DNA from: Romanomermis culicivorax
Lineage: Eukaryota > Nematoda > Enoplea > Mermithida > Mermithidae
Length of the DNA: 64,000 nt
NCBI GenBank assembly: GCA_963922205.1
Contig: CAWUHX010000071.1
Location: 62,001 to 126,000, forward strand
Direction: 5' to 3'
The first letter of the stretch is position 1. Every line of letters begins with the position of its first letter. Position numbers and translations under genes: made by a program. The notes under the pieces are model-generated. The model was not told the origin of the DNA. It ran no database searches and saw nothing but the letters and a program-made list of their open reading frames with translations. This document shows positions 1 through 64,000 of the stretch, piece by piece.

Positions 1-1230
1 TTCCAAATCTAAGACGGGGGTAATACCCCCCATACCCCCCATGGGGTGCTCTGCTTTGCATTTGCATCAAGATCATATTTTTAAAATCTTTTTGTGATCT
101 CTAAAAATTTTTGACTTTGCCGAACATAAATCTTTTGCATTTGGGAAATAATCAAAATTTCATCAACAAGAACAGAATTTATTTCTTCAATTGAGTTCAA
201 GAGTTCACGTTGTGTGTTGCTTGCCAACCTTTTGTGCGACTATTCTTCATTCATTCTTAACTGGAGGTGAGGTATAGGGAGCCAGACATTGAATGAGATA
301 AATGGAATTCTAGTAATGTCATCTGCGATGACCTGTTTGGCACGACTATTTCCTTAGCTTGGGGTGAGCTATAGGGGACCAGACCTTGGACGGGATGAAT
401 GGAGTTCTAGTAATGTCGTCTGTGATGACCTTTTGGTATTTGTAATAAGTTAATTAGGAATTTTTAAAATCGATTGATGTCAGGATTATGAGGCTTGCTG
501 TGAAGTTGATTGAATCTTGTTGATGTTCAAACATTTAGAGCTTCTATGTGCAAATTATTGAATAAAGGTTCTATTATGGTGTCAATCTTGTGATTTTTAT
601 GTTTAAATGCCATCAGCCCTATGTTTTAACTAGCCCTTATAGATATTACGCAACAAGCCCGGGTCCGGTGCAAGGCCCAGCAAGAAATTCAGGCCTGGGC
701 CGAGTGAAATTTTGAGCCTGGCCGATCACTGGCATTACCCCTATCTTAAGTCCTGAAAATTGATCACTGGTTGCCTAATTTTGAGACAAAATGACATGTT
801 TAGTATTTAGCTACACTATCTGAGAAAATTTCAAATTTACCCCTGCCTTAAAAATCTGATTTTGGGGACCTCTGTTAGAAACAGTCTTTTTTGTGCATGG
901 GCATTTGTGCCACTTGTCACAAAAAAACAGAAAAATTTGTGCCAATGATGTAAAAAAAATTTTATCCATAGAAATATATACTTGGAACTGAGAAAAAAAT
1001 TCTATGCTAAAATTTTCATAGAAACACAATTAAAATGACATTAACCGCACTAATTTAATTAAAAATCGCGCCTACCCTATTTTCATCTTACCACGTCAAA
1101 GACATAAGGGAAAATATTCCAGAGAATGGTTAACCATTCAAACCGAAATTGAACCCTGCGATAATTCAAATATTTCTGCAGAATCGGTCAGGAAGATCAT
1201 ATCTTTCTTTGATTTTTGGCTACGAATTTT
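1..1230. other. non-coding, with a direct duplication
   Basis: I see no gene here. Two direct copies of a segment of about 80 bases lie at 263-345 and 361-437, sharing a GTGAG-TATAGGG-CCAGAC core followed by TTCTAGTAATGTC and GATGACC. They differ at scattered positions, so this is an old tandem duplication of unknown origin. The short open frames in the stretch have no recognisable domain. Confidence 0.5.
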
Positions 1231-1232
1231 AA

Positions 1233-2420
1233 AGAAAGAAAGAAAGAAATTTATGAAATGCCAAGAAAGCACAAGAGTAAATACAAATAATACAGAAAAG
1301 CTCACAGACGTGACTTTAAAGCATGTGCGAATTGAGCTTTGAAAAAAAACTCAATTTAGATCAAAAGCTGGACATATTGTCCGAACGAGTGATTTCGTCA
1401 GGTAAGGAATTCCAAACATCAGTATTCTGCAAGCAAAAGTCATGTTTTAAAGCATTAGAGTTATACTTCAATTTATACAATTTAAATGAGTTGGACGAGC
1501 AATAATTGAAAGGGCTCATGGTGAAAAATAAACCAGGTTGAATAACTTTAAACTTCAAAATTAAGAACATATACAATAAGTGCACGTAGATTCGAATGTG
1601 AGGTCATCAAGGCCAGGTATATTGAGGCACTCCTTATAGATTAAATCTTTACAGCCGAAGAGTCTTTTTGTAATTGTCCATTAAACTTTCTCAACCATTT
1701 TAGTATCCCCAACCAGAGAAAGATTCCAGAACTATATTTAAGAATAGGGGGAACATTGGATTTAAAATCACTGATTTTTAATTCATTTAAGTTGGAGTGA
1801 AAACACTTTGAAATCAAATTAGCTACCCTAGATGCCTTTTTAACCACATAATTACAGTGGGAAGTGGCTGACAATTTTTCATTGAACATAACACCAAGAT
1901 CATTCATCTCTGAAAAAGTGGAATCAAAAAATCATTCATATAATACTTAATCTTGAGGTTATTAATCCCAAGATGCAAAACATGGCATTTTTCCAGAGAA
2001 ATAGATAATTTCCAATTCAATGACCATTCATAAACTTTGACAAGATCTCCTTGTAGTATACAGATCAGCAAAAAGATAAATTTCACTGCTAATATCATCA
2101 AATATATCATTTAGGAAAATTAAGAACAATGTTGGTCCCAATACACTACCCTGAGGGACACCACTAGTACCCCAATTGGATTGGAGAAGGAATTACCAAT
2201 TTTCACCCGTTGAGTATTATTAAATAAAAAACTATGTAACCACCTCAATAAAAATTCAGATATGCCATAGGAAGCTAATTTTCGAACTACTTTTTCATGA
2301 CAAACAGTATCAAATGCCTTTTGAAAATCGATATAAATTGAATCTGTTGGTACTTTTTTATCCAAATCTTTAGCCTATATGGGGATTTTCTAAATCCAAA
2401 TTATCTATCATTAAGAAGAT
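1233..2420 (-). mobile_element. non-LTR retrotransposon (LINE) 3' fragment, copy A
   Basis: Reading the minus strand from 2365 to 2120 gives a reverse-transcriptase palm fragment with YIDFQKAFDTVCHEKVV, typical of non-LTR retrotransposons (motif A region, aspartate in DFQKAFD). The expected G-PQGS-LGP motif that should follow is corrupted around 2165-2130. Downstream pieces at 2110-1904, 1907-1641 and 1585-1361 continue the C-terminal part (DLGVMFNEKLSATSH, WNSLPDEIT) in shifting frames. Frameshifts and stops show a dead 5'-truncated copy. It is colinear with the copy at 6625-7500, and its 3' tail (1233-1330, GAAAGAAA repeat then AAAGCTCA) matches 5612-5765. The family resembles arthropod and nematode Jockey/CR1-type elements; the clade is not determined. 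Confidence 0.8.
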
Positions 2421-2499
2421 AATTTGATTCGAAATTTCATTCTAACAATGATGTAAAGATTGAATTAAGGATGTCTACGGTTGCTTTCTCCTGAAGGAA

Positions 2500-2740
2500 A
2501 CTAACTCAAAAGTTGCATAAATTCTTGGTCGAAAAATTGCTAGCAACTGGTAATTTTTCTATTCGAATCAAACGCCAAAAACCCGAAATTCACTTCCTAA
2601 TCGCACTGAATGAACAAAGGAAATTCAGGACTTCTATTCATTCATCTGTCATTGACAAGCTATAAGTTTGCTGTGGTGATACATGTACTATTCGAAGGGA
2701 AATTGCTGGCATTCGAGACAAATTAAAGTGGTCAAAACTA
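2500..2740. repeat. dispersed repeat, copy 1
   Basis: This block (TTTTTCTATTCGAATCAAACGC through TTTGCTG-GGTGATAC and TTCGAAGGGAAATTGC) aligns in the same orientation with 6270-6445. No coding capacity is evident. It lies among repeats carrying the short palindromes TGCCAATTGGCA and GGCGC-GCGCC, so it is probably part of a non-autonomous element of unknown class. Confidence 0.45.
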
Positions 2741-2879
2741 TACTAAAATTTTGCGCTTTCATCCCTAAAATTCCTAAAATTAAACACAAATTGGGTCTTT
2801 GACCACTAAAGAAGTTTGTGTCAATTGGCGTAAACGCTCAAAAATTCGTGTGCCATTCCAAATTTTTTTGACCCAAAAA

Positions 2880-3360
2880 CCAGCACAAAAAAACATTGGT
2901 TACCACCGTTTTTTTCTCAAAAGGGGTCTTTTGGGGAAAAAAATTTGGAAAGGAAGAAAACGATTTTATGTATGGTTCTCATTCTGGAAAAAATTTTAGG
3001 GAATTAAAAACCGAAAGGATGCATTCTGGTGGACTTCAAAGAGTAAAAATCTCATATTTTTACAGTGCTTGGCGCCAGTCATGGGTATAATAATCATTAT
3101 TTTCTATCAGGCGCCGCCGTTAGCATATCTACTTCCACTTACTAATTAATGCTCAAAAGTTTCTATCTGTGAAGTTAGTTCGCCTCATTTCGTAATCGTT
3201 TACACAGACAGTATTTCACCAAAAATATAGATTTTTTTATCAATTCTTTAAATTTTTTCTCTTGGGCTTGGAATTTTTGAAACGTTTGCAACATGAACTT
3301 TTGCGTTTATTGACGATGGAAATTGAAGACATCATCCTCTAGACTGTAATTTGAGAACTT
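2880..3360 (+). repeat. dispersed repeat interrupted by the hAT-like insertion (left part)
   Basis: This stretch, continued at 5199-5290 after the insertion, matches 8440-8990 in inverted orientation (for example the TTTGCGTTTATT and GAAGACATCAT blocks at 3298-3345 against 8580-8625). The continued part carries GGCGCTTAGCGCC, a short inverted repeat also present at 8350 and 8475. No gene is supported; the overlapping open frames at 2799-3090 are simple-sequence translations. Confidence 0.6.
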
Positions 3361-3368
3361 CTATTCAC

Positions 3369-5190
3369 TAGAGATGTATCGGATATATACCTGGACCCGA
3401 AATGAGACCCGAAATTACCCGACCATTTTGTTGGACCCCGACCCGATTTTCTCAAAATTTTGGACCCGGACCCGATGAAATTGTCACAATTCTGATTCGG
3501 GTTTGATGTTAGTCATTCGGCTGAAAGCAAATACCCATGTTAAAGATTGTGATGACACATCAGTTAACTAATGAAATATGAAAATCGACAAATCAACACT
3601 TAATTGTTTAGATCATCTTGAGACTGACTTAGATTTAAAATCTACAGCACCCAAGTTATATGTCATAAATCGTTTTTCGGCCATTTTTCTTGTAGTCTTC
3701 ATCTTTTCAATCTTGATTTTTATTTATAATATTAATCTAAGGATCAAAAATTAAATTATAGAGATGCTTACTCACTAATATTTCAGGAGAGATTAGTGAC
3801 TCGGATCAGTTTATTGTGTCTCAACCAAACCATACGATTTCAATATGATGTTGTTTCTCTCACATCCATTTTAAGATGCAGTTGTGAGAAGTTCGGATAT
3901 GAATATGATAAGTTGAAAATGAGTCATACCCGAAAATAGAGTATATTGTGTGGTTTTACATACTGCGTTTGAAAATTTTTTTTCTAATGTTGTACTTTTC
4001 CCGTTTTACACTTTTTAAAGTGTCCAAAAGTAGGCGGAAAAAAGTCGAAAACTCATTTGGACCTCTTTCCGGACACCTTCCCATAGGATGCTGCAGAATG
4101 TTTTCATCTTTTTTGTAGGGACTAATGTCCGACATATTATGTTGAAATTTCAATGCGATTTGTGTGCCGTTTTTTGAGTTGTTGGGATTGGCACACATTG
4201 CACTGCCATTCAAATATATTTTTGAATCTGAATGAATTCCCAATGAACAAAGTTCTGAGAAAACAGGATTTGCCATCACCTTTATGATAAATAAGAAAAA
4301 ATGTTGCTTCCAAGGTAATTTCGACTCATCTAGCTTTGATATTTGCTGAACGACATGCTTCAAATGAAAAGTCAAAAAATTTAAATTTTTTTATTAAATT
4401 TGAGAAATTGAGCCATTCTGACGTTTCTTTACAGGAAAACGCCAGAGTTATCCCAATGAACGTTTTTAATGTTTCCTGCATCCCGTTGATGGCATATTTA
4501 GTGGCAGCAGACAGCATTTTTGTATGAATTTTTAAGATGTGCAGACATCTACAGCTCCCAAAAAGGCACACAAACCTGATTTAAATTTTAACACAATGTC
4601 TTGGGCACTAGTCACTACAGAAATAGAGGAAAAATTCTGTGGCGTCTTATAGGAGGGTGCCAAAAAAAGTTTTAAATGACCCATTCAAAATTATTTCGAC
4701 TTCATTTTTGACACTTAAGAGAGTAAGGTGTCAGAAAATTTCTTTCAGACCTATTGCATATAATTAACTTTGAAGATTTATATTTCCAAACAGGCATAGA
4801 GACTGAAGAATGCCAAAAAATGTAAGACTTCCAACTGCAGTGCTGTAAGTATGCGAATTTTGACTTTTCTGCCGAATATATGCGGTCACAATATTCAGCA
4901 TATAAAACCACTCAAAACACATCATTTTCAGATATCAATTTCCAACTTATCATTGGTTAATGGAACAGTAGGTCAAATCTCTCAGAAATTGTTTTTGAAT
5001 AATGTCACACAGAATAGAATGTGAAAATATAAGGGACTGGGACCCGAAATGAGACCCGAAATTACCCGACTATTCTACTGGACCCGGACCCGATATTCTC
5101 AAAATTTTGCACCCGAAACAGGACCCGATATTCTTAAAATTTTGGACCCGGACCCGATTTTCGTAAAATTTTGGACCCGATACATCTCTA
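3369..5190. mobile_element. non-autonomous hAT-like DNA transposon
   Basis: The element begins TAGAGATGTATCGG at 3369 and ends with the exact inverted copy CCGATACATCTCTA at 5190. It is flanked on both sides by the 8-bp direct repeat CTATTCAC (3361-3368 and 5191-5198). An 8-bp duplication and a TAGAGATG terminus are hallmarks of the hAT superfamily. Both ends carry subterminal repeats of GACCCG units (3394-3475, 5039-5180). The 1.8-kb interior has open frames (3956-4375 minus, 4326-4571 minus) but no BED finger or hAT C-terminal dimerisation motif that I can see, so it looks non-autonomous. Joining the flanks across one duplication copy gives a repeat also found intact at 8440-8660, which confirms the boundaries. 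Confidence 0.85.
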
Positions 5191-5198
5191 CTATTCAC

Positions 5199-5290
5199 GA
5201 ATATTTGTTGCGGAGATTTATTTTCCAGCGTTTCAGAATATAAAAACCCGAAAATTTTTTCGGCGCTTAGCGCCATTTTTGCTATGTAGA
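5199..5290 (+). repeat. dispersed repeat, right part after the hAT-like insertion
   Basis: This is the continuation of the repeat at 2880-3360. It contains TTTCCAGCGTTTCAGAATAT and the palindrome GGCGCTTAGCGCC, and aligns with 8460-8555 read on the minus strand. Confidence 0.6.
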
Positions 5291-5611
5291 CAATCTCACA
5301 GCAGGGGTTGTCTACCCAACAAAAATGCCCTGCTGATCTCAAATATTCATCAAATGCCATGCTCTGATCAAAGTCGCCCCACTTTACCTTATAGTTGTTA
5401 GGAAGGAGGCCGAAAATTAAAGGAAAACTTCATGACAAGAAGTCGATAAAAATATCTGAATTTCCGCAGCATTCAATTTCTTTTCGGATCGTAGAAACCG
5501 TTTGTTAGATCAATTTTTCTTATCTCGCTGACGTGGTTACAGAAAATAGAGCAGGCACGATTTTTATGCAAATGAATGCGGTGAAAGTATCTTTAGTTAG
5601 TTTTTATCAAA

Positions 5612-5765
5612 CTTGAAAGAAAGAAAGAAAATAAATTTATTAAATGCAAAGAAATACAAAAGTAAATATGAATCATATAGAAAAGCTCATGGACATGACA
5701 AAAGCACGTGCCAATTGAGCTTTAAAAAATGACTCAAGATCGAAAACAGGGCATATTGTTATAAC
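5612..5765 (-). mobile_element. LINE 3' tail fragment, copy B
   Basis: The GAAAGAAAGAAA tract, AAATTTATTAAATGC and the following 120 bases (AAAAGCTCATGGACATGAC, AATTGAGCTTT, GGGCATATTGTT) match the 3' ends of the LINE copies at 1233-1385 and 6625-6765. Only the extreme 3' end is present, as expected from 5' truncation during target-primed reverse transcription. Confidence 0.7.
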
Positions 5766-6450
5766 TTTTGGCACAAAACAGTTTTATGGTTTTCAGTACG
5801 TTTTTAGAGTGAAAAAATTTTTTGTGCCGTTGGCACAAATTTTTTTGACCCTTTGTGCCAATTGGCACAAGAGGCCAAAAGAATTTGTGCCAATGGCACA
5901 AAAAAAATTTTTTTTACTAGAGACATACTGAAAACTACCGAAAAGTTTTAGGCCAAAAGTTTGACAAAAAGTTATTGTTTAACGCATTAATTTTTTGTAA
6001 AAATTGTGCCCAACCTATTTTTAAGCTAACCATGTCAGTGAGAAGAGAAAAAACTGTGCAACAAAATAGTTCACGAAATCCCAAAAAGAAATGGAATGCT
6101 GAAACAATTTAAATAGCTCTAGAATTGTTCAGGAAGTTCAAATTGATTCAATTTCCGACTATGAACGAATATCTATGTTATGTGTATTTAACAACCATGT
6201 AAAGACTAGAGAAAATAAAGTCGAAAATCGTGTTAATTTTCGATCGAAACACTGCGCCATTATCAACGATATCGATTTTTCTATTTGAATCAATCAAACA
6301 CAAAAAGTAACAATTTCAGTTTTAAATCCGAATCTGACTGAATGAAGAGAGAATATTCAGAATTTATTTTCACTCATCAGTCTTGACAGCCTATAAAGTT
6401 TGCTGCAACGATACTAATACACTGTTCAAAGAGAAATCGTTCGCGTTCGG
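5766..6450. repeat. repeat-rich non-coding stretch
   Basis: Several copies of TTGTGCCAATTGGCACAA-type palindromes occur at 5815-5915 and 6575-6620, interleaved with AAAAATTTTTT tracts. The 6270-6445 part is the second copy of the dispersed repeat at 2500-2740. No gene is supported. Confidence 0.5.
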
Positions 6451-6624
6451 GTCAAATATACGAATAGGAAATATTATATTCATTGATTCGGCGCGTAGTG
6501 CCGAAAATTTTTTTGCATTTTCAGCCCCTAAAACGTCTAAAAATCAAGGAAATTTAATGTTTGACTTGCCAAAAAATTTGTGCCAATTGGCACAAACGCT
6601 CAAAATTTTTTGTGCCATTTAGAA

Positions 6625-7500
6625 GAAAGAAAAATTTATTAAATGCGAATAAATACAAGAGTAAATGCGACTAATACAGAAAAGCTCATGGACGTGACAA
6701 AAGCACGTGCGAATTGAGCTTTAAAAAACGACTCAATTTAGACCGAAAACAGGGCATATTGTTAGAATGAATGATATCATTGGGTAGGGAATTCCAAACA
6801 TCAATATTTCGCGAGCAAAAATCATGTTTTAAAGCGCCAGAGTCATATTTCGATTTATACAATTTAAAGAAGTTAGACGCGCGATAATTGAATGGACTCA
6901 AAGTGAAAAATAAGTCGGGTGGAATAACTTTAAATTTCAGAATTAAGAACATGTAAGGTAGGTCGATACACGTACGTCTAAATGCAAGGTCATCAAGGCC
7001 AGATTTGTTGAGGCGCTCCTTATAGCTTAAATCTTTATATCCAAAAAGTCTTTTTGTAAATTTTCGTTGAACTTTTTCTACCAATTTAGTATCCCCAACC
7101 AAGCAAGGATTCCAGAGTGGTGAACCATATTCCAGGTAGGGAGAACATAGGATTTAAAAGCCCTGATTTTAAATTCATTGAAGTTAGAGTGGAAACATTT
7201 TAAAATCAAATTTGCCACTCTAGATGCTTTTTTAACCACATAAATACAATGGGCAGTTGCTGACAATTTTTCATTGAACATAACACCAAGATCCTTCATC
7301 TCTGAAACAGTAGGAATCAGAAAATCGTTTATATAATACTCAACTTTGGGGTTATTACTCCCAAGATGCAAAACAGAACATTTTTGCAGAGAAATAGATA
7401 ATTGCTATTTCAATGACCATTCATAAACTTTGACAAGATCGCCTTGTAGTACTTCAGCATTTTTTGTAGCATTGAATATTTTCACATCATCAGCAAAAAA
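6625..7500 (-). mobile_element. LINE 3' fragment, copy C
   Basis: On the minus strand 7371-7078 encodes DLGVMFNEKLSATAHC and ASRVANLILKCFH. 7102-6686 encodes the more downstream KRLFGYKDLSYKERL and DVWNSLPNDII. Both are the C-terminal region of a non-LTR retrotransposon ORF2 after the reverse-transcriptase domain. The two frames differ and overlap near 7090, so at least one frameshift is present. This copy is colinear with 1361-2110 but better preserved. It ends in the same AAGAAAGAAA tail near 6622-6635. Confidence 0.8.
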
Positions 7501-7935
7501 ATTGCAAATTGCAAATTTTTTTGTGCCAAAAACCATGTTTTGGCACAAAAAAAACACATTGCCCTGCACAAAAAAAACGCTGTTTTTTTGCCAATTTTTT
7601 CCAAACTGGGGTGGTTGGGTATGGTTGGCCAAGTTTGGGGGCATACCTGTACTTGGGGTGGGGGGACCCCCCCCCCCCCCAACTTGGCCAACCCAGTACC
7701 CAAAATCATTTACCCCCCCCCCAGTTCGGAGAAAATTAAAAAAATTTGCCAAAAAGTGTATGTTTTTTGGCCTTTTTTTCTGAAAAATTTCGACTTTTTC
7801 CTACCCCCCCCCCAAAATTTCGGATTTACCCCCCCCCCCCCCAACAGGTCGGAGGTCTTACAGGTATGTTTGGGGGGTCCCTCCTAACCCCCCCCCCTCA
7901 CAATTACAGGTATGCCCCCAAATACAGGTATGACT
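7500..7935. repeat. C/G homopolymer-rich low-complexity block
   Basis: Long C runs (7668-7681, 7713-7722, 7805-7813, 7829-7842, 7889-7898) alternate with T and A tracts. All frames stay open through the homopolymers and give proline/glycine-rich translations with no domain. I treat them as simple-sequence artefacts rather than genes. Confidence 0.6.
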
Positions 7936-8339
7936 GAGGACACTAAGACAGTTCTCGCTCGATGACAGTTTTATAATTTCGTTTGGGCACAAACTGAAAG
8001 CACCATTTTTTTCCTCGGAGATTTTTTCCACACGAGAACCGGACCCAAAATTTTTTTCCTCGTTTTCCAAAAATTTTCCTCATTTTTAAAAACGTTTATA
8101 ATGTGGCTACGCATGCTTATTTATGCATTTTAGGAGCATACTCAAGCATTTTGTTGTATTTGTAGTCAGAAACCAGCAAAAATGAGGGAACAAATTGAGA
8201 AAATTCTGGTTATGTTAGCCAAAAAGAGCTCATGAAGAATATATTGGTGTTCTATAGGAGCGGATAAAGCAAGTTAACGATAGAGTTGTCATGAATTTAT
8301 CCGCTATCAACATTACTGTGATTCCGACATAATTTTATT
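7936..8339. other. non-coding stretch, nothing recognised
   Basis: AT-rich sequence between the homopolymer block and the next dispersed repeat. I see no domain-bearing frame, RNA gene or repeat that can be supported. Confidence 0.4.
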
Positions 8340-8990
8340 TAGTTCTTGGTCCGGCGCGGAGCGCCGGAAAAATTTTTGGATTTTCACTTTCTAAAACGCT
8401 GGAAAACAAACCTTCAGTTCATAACGTCAGGAAATAAATTAAAATCAGACGGATGAAGTGTAATTTGCTCCCCATTCCGGCGCGAAGCGCCGGAAAAATT
8501 TTCGGGTTTTTATATTCCAAAACGCTGAAAAATAAATCTCTCCAACAGATAATTCGTGAACAAAAGTTTTAGAATCGCAGTCTAAAATGATGTCTTCAAT
8601 TTCCACTTTTAATAAACGCAAAAGTTCAGATTGCAAACGTTTAAAAAATTCCAATCATCGAGAGACTTGATGAAAAATCTCTCTTTTCGGCGACATAATT
8701 GACTGTAAACGATTAGAAAATGAAACGAGCTAGCTTGATTGATAGAAACTGTTGAGCATTAATTAGTAAGTCGAAGTAGATAATGCCGCGCCTGATGGAA
8801 TATCTTCATACCCATGACCGGCACGAAGCCCCAGAAAATTTTGAGATTTCGACCTTTTAAAGTCCACCAAAACGCATCTTTTTGGTTTAGAGTTCCCCAA
8901 ATTTTTTTCCACGATGAGAACCATATCCAAAATTTTTTTCCTCATTTCGAAATTTTTTTCCTCAAAAGACCCCATTTGAGGAAAAAAAAC
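8340..8990 (-). repeat. dispersed repeat, inverted copy
   Basis: This block contains GGCGCGGAGCGCC (8353) and GGCGCGAAGCGCC (8479) palindromes. It matches 2940-3360 plus 5199-5290 when read on the minus strand, including TTGCAAACGTTT, ATTAATTAGTAAG and the CATACCCATGACCGGC segment. It lacks the hAT-like insertion and therefore shows the empty target site. Confidence 0.6.
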
Positions 8991-10240
8991 AGTGACTGAA
9001 AGGAACACATATCGTATACAGTAACTACAGAATAGATATATACAATACTGTAAAAATACTAGCTTCAAAACATGCTTATCTGAGAGATACAAATTTGTGT
9101 TATATTCACTTATAATAAATTGAAAATGAATATGTGAAAATAAGATTATTTTGACCGGTTCAACATTCTGAGTATCGTGGCAGCATCTATTCTGCACAAA
9201 AAATAAATTTGCATAATGTCACATGCCGTTCAATTTCTCCAACGTCAGGTGATTATCATCATGTTGATACTTTTTTTTCCATCACTTTTTTATTTTACAA
9301 TCGTTTACTTCATGTTCGTTTCGTTTATCATTTTCTGTACATGCATTTTATGATTCCTTTTTCTATTTGTTCGCTCATTTTTGTTTCTTTTATGCACACG
9401 CACTACAGCACACCCATTTGCTAAAACTCCTGCTAAAACGTGCTTCATGGGCATATGGCTATTTTAAGTGCATTCCATGTACCTCTTATCACCTAAATTA
9501 GCGTCGTTTTTGTTATGAAAAAACGACAAGCTAAGAAGTTTAGCTAAAGACGTTCATATGCTTAGCATAGGCACTGTGAGTCAGCCTCAGTGCTAAACGC
9601 ATGCGAATGAAAAAAGTCTATGTGCTCATAGGCATCTTCTGCATCGCCTCTTGCTGTGAAAGTTGGCTTGGGTGTCCAAAACTCCGCCCAATCAGGCTAT
9701 AGGCACTGGCTATAGGAAGGTTTATAGGGTACTGTGGTGCTGTCCTGGGGTGCTGCTCTAGAGTAATGGACAATGCCACCAGCTTAGGGGTGATAATTCC
9801 TGGTCCCATTCAGTATGAAAGATGGGCAAGGTCATCTAAAAAATGACCTAATTTGGGGACCTGATTGTGAACCAGAAACTCCCCTTTTAGCCCTAACCCA
9901 AGAGGAACAAGAGCCCATTTAATTGAGGGAAAACTCAAGGGAAAACTTAAGAAGGGTTCCCCAAAATACACCCTCAACAACAATAATCCCCTGAGAAGAC
10001 TCACCTAGTCCTGCTTCTCAAAAAACGCTTCAACAAAGGGTGACGGGTCCGTGGTTTAGATTTCAGTCGCTGAATGGGAGGGGTGGTCCACTCAGTTCTT
10101 GGACTGGTAAAAGCTGGATTTGGGGGTGACTCTCTTTCTATGTGACGTGCATAAGTAGTAAACCCGGACCGAATAGGTAGTATAAGTAGAAATACCGGAC
10201 CGTCCAGGGGGTGTGGTTAAGCATATACAGATGTTAAAAT
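8991..10240. other. non-coding stretch, nothing recognised
   Basis: Open frames of 60-144 codons here have no recognisable domain and biased simple composition. A short inverted pair occurs near 9493-9540 (GCGTCGTTTTTGTTATG and AAAAAACGACAAGCTAAG). No gene, RNA or mobile element can be supported. Confidence 0.4.
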
Positions 10241-10420
10241 AGAGGAAGTGGGCGGAGCAACAGTAGGGGGAGGGGTTACTGTATGGGGGCGGAGCTACAG
10301 TGGGCAGAGCTACAGTAGGGTGGATAGGTTACTGTATTGGGGGTGGAGCTACAGTGGGCGGAGCTACAGTGGGTGAAGGGGTTACTGTATGGCGGCGGAG
10401 CTATAGTGGGTGGAGCTACA
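10240..10420 (+). repeat. short GGAGCTACAGTGGG repeat
   Basis: Irregular tandem copies of GGCGGAGCTACAGTGGG and GTTACTGTATGGGGG occupy this block and grade into the 32-bp minisatellite that follows. Confidence 0.7.
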
Positions 10421-10720
10421 GTAGGATGTTACGCAATGCTTACGTAACTACAGTAGGGTCTTATGCAATGCTTACATAACTACAGTAGGGTGTTATGCAA
10501 TGCTTACCTAACTACATTAGGGTGTTACGCAATGCTTACATAAATACAGTAGGGTGTTACGCAATGCTCACATAAATACAGTAAAGTGTTATGCAATGCT
10601 TACGTAACTACAGTAGGGTGTCATGCTGTAACTACAGTAGGGTGTTATGCAATCCCATTACAGTATGGTATTATTATGCAATCTTACATGTAACTACAGT
10701 AAGGTGTTAAGCAATCACAT
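10421..10720 (+). repeat. about 32-bp minisatellite
   Basis: About nine to ten head-to-tail copies of a 31-33 base unit of the form CTACAGTAGGGTGTTATG followed by CAATGCTTACATAA are visible from 10422. Later copies (10620-10715) are shortened or diverged. CTACAGTA-type repeats are common in some nematode genomes, but this alone does not identify the host. Confidence 0.85.
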
Positions 10721-10859
10721 GTGTAACAGCTGAGAATATCCATATTTTTTGTGCACACCCTGTAATATGTCATTTTTCATCAATTTGTAGGGTGCATGGT
10801 TGAGCATACAGGTTCAAACCTGTTTCGAGTTACCCTAATAGTTGGGTTATGGTAATAGT

Positions 10860-12560
10860 TGTGTTACTGTAGATCATAAGAGGAGAAAAACAAAAATCGA
10901 TATGCAAGTGCTGTACAAAGGTGAAAAAACAAGGTAAAAACGAAAGCTGATTTAGAACAAAAAATGGATGCACAATATGCATGTACTGTACAAAAAAGGT
11001 GAACAAGAAACAAAAATCGATCTGGAAAAAACTGGACTACACCATGCATATAGTGTACAAAGGTGAAAGGTAAGGCAAAAAATGAAAATCGATCTAGGAG
11101 AAAAAAATGGACATACAATATGCATGTAGTGTACAGAGGTAAGACGTTTTCAGGGCTAGTGTGGGTTGCATACAAACAAAAATCAATCAGGAAGAAAAAA
11201 CGGGCATACAGTGTGCATGAAGTGTACAAATGTAAAAAAGGCAAGGCCGAAAAAATGAAAATCAATCTGGAAAAAAAAGTTGACATACAATATGCATGTA
11301 CTGTACAAAAGTAAGAAAGGGTAGGTAAAAATGAAAATCGATCTGGAAGAAAAGTGGACATACATTGTGCATGTAGCATACAGAAGGAAAAAAATGTGTA
11401 GAAAAACATTATCCATCTAAAGAGAGCATGTAATGGACTAAGAAAAGAGAGCATGCGTACTGTACTTAAAGAAACTTCTGTCTGCAAAAAGAAAGGTCTA
11501 CAGAAAAAATTGACCTCCAGATATACAGGGACAGGTAAAATACATAGATAGACACACATCTGGTAATAGATAGTAATTTATACAGAAAACTGTTTATTTT
11601 CCAGGTTGGCAGTTTTCCAAAACAATCATAAAAGAGGGTGAACCACTAAAGCTCTACACTGTGTGTGTAGTGGACAGAGGCAAAAAACGTTTTGAGGAGT
11701 ACTGTAAATTCCATAAAAACCAAATTGATCTGGAAACAGTGGAGGTACAGAGTGCATATAGTGTACAAAGGTACAAGGGTAAGGTGAAAAGAAAAATCAA
11801 TCTGTAAAAAAGTGGACATGCGATATATATGTAGTTTACAGAGGCAAGACGTTTTTATTGTTGCTGTGGGTTGCATACAAACAAAAATTGATCTGAAAGA
11901 AAAGTGCACATACAGAGTGCATATAGTATACAAAAGGCAAAAATGCGTAGAAAAAATTATTTATCTAAAGAGAGCATATGATGGACTAAGGAAAGAGAGC
12001 ATGCATACTGTGCTTAAAGAAAATTGTGCCTGCAAAAAGAAAGGTCACAGAAAAAATATCGACCTCGAGACTTACAGGGATAGGTAAAATGCAGAGAAAA
12101 TGGCACAGCCGGCAATAGGTAGTGCTTTATACAGAAAAAAAATGCTTGATTTTGTAGGTTGGTGGTTTTCAAAAACAATCATAAGAGAGGTTGAATCCCT
12201 AAAGCTCTACAATGTGCATGTAGAAGACAGAGGCAATAACCTTTTGAGGAGTACTGTAAATTGCATAAAAACCAAAATTGATAGGAAAAAAGTGGACTCA
12301 CAGAGTGTATATACTGTACAAAGGTGAAAAAAGGTAAGGTGAAAAAAAAACAAAATCAATCTGGAAGAAAAAGTGAGCAAAGGAAAAGAGCACACTTAAT
12401 GGACATAGAGAAATGACATGTAGAAAATATTATAGATTTGAAACAGAGCATCTAATGGATAAAGGAAAAAGAGCACTCTTTGTGAACAAAAAGAGAAGAC
12501 CTGCAGAAAAAACGTTATTGATTTAAAAAACAGGACAAGTAGCCAACAGAGAAAAGGAGC
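10860..12560 (+). repeat. degenerate tandem array, short and long periods
   Basis: Short units of the form AAAATCGATCTGGAAGAAAA, TGGACATACA-TATGCATGTAG-GTACAAAGGT recur roughly every 90-130 bases. A larger unit is also duplicated: 11330-11790 aligns with 11880-12345 at an offset near 548 bases (AGAGAGCATG, TACAGGGA-AGGTAAAAT, CAATCATAA-AGAG, TTTTGAGGAGTACTGTAAAT). A third partial copy starts near 12355. The long minus-strand open frame at 10864-11559 is a translation of these repeats. Possible origin: arm of a mobile element or satellite. Confidence 0.75.
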
Positions 12561-12675
12561 ACCTGTACTTGACAATAGAAAATCACTACTGAATGACTTT
12601 TCAAAAATCCATTGTGTAAGTTTGTTTTTATTACAAAATAATTTTATCTAACCCATGACTGAGGACTACTCCAAG

Positions 12676-13365
12676 TCACCTAGAAGAGGAAATAAACCTG
12701 AGAATGTAATGTATGAAAAACAAAAATTGATCTGAAGAGAAAATGTAGTGGACAAAGAAGATGTATATTTTGAATTTATTTATGGAAAAAATTATACCTG
12801 CACTAATTATATAAAAAACATTGTATGATGTCCATCCATAAGGAAATGTACAAAAATTGCGTTTCAAAATACGTTTATCATATACTACACGAAATGTTTT
12901 CAATGTTTCTCTGGTGACAACTTTACGATCTTGTTGGCGCTCAATTCGTAGGCTACATACATTTACTTCTTCTTGGCCATTATTTTTTACAAAAGCAAAA
13001 ACAAGTCGACGTAGTGAATTAAAATTCACTTTTCTCATTGCATCTGATGATAGAGTTATCCCCGGAACCTTGATGACATGATGGTATTGTTCAGTAGATG
13101 GACTGTACACCTTGTAAGCATAATTCTTAGGACCTCCACTGACGAATTCCCTAATGTAAGATCCAGGACCATATTCACGTAATTCATCCGTCGTTTCACC
13201 CAGACACCAACCTGTTGGTACTTGATATTTTTGCTTGTCAATTGTTGACAAGTAAATAATACTGTGTGTATCAAAATACAATACTCGACTTTTTAACCCT
13301 TCAATGTAAGAATATAACTTCAGTCGAGCCTGAGCTGTTGTATAAGCTGCAATAACAGTGTTAGT
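12676..13365 (-). pseudogene. Polinton 2 DNA polymerase B, C-terminal part
   Basis: This is the 3' end of the pseudogene whose 5' part lies at 27698-31834; the two were separated by insertion of Polinton 1. The minus-strand translation matches the Polinton 3 polymerase exon 11: VLYFDTHSIIY, PTGWCLGETTDEL, YGPGSYI-EFVSGGPKNYAYKV. Motif C, which carries the catalytic aspartates and should read DTDS, reads DTHS, so the second metal-binding aspartate is lost. The homologous protein ends at YGWKF; here the frame runs on past YGWTSYN into unrelated sequence, so the native stop is gone. No ATPase or capsid genes follow to the left, so Polinton 2 survives only as its polymerase. Confidence 0.9.
13360..13365. 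other. target-site duplication GTTAGT, left
   Basis: The 6 bases before Polinton 1 are identical to 27698-27703. Polintons characteristically make 6-bp duplications, and the two copies sit at homologous points in the interrupted polymerase. Confidence 0.92.
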
Positions 13366-13994
13366 AGTAGTATAGAGGGGGGGCCTGAGTGTAAAAAGCT
13401 CCCTGGCCCATGCAAAAGATAGGCGTTGGACTTAGAAAAAAATCACAACCTCCCCGACACACAAAACATAGCCGACCTTCCACCGAGACTACTATGACGT
13501 CATTTTCCGGCTGGAAAAAAGCATGACATCACACCTGGGCTAGAAAGAAAAAAGTTGCCGAAACTTGGCCCACCCACATCTCCATCAAAACTCGAGATAA
13601 TGTGACATATATGGTACTTTTCGGAATCAGCTCAATGAGATCTATCGATTGGTACCCAACACGACCCATTTAGGACAAAAGCCCAAATTTTGTGCGAGGG
13701 GTTCTGAAAATTTCAATTGGTGTGGGCTCTACCATTTATGTTATTTGTTAATATGCATCGCTGCTGCCGCCCGCTGCCGCCGCCGCGCCTGTTGGGGGGA
13801 GGGAAGTTCGCCTAGCTAATAAAGCTGAAGCTGCTGCTTCAAGCTTTATATAGCTAGCCTAAATAGGAAAGTCATGCTATATATCAACAGAAATTGTGTA
13901 CTCATTCGCACTGATCAAAAGATCAGTCCCAGCGCCAGCCGCGAGGAGGCTAGTACACATCTGGCGCCAATACCTTCATAGAAAGTACCCACAA
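13366..13994 (+). repeat. Polinton 1 left terminal inverted repeat
   Basis: 629 bases nearly identical to the reverse complement of 27067-27697, diverging just inside GAAAGTACC. It contains a GC-rich CCGCCGC tract, a hairpin at 13812-13857 and a perfect 7-bp-arm palindrome at 13910-13927. No gene is encoded. Confidence 0.93.
13812..13857. other. hairpin in Polinton 1 terminal repeat
   Basis: CTAGCTAATAAAGCTGAAGC and GCTTCAAGCTTTATATAGCTAG form an imperfect stem of about 20 pairs with a 4-base loop. The sequence recurs inverted at the right end near 27204-27250. Hairpins near ends may help terminal-protein or integrase recognition; that is inference. Confidence 0.6.
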
Positions 13995-14066
13995 ATTGGA
14001 GAATAGTCATGCAGTACTTGAGTTAAAATTACCAGAAGTCTTGCACTATACATAGTTGCCTGATGT

Positions 14067-14222
14067 CAGACCGTCATTGGCTCCTCACCATGCACCTAAC
14101 ATCCTGCACACACACACATATATGCTCAACTCCAGGCCGTCATTGGCTCCTCACCATGCAGCTGAAACCCAGCATAGAGTTGCATGACCCTAGACTGTCA
14201 GTGGCTCCTCACCATGCATCCA
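14067..14222 (+). repeat. three tandem 63-bp repeats
   Basis: The core CCGTCATTGGCTCCTCACCA occurs at about 14072 and 14135, with a diverged third copy (CTGTCAGTGGCTCCTCACCA) at about 14198, a 63-base period. It lies between the left terminal repeat and the polymerase stop codon, so it may be part of the terminal region rather than a gene. The 64-codon open frame here is a repeat translation. Confidence 0.75.
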
Positions 14223-14381
14223 GTGCCTTGCAAAAAATCACAAAGGTCAAAAATTGAACTGGCAATTCATTTTTTTTTTGTACTGCTGAAATATTCTCTT
14301 CTTTGTGTTAAATTAAGAATGTCTACACAGTAGACATACAAATATAACCATAGTTGAAAAAATAGATAAATGAAAGGAACA

Positions 14382-17300
14382 TCACAAGTCCAATGGTACA
14401 GTTGTTATGCCATCTTCTAGGACTTTTCTTTTCACATAAAGGTATGGGAGACCCTGTTTTTCTTGGACATATGTCCAGATTTTATTATCTGGTAACATTC
14501 TGAAACCAATGTTTGTTCCGGTCCAGGGTTTCATTGTTTCCAGTACAGCTGCATACTTTTCAAAGGTGAGGTCATTGATCTTTTTCATGACCCCTTTACA
14601 GCTGATCTTTTTTTCACCTTCCCCTACCCCAATATATGTTTTTGCTGAAAGACAACACATGGATGTCCCCTGCCATTCAACTTTTAGTAAACCAGGTATT
14701 CTTTTTTGCTCTGGTTTTGTAACAAACCATTTCGGGTATACTCTATCTATAAATTCGTTCCTCAGTTCTGGTTTTACTATATCTAAGAGGTTAGATTCAG
14801 ATATTGCGAGGTAGATGCTGTCAGTGTCTGTTTCCATGCACTGATAATTTGCTGGATCAAAATATTTTTGTAAGACATCATAAAAAAATTCCAGCATCCG
14901 AATTTTGGCCCAGTTATAAACTGAAAGGCCAACTACAATAGGAAGGTCCAAGACAATTTCTTTTTTCCTCATGTGGACTTCATAACAGTTATCTGTTATA
15001 CATTTGAGTTTTTTTTATGTATGGGCTCAGACCAAGTTCAGCAGCTTTTTCATAGTCAGTGTATAAAACATCAACATGGCCTTCTTTATTAGTTAGAGTT
15101 TTCCCATAGCCAGTGTTGCCTAGCAGCTTAAATGTATCTGCTATCATAGACAATTCTGGATTTGCATCTCCTTTTTGTCTATGCTTTGTGACCTTGTCTC
15201 TGAATGCTTCAAAGGGTGTGGTTTTGTCAAACTGAACAACCTCATGAATTTTTTCTAGGATAAGACCATGTTTTACGAGAAACTGAATCATTGGGGTTGA
15301 GATCATAAGCTCTCTCCCAAAATAGCTGCTGATTAAGTTCTTTCTAGGTTGTTTCAACTGATTGGTCTTTTCTGCATATTGCTTCATGAGGTCACCAGCA
15401 TCATTTTTACCCACTTCAGCATGCTTTATGATTGGTGGGAAGTCAGCATATAGTTCTTTTAGAGAATCCGGTGTATAGATATCTACTTTTGCAAAGCCAA
15501 ATACAGACCCATCCAAAATGGCTCTTTCCATACAATTTTTATCTACATATTTTTGGAACTGGTACCTTCAGAAGAAATGAGGGCAGTTTTTGCTTCTTTT
15601 CTGTATATATTTCTGGTGTTCAGCTTCCCATTGGCACTCCCAAATAGTTATTAAATTATAGCCCAATGATCTTATATAGGCCTCTTTTTCCAGTCGTTTA
15701 GTATGCTCTTCAACACTATCTTTTTTTGTGTTTGCCTTATTAAGTGTACAGTTGTAGCAATGCCAGTAACACCCATAAAACTCATACACTGTATTGGTAT
15801 CCTGGCAGTAACCATCCACAGGCAAGTGCTTGGGGCCTATGCATTTCTCTTTACCATTCCCCAGATGCTGAATGAAATGGGCATTTTCCCAGCTTTCTTT
15901 TTCAAGCCATTCAATTGAGACTTTTTTAGCACTATTTATTTTATGGAACTTATTTTCTTTGAGAATCCAGTGATCAAAAAAGCCTGTTGGTGTTGGCATT
16001 GACTGAGCCCATAGGTACAGTGCATTAAAGTCCAAGCCGATTATAGTTTTGACAGGTTTTTTGGGGTTATTTCTAACAAAAGTTTTATCAGAAATAGCTA
16101 AACGGGTCATTACCATTGCCAAGCCACCACGCATACTTGACTTGAGAGAATAATGTAGATTTTTTGATTTTTCTGAAAAAAGAGAAAACTGGGTGTCTGG
16201 TATACTTTTGAACAAGTATCTTTCAGTTACTCCAGGCAAAGACATAGCTTCTCTAAAGATGTCAATATGGAATTGGTCCCAATAAAGCTTTGCCATTATG
16301 GTGACTGCTTCTAGGAATGGAATGACATCTCTAAGGTTATAAAATATTAGAAAATCCATCAGTGTTTGCATTTGATTATCTGTCCAGTACCTCTGACAGA
16401 TTTCATAGTCATCTTTAGTAATGTGTTCTTTCCTAAGATTACTATAAAAACCTTCAGGTGGTGGTAGTGAAGTTTCATTCAATTTTTCAAAAGAGTCCAC
16501 GTACTCATATGGGAATTTGGCCTTAGTAAGAGAAGCCCCATATGCTCTCATAAATGTGTCAAGGCTGAAGCCAGGGGCTAAATATAATGATATGTCCAAG
16601 AATTTAAGATTTTCAGTAGAGAGACATAAAAATGCGCCATTTCTTAAAATTGCTTTTGGCCATGGACTTTCCTTATTCTCCCTCACTTGTTGAACAAGTT
16701 TTGGAAAAATATTTCTCTTGATAAGATTGATATCATACTTTCCAGAGTTAAATCCCAGGCATGTTAGCTGAGTGCAATACCTCTCAAGTCGATTTTTAAC
16801 ACCAATGATTGAGTTCAAATACCCTTTTTCACGTCTCGAATCTTTTTTGCTATGTTCCAAGACTGAATTATATTGATTAGACAAAATTTCATTTTGCCTA
16901 AAGCTAATCAGTTCAAGATGCTTTAGCATTTTTTGTACTAAAATATCAGGATCATACTCCACAAAGCAAATTGGGGGGAACCCAGGAACATTTGTTGCAA
17001 CAGCACATGAAACTGGTTGGTGTTCAGTTATAAAAGTTAATTTTTCCAAATTCTGATGAGGTTTTTTTATAAGGAGTGCTTCAAAGTCATACACAGCATA
17101 GAATGGACAAAAATGTTGAGTTTCATTCACAAAAATCTCCAACTCTTTTAACTGGTCAAATATTGACTTTTTGACCATATATACACCACCTGGGAATTTA
17201 TGTACAGTTTCTCCCTCATGACAGTGATTTTTGGCATGGTCATTAAGTTTTTCCTTTTTTCTGAATAGTCTGTTACAAGAAAGACATGAATATCTCTTTG

Positions 17301-18516
17301 CATATTGATCTAAATTTACAATATAGCTGTAATGAGCTTTTCCATTTTCAACAAAAGAAACATCCAAATTAAGAAGATTTTTATATTTTTGTACTACATT
17401 TTTCCAGCACACTGCTATTTCTTTTACTATGTCTAAATGGAAAACCTGTACATCTATATGAAATAATTCTTCAATCATTTCTAGATCAGTGTAGGGAACT
17501 CCAGGAAACGATTTTATAATTTCAGGAATTTTTTTCTCTTGACAATATTTGATAAAAAGTTTGAAAACAACATTCTTATTTTCAAAACTTCCAGTAAGGC
17601 ATTGAGCTATGCAGTGAAACAAGCAAAGATTATCAGTAAATTTATTTCTTTGACTATCTTGGGTCATACATAGGAGGTTATTTTGTTGGTGAGAAACTAT
17701 TTCTGGCAAGCAAAAATTTTTACACCCTACCACAAAATTTTTTTGAGGTATAACATAAAATTCAATATTGCTTATAAGATACAAAGCCCACTTTGTATCT
17801 GGGCGAGTAAATTTTTCCTCAAAATCAATATTCCCCATAGTTTCAACTAATTGACTCAAATCCTGTCCATTTTTTATCAGAACTGGTTGATTTAGGATTG
17901 TGAAGTTATTGTGACATGTATACCAGTATTTCAACTCACCTGATTCTCGGTTTTTTAATAGGCATCCAATGGCACCATTAATTTTAAAGCACTCTTTTTC
18001 ACTTTTGTAAATATCGTCCAGCATGGCTTTGACATTGCCATGAACAGCTCCCCATCGATAATTGTATGTATGGTCCAACATATTTAATGTTGACCTGCTT
18101 GTTCTAATCAGACGCCAATAATTTTTTATTTCTTCTTGCACTTCCTCGGGATATTCAATTAAATCTGGTGGTGATTCCGGATCATCAGAAATGGTTTGTC
18201 CAGTTGTCCCAGGTATTTCACATCCATCGACATCCATTGGAAGGTTTTCTTCTGGTTTGATCATTAAACAACTGCCACTGTGCTTTGAGGCAAGTAAGTC
18301 TTTTGAGTTGGTAAAGTCAGTGGTACAATATAGACAGTGGTTGTCCTCATGTTGCTTCTGATAGTGTTTCTTCAGGCCTTTTACCTGTGTGAAGACTGAA
18401 GCACACTGAGGACACCTGTACTGGCAACCTTGATGAACTGCTCTTACATGTTCATTTAGATATCTCTCTTCACCAAACTGCCTTCCACATTCGACACAAT
18501 TGATTTGTTTCTCCAT
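14382..18516 (-). pseudogene. Polinton 1 protein-primed DNA polymerase B, broken
   Basis: Replicative polymerase of the element, about 1,370 residues from ATG 18516. The upstream in-frame ATG at 18558 adds only a hydrophobic tail, so I prefer MEKQINC. The N-terminus has three C2H2-like fingers (CVECGRQF...H, CPQCASVF...H, CLYCTTDF). Exonuclease motifs follow: VYDFEALL near residue 477, FNSGKYDINL, and YNLRDVIPF. Next come polymerase motif A (GLDFNALYLWAQ), an inserted HxC endonuclease-like segment (FYGCYWHCYNC, IWECQWE), motif B (KLLGNTGYGK) and motif C (ETDTDSIY). Catalytic residues are intact. Two lesions break the frame: an in-frame TGA at 15570-15568, and a one-base shift in the T-run near 15004-15011 just upstream of the motif C segment. 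The rest of the element reads cleanly, so the damage is recent or partly assembly error. There are no introns, unlike Polintons 2 and 3. Confidence 0.93.
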
Positions 18517-19191
18517 AATAATCAATAATAACATAAAATTAAAAATATAAAGTTTCAAAGTTCACCTTTCTTCAAGTTGTTAGAAATCACAAATGAGCTT
18601 TCCTCAAATTTTTTTGCTTTTATACTCTTATGGGAAGGATTACTGTAGGCTTAGTAGAACAGCAAAACCTACTGATCTATTCCATCAAATGTCACATCTT
18701 TCTCACTTTTTCTGATGATTCATACTGAAATAAACTGGTTTTTTCTCGTTTTTTCTTATCTCACTTTTTGATCTGTCTTTCAAGTCAAATTTAATCAAAA
18801 TGCACATATAAAAACTTTCTTGCTTACGTCACTTTTCTTTAGACAAGCAGTCACCTTATGAGTCATTTTCTCAACTATCTTTGTATAAACGTATTTCTTG
18901 TTTTTTAGCTAGCCTTGATTCACAACAATGAGCATGTGAATCACTTGAGCTTCTAATACTGTACCTCACTGCTCTTTCAATTTGATCTCTTTGCTACTTT
19001 CACTAGTGGAAAAATATGCCAGACTTAACCATCTTTTCATCTACATAAAATGTTTCATGTAGTGGGAAGGTTTTCAATCGATAAAGTTTAGGTAAATAAA
19101 CAACAACTGACTCTCTTTGAAAATTGATTGGGTGTTTTTTATGTATTGCTGGCTATAAAAGTTGGCTGGCTCTCTAAAATGAAGAAAAAAA
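18517..19191. promoter_or_regulatory. divergent intergenic region of Polinton 1
   Basis: 675 bases separate the minus-strand polymerase from the plus-strand gene block. On the minus strand a TATAAAAG box lies at 18624-18617, about 100 bases upstream of the polymerase ATG. It has TATAAAAGC rather than the TATAAAAGTTG seen before plus-strand genes, so the polymerase may belong to an earlier expression class. The interior is AT-rich with no supported gene. Confidence 0.5.
19154..19164 (+). promoter_or_regulatory. TATAAAAGTTG promoter motif 1
   Basis: Exact copy of the Polinton 1 consensus. The first T is 38 bases upstream of ATG 19192. Confidence 0.75.
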
Positions 19192-19407
19192 ATGGATGCT
19201 AACCACACTATTGAACATTTTCTAGCTTGTCTGGAAAGGCATAATGGGAAAACAGTTTTTACTGAGATATGGTATTGTGTGGCTCTATTGGCTATACTAA
19301 CAATACTGACTCTATTGAAATTGTTGAGGAGATATTTGGAGAACCTGTTCACCAAAAAACCTAAAACTAGTACAAAAAGTGTCAGATTCAATCTTGCAGA
19401 TGTATAA
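19192..19407 (+). CDS. small single-pass membrane protein, Polinton 1
   Basis: 71 residues with one hydrophobic segment at about 26-45 (IWYCVALLAILTILTLLKLL), followed directly by a basic stretch (RRYLENLFTKK) that should stay cytoplasmic by the positive-inside rule. It is led by an exact TATAAAAGTTG box, and its own stop codon (19405-19407) lies inside the next promoter motif, which supports it as real. Function is unknown. Polinton 3 has a comparable short membrane protein at 53311-53553, next to its ATPase. Possible roles are virion membrane or egress protein, but the sequence does not decide. Confidence 0.75.
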   Translation: MDANHTIEHFLACLERHNGKTVFTEIWYCVALLAILTILTLLKLLRRYLENLFTKKPKTSTKSVRFNLADV

Positions 19408-19418
19408 ATAAAAGTTTG
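19403..19418 (+). promoter_or_regulatory. variant promoter motif TATAAATAAAAGTTTG
   Basis: A looser copy that keeps TATAAA and AAAAGTTTG. It overlaps the stop codon of the membrane protein gene and sits 24 bases before the integrase ATG at 19427. Confidence 0.6.
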
Positions 19419-19426
19419 ACAGCAGC

Positions 19427-20491
19427 ATGCTTGAAAAAATGGACAAGCTCTTTGAAAGCATATACTTCAACCCAAGTACAGGGTATTATAGTGTTCAGAA
19501 CCTGTTACGACAGGCAAAAGCTAGTAATCCCAGGGTCACTCTGCATTCTGTTAAGGAATGGTTGCAGAAACAGCCAACATATACTGTACACAAGTATGCT
19601 AGGCGTCATTACCCCAGGAATAATGTTCTAGTTACTGATATTGATGAACAGTGGCAAATGGATCTTGCAGACCTCAGTTCACTCGCCAGGCATAATGATG
19701 GATACAAATTCCTTTTAAATTGTATAGATGTTCTGTCAAAATTTGCATGGTCTGTACCCTTGAAAAATAAAAATACATCATCTATTTTGCATGCCTTTCA
19801 AACAATTTTGAAATCTGGCAGAAAGCCACAAAAAATACAGACTGATGCTGGTACAGAGTTCACAAACAAAGCCTTCCAGGCCTTATTAAAGAAACTTGGC
19901 ATTAGTTTTTTCATAACTGCTAGTGAAACAAAGGCTAGCATTGTTGAGCGGTTCAATAGAACTTTAAAGGAAAGAATGTGGCGTCATTTTACTCAAAATA
20001 ATACATACAAGTACCTAAACATTCTACCCCACCTGCTAAGCTCTTACAACTCGACTAGGCATAGGACCATAGGTGTTGCTCCCATTGATGTTACTGATGA
20101 GAATAAAGCTGAAATTGTTGAAAAGCTTTTCAGGAAATGTAAGTATGGTTTACAATTTAAACTGGTCCCTGGTGACAAGGTACGCATAAGCAAAGTCAAA
20201 AGGACTTTTGAGAAGGGTTACACTCCCAATTGGAGTGATGAAGTTTTTGTGATTCGTGAGCAAAAAGCTAGATATCCTCCTGTATATATGGTAGAAGATC
20301 AGCTGGGAGAAGTCATACAGGGTGTATTTTATGAGCCAGAATTACAGAAAGTTGATGAGATTACAGATGTCTGCATTATAGAAAAGATTATAGGAAAGAG
20401 AAAAAGGGCTGGGAAAACTGAATACTTTGTTAAATGGAAGGGTCACCCAGATAAATTCAATAGTTGGGTGACAGATTTGATAAAACTATAG
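19427..20491 (+). CDS. INT: retroviral-like integrase with chromodomain, Polinton 1
   Basis: 354 residues, full length and uninterrupted. It catalyses strand transfer of the element ends into host DNA. Order: N-terminal region, in which I see no clear HHCC finger; DDE core from about residue 65, with catalytic D79 (WQMDLAD), D140 (IQTDAGTEF) and E174 (SIVERFNRTLKERMW); a C-terminal segment with VPGDKVRISKVKRTFEKGY; and a chromodomain at about 300-354 (IIEKIIGKRKRAGKTEYFVKWKGH). A chromodomain after the core is typical of Polinton and chromoviral integrases and suggests targeting through histone marks. The homologue in Polinton 3 (56040-57146) has a nonsense codon. This copy could explain the recent insertion into Polinton 2. 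Confidence 0.96.
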   Translation: MLEKMDKLFESIYFNPSTGYYSVQNLLRQAKASNPRVTLHSVKEWLQKQPTYTVHKYARRHYPRNNVLVTDIDEQWQMDLADLSSLARHNDGYKFLLNCIDVLSKFAWSVPLKNKNTSSILHAFQTILKSGRKPQKIQTDAGTEFTNKAFQALLKKLGISFFITASETKASIVERFNRTLKERMWRHFTQNNTYKYLNILPHLLSSYNSTRHRTIGVAPIDVTDENKAEIVEKLFRKCKYGLQFKLVPGDKVRISKVKRTFEKGYTPNWSDEVFVIREQKARYPPVYMVEDQLGEVIQGVFYEPELQKVDEITDVCIIEKIIGKRKRAGKTEYFVKWKGHPDKFNSWVTDLIKL

Positions 20492-20557
20492 CTACAGTAT
20501 GAAAATTAAACAATGATTTACAGGTCTAAAAATTTTTACATGTGCCTGATATTTCAG

Positions 20558-20565
20558 TATATAAG
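20558..20565 (+). promoter_or_regulatory. TATATAAG box
   Basis: TATATAAG followed by CAACTTC, 45 bases upstream of ATG 20603. It lacks the GTTG extension, so it is a weak member of the motif set. Confidence 0.4.
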
Positions 20566-20602
20566 CAACTTCAAAATTATTTCAATCATTTGATTAACTA
20601 GA

Positions 20603-20878
20603 ATGGAATCGAAAAAAGTTAAAGCTCCTATTGAACTCTGCGCTCGAAACTTGCCAAGAGCCATGTATCCCTTAATGATTGAACTGTGTTACTTTTGTCA
20701 AAAGAACAGCTCTGAACGGGAGTGTTTCCAGTTGTCTCAGGGCAAAACATTCTTTACTATTGAAATGTGCCCAAAATGTCTAGAATACAATAAGGCATTG
20801 CAGGAAGCTGGCACTGCTGTACTAAAGAAACAGTTAGCTGATAGACAGGCACTCATCTTGAAGCCTACAGTAAACTAG
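20603..20878 (+). CDS. small zinc-binding protein, Polinton 1
   Basis: 91 residues. Two CxxC knuckles, C29-x2-C32 (CYFC) and C56-x2-C59 (CPKC), are 23 residues apart, with an extra C41 between them; this is the spacing of a zinc ribbon or treble-clef fold. The C-terminal third is helical and rich in K, L and Q. I do not recognise the family. It lies between the integrase and a small helical protein, each with its own TATA-like box. In an element that also encodes a TBP-like protein, a zinc-ribbon transcription cofactor is one possibility, but that is inference; nucleic-acid or protein binding in the virion is equally open. I see no counterpart in Polinton 3. Confidence 0.7.
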   Translation: MESKKVKAPIELCARNLPRAMYPLMIELCYFCQKNSSERECFQLSQGKTFFTIEMCPKCLEYNKALQEAGTAVLKKQLADRQALILKPTVN

Positions 20879-20917
20879 TGAAATGGGATTTGCAAGTATT
20901 CTGTAACATTTTTTATG

Positions 20918-20928
20918 TATATAAGTTG
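20918..20928 (+). promoter_or_regulatory. TATATAAGTTG promoter motif
   Basis: One mismatch to the consensus and retains the GTTG extension. It is 73 bases upstream of ATG 20991, the longest spacing in the set. Confidence 0.6.
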
Positions 20929-20990
20929 TAAATTCTCCTTAGTCTTCAGTCTTCAAACTTTTCCTTCTACAGTTTAGTCACTTTTTCAAA

Positions 20991-21323
20991 ATGGAAGGTA
21001 TTTTTTTAAATGTTGCACTGAGTATGGGCACTTTTCTCAAAAGACCTTATACTCAAAAAGATGTGGCCAGATATGCCTCATATTTTTGGGATCGAATAAA
21101 TGATGGCTACAAGCGTGAATGGAAGATTTTGGCTAAAGTGGCCAATGAGCTGGATCATCGTACGGGTAAGAGAAAACTGACTGGGTTTTGGCATTTCGCT
21201 AAGGCACTAGAGAGTTTGATGAAAACTTGTAGTGCTGGACCCCTTCTTTTTGAGATCTGGATGAATCTTACTCCAGAGGCTGTACAAAAATACAATGATG
21301 AAGGTATAGATATACCCTATTAA
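20991..21323 (+). CDS. conserved small helical protein, Polinton 1
   Basis: 110 residues. The central part (YASYFWDRINDGYKREWKIL, KRKLTGFWHFAKALE) lines up with the two-exon gene at 53664-54111 of Polinton 3 (LWSRFSEVSKEALKEMAQEY, RSKISAFWFFAGQFI). The shared pattern is W-R, a basic helix, then K-x4-FW-FA. Spacing vaguely recalls an HMG-box, but I cannot assign that fold. Conservation between two divergent elements, at a similar distance from the ATPase, argues for a real function, perhaps DNA binding or core packaging. It has its own TATATAAGTTG box. Confidence 0.7.
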   Translation: MEGIFLNVALSMGTFLKRPYTQKDVARYASYFWDRINDGYKREWKILAKVANELDHRTGKRKLTGFWHFAKALESLMKTCSAGPLLFEIWMNLTPEAVQKYNDEGIDIPY

Positions 21324-21446
21324 TATTGTAATAATTGTAATTAAATATTGTGATGAAAAATAAAAGACAAGAAAAAAATTAAAAGAGAAAAAAATTTTAA
21401 AAAAAAATCAAAGCACAATTGCTGGTATTTCCAGCATGTTGCATGT

Positions 21447-21457
21447 TATAAAAGTTG
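21447..21457 (+). promoter_or_regulatory. TATAAAAGTTG promoter motif 2
   Basis: Exact copy, 31 bases upstream of ATG 21478. It lies downstream of an earlier in-frame ATG (21436), which argues that 21478 is the true ATPase start. Confidence 0.78.
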
Positions 21458-21477
21458 AGAATCTATTGAAAAAAAAC

Positions 21478-22101
21478 ATGGCTATAAAATTTAATCACCC
21501 CTTTACATGTATTGTTGCTGGCTCTACAAAAGCGGGTAAAACAACCTTTGTAAAGAATTTAGTACTAAATGTGAAGTACTTGATCGAACCCATTCCTGAA
21601 CATATTCACTGGTTCTTTAGTGAGAAGCAGCCAGTCTACAATGACTTGTCTGGCAGAGTCAACTTCTATCAGGGGTTACCTGACATGAACTTGATTAGAG
21701 AGCTCAGTCCTGCACCCCAACTTGTTATACTAGATGATCTCATGCAGGAAATCGCTAAAAATAAGCACCTGGACATTCTTTTTACTCGTGGATGTCATCA
21801 TATGAATGTGTCTGTGATACACATTGTTCAAAATGTTTTCTTCGAGGGTCTAAGAACATCTAGAATAAATGCAGAGTACCTTGTTTTGATGAAAAATCCT
21901 GCAGATAGGCTCCAAGTAAAAATTTTGGCAAGACAGTTGTTTCCTGATAAAGTAAAGTACTTTCTCGAGTCCTTCGAAGATGTCACGTTTAAACCATACA
22001 GTTATATAATTGTTGATCTTTCTCAAACAACACCTGATAAACTTAGACTCAGAGCTGATATTTTCTCAAAATTTTCCACGATATATGTGCCAAAAGTATA
22101 A
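21478..22101 (+). CDS. ATP: genome-packaging ATPase (FtsK-HerA type), Polinton 1
   Basis: 207 residues. It would power DNA translocation into the capsid. Walker A is GSTKAGKT at residues 15-22. Walker B is QLVILDDLMQE with D86 and D87. A conserved VIHIVQN segment follows near residue 115, and then TSRINAEYLVLMKNPADR. These are the marks of the Polinton/adintovirus branch of the FtsK-HerA family; length is normal. I start at 21478 rather than the ATG at 21436 because the promoter motif falls between them and the Polinton 3 homologue starts at the matching place (MEFAWKHPFN). The stop codon (22099-22101) lies inside the next promoter motif. Confidence 0.94.
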   Translation: MAIKFNHPFTCIVAGSTKAGKTTFVKNLVLNVKYLIEPIPEHIHWFFSEKQPVYNDLSGRVNFYQGLPDMNLIRELSPAPQLVILDDLMQEIAKNKHLDILFTRGCHHMNVSVIHIVQNVFFEGLRTSRINAEYLVLMKNPADRLQVKILARQLFPDKVKYFLESFEDVTFKPYSYIIVDLSQTTPDKLRLRADIFSKFSTIYVPKV

Positions 22102-22107
22102 AAGTTG
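22097..22107 (+). promoter_or_regulatory. TATAAAAGTTG promoter motif 3
   Basis: Exact copy, 36 bases upstream of ATG 22133. The TAA stop of the ATPase gene is embedded in the TATAAAA core. Confidence 0.78.
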
Positions 22108-22132
22108 TCTATTCTTGAGTTTTATAGCCAAA

Positions 22133-22477
22133 ATGCCTTGTGATCATCTTAGACATAATATTGATTACATCAGGGTACTAGCTAAGGCTAAACCCAAGCA
22201 ACGTAAAGCTATTATTAGCACCGCTGATCGTGAACTGATACTTTGTTTGTGTGAATGTATACTCAACTTCCTCGAAGGCAATATAAAAGTTGACAAAAAT
22301 ACCTTGAATAAATTAAGTTCCCACAAGGGACATTTACGAGTATTAGCAGATGAGAAAACAAGTCTCAGCAAAAGACGAGACATTCTAGAACAAAAAGGTG
22401 GATTTTTGCCTGTATTGTTGGCACCAATCTTAGGAATAGCTGGACAATTACTAGCTGATGCAATTATAAAAAGATGA
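22133..22477 (+). CDS. X-like small basic virion protein, Polinton 1
   Basis: 114 residues; start chosen from the promoter motif 36 bases upstream. Features: LCLCECILNFLEGNIKVDKN, a basic middle, then QKGGFLPVLLAPILGIAGQLL, a hydrophobic glycine-rich C-terminus. The Polinton 3 homologue at 54972-55346 has CICEICLNLLKGN and FGGFLPLVIPSLLSLA in the same order. Small proteins of this kind recur in Polintons and adintoviruses and have been compared with adenovirus core or membrane-active proteins; I give that as a family idea, not proof. The last four bases (ATGA) overlap the next gene, so the two are probably co-expressed. Confidence 0.75.
   Translation: MPCDHLRHNIDYIRVLAKAKPKQRKAIISTADRELILCLCECILNFLEGNIKVDKNTLNKLSSHKGHLRVLADEKTSLSKRRDILEQKGGFLPVLLAPILGIAGQLLADAIIKR
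22282..22292 (+). promoter_or_regulatory. internal TATAAAAGTTG, doubtful
   Basis: Exact copy inside the preceding coding sequence, where it encodes IKV. It is 192 bases from the next ATG, far outside the usual spacing, so it may be coincidental. Confidence 0.25.
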
Positions 22478-23202
22478 TGCATACAAATAAAATGATTCTT
22501 GTACCACATGACATTGGTCATAGGGAGGATATAGCAGCTAATGTAATGACTGCTTTGGATAAAGAAATGAATGACATTTTAACTAATAAGTCATTGCCCT
22601 CTGACAGAAAGATAATCTTATACAATCAAGTGTTGCACAGATATAGGCAGGCTACGCAGGATCAAACCAGACCTTATGAGTTGACTGTTAGTGAACCTAT
22701 TGCAGAACACCCCATTCCTGATTTGGAAGAAATAACACCAAAGCAAAAAAAGCCAGACACTGCTGAAAGCACTGTTGATGTTGCCCCGAGAAAAGATGTG
22801 CTGTATGAAAAAACTATGAAAATCGTACCAAAAAAGTGGCATAGTCAAGCTAAAATGTTATATGATTATGCTAAAGATAATCCACACATGGAGTGGTCAG
22901 ATAAAGGAGAAATGATTCTGAAAGGCAACAAAATAAGTGGAACTAACATTGTTGATTTGATTTCTGATGTAAAAACAGTTGGTCTGAGGCGTCAGCAAGC
23001 AATAGGGTCAGAATTGTTTGTAAAGAACCTCTTAAAGGAGAATGTGCCTCGAGATCTTTTTGTAAATAAGTCCAGGTTAAATGTTGGAAGTGAAAGCGAT
23101 GAAACATTTGCTTCCCCCCGTAGCCGGGTAGATGGTAAAAAGATTAAGGTACCCAAAAGCATAACACCAAGATCTAGATGGTTAGAATTTGGAAAAGTAT
23201 AA
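22474..23202 (+). CDS. MILVP-type conserved Polinton protein, Polinton 1
   Basis: 242 residues. It opens with NKMILVPHDIG, and the homologue in Polinton 3 (55343-56074) opens with SKMILVPQDVM. Both continue with an acidic amphipathic helix (DKEMNDILTNKSLPSDRKI), a proline-rich linker and a C-terminal globular part that includes ANVDLI/NFVDLL-like segments and a final basic tail. The family is widespread in Polintons, but I know no established function; a minor virion or scaffold component is plausible from its position just before the core and capsid genes. Start overlaps the previous stop by four bases. Its own stop (23200-23202) lies inside the next promoter motif. Confidence 0.78.
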   Translation: MMHTNKMILVPHDIGHREDIAANVMTALDKEMNDILTNKSLPSDRKIILYNQVLHRYRQATQDQTRPYELTVSEPIAEHPIPDLEEITPKQKKPDTAESTVDVAPRKDVLYEKTMKIVPKKWHSQAKMLYDYAKDNPHMEWSDKGEMILKGNKISGTNIVDLISDVKTVGLRRQQAIGSELFVKNLLKENVPRDLFVNKSRLNVGSESDETFASPRSRVDGKKIKVPKSITPRSRWLEFGKV

Positions 23203-23208
23203 AAGTTG
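23198..23208 (+). promoter_or_regulatory. TATAAAAGTTG promoter motif 4
   Basis: Exact copy, 41 bases upstream of ATG 23239. It contains the TAA stop of the preceding gene. Confidence 0.78.
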
Positions 23209-23238
23209 TAATTTACAGCATTTTGTAACCTTATAGAG

Positions 23239-23661
23239 ATGAGACAATACTTCAATCCGGAAGATTATGCAACTTGGCTTCAGTACTATACTGAACAAGC
23301 TGAACAAACTGGCTATGGTTTCAAAGGCTTCAAAGGCACTCCCTATCAACGTGGAGGAGGTCTAGGAAGCTTCTTTAGATCATTATTCAGAATGGCCATT
23401 CCTGTTATTAAGTCAGCTGCTGGCCATATTGGTAAGCAAGCGCTATCCACAGGTGCACATATTGCTGGAGATTTAGCAGAAGGTCGATCTATTAAAGAGT
23501 CTCTAGAAGAACATGGCCGAGCAGCACTCTCCAAGTTGGCTCACAGTGCTGGAGATGCCCTGCAGACTGGGAGAGGCTTGGGGACTAGACCAAAAGGTAT
23601 AAAAGTTGAGAAAAATGATATATTCTCAAAGAAAAAGAGAAGGAAACATGGCTCTAATTGA
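23239..23661 (+). CDS. Gly-rich amphipathic core-like protein, Polinton 1
   Basis: 140 residues. The core RGGGLGSFFRSLFRMAIPVI is almost identical to RGGGLGSFFRSLFRVAMPIL in Polinton 3 (58555-59025). It is followed by alternating small-residue helices (AGHIGKQALSTGAHIAGDLA) and a lysine/arginine-rich tail (KKKRRKHGSN). A glycine hinge, an amphipathic helix and a basic C-terminus resemble adenovirus pVI/pX-type minor core proteins, which bind DNA and disrupt membranes. The match is by pattern only. The next promoter motif (23598) lies inside this frame, and its last 14 bases overlap the capsid gene. Confidence 0.8.
   Translation: MRQYFNPEDYATWLQYYTEQAEQTGYGFKGFKGTPYQRGGGLGSFFRSLFRMAIPVIKSAAGHIGKQALSTGAHIAGDLAEGRSIKESLEEHGRAALSKLAHSAGDALQTGRGLGTRPKGIKVEKNDIFSKKKRRKHGSN
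23598..23608 (+). promoter_or_regulatory. TATAAAAGTTG promoter motif 5
   Basis: Exact copy within the end of the core-like gene, 50 bases upstream of the capsid ATG at 23648. It argues against the earlier in-frame ATG at 23606. Confidence 0.78.
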
Positions 23662-24949
23662 TACAATTTCTAGTATTAGTACAAAGTCTGAATTGGACTT
23701 TTTCACTGTTCCTCCCACACAAGTAGTAATTAAACGAGGCTACTGGGATGAAGTTAACCCTATAAATCCTTTCACTAATGATGGTCCATACGAATTTTGT
23801 ATACCTCCAGATCCTCACATGATTCAGCTTAGCAAAAATTATCTGTACATGACCTTGAAAATTACTTACACTGTTCCTGCTGGTGGAGCTGCACCAGTAA
23901 TTGCACCTATCAATCTGATTGGTAAAGCATTTTTCCGACAAGTGAAGCTCTTCCTGAATGGTCGTCTCATTCATGATAGTGGGGATAAGTATGCCTACAG
24001 AGCATTCTTTGAAACTGATTTAAATTTTGGTTTTGATGCTAAAAATAGTCACTTACAGTCTTCTTTGTATACTATGGAAGCTGGTCCTAAAATAGATACT
24101 GCTGATTGCCAGGGCTTTAAAGATAGAGTAAAATACTTTGAAAATAGTCAAACAGTTGAAATAACGGCTCCTCTTCATATTGATCTTCTAATGCAAGATC
24201 GATATTTACTCAGCAATACTGCGCTCAAACTGGAATTGATTCGCAATAGTAATCCATTTGTATTACAGTGCCCAGCTGGTGATGCAGAAAATGCAAAATT
24301 GGAAATTTCCCAGATGAAGCTCTTCATCAGGAAAGTTGAAGTTCTCGACAGTGTTGGATTGGCTCTGGAAAAAGCAATGTTAAAGACATCAGTAAAGTAC
24401 CCAATTAGACGAGTCCAAATGGTGAATCTTCATATTGCTAGTACAACACAATCTACACCTCTGAATACTCTATTCACTGGTAAGTTGCCACGTAGGATGA
24501 TTATAGCATGTGTCGATGCGGATGCATATCGTGGAGAAATAAAAAAATCTCCATTCAATTTTAAATGTTACAGTATAAGTGAAGTCAAGGTCATCTCTGG
24601 TGGTCAAGCTTTTCCAGCGACACCATTAAGACTTGATTTTGCCAACAACAAATATATTGGAGCGTATGATCAGCTCTTTGAAACTCTAGACATGGCTAAA
24701 GATAACAAAGGGAATGGAATTAGCAGACTTAATTTTAAAAATGGACAGTGCTACTTTGCCTTCGATTTTACACCTGACGAAGATGATAGTGGACATTGGG
24801 ACTTGATTAGAGATGGTTCCACAAGTATCGAATTGACATTTGCTGATAGGATACCTGACGCAGGTATAGAAGTTATTTTTCATGCAGAATTTGACAATTT
24901 GATTATGATCGATAAAAATAGACACGTCTTTAATGACTATACTGCATGA
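23648..24949 (+). CDS. MCP: major capsid protein, double jelly-roll, Polinton 1
   Basis: 433 residues. The N-terminus STKSELDFFTVPPTQVVIKR is the hallmark of the Polinton major capsid family (C. elegans F54H12.2-like). It continues with NDGPYEFCIPP, LIGKAFFRQVKLFLNGRLI, YPIRRVQMVNLHIAS and a conserved end, VIFHAEFDNLIMIDKNRH. Double jelly-roll trimers form the icosahedral shell of the predicted virion. The 23648 start matches the Polinton 3 N-terminus and follows the promoter motif; the earlier ATG at 23606 would add 14 residues from the preceding gene's overlap. The gene is intronless here, but split by two introns in Polinton 3. It ends in ATGA, overlapping the protease start by four bases. 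Confidence 0.95.
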   Translation: MALIDTISSISTKSELDFFTVPPTQVVIKRGYWDEVNPINPFTNDGPYEFCIPPDPHMIQLSKNYLYMTLKITYTVPAGGAAPVIAPINLIGKAFFRQVKLFLNGRLIHDSGDKYAYRAFFETDLNFGFDAKNSHLQSSLYTMEAGPKIDTADCQGFKDRVKYFENSQTVEITAPLHIDLLMQDRYLLSNTALKLELIRNSNPFVLQCPAGDAENAKLEISQMKLFIRKVEVLDSVGLALEKAMLKTSVKYPIRRVQMVNLHIASTTQSTPLNTLFTGKLPRRMIIACVDADAYRGEIKKSPFNFKCYSISEVKVISGGQAFPATPLRLDFANNKYIGAYDQLFETLDMAKDNKGNGISRLNFKNGQCYFAFDFTPDEDDSGHWDLIRDGSTSIELTFADRIPDAGIEVIFHAEFDNLIMIDKNRHVFNDYTA

Positions 24950-25440
24950 ATACCTCTGAAATCTACATCTTGATCAATAGAGATCAATCTCTCAGACAAA
25001 TCTTCAATGGGGTATTTCCTATAGACTGTTTACCACCTCTTGACACTGTACCCGCAGCATTGGTTGTAAATCTGGACAAGCAGGATGAACCTGGTTCACA
25101 CTGGGTAGCCCTGTTTGTCAATAAAAAACATGCATGTTGTTATTTTGACAGTTACAGCCTGGAACCACCTCAACAGCTTAGGAATTACATCAAGACTATA
25201 TCTACTTCTTACAAGTGCAATACCAAATGTGTTCAACCGTACTTGACTGCTACATGTGGTCAGTTATGTGTATACTTTCTCGTGTGGATAGTCAGAGGTA
25301 TAAGAATGAGGGATATTGCTGCTAGTTTGGAACAAAGCTATGCTGATGAATTTGTCACTGGCTTCATCAACAGTCTCTTTAGAACAAATACTCCCATGTA
25401 TGATGATGCATTTTTATTTGAACAGCTCAACAGAATATAA
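24946..25440 (+). CDS. PRO: adenain-like cysteine protease, Polinton 1
   Basis: 164 residues. Maturation protease of the Ulp1/adenain clan, expected to process capsid or core proteins. Catalytic set: H52 (GSHWVALF), D68 (YFDSYS), Q97 and C104 (Q-x6-C in VQPYLTATCGQ), the same Gln-to-Cys spacing as in adenovirus protease. It begins inside the stop of the major capsid gene (ATGA overlap) and has no TATA motif of its own, so it is probably expressed from the capsid transcript by reinitiation or a weak internal promoter. Its own stop codon overlaps the next promoter motif. The homologue at 57143-57640 of Polinton 3 keeps all four residues. Confidence 0.94.
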   Translation: MNTSEIYILINRDQSLRQIFNGVFPIDCLPPLDTVPAALVVNLDKQDEPGSHWVALFVNKKHACCYFDSYSLEPPQQLRNYIKTISTSYKCNTKCVQPYLTATCGQLCVYFLVWIVRGIRMRDIAASLEQSYADEFVTGFINSLFRTNTPMYDDAFLFEQLNRI

Positions 25441-25446
25441 AAGTTA
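25436..25446 (+). promoter_or_regulatory. TATAAAAGTTA promoter motif 6
   Basis: One mismatch (last base). It is 38 bases upstream of ATG 25474 and contains the TAA stop of the protease gene. Confidence 0.72.
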
Positions 25447-25473
25447 GTTTCTACCATAATGACATATCAAAAA

Positions 25474-26256
25474 ATGGATTTTTCACAGTTTTATGTAACA
25501 TTATCGAGCAATGCACAGAGTGATCCGAGTAACTCGGCTTCAAATTTTAGTATCAGGTTGCCTCATAGATTGATTTTGAAAGGTGAATGGGAATGTGCAC
25601 CTTGTGAATTCATCTACCCAAATACGTGGTTCAATATAACACCTAGTGATAGTGTAATAAAATTTTATGATCTTCAGACCAATACTAGGCAATTACTAAA
25701 AGTACCTTCTACAAGGTATGAATCTGTAATAGACTTAATTGAAGCTATTCAACAATCAATCAGGTTGTTGAGTGAACAGGAAAAAGTTCCATATAATGAG
25801 TTTATCGAATTTTCATACAGGAGATTAGCCAGAGCAGTTGTCCTGAAAGTGAACTTGACTAGAATCAAGAGCATAAAATTAAGTGATCCTTTACTCTACC
25901 TGTTGGGCTTTGAGAAATCACAACTAGAAACAACTTCATCTGAAAAATTGAAAATTGCTGCTGCACACCCTGCTGATATGAAGGCTGGTCTTGAAACTAT
26001 GTACGTTTATTGTAACATCATTGAACAACAGATTGCTGGTGATATTTTAGCCCCCCTCCTCTGTATTGTTAATATAGAAGGAGCTTTTGGTGACATTATA
26101 GATAAGATATATATAGCTCCTCACTACTTGCCTGTACTCGTAAAAGATATGGATTCTATCGAAATTTCAATTAGAACAGATCAAGACAAACCTATAAAAT
26201 TTGTCACTGGTAAAACAATTGTGAAGTTACACTTTAGAAAGCAAAGTTTATTCTAA
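25474..26256 (+). CDS. minor capsid (penton-type) protein, Polinton 1
   Basis: 260 residues from ATG 25474 (MDFSQFYVTLSSNAQ); an ATG at 25459 would add five residues. I prefer 25474 because the spacing to the TATA motif is then 38 bases, like its neighbours, and Polinton 3 starts MADQFYVTLPSN. Segments shared with that homologue: RLILKGEWECAPCEFIYPN, the MYVYCNIIEQQIAGDILAPL stretch, and HYLPVLVKDMDSIEISIRTD. This is the single jelly-roll vertex protein of Polintons, which plugs the five-fold vertices. It is followed two bases later by the TBP-like gene, so the two are probably on one transcript. Confidence 0.92.
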   Translation: MDFSQFYVTLSSNAQSDPSNSASNFSIRLPHRLILKGEWECAPCEFIYPNTWFNITPSDSVIKFYDLQTNTRQLLKVPSTRYESVIDLIEAIQQSIRLLSEQEKVPYNEFIEFSYRRLARAVVLKVNLTRIKSIKLSDPLLYLLGFEKSQLETTSSEKLKIAAAHPADMKAGLETMYVYCNIIEQQIAGDILAPLLCIVNIEGAFGDIIDKIYIAPHYLPVLVKDMDSIEISIRTDQDKPIKFVTGKTIVKLHFRKQSLF

Positions 26257-26258
26257 AA

Positions 26259-26771
26259 ATGCAAGTACAAAACATTACTATCACAGCTGAACTTGGCTGT
26301 CGACTCAATTTGGACTCACTTGCTAAAAAATTGGATGGCTCTAAACTGACTATGGGAAAATTCAGGTCACTGATTTGGCACCTCCATGATTCAAAATGTT
26401 GTCTACTATTGTACGAAAATGGGAAGCTCATATGCGTGGGCATTAAGGCAATTCAGCAGGCTGTGAAAGGTATAGATTATGCAGCAGAAATACTGCTCAA
26501 ACTCGGTTATCAGCCAAGACCCAGGAAATTTAAAATGTGCAATGTTGTTGGGTCATATGCCCTTGATCACTGTATAAATGTTGAGGAATTCTATAACACT
26601 CATAGGGGTCAATGTGATTATTCTCCCGAATTATTTCCTGCACTTAAATATACAATTAACAAGCGAGGCTTATGTGCATTGATTTTTCACAATGGTAAAA
26701 TTATTATTACAGGAGCAAAGACCTACGGTGAACTGGAGAAGAACTTCAAAGAGTTACTTGTCAATTTTTGA
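26259..26771 (+). CDS. TATA-binding-protein-like factor encoded by Polinton 1
   Basis: 170 residues forming two direct TBP repeats and nothing else. Repeat 1 (about 3-84): VQNITITAELGCRLNLDSL, then F35, Y52 in LLLYENGKLI, then GIKA. Repeat 2 (about 92-168): NVVGSYALDHCINVE, YSPELFPALKY with F126, ALIFHNGKII with F143, then GAKT. In TBP four phenylalanines kink the TATA box; here three are Phe and one is Tyr (52). The ELFP motif, both G-K turn motifs and the LG(C/Y) spots fit the saddle core. There is no N-terminal extension; length equals the conserved TBP core. It starts 2 bases after the minor capsid stop. Same codon style as the rest of the element. No counterpart in Polinton 3. Expected role: recognise the TATAAAAGTTG boxes of this element. 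Confidence 0.93.
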   Translation: MQVQNITITAELGCRLNLDSLAKKLDGSKLTMGKFRSLIWHLHDSKCCLLLYENGKLICVGIKAIQQAVKGIDYAAEILLKLGYQPRPRKFKMCNVVGSYALDHCINVEEFYNTHRGQCDYSPELFPALKYTINKRGLCALIFHNGKIIITGAKTYGELEKNFKELLVNF

Positions 26772-26820
26772 ACTTGATGAGCAAGTGTTAGTATATTCCA
26801 ATTACAGTACTACCCACTGG

Positions 26821-26830
26821 TATAAATATA
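26821..26830 (+). promoter_or_regulatory. TATAAATATA box
   Basis: TATA-like sequence 43 bases upstream of ATG 26864. It lacks the GTTG extension. Confidence 0.4.
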
Positions 26831-26863
26831 TCATATAGAAAGCTGAAACATTCATTCTCTGCA

Positions 26864-27043
26864 ATGGAGCCTTGCAACTTATGTGGGAAAACTCCTATGC
26901 ATTCTGTGCATTATGGTGTGTGTAGATATGTTCAAGCTGGAAGATATAGAGAATTGAGTGCTGATCCTTCACCAATTAAAAGAACGAAAAGGCTGATGAA
27001 GAAAGAATCCACTTGGGATCACGACTATACTGGGAAAAAGTAG
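26864..27043 (+). CDS. short zinc-knuckle protein, Polinton 1
   Basis: 59 residues, the last gene before the right terminal repeat. Potential zinc ligands are C4 and C7 (CNLC), H13 or H16, and C20 (GVC), followed by a basic, hydrophilic tail (PIKRTKRLMKKESTW). A TATA-like box lies at the usual distance. Small size and lack of a visible homologue in Polinton 3 leave it tentative. I do not recognise a family; nucleic-acid binding is plausible from the charge and the knuckle. The stop is 24 bases inside of the terminal repeat. Confidence 0.55.
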   Translation: MEPCNLCGKTPMHSVHYGVCRYVQAGRYRELSADPSPIKRTKRLMKKESTWDHDYTGKK

Positions 27044-27066
27044 AAAAAACAAAAAAAATGGGTATT

Positions 27067-27697
27067 GTAGGTACTTTCTATGAAGGTATTGGCGCCAGAT
27101 GTGTACTAGCCTCCTCGCGGCTGGCGCTGGGACTGATCTTTTGATCAGTGCGAATGAGTACACAATTTCTGTTGATATATAGCATGACTTTCCTATTTAG
27201 GCTAGCTATATAAAGCTTGAAGCGGCAGCTTCAGCTTTATTAGCTAGGCGAACTTCCCTCCCCCCAACAGGCGCGGCGGCAGCGGTGGGCGGCAGCGGCG
27301 ATGCATATTAACAAATAACATAAATGGTAGAGCCCACACCAATTGAAATTTTCAGAACCCCTCGCACAAAATTTGGGCTTTTGTCCTAAATGGGTCGTGT
27401 TGGGTACCAATCGATAGATCTCATTGAGCTGATTCCGAAAAGTACCGTATATGTCACATTATCTCGAGTTTTGATGGAGATGTGGGTGGGCCAAGTTTCG
27501 GCAACTTTTTTCTTTCTAGCCCAGGTGTGACGTCATGCTTTTTTCCAGCGGGAAAAATGACGTCATAGTAGTCGGCGGAAGGTCGGCTATGTTTTGTGTG
27601 TCGGGGAAGTTGTGATTTTTTTTCTAAGTCCAACGCCTATCTTTTGCATGGGCCGGGGAGCTTTTTACGCTCAGGCCCCCCCTCCCTCTATACTTCT
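27067..27697 (-). repeat. Polinton 1 right terminal inverted repeat
   Basis: Inverted copy of 13366-13994 with only scattered substitutions and small length changes in G/C runs. It ends CCCTCTATACTTCT. The two arms are very similar, which suggests a recent insertion or ongoing end conversion. Confidence 0.93.
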
Positions 27698-27703
27698 GTT
27701 AGT
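27698..27703. other. target-site duplication GTTAGT, right
   Basis: Identical to 13360-13365. Removing the element with one copy of the repeat leaves the Polinton 2 polymerase frame continuous across the junction. Confidence 0.92.
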
Positions 27704-30700
27704 ATTCCCCATGACTTCATCAAAATCATCATGCTGGTAGTAGGTCAAAGATATCATCAAATCGTTTTTCATATTTATTGCTTTGACGATATTGGATGGT
27801 TCAATAGCCAGCTCGAAAAATTCTTTAGGGTTGTTTAGAATAACAGTCTTATCCATGTTGTTTCATTGACCAAACTAAAAAAAATAAATAAGTAAAATAA
27901 ATACAAAATTATTATGCAAAACTACCTTTCCCCAGAATGAATTTAACATTAATTTAGCCAAAGCTCTCTTTCCAGGATTTTTCGAAATTTTTGAAGGACC
28001 CAGTGATATCTTTTCTCGGTTGTAGACTTCCATCTCATATTCATGTTTTTGCTCATCCGTCTGAGCTCTAGTGGGGTAACCTTCACTCTCCTATAAAAAT
28101 TACAGTCCAATTCTGTCACATTTACATTATATAAAACTCACTAGTTTCATTCTCATAAAAGTGTTGACGTATTGAGTGAATAAGCCACCATCAGGGTTTT
28201 TGGTTGGATGATATTGCTCAATATTATCGTAATGCCAAACTTCAAAAATCTTGAGGATCTAAAACAAAAAATAAATGAATAATATACATAGGAAAGATGA
28301 ACCACTACAGTAACAATATACCTTATATTCTTTTTCTAGCCCTTTGTATAATTCTATTTTAACCCATGTACCATCTAATGCTCGATCTTGGTCATCATGC
28401 TCACATCTGGTCTTTTGTGAATCATGGGTGCAAGTTTTGCATAAAGGGAACAGCAATTTACCACCATGTCGATATGGTAGAACAGGGTGTAAGAGTTTGT
28501 GAGGTGGTAAAACTGTACATTTGATCAATCCCTCATAAGGTTGAGAAGTTGAGCTGACCTCTTCAAACTCTTCAGTCAGGATTTTTGGATGACCTGTGGG
28601 ATATTTCCCATATTTGTTGACAAATGGATACAAACTGCACACATCAACATAATTGATCCTTTCTGCAGGTGTTCCATCTTCATTGTACTTAACTTTGAGA
28701 TACAATTTTACAGCATTTGTCTGCCCTCTGAAGAAAGCTGGAAACAAAAACAAATTAGAGATTTCATAAAAATAATACTCAAATTATTTACCATCACGAG
28801 GGTTGATTGGTTCAATCAATTCAATCTTGTTAAAAAATTCCTTCATTTCTGGATTGCTGTGCAGCTGTTTAAGTAAATCGCATTCCCACATTTCGACAAC
28901 AGTATACCCTTGAGTTTCAAGCTCCATTTTTCGTTTGAAAGTGCGCTCATAGGCATCTGAGGCTTTGTAAACCCATCAGCAGTCAATTGATGCCTATCTT
29001 TCATGCATTTTGGACGCCCATGCCAGTAGCATCCATTAAATTCATATATTGTTTTGCCTATAACATCACAATATGTATTTTAAAATATATAAGGTTAAGC
29101 ATCGTACCTGAAATTCCATCAACCTTATATTGACCAATTTGGACCTCACCACCATTGAATTTATGGCGGATGTATAAATTGTCATGGCTATGCGAGTACC
29201 ATTTCAACCACTTGAGGGCGATTATTGATTGTCTCTCGCTTTTTCCATAACCCTTGTATGGTATGATGCCTATGGTATCTGGCTTGAGGAAAAGACGACG
29301 GAAAACCAAGTTGCAGGCACTAGCAATGGTTATCGATTTTTCAGATGGGTCAACATTGGTTTCTTCCATAAAAATATCCCAAAATTTCATGCAGCATTGT
29401 CGTAAAACTTGCACATCACTACGACAGTAATTGAGTAACTCCTCATCAAAATTAAATTCACACCTCTAAACAAACACTCAATTCTGAATGCAAAACTTTT
29501 TATACTTTTTTACCAACTTACTGTTTCAATCTTTCCATTATACCATTCCAAAAATGTAGCACGTACTGCTGGTTTCATAGCATTGTAACCGTACATGTCT
29601 GGCGAAGGATAGGGTCCAATATATCCATAATTTTCCTTTCTGTTGAAGAAATGAGGAAAATAGCCCTTGCATAATTCATTGATTCCAAAAGTTTTTGGTA
29701 AAGACGCCAAAGGCATTGGAAGAAAATTCAAAGAATCAATAAACTTTATTGATCCAATTTTGATGCACATCAGTTCCAATCCTGAAAGCAATGCCTTAAG
29801 AAAAAACTAGAAACAAAAAATTAGAGCATTTACCTTTATTAACAATATCAACTTTGTGATGGCCTTTATGATACAAGAATTGCATGATGAATTGACCATC
29901 AAAACCTCGAGAGTTGTGGGCAATGGCAATAACATTTCTCATACCTTTACCAAAAATGTATGCACAAAAATTGTCTAAACAATTGGAGCCATTGAAAATT
30001 TGTTCACGATCACCACAAAGGTTACAGTGATCAATGTCACTATGACGACACTGGTCGCAAACTGTGTGTGAAACACACATGTTTGGTTCATGCTCCACAA
30101 TATCACCCTGGTCTGTTTGTTGCAAAACTTTTTCCTGTGTTGTCTCGAAATCCTAAAAAACAAAGCGAGTTGGTAGTTGTAGTTTATCAATAGAGGACTC
30201 AACTTCTGATACATCATCATTTGTAACCTCTATTTCATTTTCCTCATTCACTTCTGGCTGCATATAGCACTGATGGTCTGAAAATAAAAATCCTCATACT
30301 TTGAAATTTGATTTTTTTATTAGCTAATCAAAAATTAATTACATACCTTTTTCAAATACTTCTTTTTTGCACACTTTGCATTCAAAGTAGCCACACTTGT
30401 GCTCTTTCAAGTGAGCTCGCTGATACAAGGTGTCACACTTTTCACATGCCTTAATGCAATCGCAAATAGATGTCCCTGTTTTCTGACGCTTTGAGTTGTT
30501 TTCACCTTTTGGTATGAAGGGTTTCTTGTGGCGATTGAAACAAGTATCACTCTTGAAATATCGATTACAATCTTTGCATTTTCGGCTGTAAAACTGAGAG
30601 CAAGGTGGGCTGTTATAACACAGAGGGCAAATGCTTTTGCAGCGATGGTTCCCTTTATTGTTGTATGCTATGTCGCAATGAGGACAAAAGTAGCCGCGGT

Positions 30701-31834
30701 CAAAAAAAGCTGGCATTTTTGTAATAACTGAATAGTGATTGTTGTGGTGGTAAATATTCAGAATATAGGTTGCAGGAGGACCTTAAAAATTAAAATTATA
30801 CATTATACTATGATGATGCAAAATGTGAAAAACTTGCCTTTGTATAACAAATCTTTATATCGCTCTTTACTAAACACTTTAATTTGGTAGCCGGGCATAA
30901 TCGCCTGAAATTTTGGCCACTCCTTGAACCCACATGGCCCTTGATGGTTAGCTAAACCTGCTTGGGTCATCAATTCTTTAGCAACTTTTGTTTGCAATAC
31001 ATTTCTCTTATTAGACTTTCGAATATTTTCCCATTTGTGCAAGGGTTTTGAATCATCTTTATGGACATATGCTCTAGCAACAGCTAGAGCTCTAGCAAAG
31101 CATAAATCATCAGTGTTGTTGATTTGAATAATGCACTGCTTTTTCTCTAGAAAGTCATTATGCATCATGTACTGATGTGCATTGTGAAGACCTTAAAAGT
31201 TTTACAAGATTGCAAAAACAAAAACAAGAAAATACACAAATATACCTGATCCTTGAGGTGGTGTTACAGTAACCAAACGAATAGATGCCTCATGATTATC
31301 AATTTGGATCTGCTCATTGGACTGCAAAACAGCATTGATAGTGTTCAGGACCAAATCGCCAGTCAAAGCATGCTTGGGTCGAAATGGTATCAAGATTTGT
31401 CCACTCTTAAGGTCTGGATGACCAAATGAAAACCCCATTAAAGCATTTTCATCCACACCATTTGATACACGGTCAATAATTCGCTGGAATATAGGCACCA
31501 TTTGCTCATTCAAATTATTCAGCTGGTTTAAATTTCTGAACTGTAAGGAGTAATTACGTCCTTCGGTATTGAATCGACAAACACTAACAATATTGGGTTT
31601 GGATAATTCGAAAAATTGATCAGGATCAAGACCATCTTCTTGCTGGCTAATACCTTCCTGAATGTCCTGATTATCTGGATCACTGTAGTTGTCTGTTTCA
31701 TTTTCAATATCGGAATAATCACTTTTGTTTGACCTGATGTTCTCATCAACCATTGAGTGCTCTTCATCAGAGCTAATGTATTCATAAACTGGCCCTTCTT
31801 CATCAGAGCTAATATCTTCATCGATTGGATTCAT
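27698..31834 (-). pseudogene. Polinton 2 DNA polymerase B, 5' part, multi-exon and decayed
   Basis: Minus-strand exons homologous to the Polinton 3 polymerase: about 31834-31246 (acidic N-terminus, then DPDQFFELSKPN domain), 31171-30803 (DDLCFARALAVARA), 30783-30346 (Cys/His-rich fingers), 30280-29835 (exonuclease motif DFETTQE), 29791-29520, 29465-29105, 29055-28790 (FNGCYWHGRPKC), 28740-28315 (DYVDVCSLYPF equivalent, motif A), 28260-28140, 28089-27928 (LMLNSFWGK, motif B) and 27870-27698. Lesions: TAG at 30156-30154 inside exonuclease motif I, one-base frameshift near 28974, TGA at 27865-27863, motif C change in the 3' piece, and Polinton 1 insertion. Most introns are about 50-60 bases; the exon ending near 30834 uses a GC donor. 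Intron positions mostly agree with Polinton 3, with an extra one near 31172-31246. Confidence 0.9.
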
Positions 31835-32405
31835 TGTTGTATGAACTAAAACATGGAGTAGTTCAGATTCAGATTTTTTGTTTTCAAAATAATTTTGATT
31901 ACTAGTAGAGTTGATAGTATTTGCTTATGGTGGATAATTGAGACATATGATTTCTATGAGCTGTAAACTACTAAGGAGTAACTACACAAAACGACTGTAT
32001 AGCAAAGTAACAAAAGCATAAGACTGAACAAAATACTGCAAGACACTATGATCACCTTTATTGCGCAATAGCAAAATGCTAGAATGTTCTAGAAGGATTG
32101 ACTCAGGTCACGTGCCTACTGAGAATGGGATTCATGTTGACATGTTGTATAAGCACAAACAGAATGTACCATATCACTTATTGCTTTACATATAAAGAAT
32201 GCCGAAAATTGGGATTCAGTAAATTACATTTAATACACTTTTTGGAGGTAAGCCAAAATTTTGAATCTTTTTTTTTACCAACGAATTGCGCAATCTTTTC
32301 CTTCTGGATATGTCTGCATCTGGTCATTCTTGTCATTATCCAAATTTTTGCTACGATTGAACAGTTGTGTTTTATAAGTCTCTCTCTCTCTCTCTCGTCT
32401 TTCAA
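31835..32405. other. divergent spacer between two polymerase-related genes
   Basis: About 570 bases between the 5' end of the Polinton 2 polymerase and the plus-strand N-terminal-domain gene. It has a CT dinucleotide run at 32381-32399. No terminal repeat of Polinton 2 is recognisable. The upstream part of the open frame that begins at 32098 has no similarity to the domain and is probably untranslated or intronic. Confidence 0.45.
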
Positions 32406-32854
32406 AAATGGATCAGTATTTGAATGGAAAAATGAATGTGATGACCATCAAGAAAGCAGCCATGTTAATGTTGAGTCAATTGATCAATACTATGAACTGG
32501 ATGAGCCAAAAATTGTTCACTCAAAGAAATTTCGAACATATTGGAAACATTACGGAATTTGCTTCATAAATTTTAATGATGTGGTTGAGCCGAAACAAAA
32601 GATTCATGAAATTATTGGACACATAATTGACCAGTTTCTTGAAAAAATTCCGACTGACTCGATTATTGGTGCAGAATTTTTACATCCACGTGTTGATGCA
32701 CCCCTTTCCACAATATTACGCTTCAATGGGTATACCATAAAAGAACAAATGGTGTTTGAAATTCGAAAAGCCTTGACAAAGATTGGAGTAGATGACTTTA
32801 CTAGAGACGCTTCACAGTAATTGTGAACCCTCATGTTGGTGAATATCAAATATG
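32406..32854 (+). pseudogene. stand-alone copy of the Polinton polymerase N-terminal domain
   Basis: From about 32480 the plus strand encodes IDQYYELDEPKIVHSKKFRT, then a stretch ending IIGAEFLHPRVDAPLSTILRF and MVFEIRKALTKIGVDD. This aligns along its length with the domain after the acidic leader in the Polinton 2 and 3 polymerases (DPDQFFELSKPN; DPTQFYHLGQPF; GAVYFHPNLDEPIYVHFRPA). The conserved TVIVNP segment that should follow lies one frame off, so there is a frameshift near 32805 before a stop at 32852-32854; in the unshifted frame the stop is 32818-32820. It has no exonuclease or polymerase part. The start codon is uncertain. It may be a diverged paralogous gene of Polinton 2 or an arm duplication; function is unknown. 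Confidence 0.7.
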
Positions 32855-34827
32855 AACTTTATGATAATCAATTTTAAATTTTGGAACACATTTTTCATTT
32901 TTGTCAATACTTGCATGTTTTATACTTGTCATTTTTAAATCATGTATACTTTTTATATAATGATAGAATAAAAACAAAAACAAAAAAAAAATTTTTTTTG
33001 AATTTCTGAATTTTGTTCAAAGGCATTAAGATTGGTATGAAAACATGAATATATATCTGAACATGTTACATTTTAGTACCATTCATAGACTGTAATGTTA
33101 CTTCTATACTACATTATGACACAAAAGTTGAAGAGTTCATGGATGAAATTTAACTAGTGTGTTGTGAATCCTTTCATACAACATAATGGAAACTGATAAT
33201 TTGATACCTTTACTTACTACATAGGCGTGATCTTGATAACTAAAGCAATAAGTTGAGATTTGGGGAGTAATAGCTTGACCATGAATATAAAGTCTATAAT
33301 ATTTCTCGAGAAGTGTCCTGAAAGATCACCTGATCTTTGTATTGGTGATGTATGCAATCAACAAATGCTTCCTCAACTAACATCACTGACTTTCAAGTAC
33401 TTATCTTTTGTCATTTGCATTTAAAGTGTAATTTGACAAACTGGAGCATAAATGTTTCAAACCCTCAACATAACAAGAGGAGATTTACGTACACAAATCC
33501 ATTTCATTTGAAGTGTGACGTTTGCATTTTGATCAGTAGCACTTAGCTCAAAACTGATTTTTTTTTGTTTTACGATGACATCATCTAATGGGCAGCATAC
33601 ATTAAAAATTATGTCTCATTCTGTGCTACTCTGGTGCTTCTAATATTATTTGTCATGTTGATTCAATGTTGAGCAGTATAGAAAAAATCATTAGAGTGCA
33701 AATTTAAATATGAGAAACGTCAATCAAAATGGAGTAGTCGATATTATATGCTATGAAAATTATACTTTATCAATTGACAATAAAAAATTTTTAATGTGGA
33801 TCCTAAGCATAATGCTACCGAAAACTATTTTCTTTATGCTATAAGAAATTTATGTATGTTGATAGTTAACTTTCTGTGACTCAACTATTCTCAATTTTTG
33901 TCATGCAAAACATTTGGTAGCAAGCCTGCCTACTGTTTGGTAGCCATTGAAACTTTGTTCTGGCTTCCCACTGCCACTACACCAGCGTTCATTGATCAAA
34001 TCCATCTGTCATTTTGATGTACTAAATAGTAGTTTATGTGCCTCATTCAGGCATAAACATGATCAAATCATTGGAAGAAATATTTGAACAAGCTTCTACC
34101 ATATTACACGACACATATGTGGAGTTTGCAAAAAAAAATTCAAATTTGAGCATGAGCATGTGTTTATTTAACAATGATGAGACATGATATCACTACAGGA
34201 CGTACGATATTAAATTATAGACAAATAGACACCATGTATCATGATTAATTTCGTTTAGTAAAAAACCTACTAAAATATTTTTATCATTTTTACACAAAGT
34301 CCCGAAGAGGTCAAATTTGCATTCGCTTATTACTTAGTATTAGTAAACTCATTTTTCAAGTTTAACACACTATACCGTTTGAAAGATCGTAAATAAAAAG
34401 AATTTTTCAAAGTATTTCAGACGCCGATATTTTTGGTTGATTTTGCATTATGAATATTTTTTCTCTAATAAAATAATACTAATAAACATTTTTATACTCT
34501 GTTAGATTTGATGTCTTGCTTGGTATCACATTGTTGTCATTTTAAATCCTCACAAAATGAGATCTTTTCTTCTACAAGAAAACATTCAGCACAGATGGAT
34601 ATTATAGTGACCACCTCTTGTGTTTGTGTATATGTCAGTACGACCATAATACCATAAATAAAGACGAAAGACAAAGAAAGAGTAATGCACCCATAGGGTC
34701 CTTTGTTGTATAACATACAAAAATGAAAGATGTGCCTCACGAGTCTTCAGGTTTCTTTTTTTTCCGTAGATGTGTTGATAAACGGACCATTGACCCTTAT
34801 ATGGACGTTATTTTGCAATGAAGCATT
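32855..34827. other. non-coding AT-rich stretch
   Basis: No frame longer than about 67 codons has any recognisable domain, and I see no RNA gene. An A-rich tract with AAAAACAAAAAC near 32967-32990 could be the end of a retroposed or polyadenylated copy. Nothing else can be supported. Confidence 0.45.
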
Positions 34828-34837
34828 CATAGACTAG

Positions 34838-35952
34838 GATTGGGTAGCAGATCCGCTACCTACTGCACATCCGCTACCTAGTGCACATCCGCTACCTAGT
34901 GCACGACCGCTACCTAGTGCACATCCGCTACCATAGTCAGATCCGCTACTAGACAGCAAAAAATGTGAAAAAAGTTTTTCTATTGTTTTCATAAGGGTTT
35001 TCCGAAGACAAAAGAATAAAAGAAAATGGAATACGGTAGGCGTTCTGCGTGGTAAAAAATATTTTTTTTGCCAATTTTATGGAACCGCGAGAATGGTTAA
35101 AAAACGTAATACTACAGGGAGTCTACCTAAAGATAAGTCACTAATGAGTAAAGATACGTAATAAAATCATAAAAATGTCCACGCAGCCACATTCTAATGC
35201 GTGAAAAATTCTTATTTACATAACAAAGTGACCACACAAGCACCTCGAGTGACAGAACAATCAGTCTAGACGGACGTTTTTCATTCTTTACCTGTACCAA
35301 CCGGCAATCTGGGTGATGAAAATATCGTTTTTGTTTTGTTTTTTAATTTTTTTCAAATACTTTTTTAAATTATTTTCAAATATTTTATCATCATTTTGAG
35401 TTTAAAATTAAAAAAAAACTATTGTTGAATATACCTCCCGAGTAGACCAAGGACTGAATATTTTCAGCAAACTTGGATCCGTGGCAATTATCCCATTTCT
35501 ATCGAAAATTATTGGGTTAACCCTGGGTTTATAACAACAAACCACTGCATCTCACCGGGGTCCGTGGCACGCATTTGGCGGAACACAATTTCTTACATTT
35601 ACTTCTGAAAATACGGGGCAAATTGAAAATTTTGAGTCGCATCGGTTGCAACCGCATATTTCCCAATTTTTACCGAATGAAATTTTAAATTTTCACGAAA
35701 CATGCGCCATCTAATTGGTAAAAAAATTAAATGATAGTAATTTGTAAATGTATACTGTACATTCTTCCATAATGAAATCCTGCCTAGGTCATTCAACGCA
35801 AAAAGTAAGCGTAACATGTTACTTATATACCTCAGCAGAAAGTAGCGGATGTGCACTAGGTAGCGGATCTGACTATGGTAGCGGATGTGCACTAGGTAGC
35901 GGTTGTGCACTAGGTAGCGGATGTGCACTAGGTAGCGGATCTGGCACCGACC
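34838..35952. mobile_element. foldback / MULE-like DNA transposon, non-autonomous
   Basis: Both ends carry arrays of a 22-base unit (GATCCGCTACCTAGTGCACA): about five copies at 34848-34950 and five inverted copies at 35842-35942. The flanks share CATAGACTAG (34828-34837 and 35953-35962), a 9-10 bp target duplication typical of Mutator-like elements. The 1.1-kb interior has no recognisable transposase. The alternating units explain the repetitive GSGCALGSG-type translation on one strand. Confidence 0.75.
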
Positions 35953-35962
35953 CATAGACTAG

Positions 35963-36589
35963 ACAAGCATAAATTTTTTTCTTTTTTTTATACATTGAGT
36001 AAATTGTCAAAAGGTATTGTGACAAGGAAGACCTCCAAAATGTGGCAAAGTGAGAAAAAAGAAAAAATTTGGCGAGCAATACCCAAAAAGATGCATTTGG
36101 TGTATTTTAGAATGTCAAAATCTGAAAATTTTCAGGTGTATCATGGTGGTTTTAGCCTAAAAAAGGTATTTATATAAAAATCTAGGACCTGGCATTTATG
36201 AGTGTAGTACCGATACTCAATTAGCAAAATTTATCAGCCTTTTCTACACATAAAGGTTTTCGGGGGGTCTTAAATCAGAAAACATCAAAAAAATTTTATG
36301 GTACTTAGTGCCAGACGGATTCATCCAATGTTTTTTTCCCCATCATACTTTTTATTATGAAATTTTTATGAAAAAAGAAGAACATTTTGGAAGTTCAACA
36401 TAAACTGAACTTGGCGCGTCTTAGAAATTCAAAATTGGATCTTTGACAACTTTTTTCCAGCTATACCTTTAATTATAAATCCCAGCTATAATTGTTTTGG
36501 AAATCGTAAAAGTAATTTTCAGCCATTTTAAATTTTGACACATTGTTTTTCAAAATTAGCGAAAGTATACATATATTTTTTAATTTTGT
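35963..36589. other. non-coding stretch, nothing recognised
   Basis: AT-rich sequence between the foldback element and the satellite region. No gene, RNA or repeat can be supported. Confidence 0.4.
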
Positions 36590-37240
36590 AATATGATAAA
36601 AATATGGGTAGTACTAAAACCCGGATCATGGTCACGGATCCGGATCCGGATCGGGTGTCTAAAACCCGGATCACCACGGATCGGCGGATCGGCGGATCGG
36701 GGGTTTGGCTCGCCAAACCATGTTTTTAGGTGTCTAAAACCCGGATTATCACGGATCACGGCGGATCAGTCCGGTGATCCGGATCCGTGGAAAATTCGTC
36801 TAAAACCCGGATTTTCATCACGGATCACCCCCCACGGATCGGGTTTGTATGTATAAATTTTTGATCGGGAACCCGAATTTTTGATCCGGATCATGATTTT
36901 TTGATCCGGATCAAAATTTTTGATCCAGATCAAAATTTTTTGATCTAGATCAAAATTTTTCGAATTTTTTCGTCGTGATGAGTATATTCACGTCACATGA
37001 TCAGAATTTGATCCAGATCAATATTTTTGATCCGGATCAAATTTTTTTTTCCAATTTTCACCTAGAGTAAAATTTTTCGTATTTTAACGTCGTGATGAGT
37101 AAATTAACGTCACATCATCATATTTTGATCCGGATCAAAATTTTGATCCGGATCAAAATTTTTTTTTCAAATTTTCACCTAGAGTAAAATTTTTCGTATT
37201 TTACCGTCGTGATGAGTAAATTAACGTCACATAATGATAC
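36590..37240. repeat. GGATCCGGATC-rich repeat block
   Basis: Dense copies of AAAACCCGGATCACGGATC (36613-36840), then repeated TTGATCCGGATCAAAATTTT (36860-37170) with GTCGTGATGAGTA interspersed at about 36973, 37091 and 37206. GTCTAAAACCCGGAT also occurs in the array at 42240-43380, linking the two blocks. No coding function. Confidence 0.7.
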
Positions 37241-40200
37241 CGATCGAATTAGTAAAGAGTAAAATTAGAAAATTAACCTAGAGTAAAATTTTTCAGAAAA
37301 GAAAATTGTAAAACGATTGAACCACAACCGTGAATCATCCCGAGCAACTTCTATAAGATGTTGAACATCTGATAGAACGGTTGTTAAGCCATTAATATTG
37401 ACCTCTCGCTTAGTAATTGGATTGAAATTGGATCCATACGGATCTTTAGTCGGTTGGTTCAATTACATGAAGAAGTCTCTTTTGCAGGTGTATATAAAGA
37501 AGAGAAAAGCATTGAAACATCACGTCGACGGGATGATATAGAATAAATGCATGTTTATTAGGATTTTTTTCATTGCAATTATTTGTACGGATCTGGATCC
37601 GTGTATAATGTTAGTTGAGCAACGGTTAAAAATTTTTGTTTTCAAATTTTCACCTAGAGTAAAATTTTTGGTATGTTAACGTCGTGATGAGTAAATTAAC
37701 TTCACATCATCATATTTTGATCCGGATCACGACTTTTGATCCGGATCAAAATTTTTTTTCTTCAAATTTTCACTTAGAGTAAAATTTTTCGTATTTTACC
37801 GTCGTTAAGAGTAAATTAACATCACTTAATCAGATTTCTATCCATCACATAAACAGATTTTGATGTGGATCAATATTTCATCAAAATTTTTTTCAAATTT
37901 CCACCTAGGGTTAAAGATTTTCGATGTTTGACGAATGTAAATTTTTTGTATTTTGAATTCGAATAAAATAAAAAACAGTTTTTGAATAAAATAAAAAACG
38001 ATTGAACCAACCGTTTAGTGATGTTGTTCTAAATTTGACGATTCTTCAAAATGCAACATCTGATAGAGCAGTTGTTGAACCATTCAGTGGTTATGTTGTT
38101 CCGTAATGACGGCACATTCTGCACGGATCCCTACGGGATTCAGATCCCGACGGGATCATTATTCGGTTGGTTCAATTACATAACTAAGTCAATTTTGCAA
38201 ATGTATATAAAGAAGAGAAAAGCATTGAAACATCACGTCTACGGGATAACACAGAATAAATGCATGTGTATTAGTAGTGTTTTTATTGGTTTAGTAGGCT
38301 TTTTTATAATAAATGCATGTGTATTAGGATTATTTTTATTGCAATTATGTGTACGGACCTGGATCACTATTTTTGATCAGGTTTGGATAAATATTAAAAA
38401 TATTTTGAAAAAGAAAATTTAGTAAAACTATTGAACAACAGTGAAGTGAATTTCCGACTCCACTCAGCATCTGATAGAACAGTAGTTAAGCCATTTCCTG
38501 TTTTGTAGTTCGATTAAAATTGGATCCCTACGGGATTATTATTCGGTTGTTCAATTACATAACGAAGTCACATTTGCAGGTGTATATAAAGAAGAGAAAA
38601 GCATTGAAACATCACGTCGACGGGATGACAGAGAATAAATGCATGTGTATTTATTCTGTATAACCGGTTTTACATAGAATAAATTGTATTAGTATTCTTT
38701 TTATTGCAATTTTGTGTACTTATCTGGATCCGTGTATAATGCTAGTTGAGCAAACATTAATCACTTATTCCAAATGTTTACCCAGCCATGTTTTCCCAGC
38801 CATATATGTTTACCCAGCCTTATATGTTTAGGCAGAAAATTTTTTTACGAATCAGGATCCGTGGAGTGGTTTATTTAAATTTTGTGTACGGATCTGTATC
38901 GTTACATGTGAATACGTAAAGTATTTTTATTCGTTAGCCATTTATTGTGCTTTATTATGCAATCAAGAGTCGGCATAGTTTTCTGGGCATTAAGTAAAGT
39001 AACAGGTTAGTTATTGGTTCCATGACTTTACATATATTTGTGTATAAAAAATTTAGGAGAAAATGTATTTGAATTTGTATTATGTTAAACTGCACCTAGG
39101 TTTGAAAAAAAAAGTTTACGGATCTGGATCCGTGTATATACTTTCTATATGTCTATGTTTAACTTAAAATGCAAAAGGATTGAACAACCTCAAGGTTCGG
39201 TATTGCCGAAATCGATAAAATAAATTTCGATAGAACAGTTGTTAATTCATCAATTAAGTTTTTGCCTTTCTGGTTTGTTCAAATCCTAATGAGCCCATAT
39301 TGGCACACATATATAAATTCGATGAAACTGTAGAAACATCAAATTGACGGGTTGATGCGAATTTTTAACGTGTGTTTTTAACGTTTAACGAATTTGGATT
39401 TGTTTTTATTTTGAAAAAAAAAAGTTTACGGATCTGGATCCGTGTATATACTTTCTATATGTCTATGTTTAACTTGAAACTTAAAAAGCCTGTTCTATTA
39501 AAAACTTAAAATGCAAAAGGATTGAACAACCTCAAGGTTCGATATTGCCGTAATCGATAAAATATATTTCGATAGAACAGTCGTTTAATCATCAATTAAG
39601 TTTTTGCCTTTCTGGTTTGTTCAAATCCTAATGAGCCCATATTGGCACACATATATAAATTCGATGAAACTGTAGAAACATCAAATTGACGGGTTGATTC
39701 GAATTTTTAACGTGTGTCTAAAACCACATCAAAAGTATGCAAGTGGAGTTACCAGATCAGTACATTTTGATCTGGCGCCATGTAAATATTTTTTATGAGC
39801 ATTCATGAATGGGTTTTGAGGATGTGCAACTTAAACTGCAAAAGGATTGACTAACCTCAAGGTTCCATAATTCCATAATCTATCAAGTAAAACTTGAATA
39901 GTAGAACAAGTAAACATCGATAGAACAGTCGTTAAGTCATCGATGTAGTCCTTTTTGGTTAATCAAATCCTAAGAGCCAATATTGGCATATGTATATAAA
40001 CATGAGGAAACTGTAGGAACATCAAATTGACGGGTTGGTGCGAATTTTTAACGTGTGTCTAAAACCACATCAAAAGTAGGCAAGTGGAGTCACCAGATCA
40101 GTACATTTTGATCTGGCGCCATGTAAATATTCAACTTCAACTGCAAAAGGATTGAATAACCTCAAGGTTCCGTAGTCGACGAAATAAATTTTGATAGAAC

Positions 40201-41150
40201 AGTCGTTAAGTCATCGATTATCCATAGTCCACGAAATAAACTTTGATAGAATAGTTGTTAAGTCATCGAATTTGTCCTTTTGGTTAATCAAATCCTAATG
40301 AGCCAATATTGGCATATGTATATAAACATGAGGAAACTGTAGGAACATCAAATTGACGGGTTGGCGCGAATTTTTAACGTGTGTCTAAAACCACATCAAA
40401 AGTAAGCAAGTGCAGTCACCAGATCGATACATTCTGTTGTCAATGCTGGAATACATTTGCAACCCGTCACTTTTATGTTTTATAAGAAAAGTTGAAAATA
40501 TATACTTCAACTGCTATTTTGTAGTTACGATAGAACAGTTGTTAAATCATTGATATAATGTTTAGCCTGTTCTATTTTTGTTTTTTTTTTAATAAAATGG
40601 TAATTCAAATGGAAAATATTTTTCCAATAATTCAAACATATTAAAAATGTAAAAAAATATAAAAGAGTGCTCTAACAACAGTTTAATTCTATTAATCTGC
40701 TGTTAAACCACGCATACAAAACTGATTCGAACTTTTTTATATATCGGTGTTTTTGTTTGAAACATAAAAACTACGGTTTGGAAGAGAAATAATGCATGTA
40801 GTCAGAAACCTCATAAAACGAGTTCGAATAGAGACGGATCATCTATTTTTCAATCAATCACAGGATTCCTGTTATGATTCAATTACCACATTTTATTTAC
40901 ATTTAAACAAACGACTATGTACAGTAAGAATAGCCTAAAAACCAAAAAAGATAAAAAAACCCAAATGGCAAAAAATAAAAGGGGTGCTCTAGCAACAGTT
41001 TAATTCTATTAATCTGTCGTTAGACCACTCATACCAAATTAATTCGGAATTTTGTATATATCGGTGTTTTGGTATGAAACATAAAAACTACGGGTTGGAA
41101 GAGAATTAATGCATTACGGATCATCTATTTTTCAGTCAATATCACTGGAT
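37241..41150 (+). repeat. array of about 11 diverged TATA-containing modules
   Basis: Each module has GATAGAACAGTTGTTAAG or a relative (about 37370, 38059, 38469, 39228, 39568, 39918, 40191, 40244, 40529; GCTGTTAAACCA forms at 40702 and 41003). About 100-130 bases later comes a TATATAAA-type box, and then GAAACATCA with GACGGG nearby. Spacing between modules is 230-700 bases. Early modules share GAAGAGAAAAGCATTGAAAC; later ones share GTCTAAAACCACATCAAAAG and AGATC-GTACATTTTGATCT. Nothing is translated. This may be a satellite built from a mobile-element arm downstream of the MULE-like gene. Confidence 0.65.
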
Positions 41151-41657
41151 TCCTGTTATGTACCAATTATGTACCAAATTTTATTTACATTTAAGCAAAC
41201 AACTATGTACAGTAACAGAACAAAAGAAAACAACAAAAAAAAAGAATAACCAATAAACAAAAAAAGGATAAACCAAAAAAAGTAGGAAAAAAGCCATAAA
41301 AAAAAAGGTACTTAAAAAAACAAAAAAAAACTAAAAAAAAGAAAAACGAAAAAAAATAAAAAAACGGAAAAATGTATACGGAAATACTATACAAACAATC
41401 AAAAATACAATAACAATTTAACAATTATTTACAGTATGACGAGATAAAATTTATAAAGCGATAAAATTAAAACGAACAATAACGATATAATTTGAACAGT
41501 CAGTAACAAACGAGATAAAATTTATAAAGCGATAAAACTTAAACGAACAATAACAAGTGAGATAAAATTTTAAAAATTGCACGAGGTAAAACCGGTAAAT
41601 AAGACACAAAAAAAGAGACAAAAATTAACAAAACAACATTAAAAACAACAACAATAT
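41151..41657. other. A-rich low-complexity 3' flank
   Basis: Long A tracts with C interruptions (41219-41370), then repeated AGATAAAATTTATAAAGCGA at about 41443 and 41513. The open frame on the minus strand here (F, L and Y only) is a translation of poly-A. It lies immediately downstream of the stop codon of the MULE-like gene. Confidence 0.5.
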
Positions 41658-44600
41658 TTAACAATCTAGAAAATACAAGGCATATTGTAAAACATGCCCG
41701 TTTGCACTACCTTCTTCTACTCGTACCATTTTTTCCTGCAAATCGTCGCAAAGGTAATATTCCTTTGATGAAGTTCCCGGTCGAAGGACGATGCATGCGA
41801 AGTGGTTGGAGTTATAAACAATAACCGACAACAGATGATATCTGAAAAATGTAGAGTTGAAAAAAACAAAACACAACTCCAGTTTGTTTTTACCGTCGTC
41901 GATTAAACGTCAACTCCGTCGGCAATGCAAAAACGTCATTGAATGGTGCGTTGCACAAATAAATTGGTGGCAACATGAGTAGCTGTTGCATCGTAAAGGT
42001 AGGCGCAAAATAAGTTCGTATACCCGGACATTTTGTCGACCCGTTCTCATGTCTTTGTCCACAAATTTGCTTATGTTTGCGAAGATGTTTATTCGCCAAA
42101 TTCTCGATCGTTTTATCTTTAATGGTACTATAACATAAACGATAAAGTCCAATTGGGAAAAACAATTTTCGCAAACCTCAAACGTAACTTTTCACTTTAA
42201 AACAGAGTGATCCGTAACGGCTTGGTACGGATCACCTAAATTTCAGACTCAAAAATGTCGGAAATAGTTTGCCAACTTGTTCCACATACTCAATTGGATT
42301 AGGGGAACACGTTAAAATCAAAATTTTAAAATTTCAAAAATTTTTTAAATTTTTTAAATTTTTAAAAAAATTTTAAAATTTTTTAAAATCGTCATAGAAA
42401 TGTCCGGCGTACTCAGAAACGTAGGAAAACATGTTTCCCCAACCCGGAACACAATTTTTCACTTCAATAATTGAGTGATCCGTGGCCGAGTGATCCCGGT
42501 TTTAGACATGCATGTCTAAAACCCGGATTATTTTCTCACGGATCACCTGAATTTCCCGACTCAAAAATGTCGAAAAAAGTTTGCCAACTAGTTCGACATA
42601 CTAAACAGGGTCAGGGGAACACTTTAAAATCAAAATTTTGAAATTTTAAAATTTTTTTAAATTTTTTAAAATCTTTTAAAAAAAAATTTTTAAATTTTTT
42701 TAAAATTTCGTCATAGAAATGTCCGGCGTACTTAGAAACGTAGGAAAACATGTTTCCCCAACCCGGAACACAATTTTTCAATTCAATAATTGAGTGATCC
42801 GTGGCCGAGTGATCCGGGTTTTAGACATGCATGTCTAAAACCCGGATTATTTTCTCACGGATCACCTGAATTTCCGACTCAAAAATGTCGAAAAAAGTTT
42901 GCCAACTAGTTCGACATACTAAACAGGGTCAGGGGAACACTTTAAAATCAAAATTTTGAAATTTTAAAATTTTTTTAAATTTTTTAAAATTTTAAAAAAA
43001 AATTTAAATTTTTTTAATTTCATCATAGAAATGTCCGCCGTACTCAGAAACGTAGGAAAACATGTTTCCCCAACCCGGAACACAATTTTTCAATTCAATA
43101 ATTGAGTGATCCGTGGCCGAGTGATCCGGGTTTTAGACATGCATGTCTAAAACCCGGATTATTTTCTCACGGATCACCTAAATTTCAGACTCAAAAATGT
43201 CGAAAAAAGATTGCCAACTTGTTCCACATACTAAACAGGGTCAGGGGAACACTTTAAAATCAAAATTTAAAAATTTTAAAATTTTTTTAAATTTTTTAAA
43301 ATTTTAAAAAAAATTTAAAATTTTTTAAAATCGTCATAGAAATGTCCGCCGTACTCAGAAACGTAGGAAAACAATATTTCCACTTCGAATTGGGTATGCA
43401 AACACTTTTTAAAAAGAAAGAACTTTTAACAAGTATCTCAAAACCTAAAGAGATTAATTAACAAAAGACTTACAGTGCATAGCCGGTTATTTCTTGGGTG
43501 TTAATCCGCATAGGGCATTTGGCTACGGAACACTCGCTGCGGCGTTGTAGAGTGTACAAGGTGTTGATATGGCTCAAGAAGAACTCGTCGGCGGCACCGT
43601 ATAAATCGATCTTTGTGCCCGAGCCGTCTTTGGTTATATTTTTCTCTTGTACCGCATTCTTTTGGTAGCGTATGTAATTCACCCACTCCAATGCAGCTTC
43701 CCCGAATTGATGTTCAAGTGCCAATGTCATGGATTTTTTTAACATTGACAATTCGATGGGTAGCTGTAAAGTATGAAATTAATTCATGAATGTTATGTAA
43801 TATAGCATTTAAATTACCTGTCGCAAGAATTTTGGACAAAACTTTGCCTTAATATAGAAAGTTGTAAGGCCAGGATCGATTGTACAAGTATTCTGAAGTT
43901 GATATTTTTGAACAGTCGGCGAATTTCTGAAGTAATGAATAACGAAGCAGTGCGCGCATTCCCAATAAAATTTGTTTTCGGGTTTTCTTCGATTATTTTT
44001 AAGCGAAAAATAAACTTCGGAAATATTTTCGCAGTCGGGATGGTACCACATTCGGCAATTTTCGGCGACTTGGGCATCGCATTCAAGCATGCGATTGACA
44101 GTTTTATCGACTTGACATTCGCAGAATGTCGGCTTCGCATCTTTCGATTTTAATGATACGTTTAATAAAGCATCGTCGTCGACATCGCTAAGGCGGTCTA
44201 TTATTTCCTCATCCTCTTCGGGTTCTAAATTCGAGAGGTTGTTAGTAATTAGCGTTGATAAGTCCATCTGAATGCAAAAATTAAATTAGTTCAACTAAAA
44301 AATAATTCTAAAATAAATTAAATATTACTGGTGGTTTTTGTCGCATTTCCGGTATTAAATCCGTGTCTTCAATTTCATCGCAGGTTGGAATTTGCGAATC
44401 AATTATAATTGTAGTCTCTCTTAAATAGAAAATGGTAATGTGATTAAAATAGGTCTGAATATGTAAGTTTACTGAAAGATGTTAGTGCAGATCCTATTTG
44501 TTACATGTTTACCTTTTTGTATTTAGAGCTACGGTGGTTTGCGATTGTGATTCCACCAAAACTGTCGCCTGGGAGTTGAAATTGGGCGGAGACGCATTAC

Positions 44601-46118
44601 CGATCTTATCGAATAATGATTCGCATTCTTCTTCTATGCGTCTGAATTGAATAATATGTAAATTAGATTTTTAACCTCAATGATAACAAGTATATTTTAA
44701 CCACTTACTCAAGATGTTTCGCATTTAATCGACCGGCATCGTAGGCACAATTTGTTGTTTCCTCTGAATGCCCGCGGCAATTCGTAAAATCGCTGTTATT
44801 TTTTTCAACGGCATCAGTTTGCGAATCGTAGGCACAAGTAGCTGTATCTACTTGAGTGTCGAAATGCAAATCTTTTGTCGCAGGCTTCTGAATTTTGACG
44901 TCGTCAACACAAGTAGCTGTTTCTACTTGTTTGTTAGCAGGCTGCCTGATTTCTACGTTCTTATAACAAGTAGCTGTATCTACTTGTGTGTTTGCGGGCT
45001 CGTCATCCTCGTCGTCAAATTCAACATCCGTAATTTTCGGCTTTACGTTCGTAAAGTCGTCCTTGCGAGGTCGTTTGCGTCCCAACTTTGATTTACTTAT
45101 TTTTCGTTTGTCCGCACGTCGCAAAGTTGTGATGTTTCTGGTTGCCTTCACGTTAACTGGTAAATTGCACGACAAACGAGCAGCAATCAAGTGGGCGCAT
45201 GCCTTGTCGCCGCAACCGCAGCTGGTGGGGTTGAATCGAACTAGATACACCTGGCCGTTTTCGGTTACGTTGAAGCACTAAAAAAAATTTGCAAATTAAT
45301 TTAAAAAAACATAAACTACATTATGAATTATTACTCTTGAAAGGGTGTCGTGGACCACCTTTCCATTTTCGACCAAAAATTGACCGATTCGGAAATTTGA
45401 ATCGGCATCTCCGCGGTGATCTAATTTTGGCTCTTCCTTCTGCGGTTGTACGTATACTTGGCCAAATCGACAATATTGTAAAACTTTTCCGGGTTCGATT
45501 ATATCTCGTTTCGGCATTTCGTTGGCAGGCCTCAATGGAATGTGGTCGTTTAGCTTGAAATCCCCAAGTCCATATTTGGCGCGGTCATAATCGACGTTGT
45601 AATAATTAAACAGAGTGTGGAAAGCGAGAACGGCCACGTCGATGGGCATTTCTCGCCAAGAATTCCAGCTCTTTAGGACTCTGTTGAAACTTTCGCTAGC
45701 GTTGGTCGTTATGCCTAAAATACGTATTTAAATTAATTAATGAAAACTAAAAATTATCAATTAAACAATATATATTTAAATTATTTAATGAAAACTATAA
45801 ATTATTAATTAAACAATATATATTTAAATTATTTAATTAAATTTATATATTATTTGCTTTAGTAAATTATAACTATAGGCTTTTGACGTATGAAAACATT
45901 ACGTTTGTTAATATTTGAAATAATATCAAAATTAACATACCTGAGAAGCTGGAGTACAATCCGATCGGTTCCAACACCCATTTTCCGCTTGTTCGAACAG
46001 CTGGGGCAATGGACGAAAAGTAATATTGTTTGAATTTTTCGGGCCATTTTTCGCTAAGTTCTTCAGCTTTTAATGCTGCTAGTTTCTCTGAGTCCGATTT
46101 TAGAATCGAATACATATT
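41658..46118 (-). CDS. MULE-like transposase gene with SWIM, PHD and Ulp1-like parts, 5'-truncated
   Basis: Nine minus-strand exons with GT-AG borders: about 46118-45941, 45714-45335, 45277-44709, 44640-44513, 44417-44330, 44267-43818, 43763-43474, 42176-41894 and 41841-41658. The first two carry a transposase-type segment (GITTNASESFNRVLKSWNSW). The third has a SWIM zinc finger (SCGCGDKACAHLIAA: CxC-x4-CxH) and a basic stretch. The sixth has a PHD-like finger (FCECQVDKT, RMWYHPDCENI, YWECAHC). The last two end in a C48/Ulp1-like segment (VIVYNSNHFACIVLRPG, YYLCDD) with H and D but no clear catalytic Cys. MULE plus SWIM plus Ulp1 is a known transposon pattern. The 5' end is cut off exactly at the Polinton 3 border, so it is probably not functional. 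Confidence 0.72.
42240..43380 (+). repeat. about 308-bp tandem repeat, four copies
   Basis: Units repeat with a 308-311 base period: CTCAAAAATGTCG, GTTTGCCAACT, GGGGAACAC, a long AAATTTT tract, GTCATAGAAATGTCCG, and GTAGGAAAACATGTTTCCCC. Three copies contain the perfect palindrome TTAGACATGCATGTCTAA (about 42505, 42813, 43121) between CCGGGTT and AACCCGG. The last copy is partial. The array fills the large intron between the seventh and eighth exons of the MULE-like gene. Confidence 0.88.
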
Positions 46119-47110
46119 AGTAGTAAGGCCGGTGGAACTGGGCGTTTTTTGACGTCATCCACTTTTTCGAGTCACGCGCAGTCACGTGACTACGCGTCGT
46201 CACGTGACTACGCGTGACTGTTGACGTCATGTCACGCTCAGTTCCACCGATAGAAAAAATCTGGCGCTACTGGGATTCGAACCCGGGTCGTCAGATTGGC
46301 AGTCGGGGATACTGCCACTCGGCCATGCGATCTTGGAAATGGTAGTTAATATATTGTATAGATAGAAAAATCCAAGTGATGATGACGAAATGTTTTCGTC
46401 ACATTTCCGGTTTTTTCTCTGAATTTTTCGTTTTTTTCACATAATTTTCTGTCTTTGATGCTTTTTCTATTTTTGTATATCTCTTCTCTGTATTGTCATC
46501 TTCATATTCTATATTTTCTTTTCAGTTTTTTTTTTTGTGTTTCTATTCTATAGGCATTTTAAGAAATACGTCTTTCTTTTTTTTTGTACTTTCCTTCCTT
46601 TATCATTTCCTTATCTTTTGCTGTTTATGTTTCACACAATCCTTTTTACCCAGTTTGTGGTTTCATAATAACATAAAACCATTCTGCGTTCAACTGCAGA
46701 AAAACGGAAATGGGGACACGTAAATAATAATAATAATAAGAAGTAAATTTGGGGGAAAAATATACTACAGCGGACTGGATGATTGAAGAATGAATGGACA
46801 AAATATTTTCGACTTCTCAAAAATTAACTGAACTTTCTAAAAATAAAGCTCTGAAGGGAGTCCTGTGGAATGCACACACCCATAAAATGGAATAATAAGT
46901 TGCGTATTGACAAGTATGTATTGTTAGAAGATGTGCGTGCCTGTGTGCATGCGAAAGAACATTGCAACACCTAATGATGTATAATCGACATGTTTTTCTT
47001 ATCAGCCCGCCTCTGTGGATAGAAGACATGTTCATGAACAATGATTTATTGAAGAGAAAAGTAACAACACATAATGGCAAGCCTGTGCATGTAGAAAATG
47101 TGCAGGATTT
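46119..47110 (+). repeat. Polinton 3 left terminal inverted repeat
   Basis: 992 bases matching the reverse complement of 61768-62756 almost throughout. The outer 120 bases are rich in short palindromes (GACGTCA, GTCACGTGAC at about 46172 and 46199), followed by a tRNA-like sequence and an AT-rich inner part. It ends in GTGCAGGATTT. Confidence 0.93.
46262..46332 (-). tRNA. tRNA-like sequence in left terminal repeat, probably degenerate
   Basis: Read on the minus strand, 71 bases contain an A-box-like TGGCCGAGTGGC, an anticodon-loop-like CTGCCAA (would be GCC, glycine), a perfect B box GGGTTCGAATCCC, and end GCGCCA. The T arm pairs well, but acceptor, D and anticodon stems pair poorly, so I doubt it is a working tRNA. 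It may be a tRNA-derived pol III promoter. The right terminal repeat holds the mirror copy with one difference in the variable part. Confidence 0.5.
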
Positions 47111-47340
47111 TTGGCCCTGTGAAATGTACCCACCTAAAAAATTGAATAAAAAGTTGCTTATTGACAAGTATGTATTGGTAGAAGACGTGCATGCCTGTGT
47201 GCGTGCAAAAGAACATTGCAACACCTAATGATGTGACATTATTTTCTTATCAGCGAGCCTCTATGGATAGAAGACATGCTCATTAACATTGATTAATTAA
47301 AAAGAAAAGTGGCAATACCTAATGGCAAAGTTAAAAAAAG
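46857..47340 (+). repeat. diverged tandem duplication at the inner end of the left arm
   Basis: Unit 1 (46857-47110, in the terminal repeat) and unit 2 (47111-47340) share GACAAGTATGTATTG, GAACATTGCAACACCTAATG, TTTTCTTATCAGC and GGATAGAAGACATG. Between them lies an 84-codon frame (46974-47228) ending in KEHCNT. Unit 1 has the same ending in frame, so a short peptide gene may have been duplicated. No family is recognised and coding is uncertain. Confidence 0.55.
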
Positions 47341-47479
47341 AATTGTCTACATGTGATGCGCATTGAAAAATCAAATAAAAAGGCAAGAAAATTGATCATA
47401 AAACATTTGCTCTCAAAATTTTTACAGTTCTAAATTTGATTAACTTTATTATTAAAAAAGTTTCCTTTATTGTCTCACT

Positions 47480-50400
47480 ATGGAAGATTATAATTCGGAT
47501 GACTCTTATTTAATTAGTATTGATGACACTTTTATGGAGTGGATTTTGAATCCTGAAATCGAGACATATGCCCCGCTTGATCAAGCTGAAAATGAAGGGA
47601 GTACAGAATCGTCAAAGATGGCCTCTAAGAATCAAGGTAAGAGTATAAGATTCTATGCTATATGCTGTCTTCCAATGTTGAATTTCTAGTGGAAACTCCT
47701 GGACATACATTAATAGACAATGACCAGCCTCATGATCAAATAGAAGAATGTTCTCAATCAGGTTAAGAAATATTTATAATATTGTTTTCATTTTTTAATA
47801 AGAGTATTTGTAGGTTCTGTTAGTGACGATGATGATATGGAAGAGGGTGAGCTGCGTAGTTTGCTTTCAGAACCTCTAGCTGATTGTGAATCAAGTATTA
47901 GTAGCCTGGACAGTTTGAATTACGAAATTTCTAATGATAAAGAAATTATTCTGGAGCCAGTGTCGTCGTCAGATGAGGATGAGCAAGAAACTGTTGACAC
48001 ACCCGGTGTTATACTGGAAAATGTGACATTTGAGGAAGATGGTTCAATAAGTGATTCTGAACCAGAAATCGAGGTTATTGATGAATGGTATGAAAATCAG
48101 CAGATAGGTGGTGCTATCAATTTCGATCCTACCCAATTTTACCATCTTGGCCAGCCATTTGTTCAACGAGTTCGTAGATATGGTACCCAAGGAGAAGCAC
48201 GACAGTTTCACTTACGCAATCTGGAAAACTGTCCCAATTTGCATGAACGTATGGGTGACATTTTTGATCATGCTCTTAATCAAATGCTCAATAGTACTCC
48301 ACCAAATGCTCTGGCTGGCGCTGTGTATTTTCATCCAAACCTTGATGAACCAATTTATGTTCATTTTCGTCCTGCTGAAACTTTAACTGGACAGACTATT
48401 GTAGAGCAATTTGACCGAGTTCTGCAATCGGGTAAAGATTTAAACATTGAAGATCCTGAAGCAGTCATCCGAATTGTTACAGTTACACCACCATCAGGGT
48501 CTGGCTACCATAATCGACATCGATATATTTTTCATAATGACTTTCTCCATCGTGGTCATGGGGGATGTTTTATCATGATAAAGAATAGTGATAATTTATG
48601 CCTGGCACGAGCTATTGTTGTAGCTATAGCTATGTTGAATAAGACAGATGGGGCATATCAATGGGATAATATACGCCGCAGTGAGGGTGGTAGTCGTTCA
48701 TTGCAGACACAGAGAGCACGTGATTTGATGACCAGAGCTGGTCTTCAAAACCACACTGGTCCTTGCGGAATACAAGAATTGGAAATTATCCAAAGAACCC
48801 TTCCCGAGTACAAAATTAAAGTATTCAGCAAGGACGTTTATGGTGCCATTATATATGAAGGTGAGGATCTATATACCAATGTATCCATATGTTAGTATAC
48901 TCTTGATTTCAGGTAACGTCGATTCGGAAAAAGTTATTCATCTTTACCATCATAAATGTCACTATACGGTAATTAAATCCATGGCTGCATTCTTTGCACG
49001 AGTCTATTGGTGTGAAGACTGTAATATTGCCTACAACAACAAGAGTGACCATCGCTGTAGAAACAAATGTTCATCGTGTTATCATCGTCCACCATGCAAA
49101 GAAGAGGGCATCGTATGCTGTGATCAATGCAATCGGTACTTCCGAAATACTACGTGTTTTGAGAACCACCTGCGGAAATATCGTAAAGGTAACAACAAGG
49201 AAGCAACGGGTTCAATCAGTGAAGGTGTGTCAATCTGTGATCGAATACAACGTTGCAAAAATTGTCATAAACAATTGAGACGAGCCCATACCGAGCAACA
49301 TAGATGTGGGTACTACAAATGTCGAACATGTGATGAAGAAGTGGAAGATGGTTTGTTTTTTTTTCATTGCTGATTTTTGTGAAATTTCATTATCTAAACA
49401 CTACATTTTTTACAGGACATCTATGCTACATGAAAAATGTCGACGATGAAACACTTATTGAAGATGGAACCAACAATGATCCATACGAAAATGAGGATGA
49501 TGGCGACAATGTCGATGATGATGAAGAACAAGCTTCCACTTCAAAGAAGACAAGAAAGAAACAAGACAAAGAGGATATCGTGCAACGATTTGTATTTTTT
49601 GACTTTGAGACCACCCAAGAACATGTGATTCGAGAAACTGAACTTGGTACAGAGTTGCAACATGTACCAAATCTATGTATCGCTCACGTAATTTGTGATG
49701 ATTGCCGAGATCGAAATTATGATGTGCAATGTGGACGATGTGGCCCAAAGAGGAATATCTTTAAAGGTACTGATTGCCTGAAAGATTTTTGTCGATTTCT
49801 TTTTAATCCAAAGGCGACACATACTACGGCAATTGCCCACAATGCCAAAGGATTTGATTCCCATTTCATACTTCAATATCTGTACGATGAAGGTGTACCC
49901 CCGAAAGTTGTCACCAAAGGTACATTAAATTATCAATCTATAGTTTTATTAATACCAAAGTTGCTTGGATTTCAGGCCTGCAGATAATTTGCCTATCAGT
50001 GGGTACTATACGAATTATTGACTCATTTAATTTTTTACCAATGGCACTTTCTGCCCTACCAAAGTCCTTCGGAATAGCTGAATCTGCCAAAGGCTATTTT
50101 CCTCACTTGTTCAACACATTGGAGAACTGGAACTACAGAGGCGTTTGGCCCGAACCTTTCTATTATGCACCATCCAGCATGAAACCGGAAGCGTACACAA
50201 AATTCACTGAATGGTATCGGATGCAAATAGGAAAAGTATCGGGCATATCTAAACATCAAGTGGATAGTTTTAAAATATAATTTTTTTTCTTGAATTTCAG
50301 ACTTTTGTTCTCCAAGATGAATTAATAAAATATTGCGACAGTGACGTAGACATCTTACTCAAAGCATGCATGAAGTTTCGGGACTTGTTCATGGCTGAAA

Positions 50401-52539
50401 CTACAGTTGATCCATTTGAAAGATCGCTGACAATTGCTGGGGCTTGTAACCGTGTTTTTAGGAAACTTTTTTTGAAGCCAAATACCATTGGACTCATACC
50501 ACACAATGGTTATCGTGGAAAAGACAAACAATCGGCAAAAGCGATCAAGTGGATGGAGTGGATTAGTGAAAAAGAAAACATTAAAATACAGCATGCATTA
50601 AATGGTAGAGAAGTACCTATTGGGCCATATAAAGTTGATGGTAAATGTGGAGACACTGTTTATGAATTTAATGGTTGTTTCTGGCACGGCTGCCCAAAAT
50701 GCATGCCTGATCGGAATAAGCTCATAGCAGATGGAAAAATGACTGCCCGTGAAGCATATCAGCGGACTAATGAAAGAAAATTCTTCCTGCAAAAAAAGTG
50801 TGGTTTGAAAATTATTGAACTGTGGGAATGCGAATTGCAGCAAATGTTGGAAAAAGATGCGGAAATGCGAGCATACTTTTCAAATCTGAAGTTGTTTGAA
50901 CCATTGGACCCCCGTGATGGTAAGTGATTATGATCAGCTTATAACTTATATTACATGTATTTAAAGTGAAAATTTTACAGCATTTTATGGAGGCAGAACA
51001 AATGCCATAAAGCTACATCACAAAGTAGGGAGAAATGAGCGAATTGACTATGTTGATGTATGCAGCTTATATCCATACACCAACAAATATGGAAAATACC
51101 CCATTGGTCACCCACAAGTTATAACGGAGAACTTTGAAATTATTACTAAAGACAATAGGCCATATGAAGGTTTGATCAAGTGTCGTGTCCAACCACCTGA
51201 AAATCTTTATCACCCCTTACTCCCAATTCGAGTTCATGGAAAATTATTGTTCCCACTATGCCGTACTTGTGCCGAAGAAAAAAACACAGAATCATGCAGT
51301 CATAATGCTGATCAAAAAGCCCTTTACGGCACATGGGTTACCTGCGAAGTTTACAAAGCGTTAGATCTGGGATATAAAGTAAGTTTATGATGCTATCATC
51401 CTGAAATTTACTCAAATAAACATCTGTCACTAGGTTGTAGAAGTCTACGAAGTATGGCATTATGAAAAGGTTGCTAAACTCACATTGAACTCTGATGATG
51501 TCGGCTTATTTGGAGGTTATATCAATACATTTATGAAATTAAAAATGGTAATCAAAAACCTTAGTCTAGATAAAAGCTATATTAGAGGGATGTTCTTTTT
51601 TAGGAGGCCGAAGGTTGGCCAGATGAATGCAAAGATGAAATGAGCAAGAAAAGATACCTTAATGAAGTAACCACACGTGAAGGCATTGAATTGGATCCAC
51701 TCAAAATCGATAGAAATCCCGGCAGACGTGCACTAGCCAAACTAATGCTCAATTCATTCTGGGGGAAAGTAAGGTGGCATATTTCAGAATTTTTCTTGGT
51801 ACACATTACTTATTTTCAGTTTGGACAGCGTAATAACATGATGAAGACCATTTACTTCACTGACCCAAAGGAATATTTTCAATTGGTTTTTGATGCTTCA
51901 AATGTTATTCACAGCATAACAATCATCAGTCAACATCTCGTAGCTGTAACATATTCTCAGAAAGATGATTTCACCGATGTTCTGCCTTATACAAACCCAG
52001 TTATTGCTGCATATACAACGTCCCAAGCCCGGCTAACTTTATACTCTTATATCGAAAGACTGGATCGTCGTGTACTTTATTTTGACACTGATAGCCTTAT
52101 TTACGTATCAAACTCCTCCAACAAAGATGAGTATAAAGTTCCCATTGGCTGGTCCCTTGGTCAAATGACAGATGAGTTGCGACTATATGGACCAGGATCA
52201 TATATTTGTGAATTTATTAGTGGCGGGCCGAAGAATTACGCATATAAAGTATTTGCCTCGAATGATCAACGTATTCACTATGCAGTGAAAGTTCGCGGAA
52301 TTACACTAACAAAGGCGACCTGTAAACGAGTAAATTTCAAAAGTTTGAAAACAATGGTCTTTGATTTTGTGAAGAAAAATTTACAAAATGACATTAATAT
52401 TGTATCGCACCGAATTGGACGAAGACGAGAAGGCCATCAAGTGGTCACTGAAACTGTGACAAAAAAGTTTCGAGTCGTATATGATAAGCGAATTGTATTA
52501 CAAGACTTTTATACAGTGCCGTATGGTTGGAAATTTTGA
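47480..52539 (+). CDS. POLB: protein-primed DNA polymerase B, 11 exons, Polinton 3
   Basis: Exons 47480-47636, 47690-47761, 47814-48860, 48913-49350, 49416-49919, 49976-50235, 50301-50919, 50981-51378, 51434-51547, 51604-51778 and 51830-52539. All introns are GT-AG, 51-65 bases, and the exon sum (4,494) is divisible by three, giving 1,497 residues with no internal stop. Order: acidic leader; conserved N-terminal domain (FDPTQFYHLGQPF); OTU-like DNLCLARAI ... HYTVI segment; Cys/His fingers (CEDCNIAY, CSSCYHRPPC, CDQCNRYF); exonuclease motifs DFETT, AHNAKGFDSHF and YCDSDVDIL; endonuclease-like FNGCFWHGCPKC ... ELWECEL; motif A DVCSLYPYTN; motif B LMLNSFWGK; motif C YFDTDSLIY; C-terminal YGWKF. 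All catalytic residues are present, so it looks functional. Introns in the replicative gene imply nuclear transcription and host splicing. Confidence 0.93.
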
Positions 52540-52613
52540 AGTTTAATGTTGTTTTTTCTATAAATATAATATGCATGTGTGTTTGTCATCATTTTAATAT
52601 ATGAGAGCGAGTG

Positions 52614-53252
52614 ATGAATATGGAATTTGCTTGGAAACATCCATTTAATTGCATTGTATCAGCCCCAACCAAATCCGGAAAGACAGAATTGGTTAAAAAA
52701 ATGGTTGAATATTCTCAAGAAATGATTGATCCTGCCCCTGCCCGCATCTTATGGTCTTATACAGAATGGCAAAGTGCATATGACGATTTGCAGTCCAAAT
52801 TAGGGAACATATGTTTTATAGAGGGACTGCCTTCTATTGATGAGTTAAAAGGGTTTAAAACATTACCACAACTGTTGATTTTGGATGATATGATGCAAGA
52901 AATGAAAAATGATAAGCGTTTGAATGAGCTTTTTACACGTGGCTCACATCACTGGAATTTATCTGTTATTCACATAGTGCAGAATGCCTTTTTTGATGGA
53001 ATGCGCACCAGTCGAATAAATGCTCAATATATAATCCTAATGAAAAATCCTGCTGATAGGTTACAAGTGCAAACATTGGGTAGACAGATGTTCCCAGCAT
53101 CCAAACATTTCATAGAAGCCTTTGATGATGCAACCAATCAACCATTTGGATATTTACTTATTGATTTGACTCAAAGCACTCCTGATACACTTAGGCTGAG
53201 AACAAAAATATTTCCTAATGATCAAGGAATGATTATATATACACCAAAATAA
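52614..53252 (+). CDS. ATP: genome-packaging ATPase, Polinton 3
   Basis: 212 residues from ATG 52614; a second ATG at 52620 (MEFAWKHPFN) aligns better with Polinton 1 and may be the real start. Walker A-type APTKSGKTE, Walker B LLILDDMMQE, then HIVQNAFFDGMRTSRINAQY and LMKNPADRL. The protein aligns along its length with the Polinton 1 enzyme. The first residue of the usual Walker A (Gly) is Ala here (SAPTKSGKT), while the GKT core is intact. A TATAAATATA sequence lies about 50 bases upstream. It would drive DNA packaging into the capsid. Confidence 0.93.
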   Translation: MNMEFAWKHPFNCIVSAPTKSGKTELVKKMVEYSQEMIDPAPARILWSYTEWQSAYDDLQSKLGNICFIEGLPSIDELKGFKTLPQLLILDDMMQEMKNDKRLNELFTRGSHHWNLSVIHIVQNAFFDGMRTSRINAQYIILMKNPADRLQVQTLGRQMFPASKHFIEAFDDATNQPFGYLLIDLTQSTPDTLRLRTKIFPNDQGMIIYTPK

Positions 53253-53310
53253 GTATCATGCATTATGCCTTATTATCAGTTATAATTGCCGCTACTGCTG
53301 AGGAAGGTTG

Positions 53311-53553
53311 ATGATGGATTTGTTTAATTTTTCAAAAAGTAATACTAATGCTAATGTGCAATTAAGAACACGATTGTGCTCATTACCCCGATTCATGATG
53401 TATGGTAACTATCAAAAAGTTGCCTCATTTTTGTGTTTCATTCTATTCATTTGTGGGCTATTCTATTCATTATTAAACCCCTCCTTACCAAATCTATCAG
53501 GGAGTAACCAAAACCAGTCAAATACATGTCACACATTAGGCAACATCCAATGA
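53311..53553 (+). CDS. small membrane protein, Polinton 3
   Basis: 80 residues with one strong hydrophobic segment (VASFLCFILFICGLFYSLL) near the middle and a polar Asn/Ser-rich C-terminus. Comparable in size and topology to the 71-residue membrane protein of Polinton 1, though sequence similarity is not evident. Position just after the ATPase is different from Polinton 1. Coding status is plausible but rests on the hydrophobic segment and on neighbouring conserved genes. Confidence 0.5.
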   Translation: MMDLFNFSKSNTNANVQLRTRLCSLPRFMMYGNYQKVASFLCFILFICGLFYSLLNPSLPNLSGSNQNQSNTCHTLGNIQ

Positions 53554-62756: not shown

Positions 62757-64000
62757 AATGCAACAGAAGAATGTTGGAAAAATGGATACGTGAAGAGGAA
62801 GGACAATTTCGTTTTCTGTAGAATCGTCGATGAACGGTTGATTTGGGTGCCGATTGAATACGAGTGAATAAAAATTTTAATTTTAGTTTTGTCGATTTGT
62901 TTTGGTTCATAATATTACTCGTATTGGGGAAAGAAATTCATACATCCGAATTGATTTTTCGGTGTGATTTCTTCTGTCATGAATCAAGCTTCGCAAATCC
63001 ACTGGTTAAGTTTCAGTACTCCCCGAACTCTGTATGTCTCCGTAGTAAACCTACCGGCGATATTTTTCGTGATTCAAACAACCGTTCATCCAAAACTGAT
63101 TTTGGGCGAATTCGTTTTCGTGTATAGTCGATGCAGGTTTTTGTTTGCATATACATCGTTTTGCGTCATCGAGGCTCATTTGAAAAAATGTAGTATAGAC
63201 ACATAAATTTAGCATAAATATAGGAATGGTCATACTGATCAGTTTACATGCACAGCACATAAATTCTGCTGGGGGTCAGCCAGGATGGGGGGTGGAATAG
63301 AAAATTTTTTTTCGTTCTTGATAACGAAAAGAAAGGTCTTTTAAAAAGGTCTTCTAGCATCCAAGAAGCATATTTTTTAACCTATATTAGCCAGATATGA
63401 AAATTATTTGCTCAGACAGCACTTTTTAAAGTTTTAATGTTACTTTTTTGGAATCAAGAATACTTTTTAGAAAAATTGTTATACTACAGCATCGTTTTTA
63501 TTTTTATGATTTTTTCTTCTCTCTTGCTCATTTTCCTTCGTCATCTTCTCAGTCATTGCTGGGGGAGTCAAATCTGCTGGGGGTCAGCAAGAATCTGGGT
63601 CAATCAAAGTCTGCTGGGGGGTCAAAACCCCCCAAACCCTCCCCCACGTGCATGTATGCTGACCAGAGATTTCCGTACTGATCGTCGCAACAAAATATTC
63701 AGAATCCTTATTTCGCGAAGTTTGAGAGCTCCAAGTTTGAAAATCCTACAATTTTGTCGTTTCATCCACTGCCGTAAGCACATCTACGCAGATCACTTGG
63801 ACAATTTACCTAAGGCGGAATGCTTCTTGTTTATACGTTGAAAAAGTATTACTGTAGAATATACGTTTAGACAGCCTGCCTCCCAGTACTGAAGACAGTG
63901 AAACCTCAATGTGTCAGAAGTTTTATCAACTTTTAAAATGTGATATAATTTTAATAATAACTTTTAAAAAATATCTTGCAAGAAAAATTAAATTTTCCAA
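62757..64000. other. right flank, nothing convincing
   Basis: A plus-strand frame from the Polinton border to TGA 62865 could be a terminal exon (CWKNGYVKRKDNFVFCRIVD), but it has no clear family; it does not continue the minus-strand gene cut at the left border. Further right, two copies of CTGCTGGGGGTCAGC (63266-63280, 63574-63588) sit in AT-rich sequence. The open frames here have no recognised domain. Confidence 0.4.

Follow-up and report, generated by a model that had tools for sequence, protein, structure and literature searches.

A Polinton in the genome of the mermithid nematode Romanomermis culicivorax carries a gene for its own TATA-binding protein (TBP). The gene (26259..26771, plus strand; 170 codons from ATG to stop) lies within element 1 (13366..27697; 14,332 bp) of the window, by which we mean the whole 64,000-nucleotide stretch analysed here (contig CAWUHX010000071.1, positions 62,001 to 126,000). 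A first-pass annotation of the letters alone had proposed a Polinton with its own TBP, and the proposal is borne out by profile and PDB matches, insertion borders, about 50 intact copies and a gene order kept in four families. Judging from sequence comparisons, it is somewhat probable that the element uses this TBP to have late genes of its own transcribed, binding and expression of the protein both being putative.

Polintons are widely placed close to the base of many DNA virus groups of eukaryotes, and we know of no account of how their capsid genes get switched on. An element-encoded TBP together with a matching promoter box would open a direct way into the control of Polinton late genes.

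Element 1 and its neighbours

Element 1 has AG...CT termini and stands between two copies of the 6-bp target-site duplication GTTAGT (13360..13365 and 27698..27703). Its terminal inverted repeats (13366..13994 and 27065..27697) are identical at 618 of 651 aligned columns, counted over a stretch slightly exceeding the repeat. The insertion is nested: it interrupts the polB of a third Polinton, a minus-strand gene with its N-terminal part in the right flank (ORFs 28259-31834) and its C-terminal part in the left flank (12676-13281). When the flanks are joined at one GTTAGT copy, an in-frame polB results that, compared by eye, resembles the polB of element 2 (below). The exact borders claimed in the first pass hold on all these points, and host DNA flanking the element is excluded as the source of the TBP by the duplication and the empty site.

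The integrase with chromodomain (19427..20491, plus strand) matches Pfam rve and Chromo above cut-off, as the packaging ATPase (21478..22101, plus; start set by alignment to element 2) matches Pox_A32. The double jelly roll (DJR) major capsid protein (MCP; 23648..24949, plus) is 51% identical to that of element 2 and matches the Pfam DJR-like model at E=6.7e-4, under its cut-off; the adenain-like protease (24946..25440, plus) matches Peptidase_C5 at E=6e-4, slightly under its cut-off. The minor capsid protein (mCP; 25474..26256, plus), which has no Pfam match, is assigned from its place in the gene order and its homologues in other elements. ORF ‘VI’ (23239..23661, plus) and a 59-codon Cys-containing ORF (26864..27043, plus) also lack Pfam matches; the former is kept in families B2 and C and in element-2 types, and the latter follows the TBP gene in families A, B and B2 (families are described below). 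The N-terminal part of polB (15568..18558, minus), with two further ORFs (14989-15531 and 14382-14972), is assigned through homology between elements, including locus L083; the longest polB ORF was not matched by Pfam polB. By its terminal repeats, 6-bp duplication, polB, integrase, ATPase, protease and DJR capsid, element 1 is a Polinton/Maverick. Neither RNA polymerase subunits nor TFIIB were found in it by Pfam scans.

The TBP gene had been described as lying between two structural genes. Upstream is the minor capsid gene, with its stop at 26256; downstream are just the 59-codon ORF and the terminal repeat, so that part of the description fails.

The window also holds element 2 (46116..62759), a sister Polinton with inverted repeats that serves as an in-window control: no TBP was found in it by tblastn, nor by phmmer over the window's 1453 stop-to-stop ORFs. 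Capsid copies of element 2 occur at four other places in the genome (C177, C260, C19 and C188), and their 99-100% identity points to its recent spread. Its ORF 61009-61704 (minus) has a weak PC4 match (Pfam E=0.031, below cut-off, and with no PDB support); if the match is real, the TBP-less sister has another transcription cofactor. Dozens of near-identical capsid genes, 54% identical to that of element 2 (e.g. C63:1268803-1269816), belong to a recently expanded family and have one to three in-frame TAA, with the same count, which may be introns. A tandem array with units of ~312-319 bp occupies 42227-43373.

The TBP gene and its product

The position, strand and 170-residue length given in the first pass were all exact. 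The Pfam TBP profile PF00352 covers two stretches of the product at E=2.7e-36 (123.7 bits against a curated cut-off of 22.9), so the claim of two TBP repeats passes the profile-search check proposed with it. Of the 35 distinct PDB sequences that match, 30 are eukaryotic or chimeric TBP chains, at 3.4e-27 (human TBP) to 4.4e-22; the remaining 5 are archaeal, at 2.9e-18 or weaker. On these matches the ORF is a complete two-repeat TBP.

AlphaFold2 given an alignment of 30 TBPs returned a model with pLDDT 93.1 and pTM 0.81, in which the order of strand and helix is repeated twice; the predicted fold is the TBP saddle. Single-sequence prediction gave a pLDDT of 37.6, and because prediction fails without other TBPs, the saddle model agrees with the TBP reading and is not independent proof of it. 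The residues singled out in the first pass as those that kink DNA, F35, Y52, F126 and F143, align with yeast F99, F116, F190 and F207, so all four kink positions are aromatic in the window protein. A chance ORF is excluded by the Pfam and PDB matches, the genomic copies and the dN/dS values given below.

Copies and families in the host genome

The host assembly (359 Mb in 595 contigs) was searched for copies, taking matches to the element TBP at E<=1, and at least 151 were found. Many contain stops. Among the matches listed, family A has 50 stop-free copies of full or almost full length (one runs only to residue 167), at 83-100% identity. Other types are more distant from the window protein: B at ~67%, B2 at ~64% and C at ~35-36% identity. 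Searches with yeast TBP and with the Pfam model brought in types D and E.

Families A, B, B2 and C maintain the order capsid, protease, minor capsid, TBP, even though the family C proteins are only ~50% (protease), 33-44% (minor capsid) and ~35% (TBP) identical to those of the window. In type E (L056-L058 and L065) a minor-capsid-like ORF lies 0.5-0.7 kb downstream of the TBP gene (25% identity, E=2e-8, in L056). At the type D locus L053, the TBP gene and an N-terminal polB ORF resembling that of element 2 (44%, E=1e-21) are arranged head to head, and L073 and L077 have, by eye, a similar arrangement.

Viewed from the capsid gene, 84 of the 96 listed element-1-type capsid loci have a same-strand TBP no more than 3 kb downstream, and 90 have one within 20 kb (the 96 were merged from 100 entries, and are those scored of 1628 first-look candidates). 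At none of the 114 listed element-2-type capsid loci (derived from 115 matches) was a TBP within 20 kb among the TBP matches listed, a count that strongly diverged TBPs could escape. Conversely, 56 of the 144 listed TBP places have no capsid within 20 kb among the matches listed.

The first pass had proposed looking for the gene in the same place in other Polintons, its absence from every other copy of the element being what a one-off host capture would leave. Most listed copies carry it, in the same order in the four families, and one-off capture is excluded by the number of genomic matches and by the capsid loci with a TBP directly downstream.

A promoter box in TBP-positive lineages

Aligned by start codon, the element-1 genes have TATAAAAGTTG in common, and the 11-bp motif of the first pass is real in this form. 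The exact box TATAAAAGTT occurs 8 times in element 1, always on the plus strand, where 0.07 are expected (mean of 30 shuffles); elsewhere in the window it occurs once in element 2 (minus strand) and not at all in the other 33 kb. Copies stand 31 bp before the ATPase ATG (21447..21456), 36 bp before ORF 22133 (22097..22106), 41 bp before VI (23198..23207), 50 bp before the MCP gene (23598..23607) and 38 bp before the minor capsid gene (25436..25445); three of the eight (17029, 19154 and 22282) have no clear gene. The TBP gene itself is preceded by a one-mismatch box only, and the 59-codon ORF has its own box, TATAAATA. The boxes at 22097 and 25436 overlap the TAA stop of the preceding gene (ATPase and protease, respectively), as is also seen at the family C protease (L044-L047).

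Within the window, TATAWAWR is found within 110 bp of 10 of 12 element-1 starts against 3 of 11 element-2 starts. For a comparison across lineages, TBP-positive families A, B, B2 and C were set against TBP-negative element 2, L079, L081 and L082, excluding L080, which nearly duplicates L079. Start positions followed a fixed rule, with the mCP of family B and the MCP of L079 anchored on the alignment start in place of an ATG. For VI, MCP and mCP, 9 of 11 TBP-positive and 0 of 12 TBP-negative starts have TATAAAAG 30-70 bp upstream, and 10/11 and 1/12, respectively, have TATAWAWR at -25 to -70, counts that are not independent since the compared lineages are related. The two TBP-positive misses are the B2 mCP, where the ATG chosen is the one farther upstream and the box is at -11, and the C MCP, which has TATAAAAGC at -65, outside the pattern. 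Protease starts have no box in either group (0/3 TBP-positive, 0/3 TBP-negative lineages). Some TBP-negative capsid genes have TATA-like boxes farther out, at -91 to -95, among them a TATAAAAG at -95 of the L081 MCP.

In family A, TATAAAAG precedes mCP at 31 of 32 readable loci. No exact TATAAAAGTT was found in D and E loci within the stretches examined; TATAAATA precedes TBP in two D loci (L053 and L077) and in family C. The presence of the box in TBP-positive lineages, and its lack at the same places in TBP-negative ones, suggests that the element brings its own promoter-recognition factor. Relatedness among the TBP-positive lineages means that box and gene may also share a history without sharing a function.

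Surfaces of the element TBP

Residues were mapped on yeast TBP across nine element rows. N69, N159, F207 and T215 are kept in all nine; the two Asn we take to be those of the minor groove, and T215, T124 and the kink Phe to belong to the DNA-contact face. Departures on that face are F116 to Tyr in four A/B/B2 rows, F190 to Tyr in one C row, F99 to Ile in L073 and T124 to Val in all six A to C rows. On the convex face, the yeast, human and host TBPs have K or R at the positions of K133, R137 and K138, where the A to C rows have V-D-Y, V-D-F, V-D-H or A-D-N; these residues are partly kept in D, E and two archaeal rows. These basic residues are presumably contacts of TFIIA, Mot1, NC2 and TAFs. 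E188 is kept in 9/9 rows and L189 in 8/9 (Ile in L073), both presumably part of the TFIIB contact; E186 is found in D and E only.

Since the element TBP has largely kept its DNA face, while families A to C have lost basic residues of the convex face, it probably acts outside TFIID. The loss is suggestive of evasion of host TBP regulators no less than of displacement of host TBP. In the mechanism we propose, the element TBP would bind the TATAAAAGTT boxes in the nucleus; once bound, it would recruit host TFIIB and RNA polymerase II, and the polymerase would transcribe the structural genes of the element, the TBP being akin to a viral pre-initiation factor.

The same surfaces admit an anti-host role, in which the protein occupies host TATA promoters or titrates TFIIB, damping host or antiviral transcription, while host TBP reads the element genes. 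It is favoured by conservation of the DNA face and of part of the TFIIB contact (E188, L189), and by the boxes being ordinary TATA boxes; TATAAAAG is a good box for host TBP too, so host TBP could read it. We consider this role unlikely; it leaves unexplained a stereotyped box that TBP-positive lineages have and TBP-negative lineages lack.

A broader form of the preferred reading, transcription of the element's own late genes, is offered tentatively, as a little short of an even chance. It would make the protein an old, standing TBP of a whole animal-Polinton branch (A, B, B2, C, D and E) with a self-contained promoter code: a TBP free of host TFIIA, Mot1 and TAF control and, as its target, a TATA box extended past TATAAAAG by GTTG-like letters and placed here and there over the preceding stop codon. 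If true, DJR-capsid viruses of animals have a means of turning on their late genes with no RNA polymerase of their own.

Selection and origin

Sixteen stop-free family-A copies have a median dN/dS of 0.186 (120 pairs, range 0.098-0.887), and family C has a median of 0.375, up to 1.08 (6 pairs). Ten disjoint pairs drawn from 20 family-A copies give a pN/pS of 0.35, a departure from neutrality at p=1e-8. By these measures the element TBPs are under purifying selection. That the gene is a dead or neutral passenger, an old capture without function, is accordingly hard to credit: stops in many copies and a dN/dS near 0.9 to 1.1 in some pairs speak for it, but it conflicts with the family-A median, with the depletion of nonsynonymous changes over disjoint pairs and with retention of the gene across families whose TBPs are just 34-40% identical (A against C).

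The host has its own TBP in a separate, intron-bearing gene (C95:239337-239992) whose product shares 86% identity with human TBP and 32% with the window protein. The element gene is on these grounds neither the host TBP locus nor a recent copy of it. In phylogenies with eukaryotic, archaeal and viral TBPs, as the first pass had recommended, the element TBPs form one group in each of four trees (tabulated support 97/92, 90/87, 94/94 and 94/92; the drawn branch of the third has 87/80), separate from cellular eukaryotic, archaeal and giant-virus-like TBPs, with long branches flagged in every tree.

Recent capture from the host or another animal is, in our judgement, quite improbable. In one data set, the AU test did not reject a constrained group of element and animal TBPs (p=0.118), nor one of elements with host TBP alone (p=0.059); the grouping with animal TBPs was rejected in a fuller set (p=0.031) and when made with families A to C alone (p=0.027). 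Unconstrained trees separate element from cellular TBPs, and the low identity to host TBP and the introns of the host gene also tell against such a capture. Joining the element TBPs with all cellular eukaryotic TBPs gave p=0.093. A grouping with one human TLF was not preferred (AU p=0.068), and the kink Phe are mostly kept. One old origin of the element TBPs is favoured by these comparisons.

Relatives beyond the host genome

Among 42 protein-database candidates there were no close relatives of the window TBP at E<=0.01, and as a query it found none in viral contig or genome contig collections. The element ATPase and capsid likewise found no relatives among viral contigs, while metagenome proteins gave 224 capsid matches at up to 75% identity. 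A TBP-alignment search of viral contigs yielded 11 loci, of which L007 and L010 look haloarchaeal by eye; no other Polinton protein matched near any of the 11 within the stretch examined. An alignment of element TBPs yielded 5 loci, two of them already among those 11 places. By eye, L086 (80 kb) and L087 (36 kb) are giant-virus-like contigs with eukaryote-like TBPs, and neither these nor L089 have a match to another Polinton protein. In the phage collection a single TBP was found, from a haloarchaeal virus, and a PHROGs search gave nothing useful.

These contigs bear on a virophage-like use, in which the TBP would serve promoters during giant-virus co-infection, with the gene or the box coming from that virus. 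L086 and L087 do encode TBPs, a joint grouping of element and giant-virus-like TBPs is borderline (p=0.051), and regulatory elements common to virophages and giant viruses are described in PMC11464507. The unconstrained trees, however, keep the two kinds of TBP apart, and we rate such a use as very unlikely.

Comparison with known systems

No TBP-bearing Polinton was found in the open-access full-text literature, searched mostly at title and abstract level. A term search found no TBP or TATA-binding text in PMC11071308, PMC10120064, PMC11071296, PMC8097293, PMC11244446, PMC7805220, PMC12721341 or PMC12220804, the last matching TATA solely through names of authors in its reference list. Element 1 has polB, integrase, ATPase, protease, DJR capsid, terminal inverted repeats and a 6-bp duplication in common with known Polintons/Mavericks and adintoviruses, and adds to them a TBP.

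Virus-encoded TBPs are known from giant viruses, mirusviruses and African swine fever virus (ASFV). ASFV B263R is predicted to have three of the kink Phe (PMC5825884), 59% of mirusvirus genomes encode a TBP (PMC10132985), and TBPs are encoded by yellowstone algal viruses and by megavirus. Megavirus also has genes for RNA polymerase subunits and TFIIB, none of which the Pfam scans found in element 1. Mirusvirus-like endogenous elements of Cymbomonas sporadically encode TBP and are integrated like element 1, but they have an HK97-fold capsid, and the excerpted text (PMC10675990) reports polB, ATPase and DJR capsid as not found there.

Similar in logic are the beta- and gamma-herpesviruses, in which a viral TBP mimic works with host Pol II on late promoters that have a stereotyped box (PMC4893493); these factors of the viral pre-initiation complex (vPIC) are EBV BcRF1, KSHV ORF24 and CMV UL87. 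The resemblance is in logic only: the herpesvirus box is TATT and not TATAAAAG, and the factor works alongside five other viral proteins. Its likeness to TBP is only distant, while that of the Polinton protein is unmistakable.

Cellular eukaryotic TBPs (PF00352), that of the host included, likewise have two repeats, the saddle fold (here a model), mostly kept kink Phe and the minor-groove Asn. The element protein differs in being ~31-36% identical to them, in having no N-terminal extension, in lacking the basic convex-face residues in A to C and in being encoded by a single ORF within a mobile element. It offers a strongly diverged natural TBP with its DNA face kept and its host regulatory surfaces changed, and sister elements with and without a TBP within a single genome allow a paired comparison.
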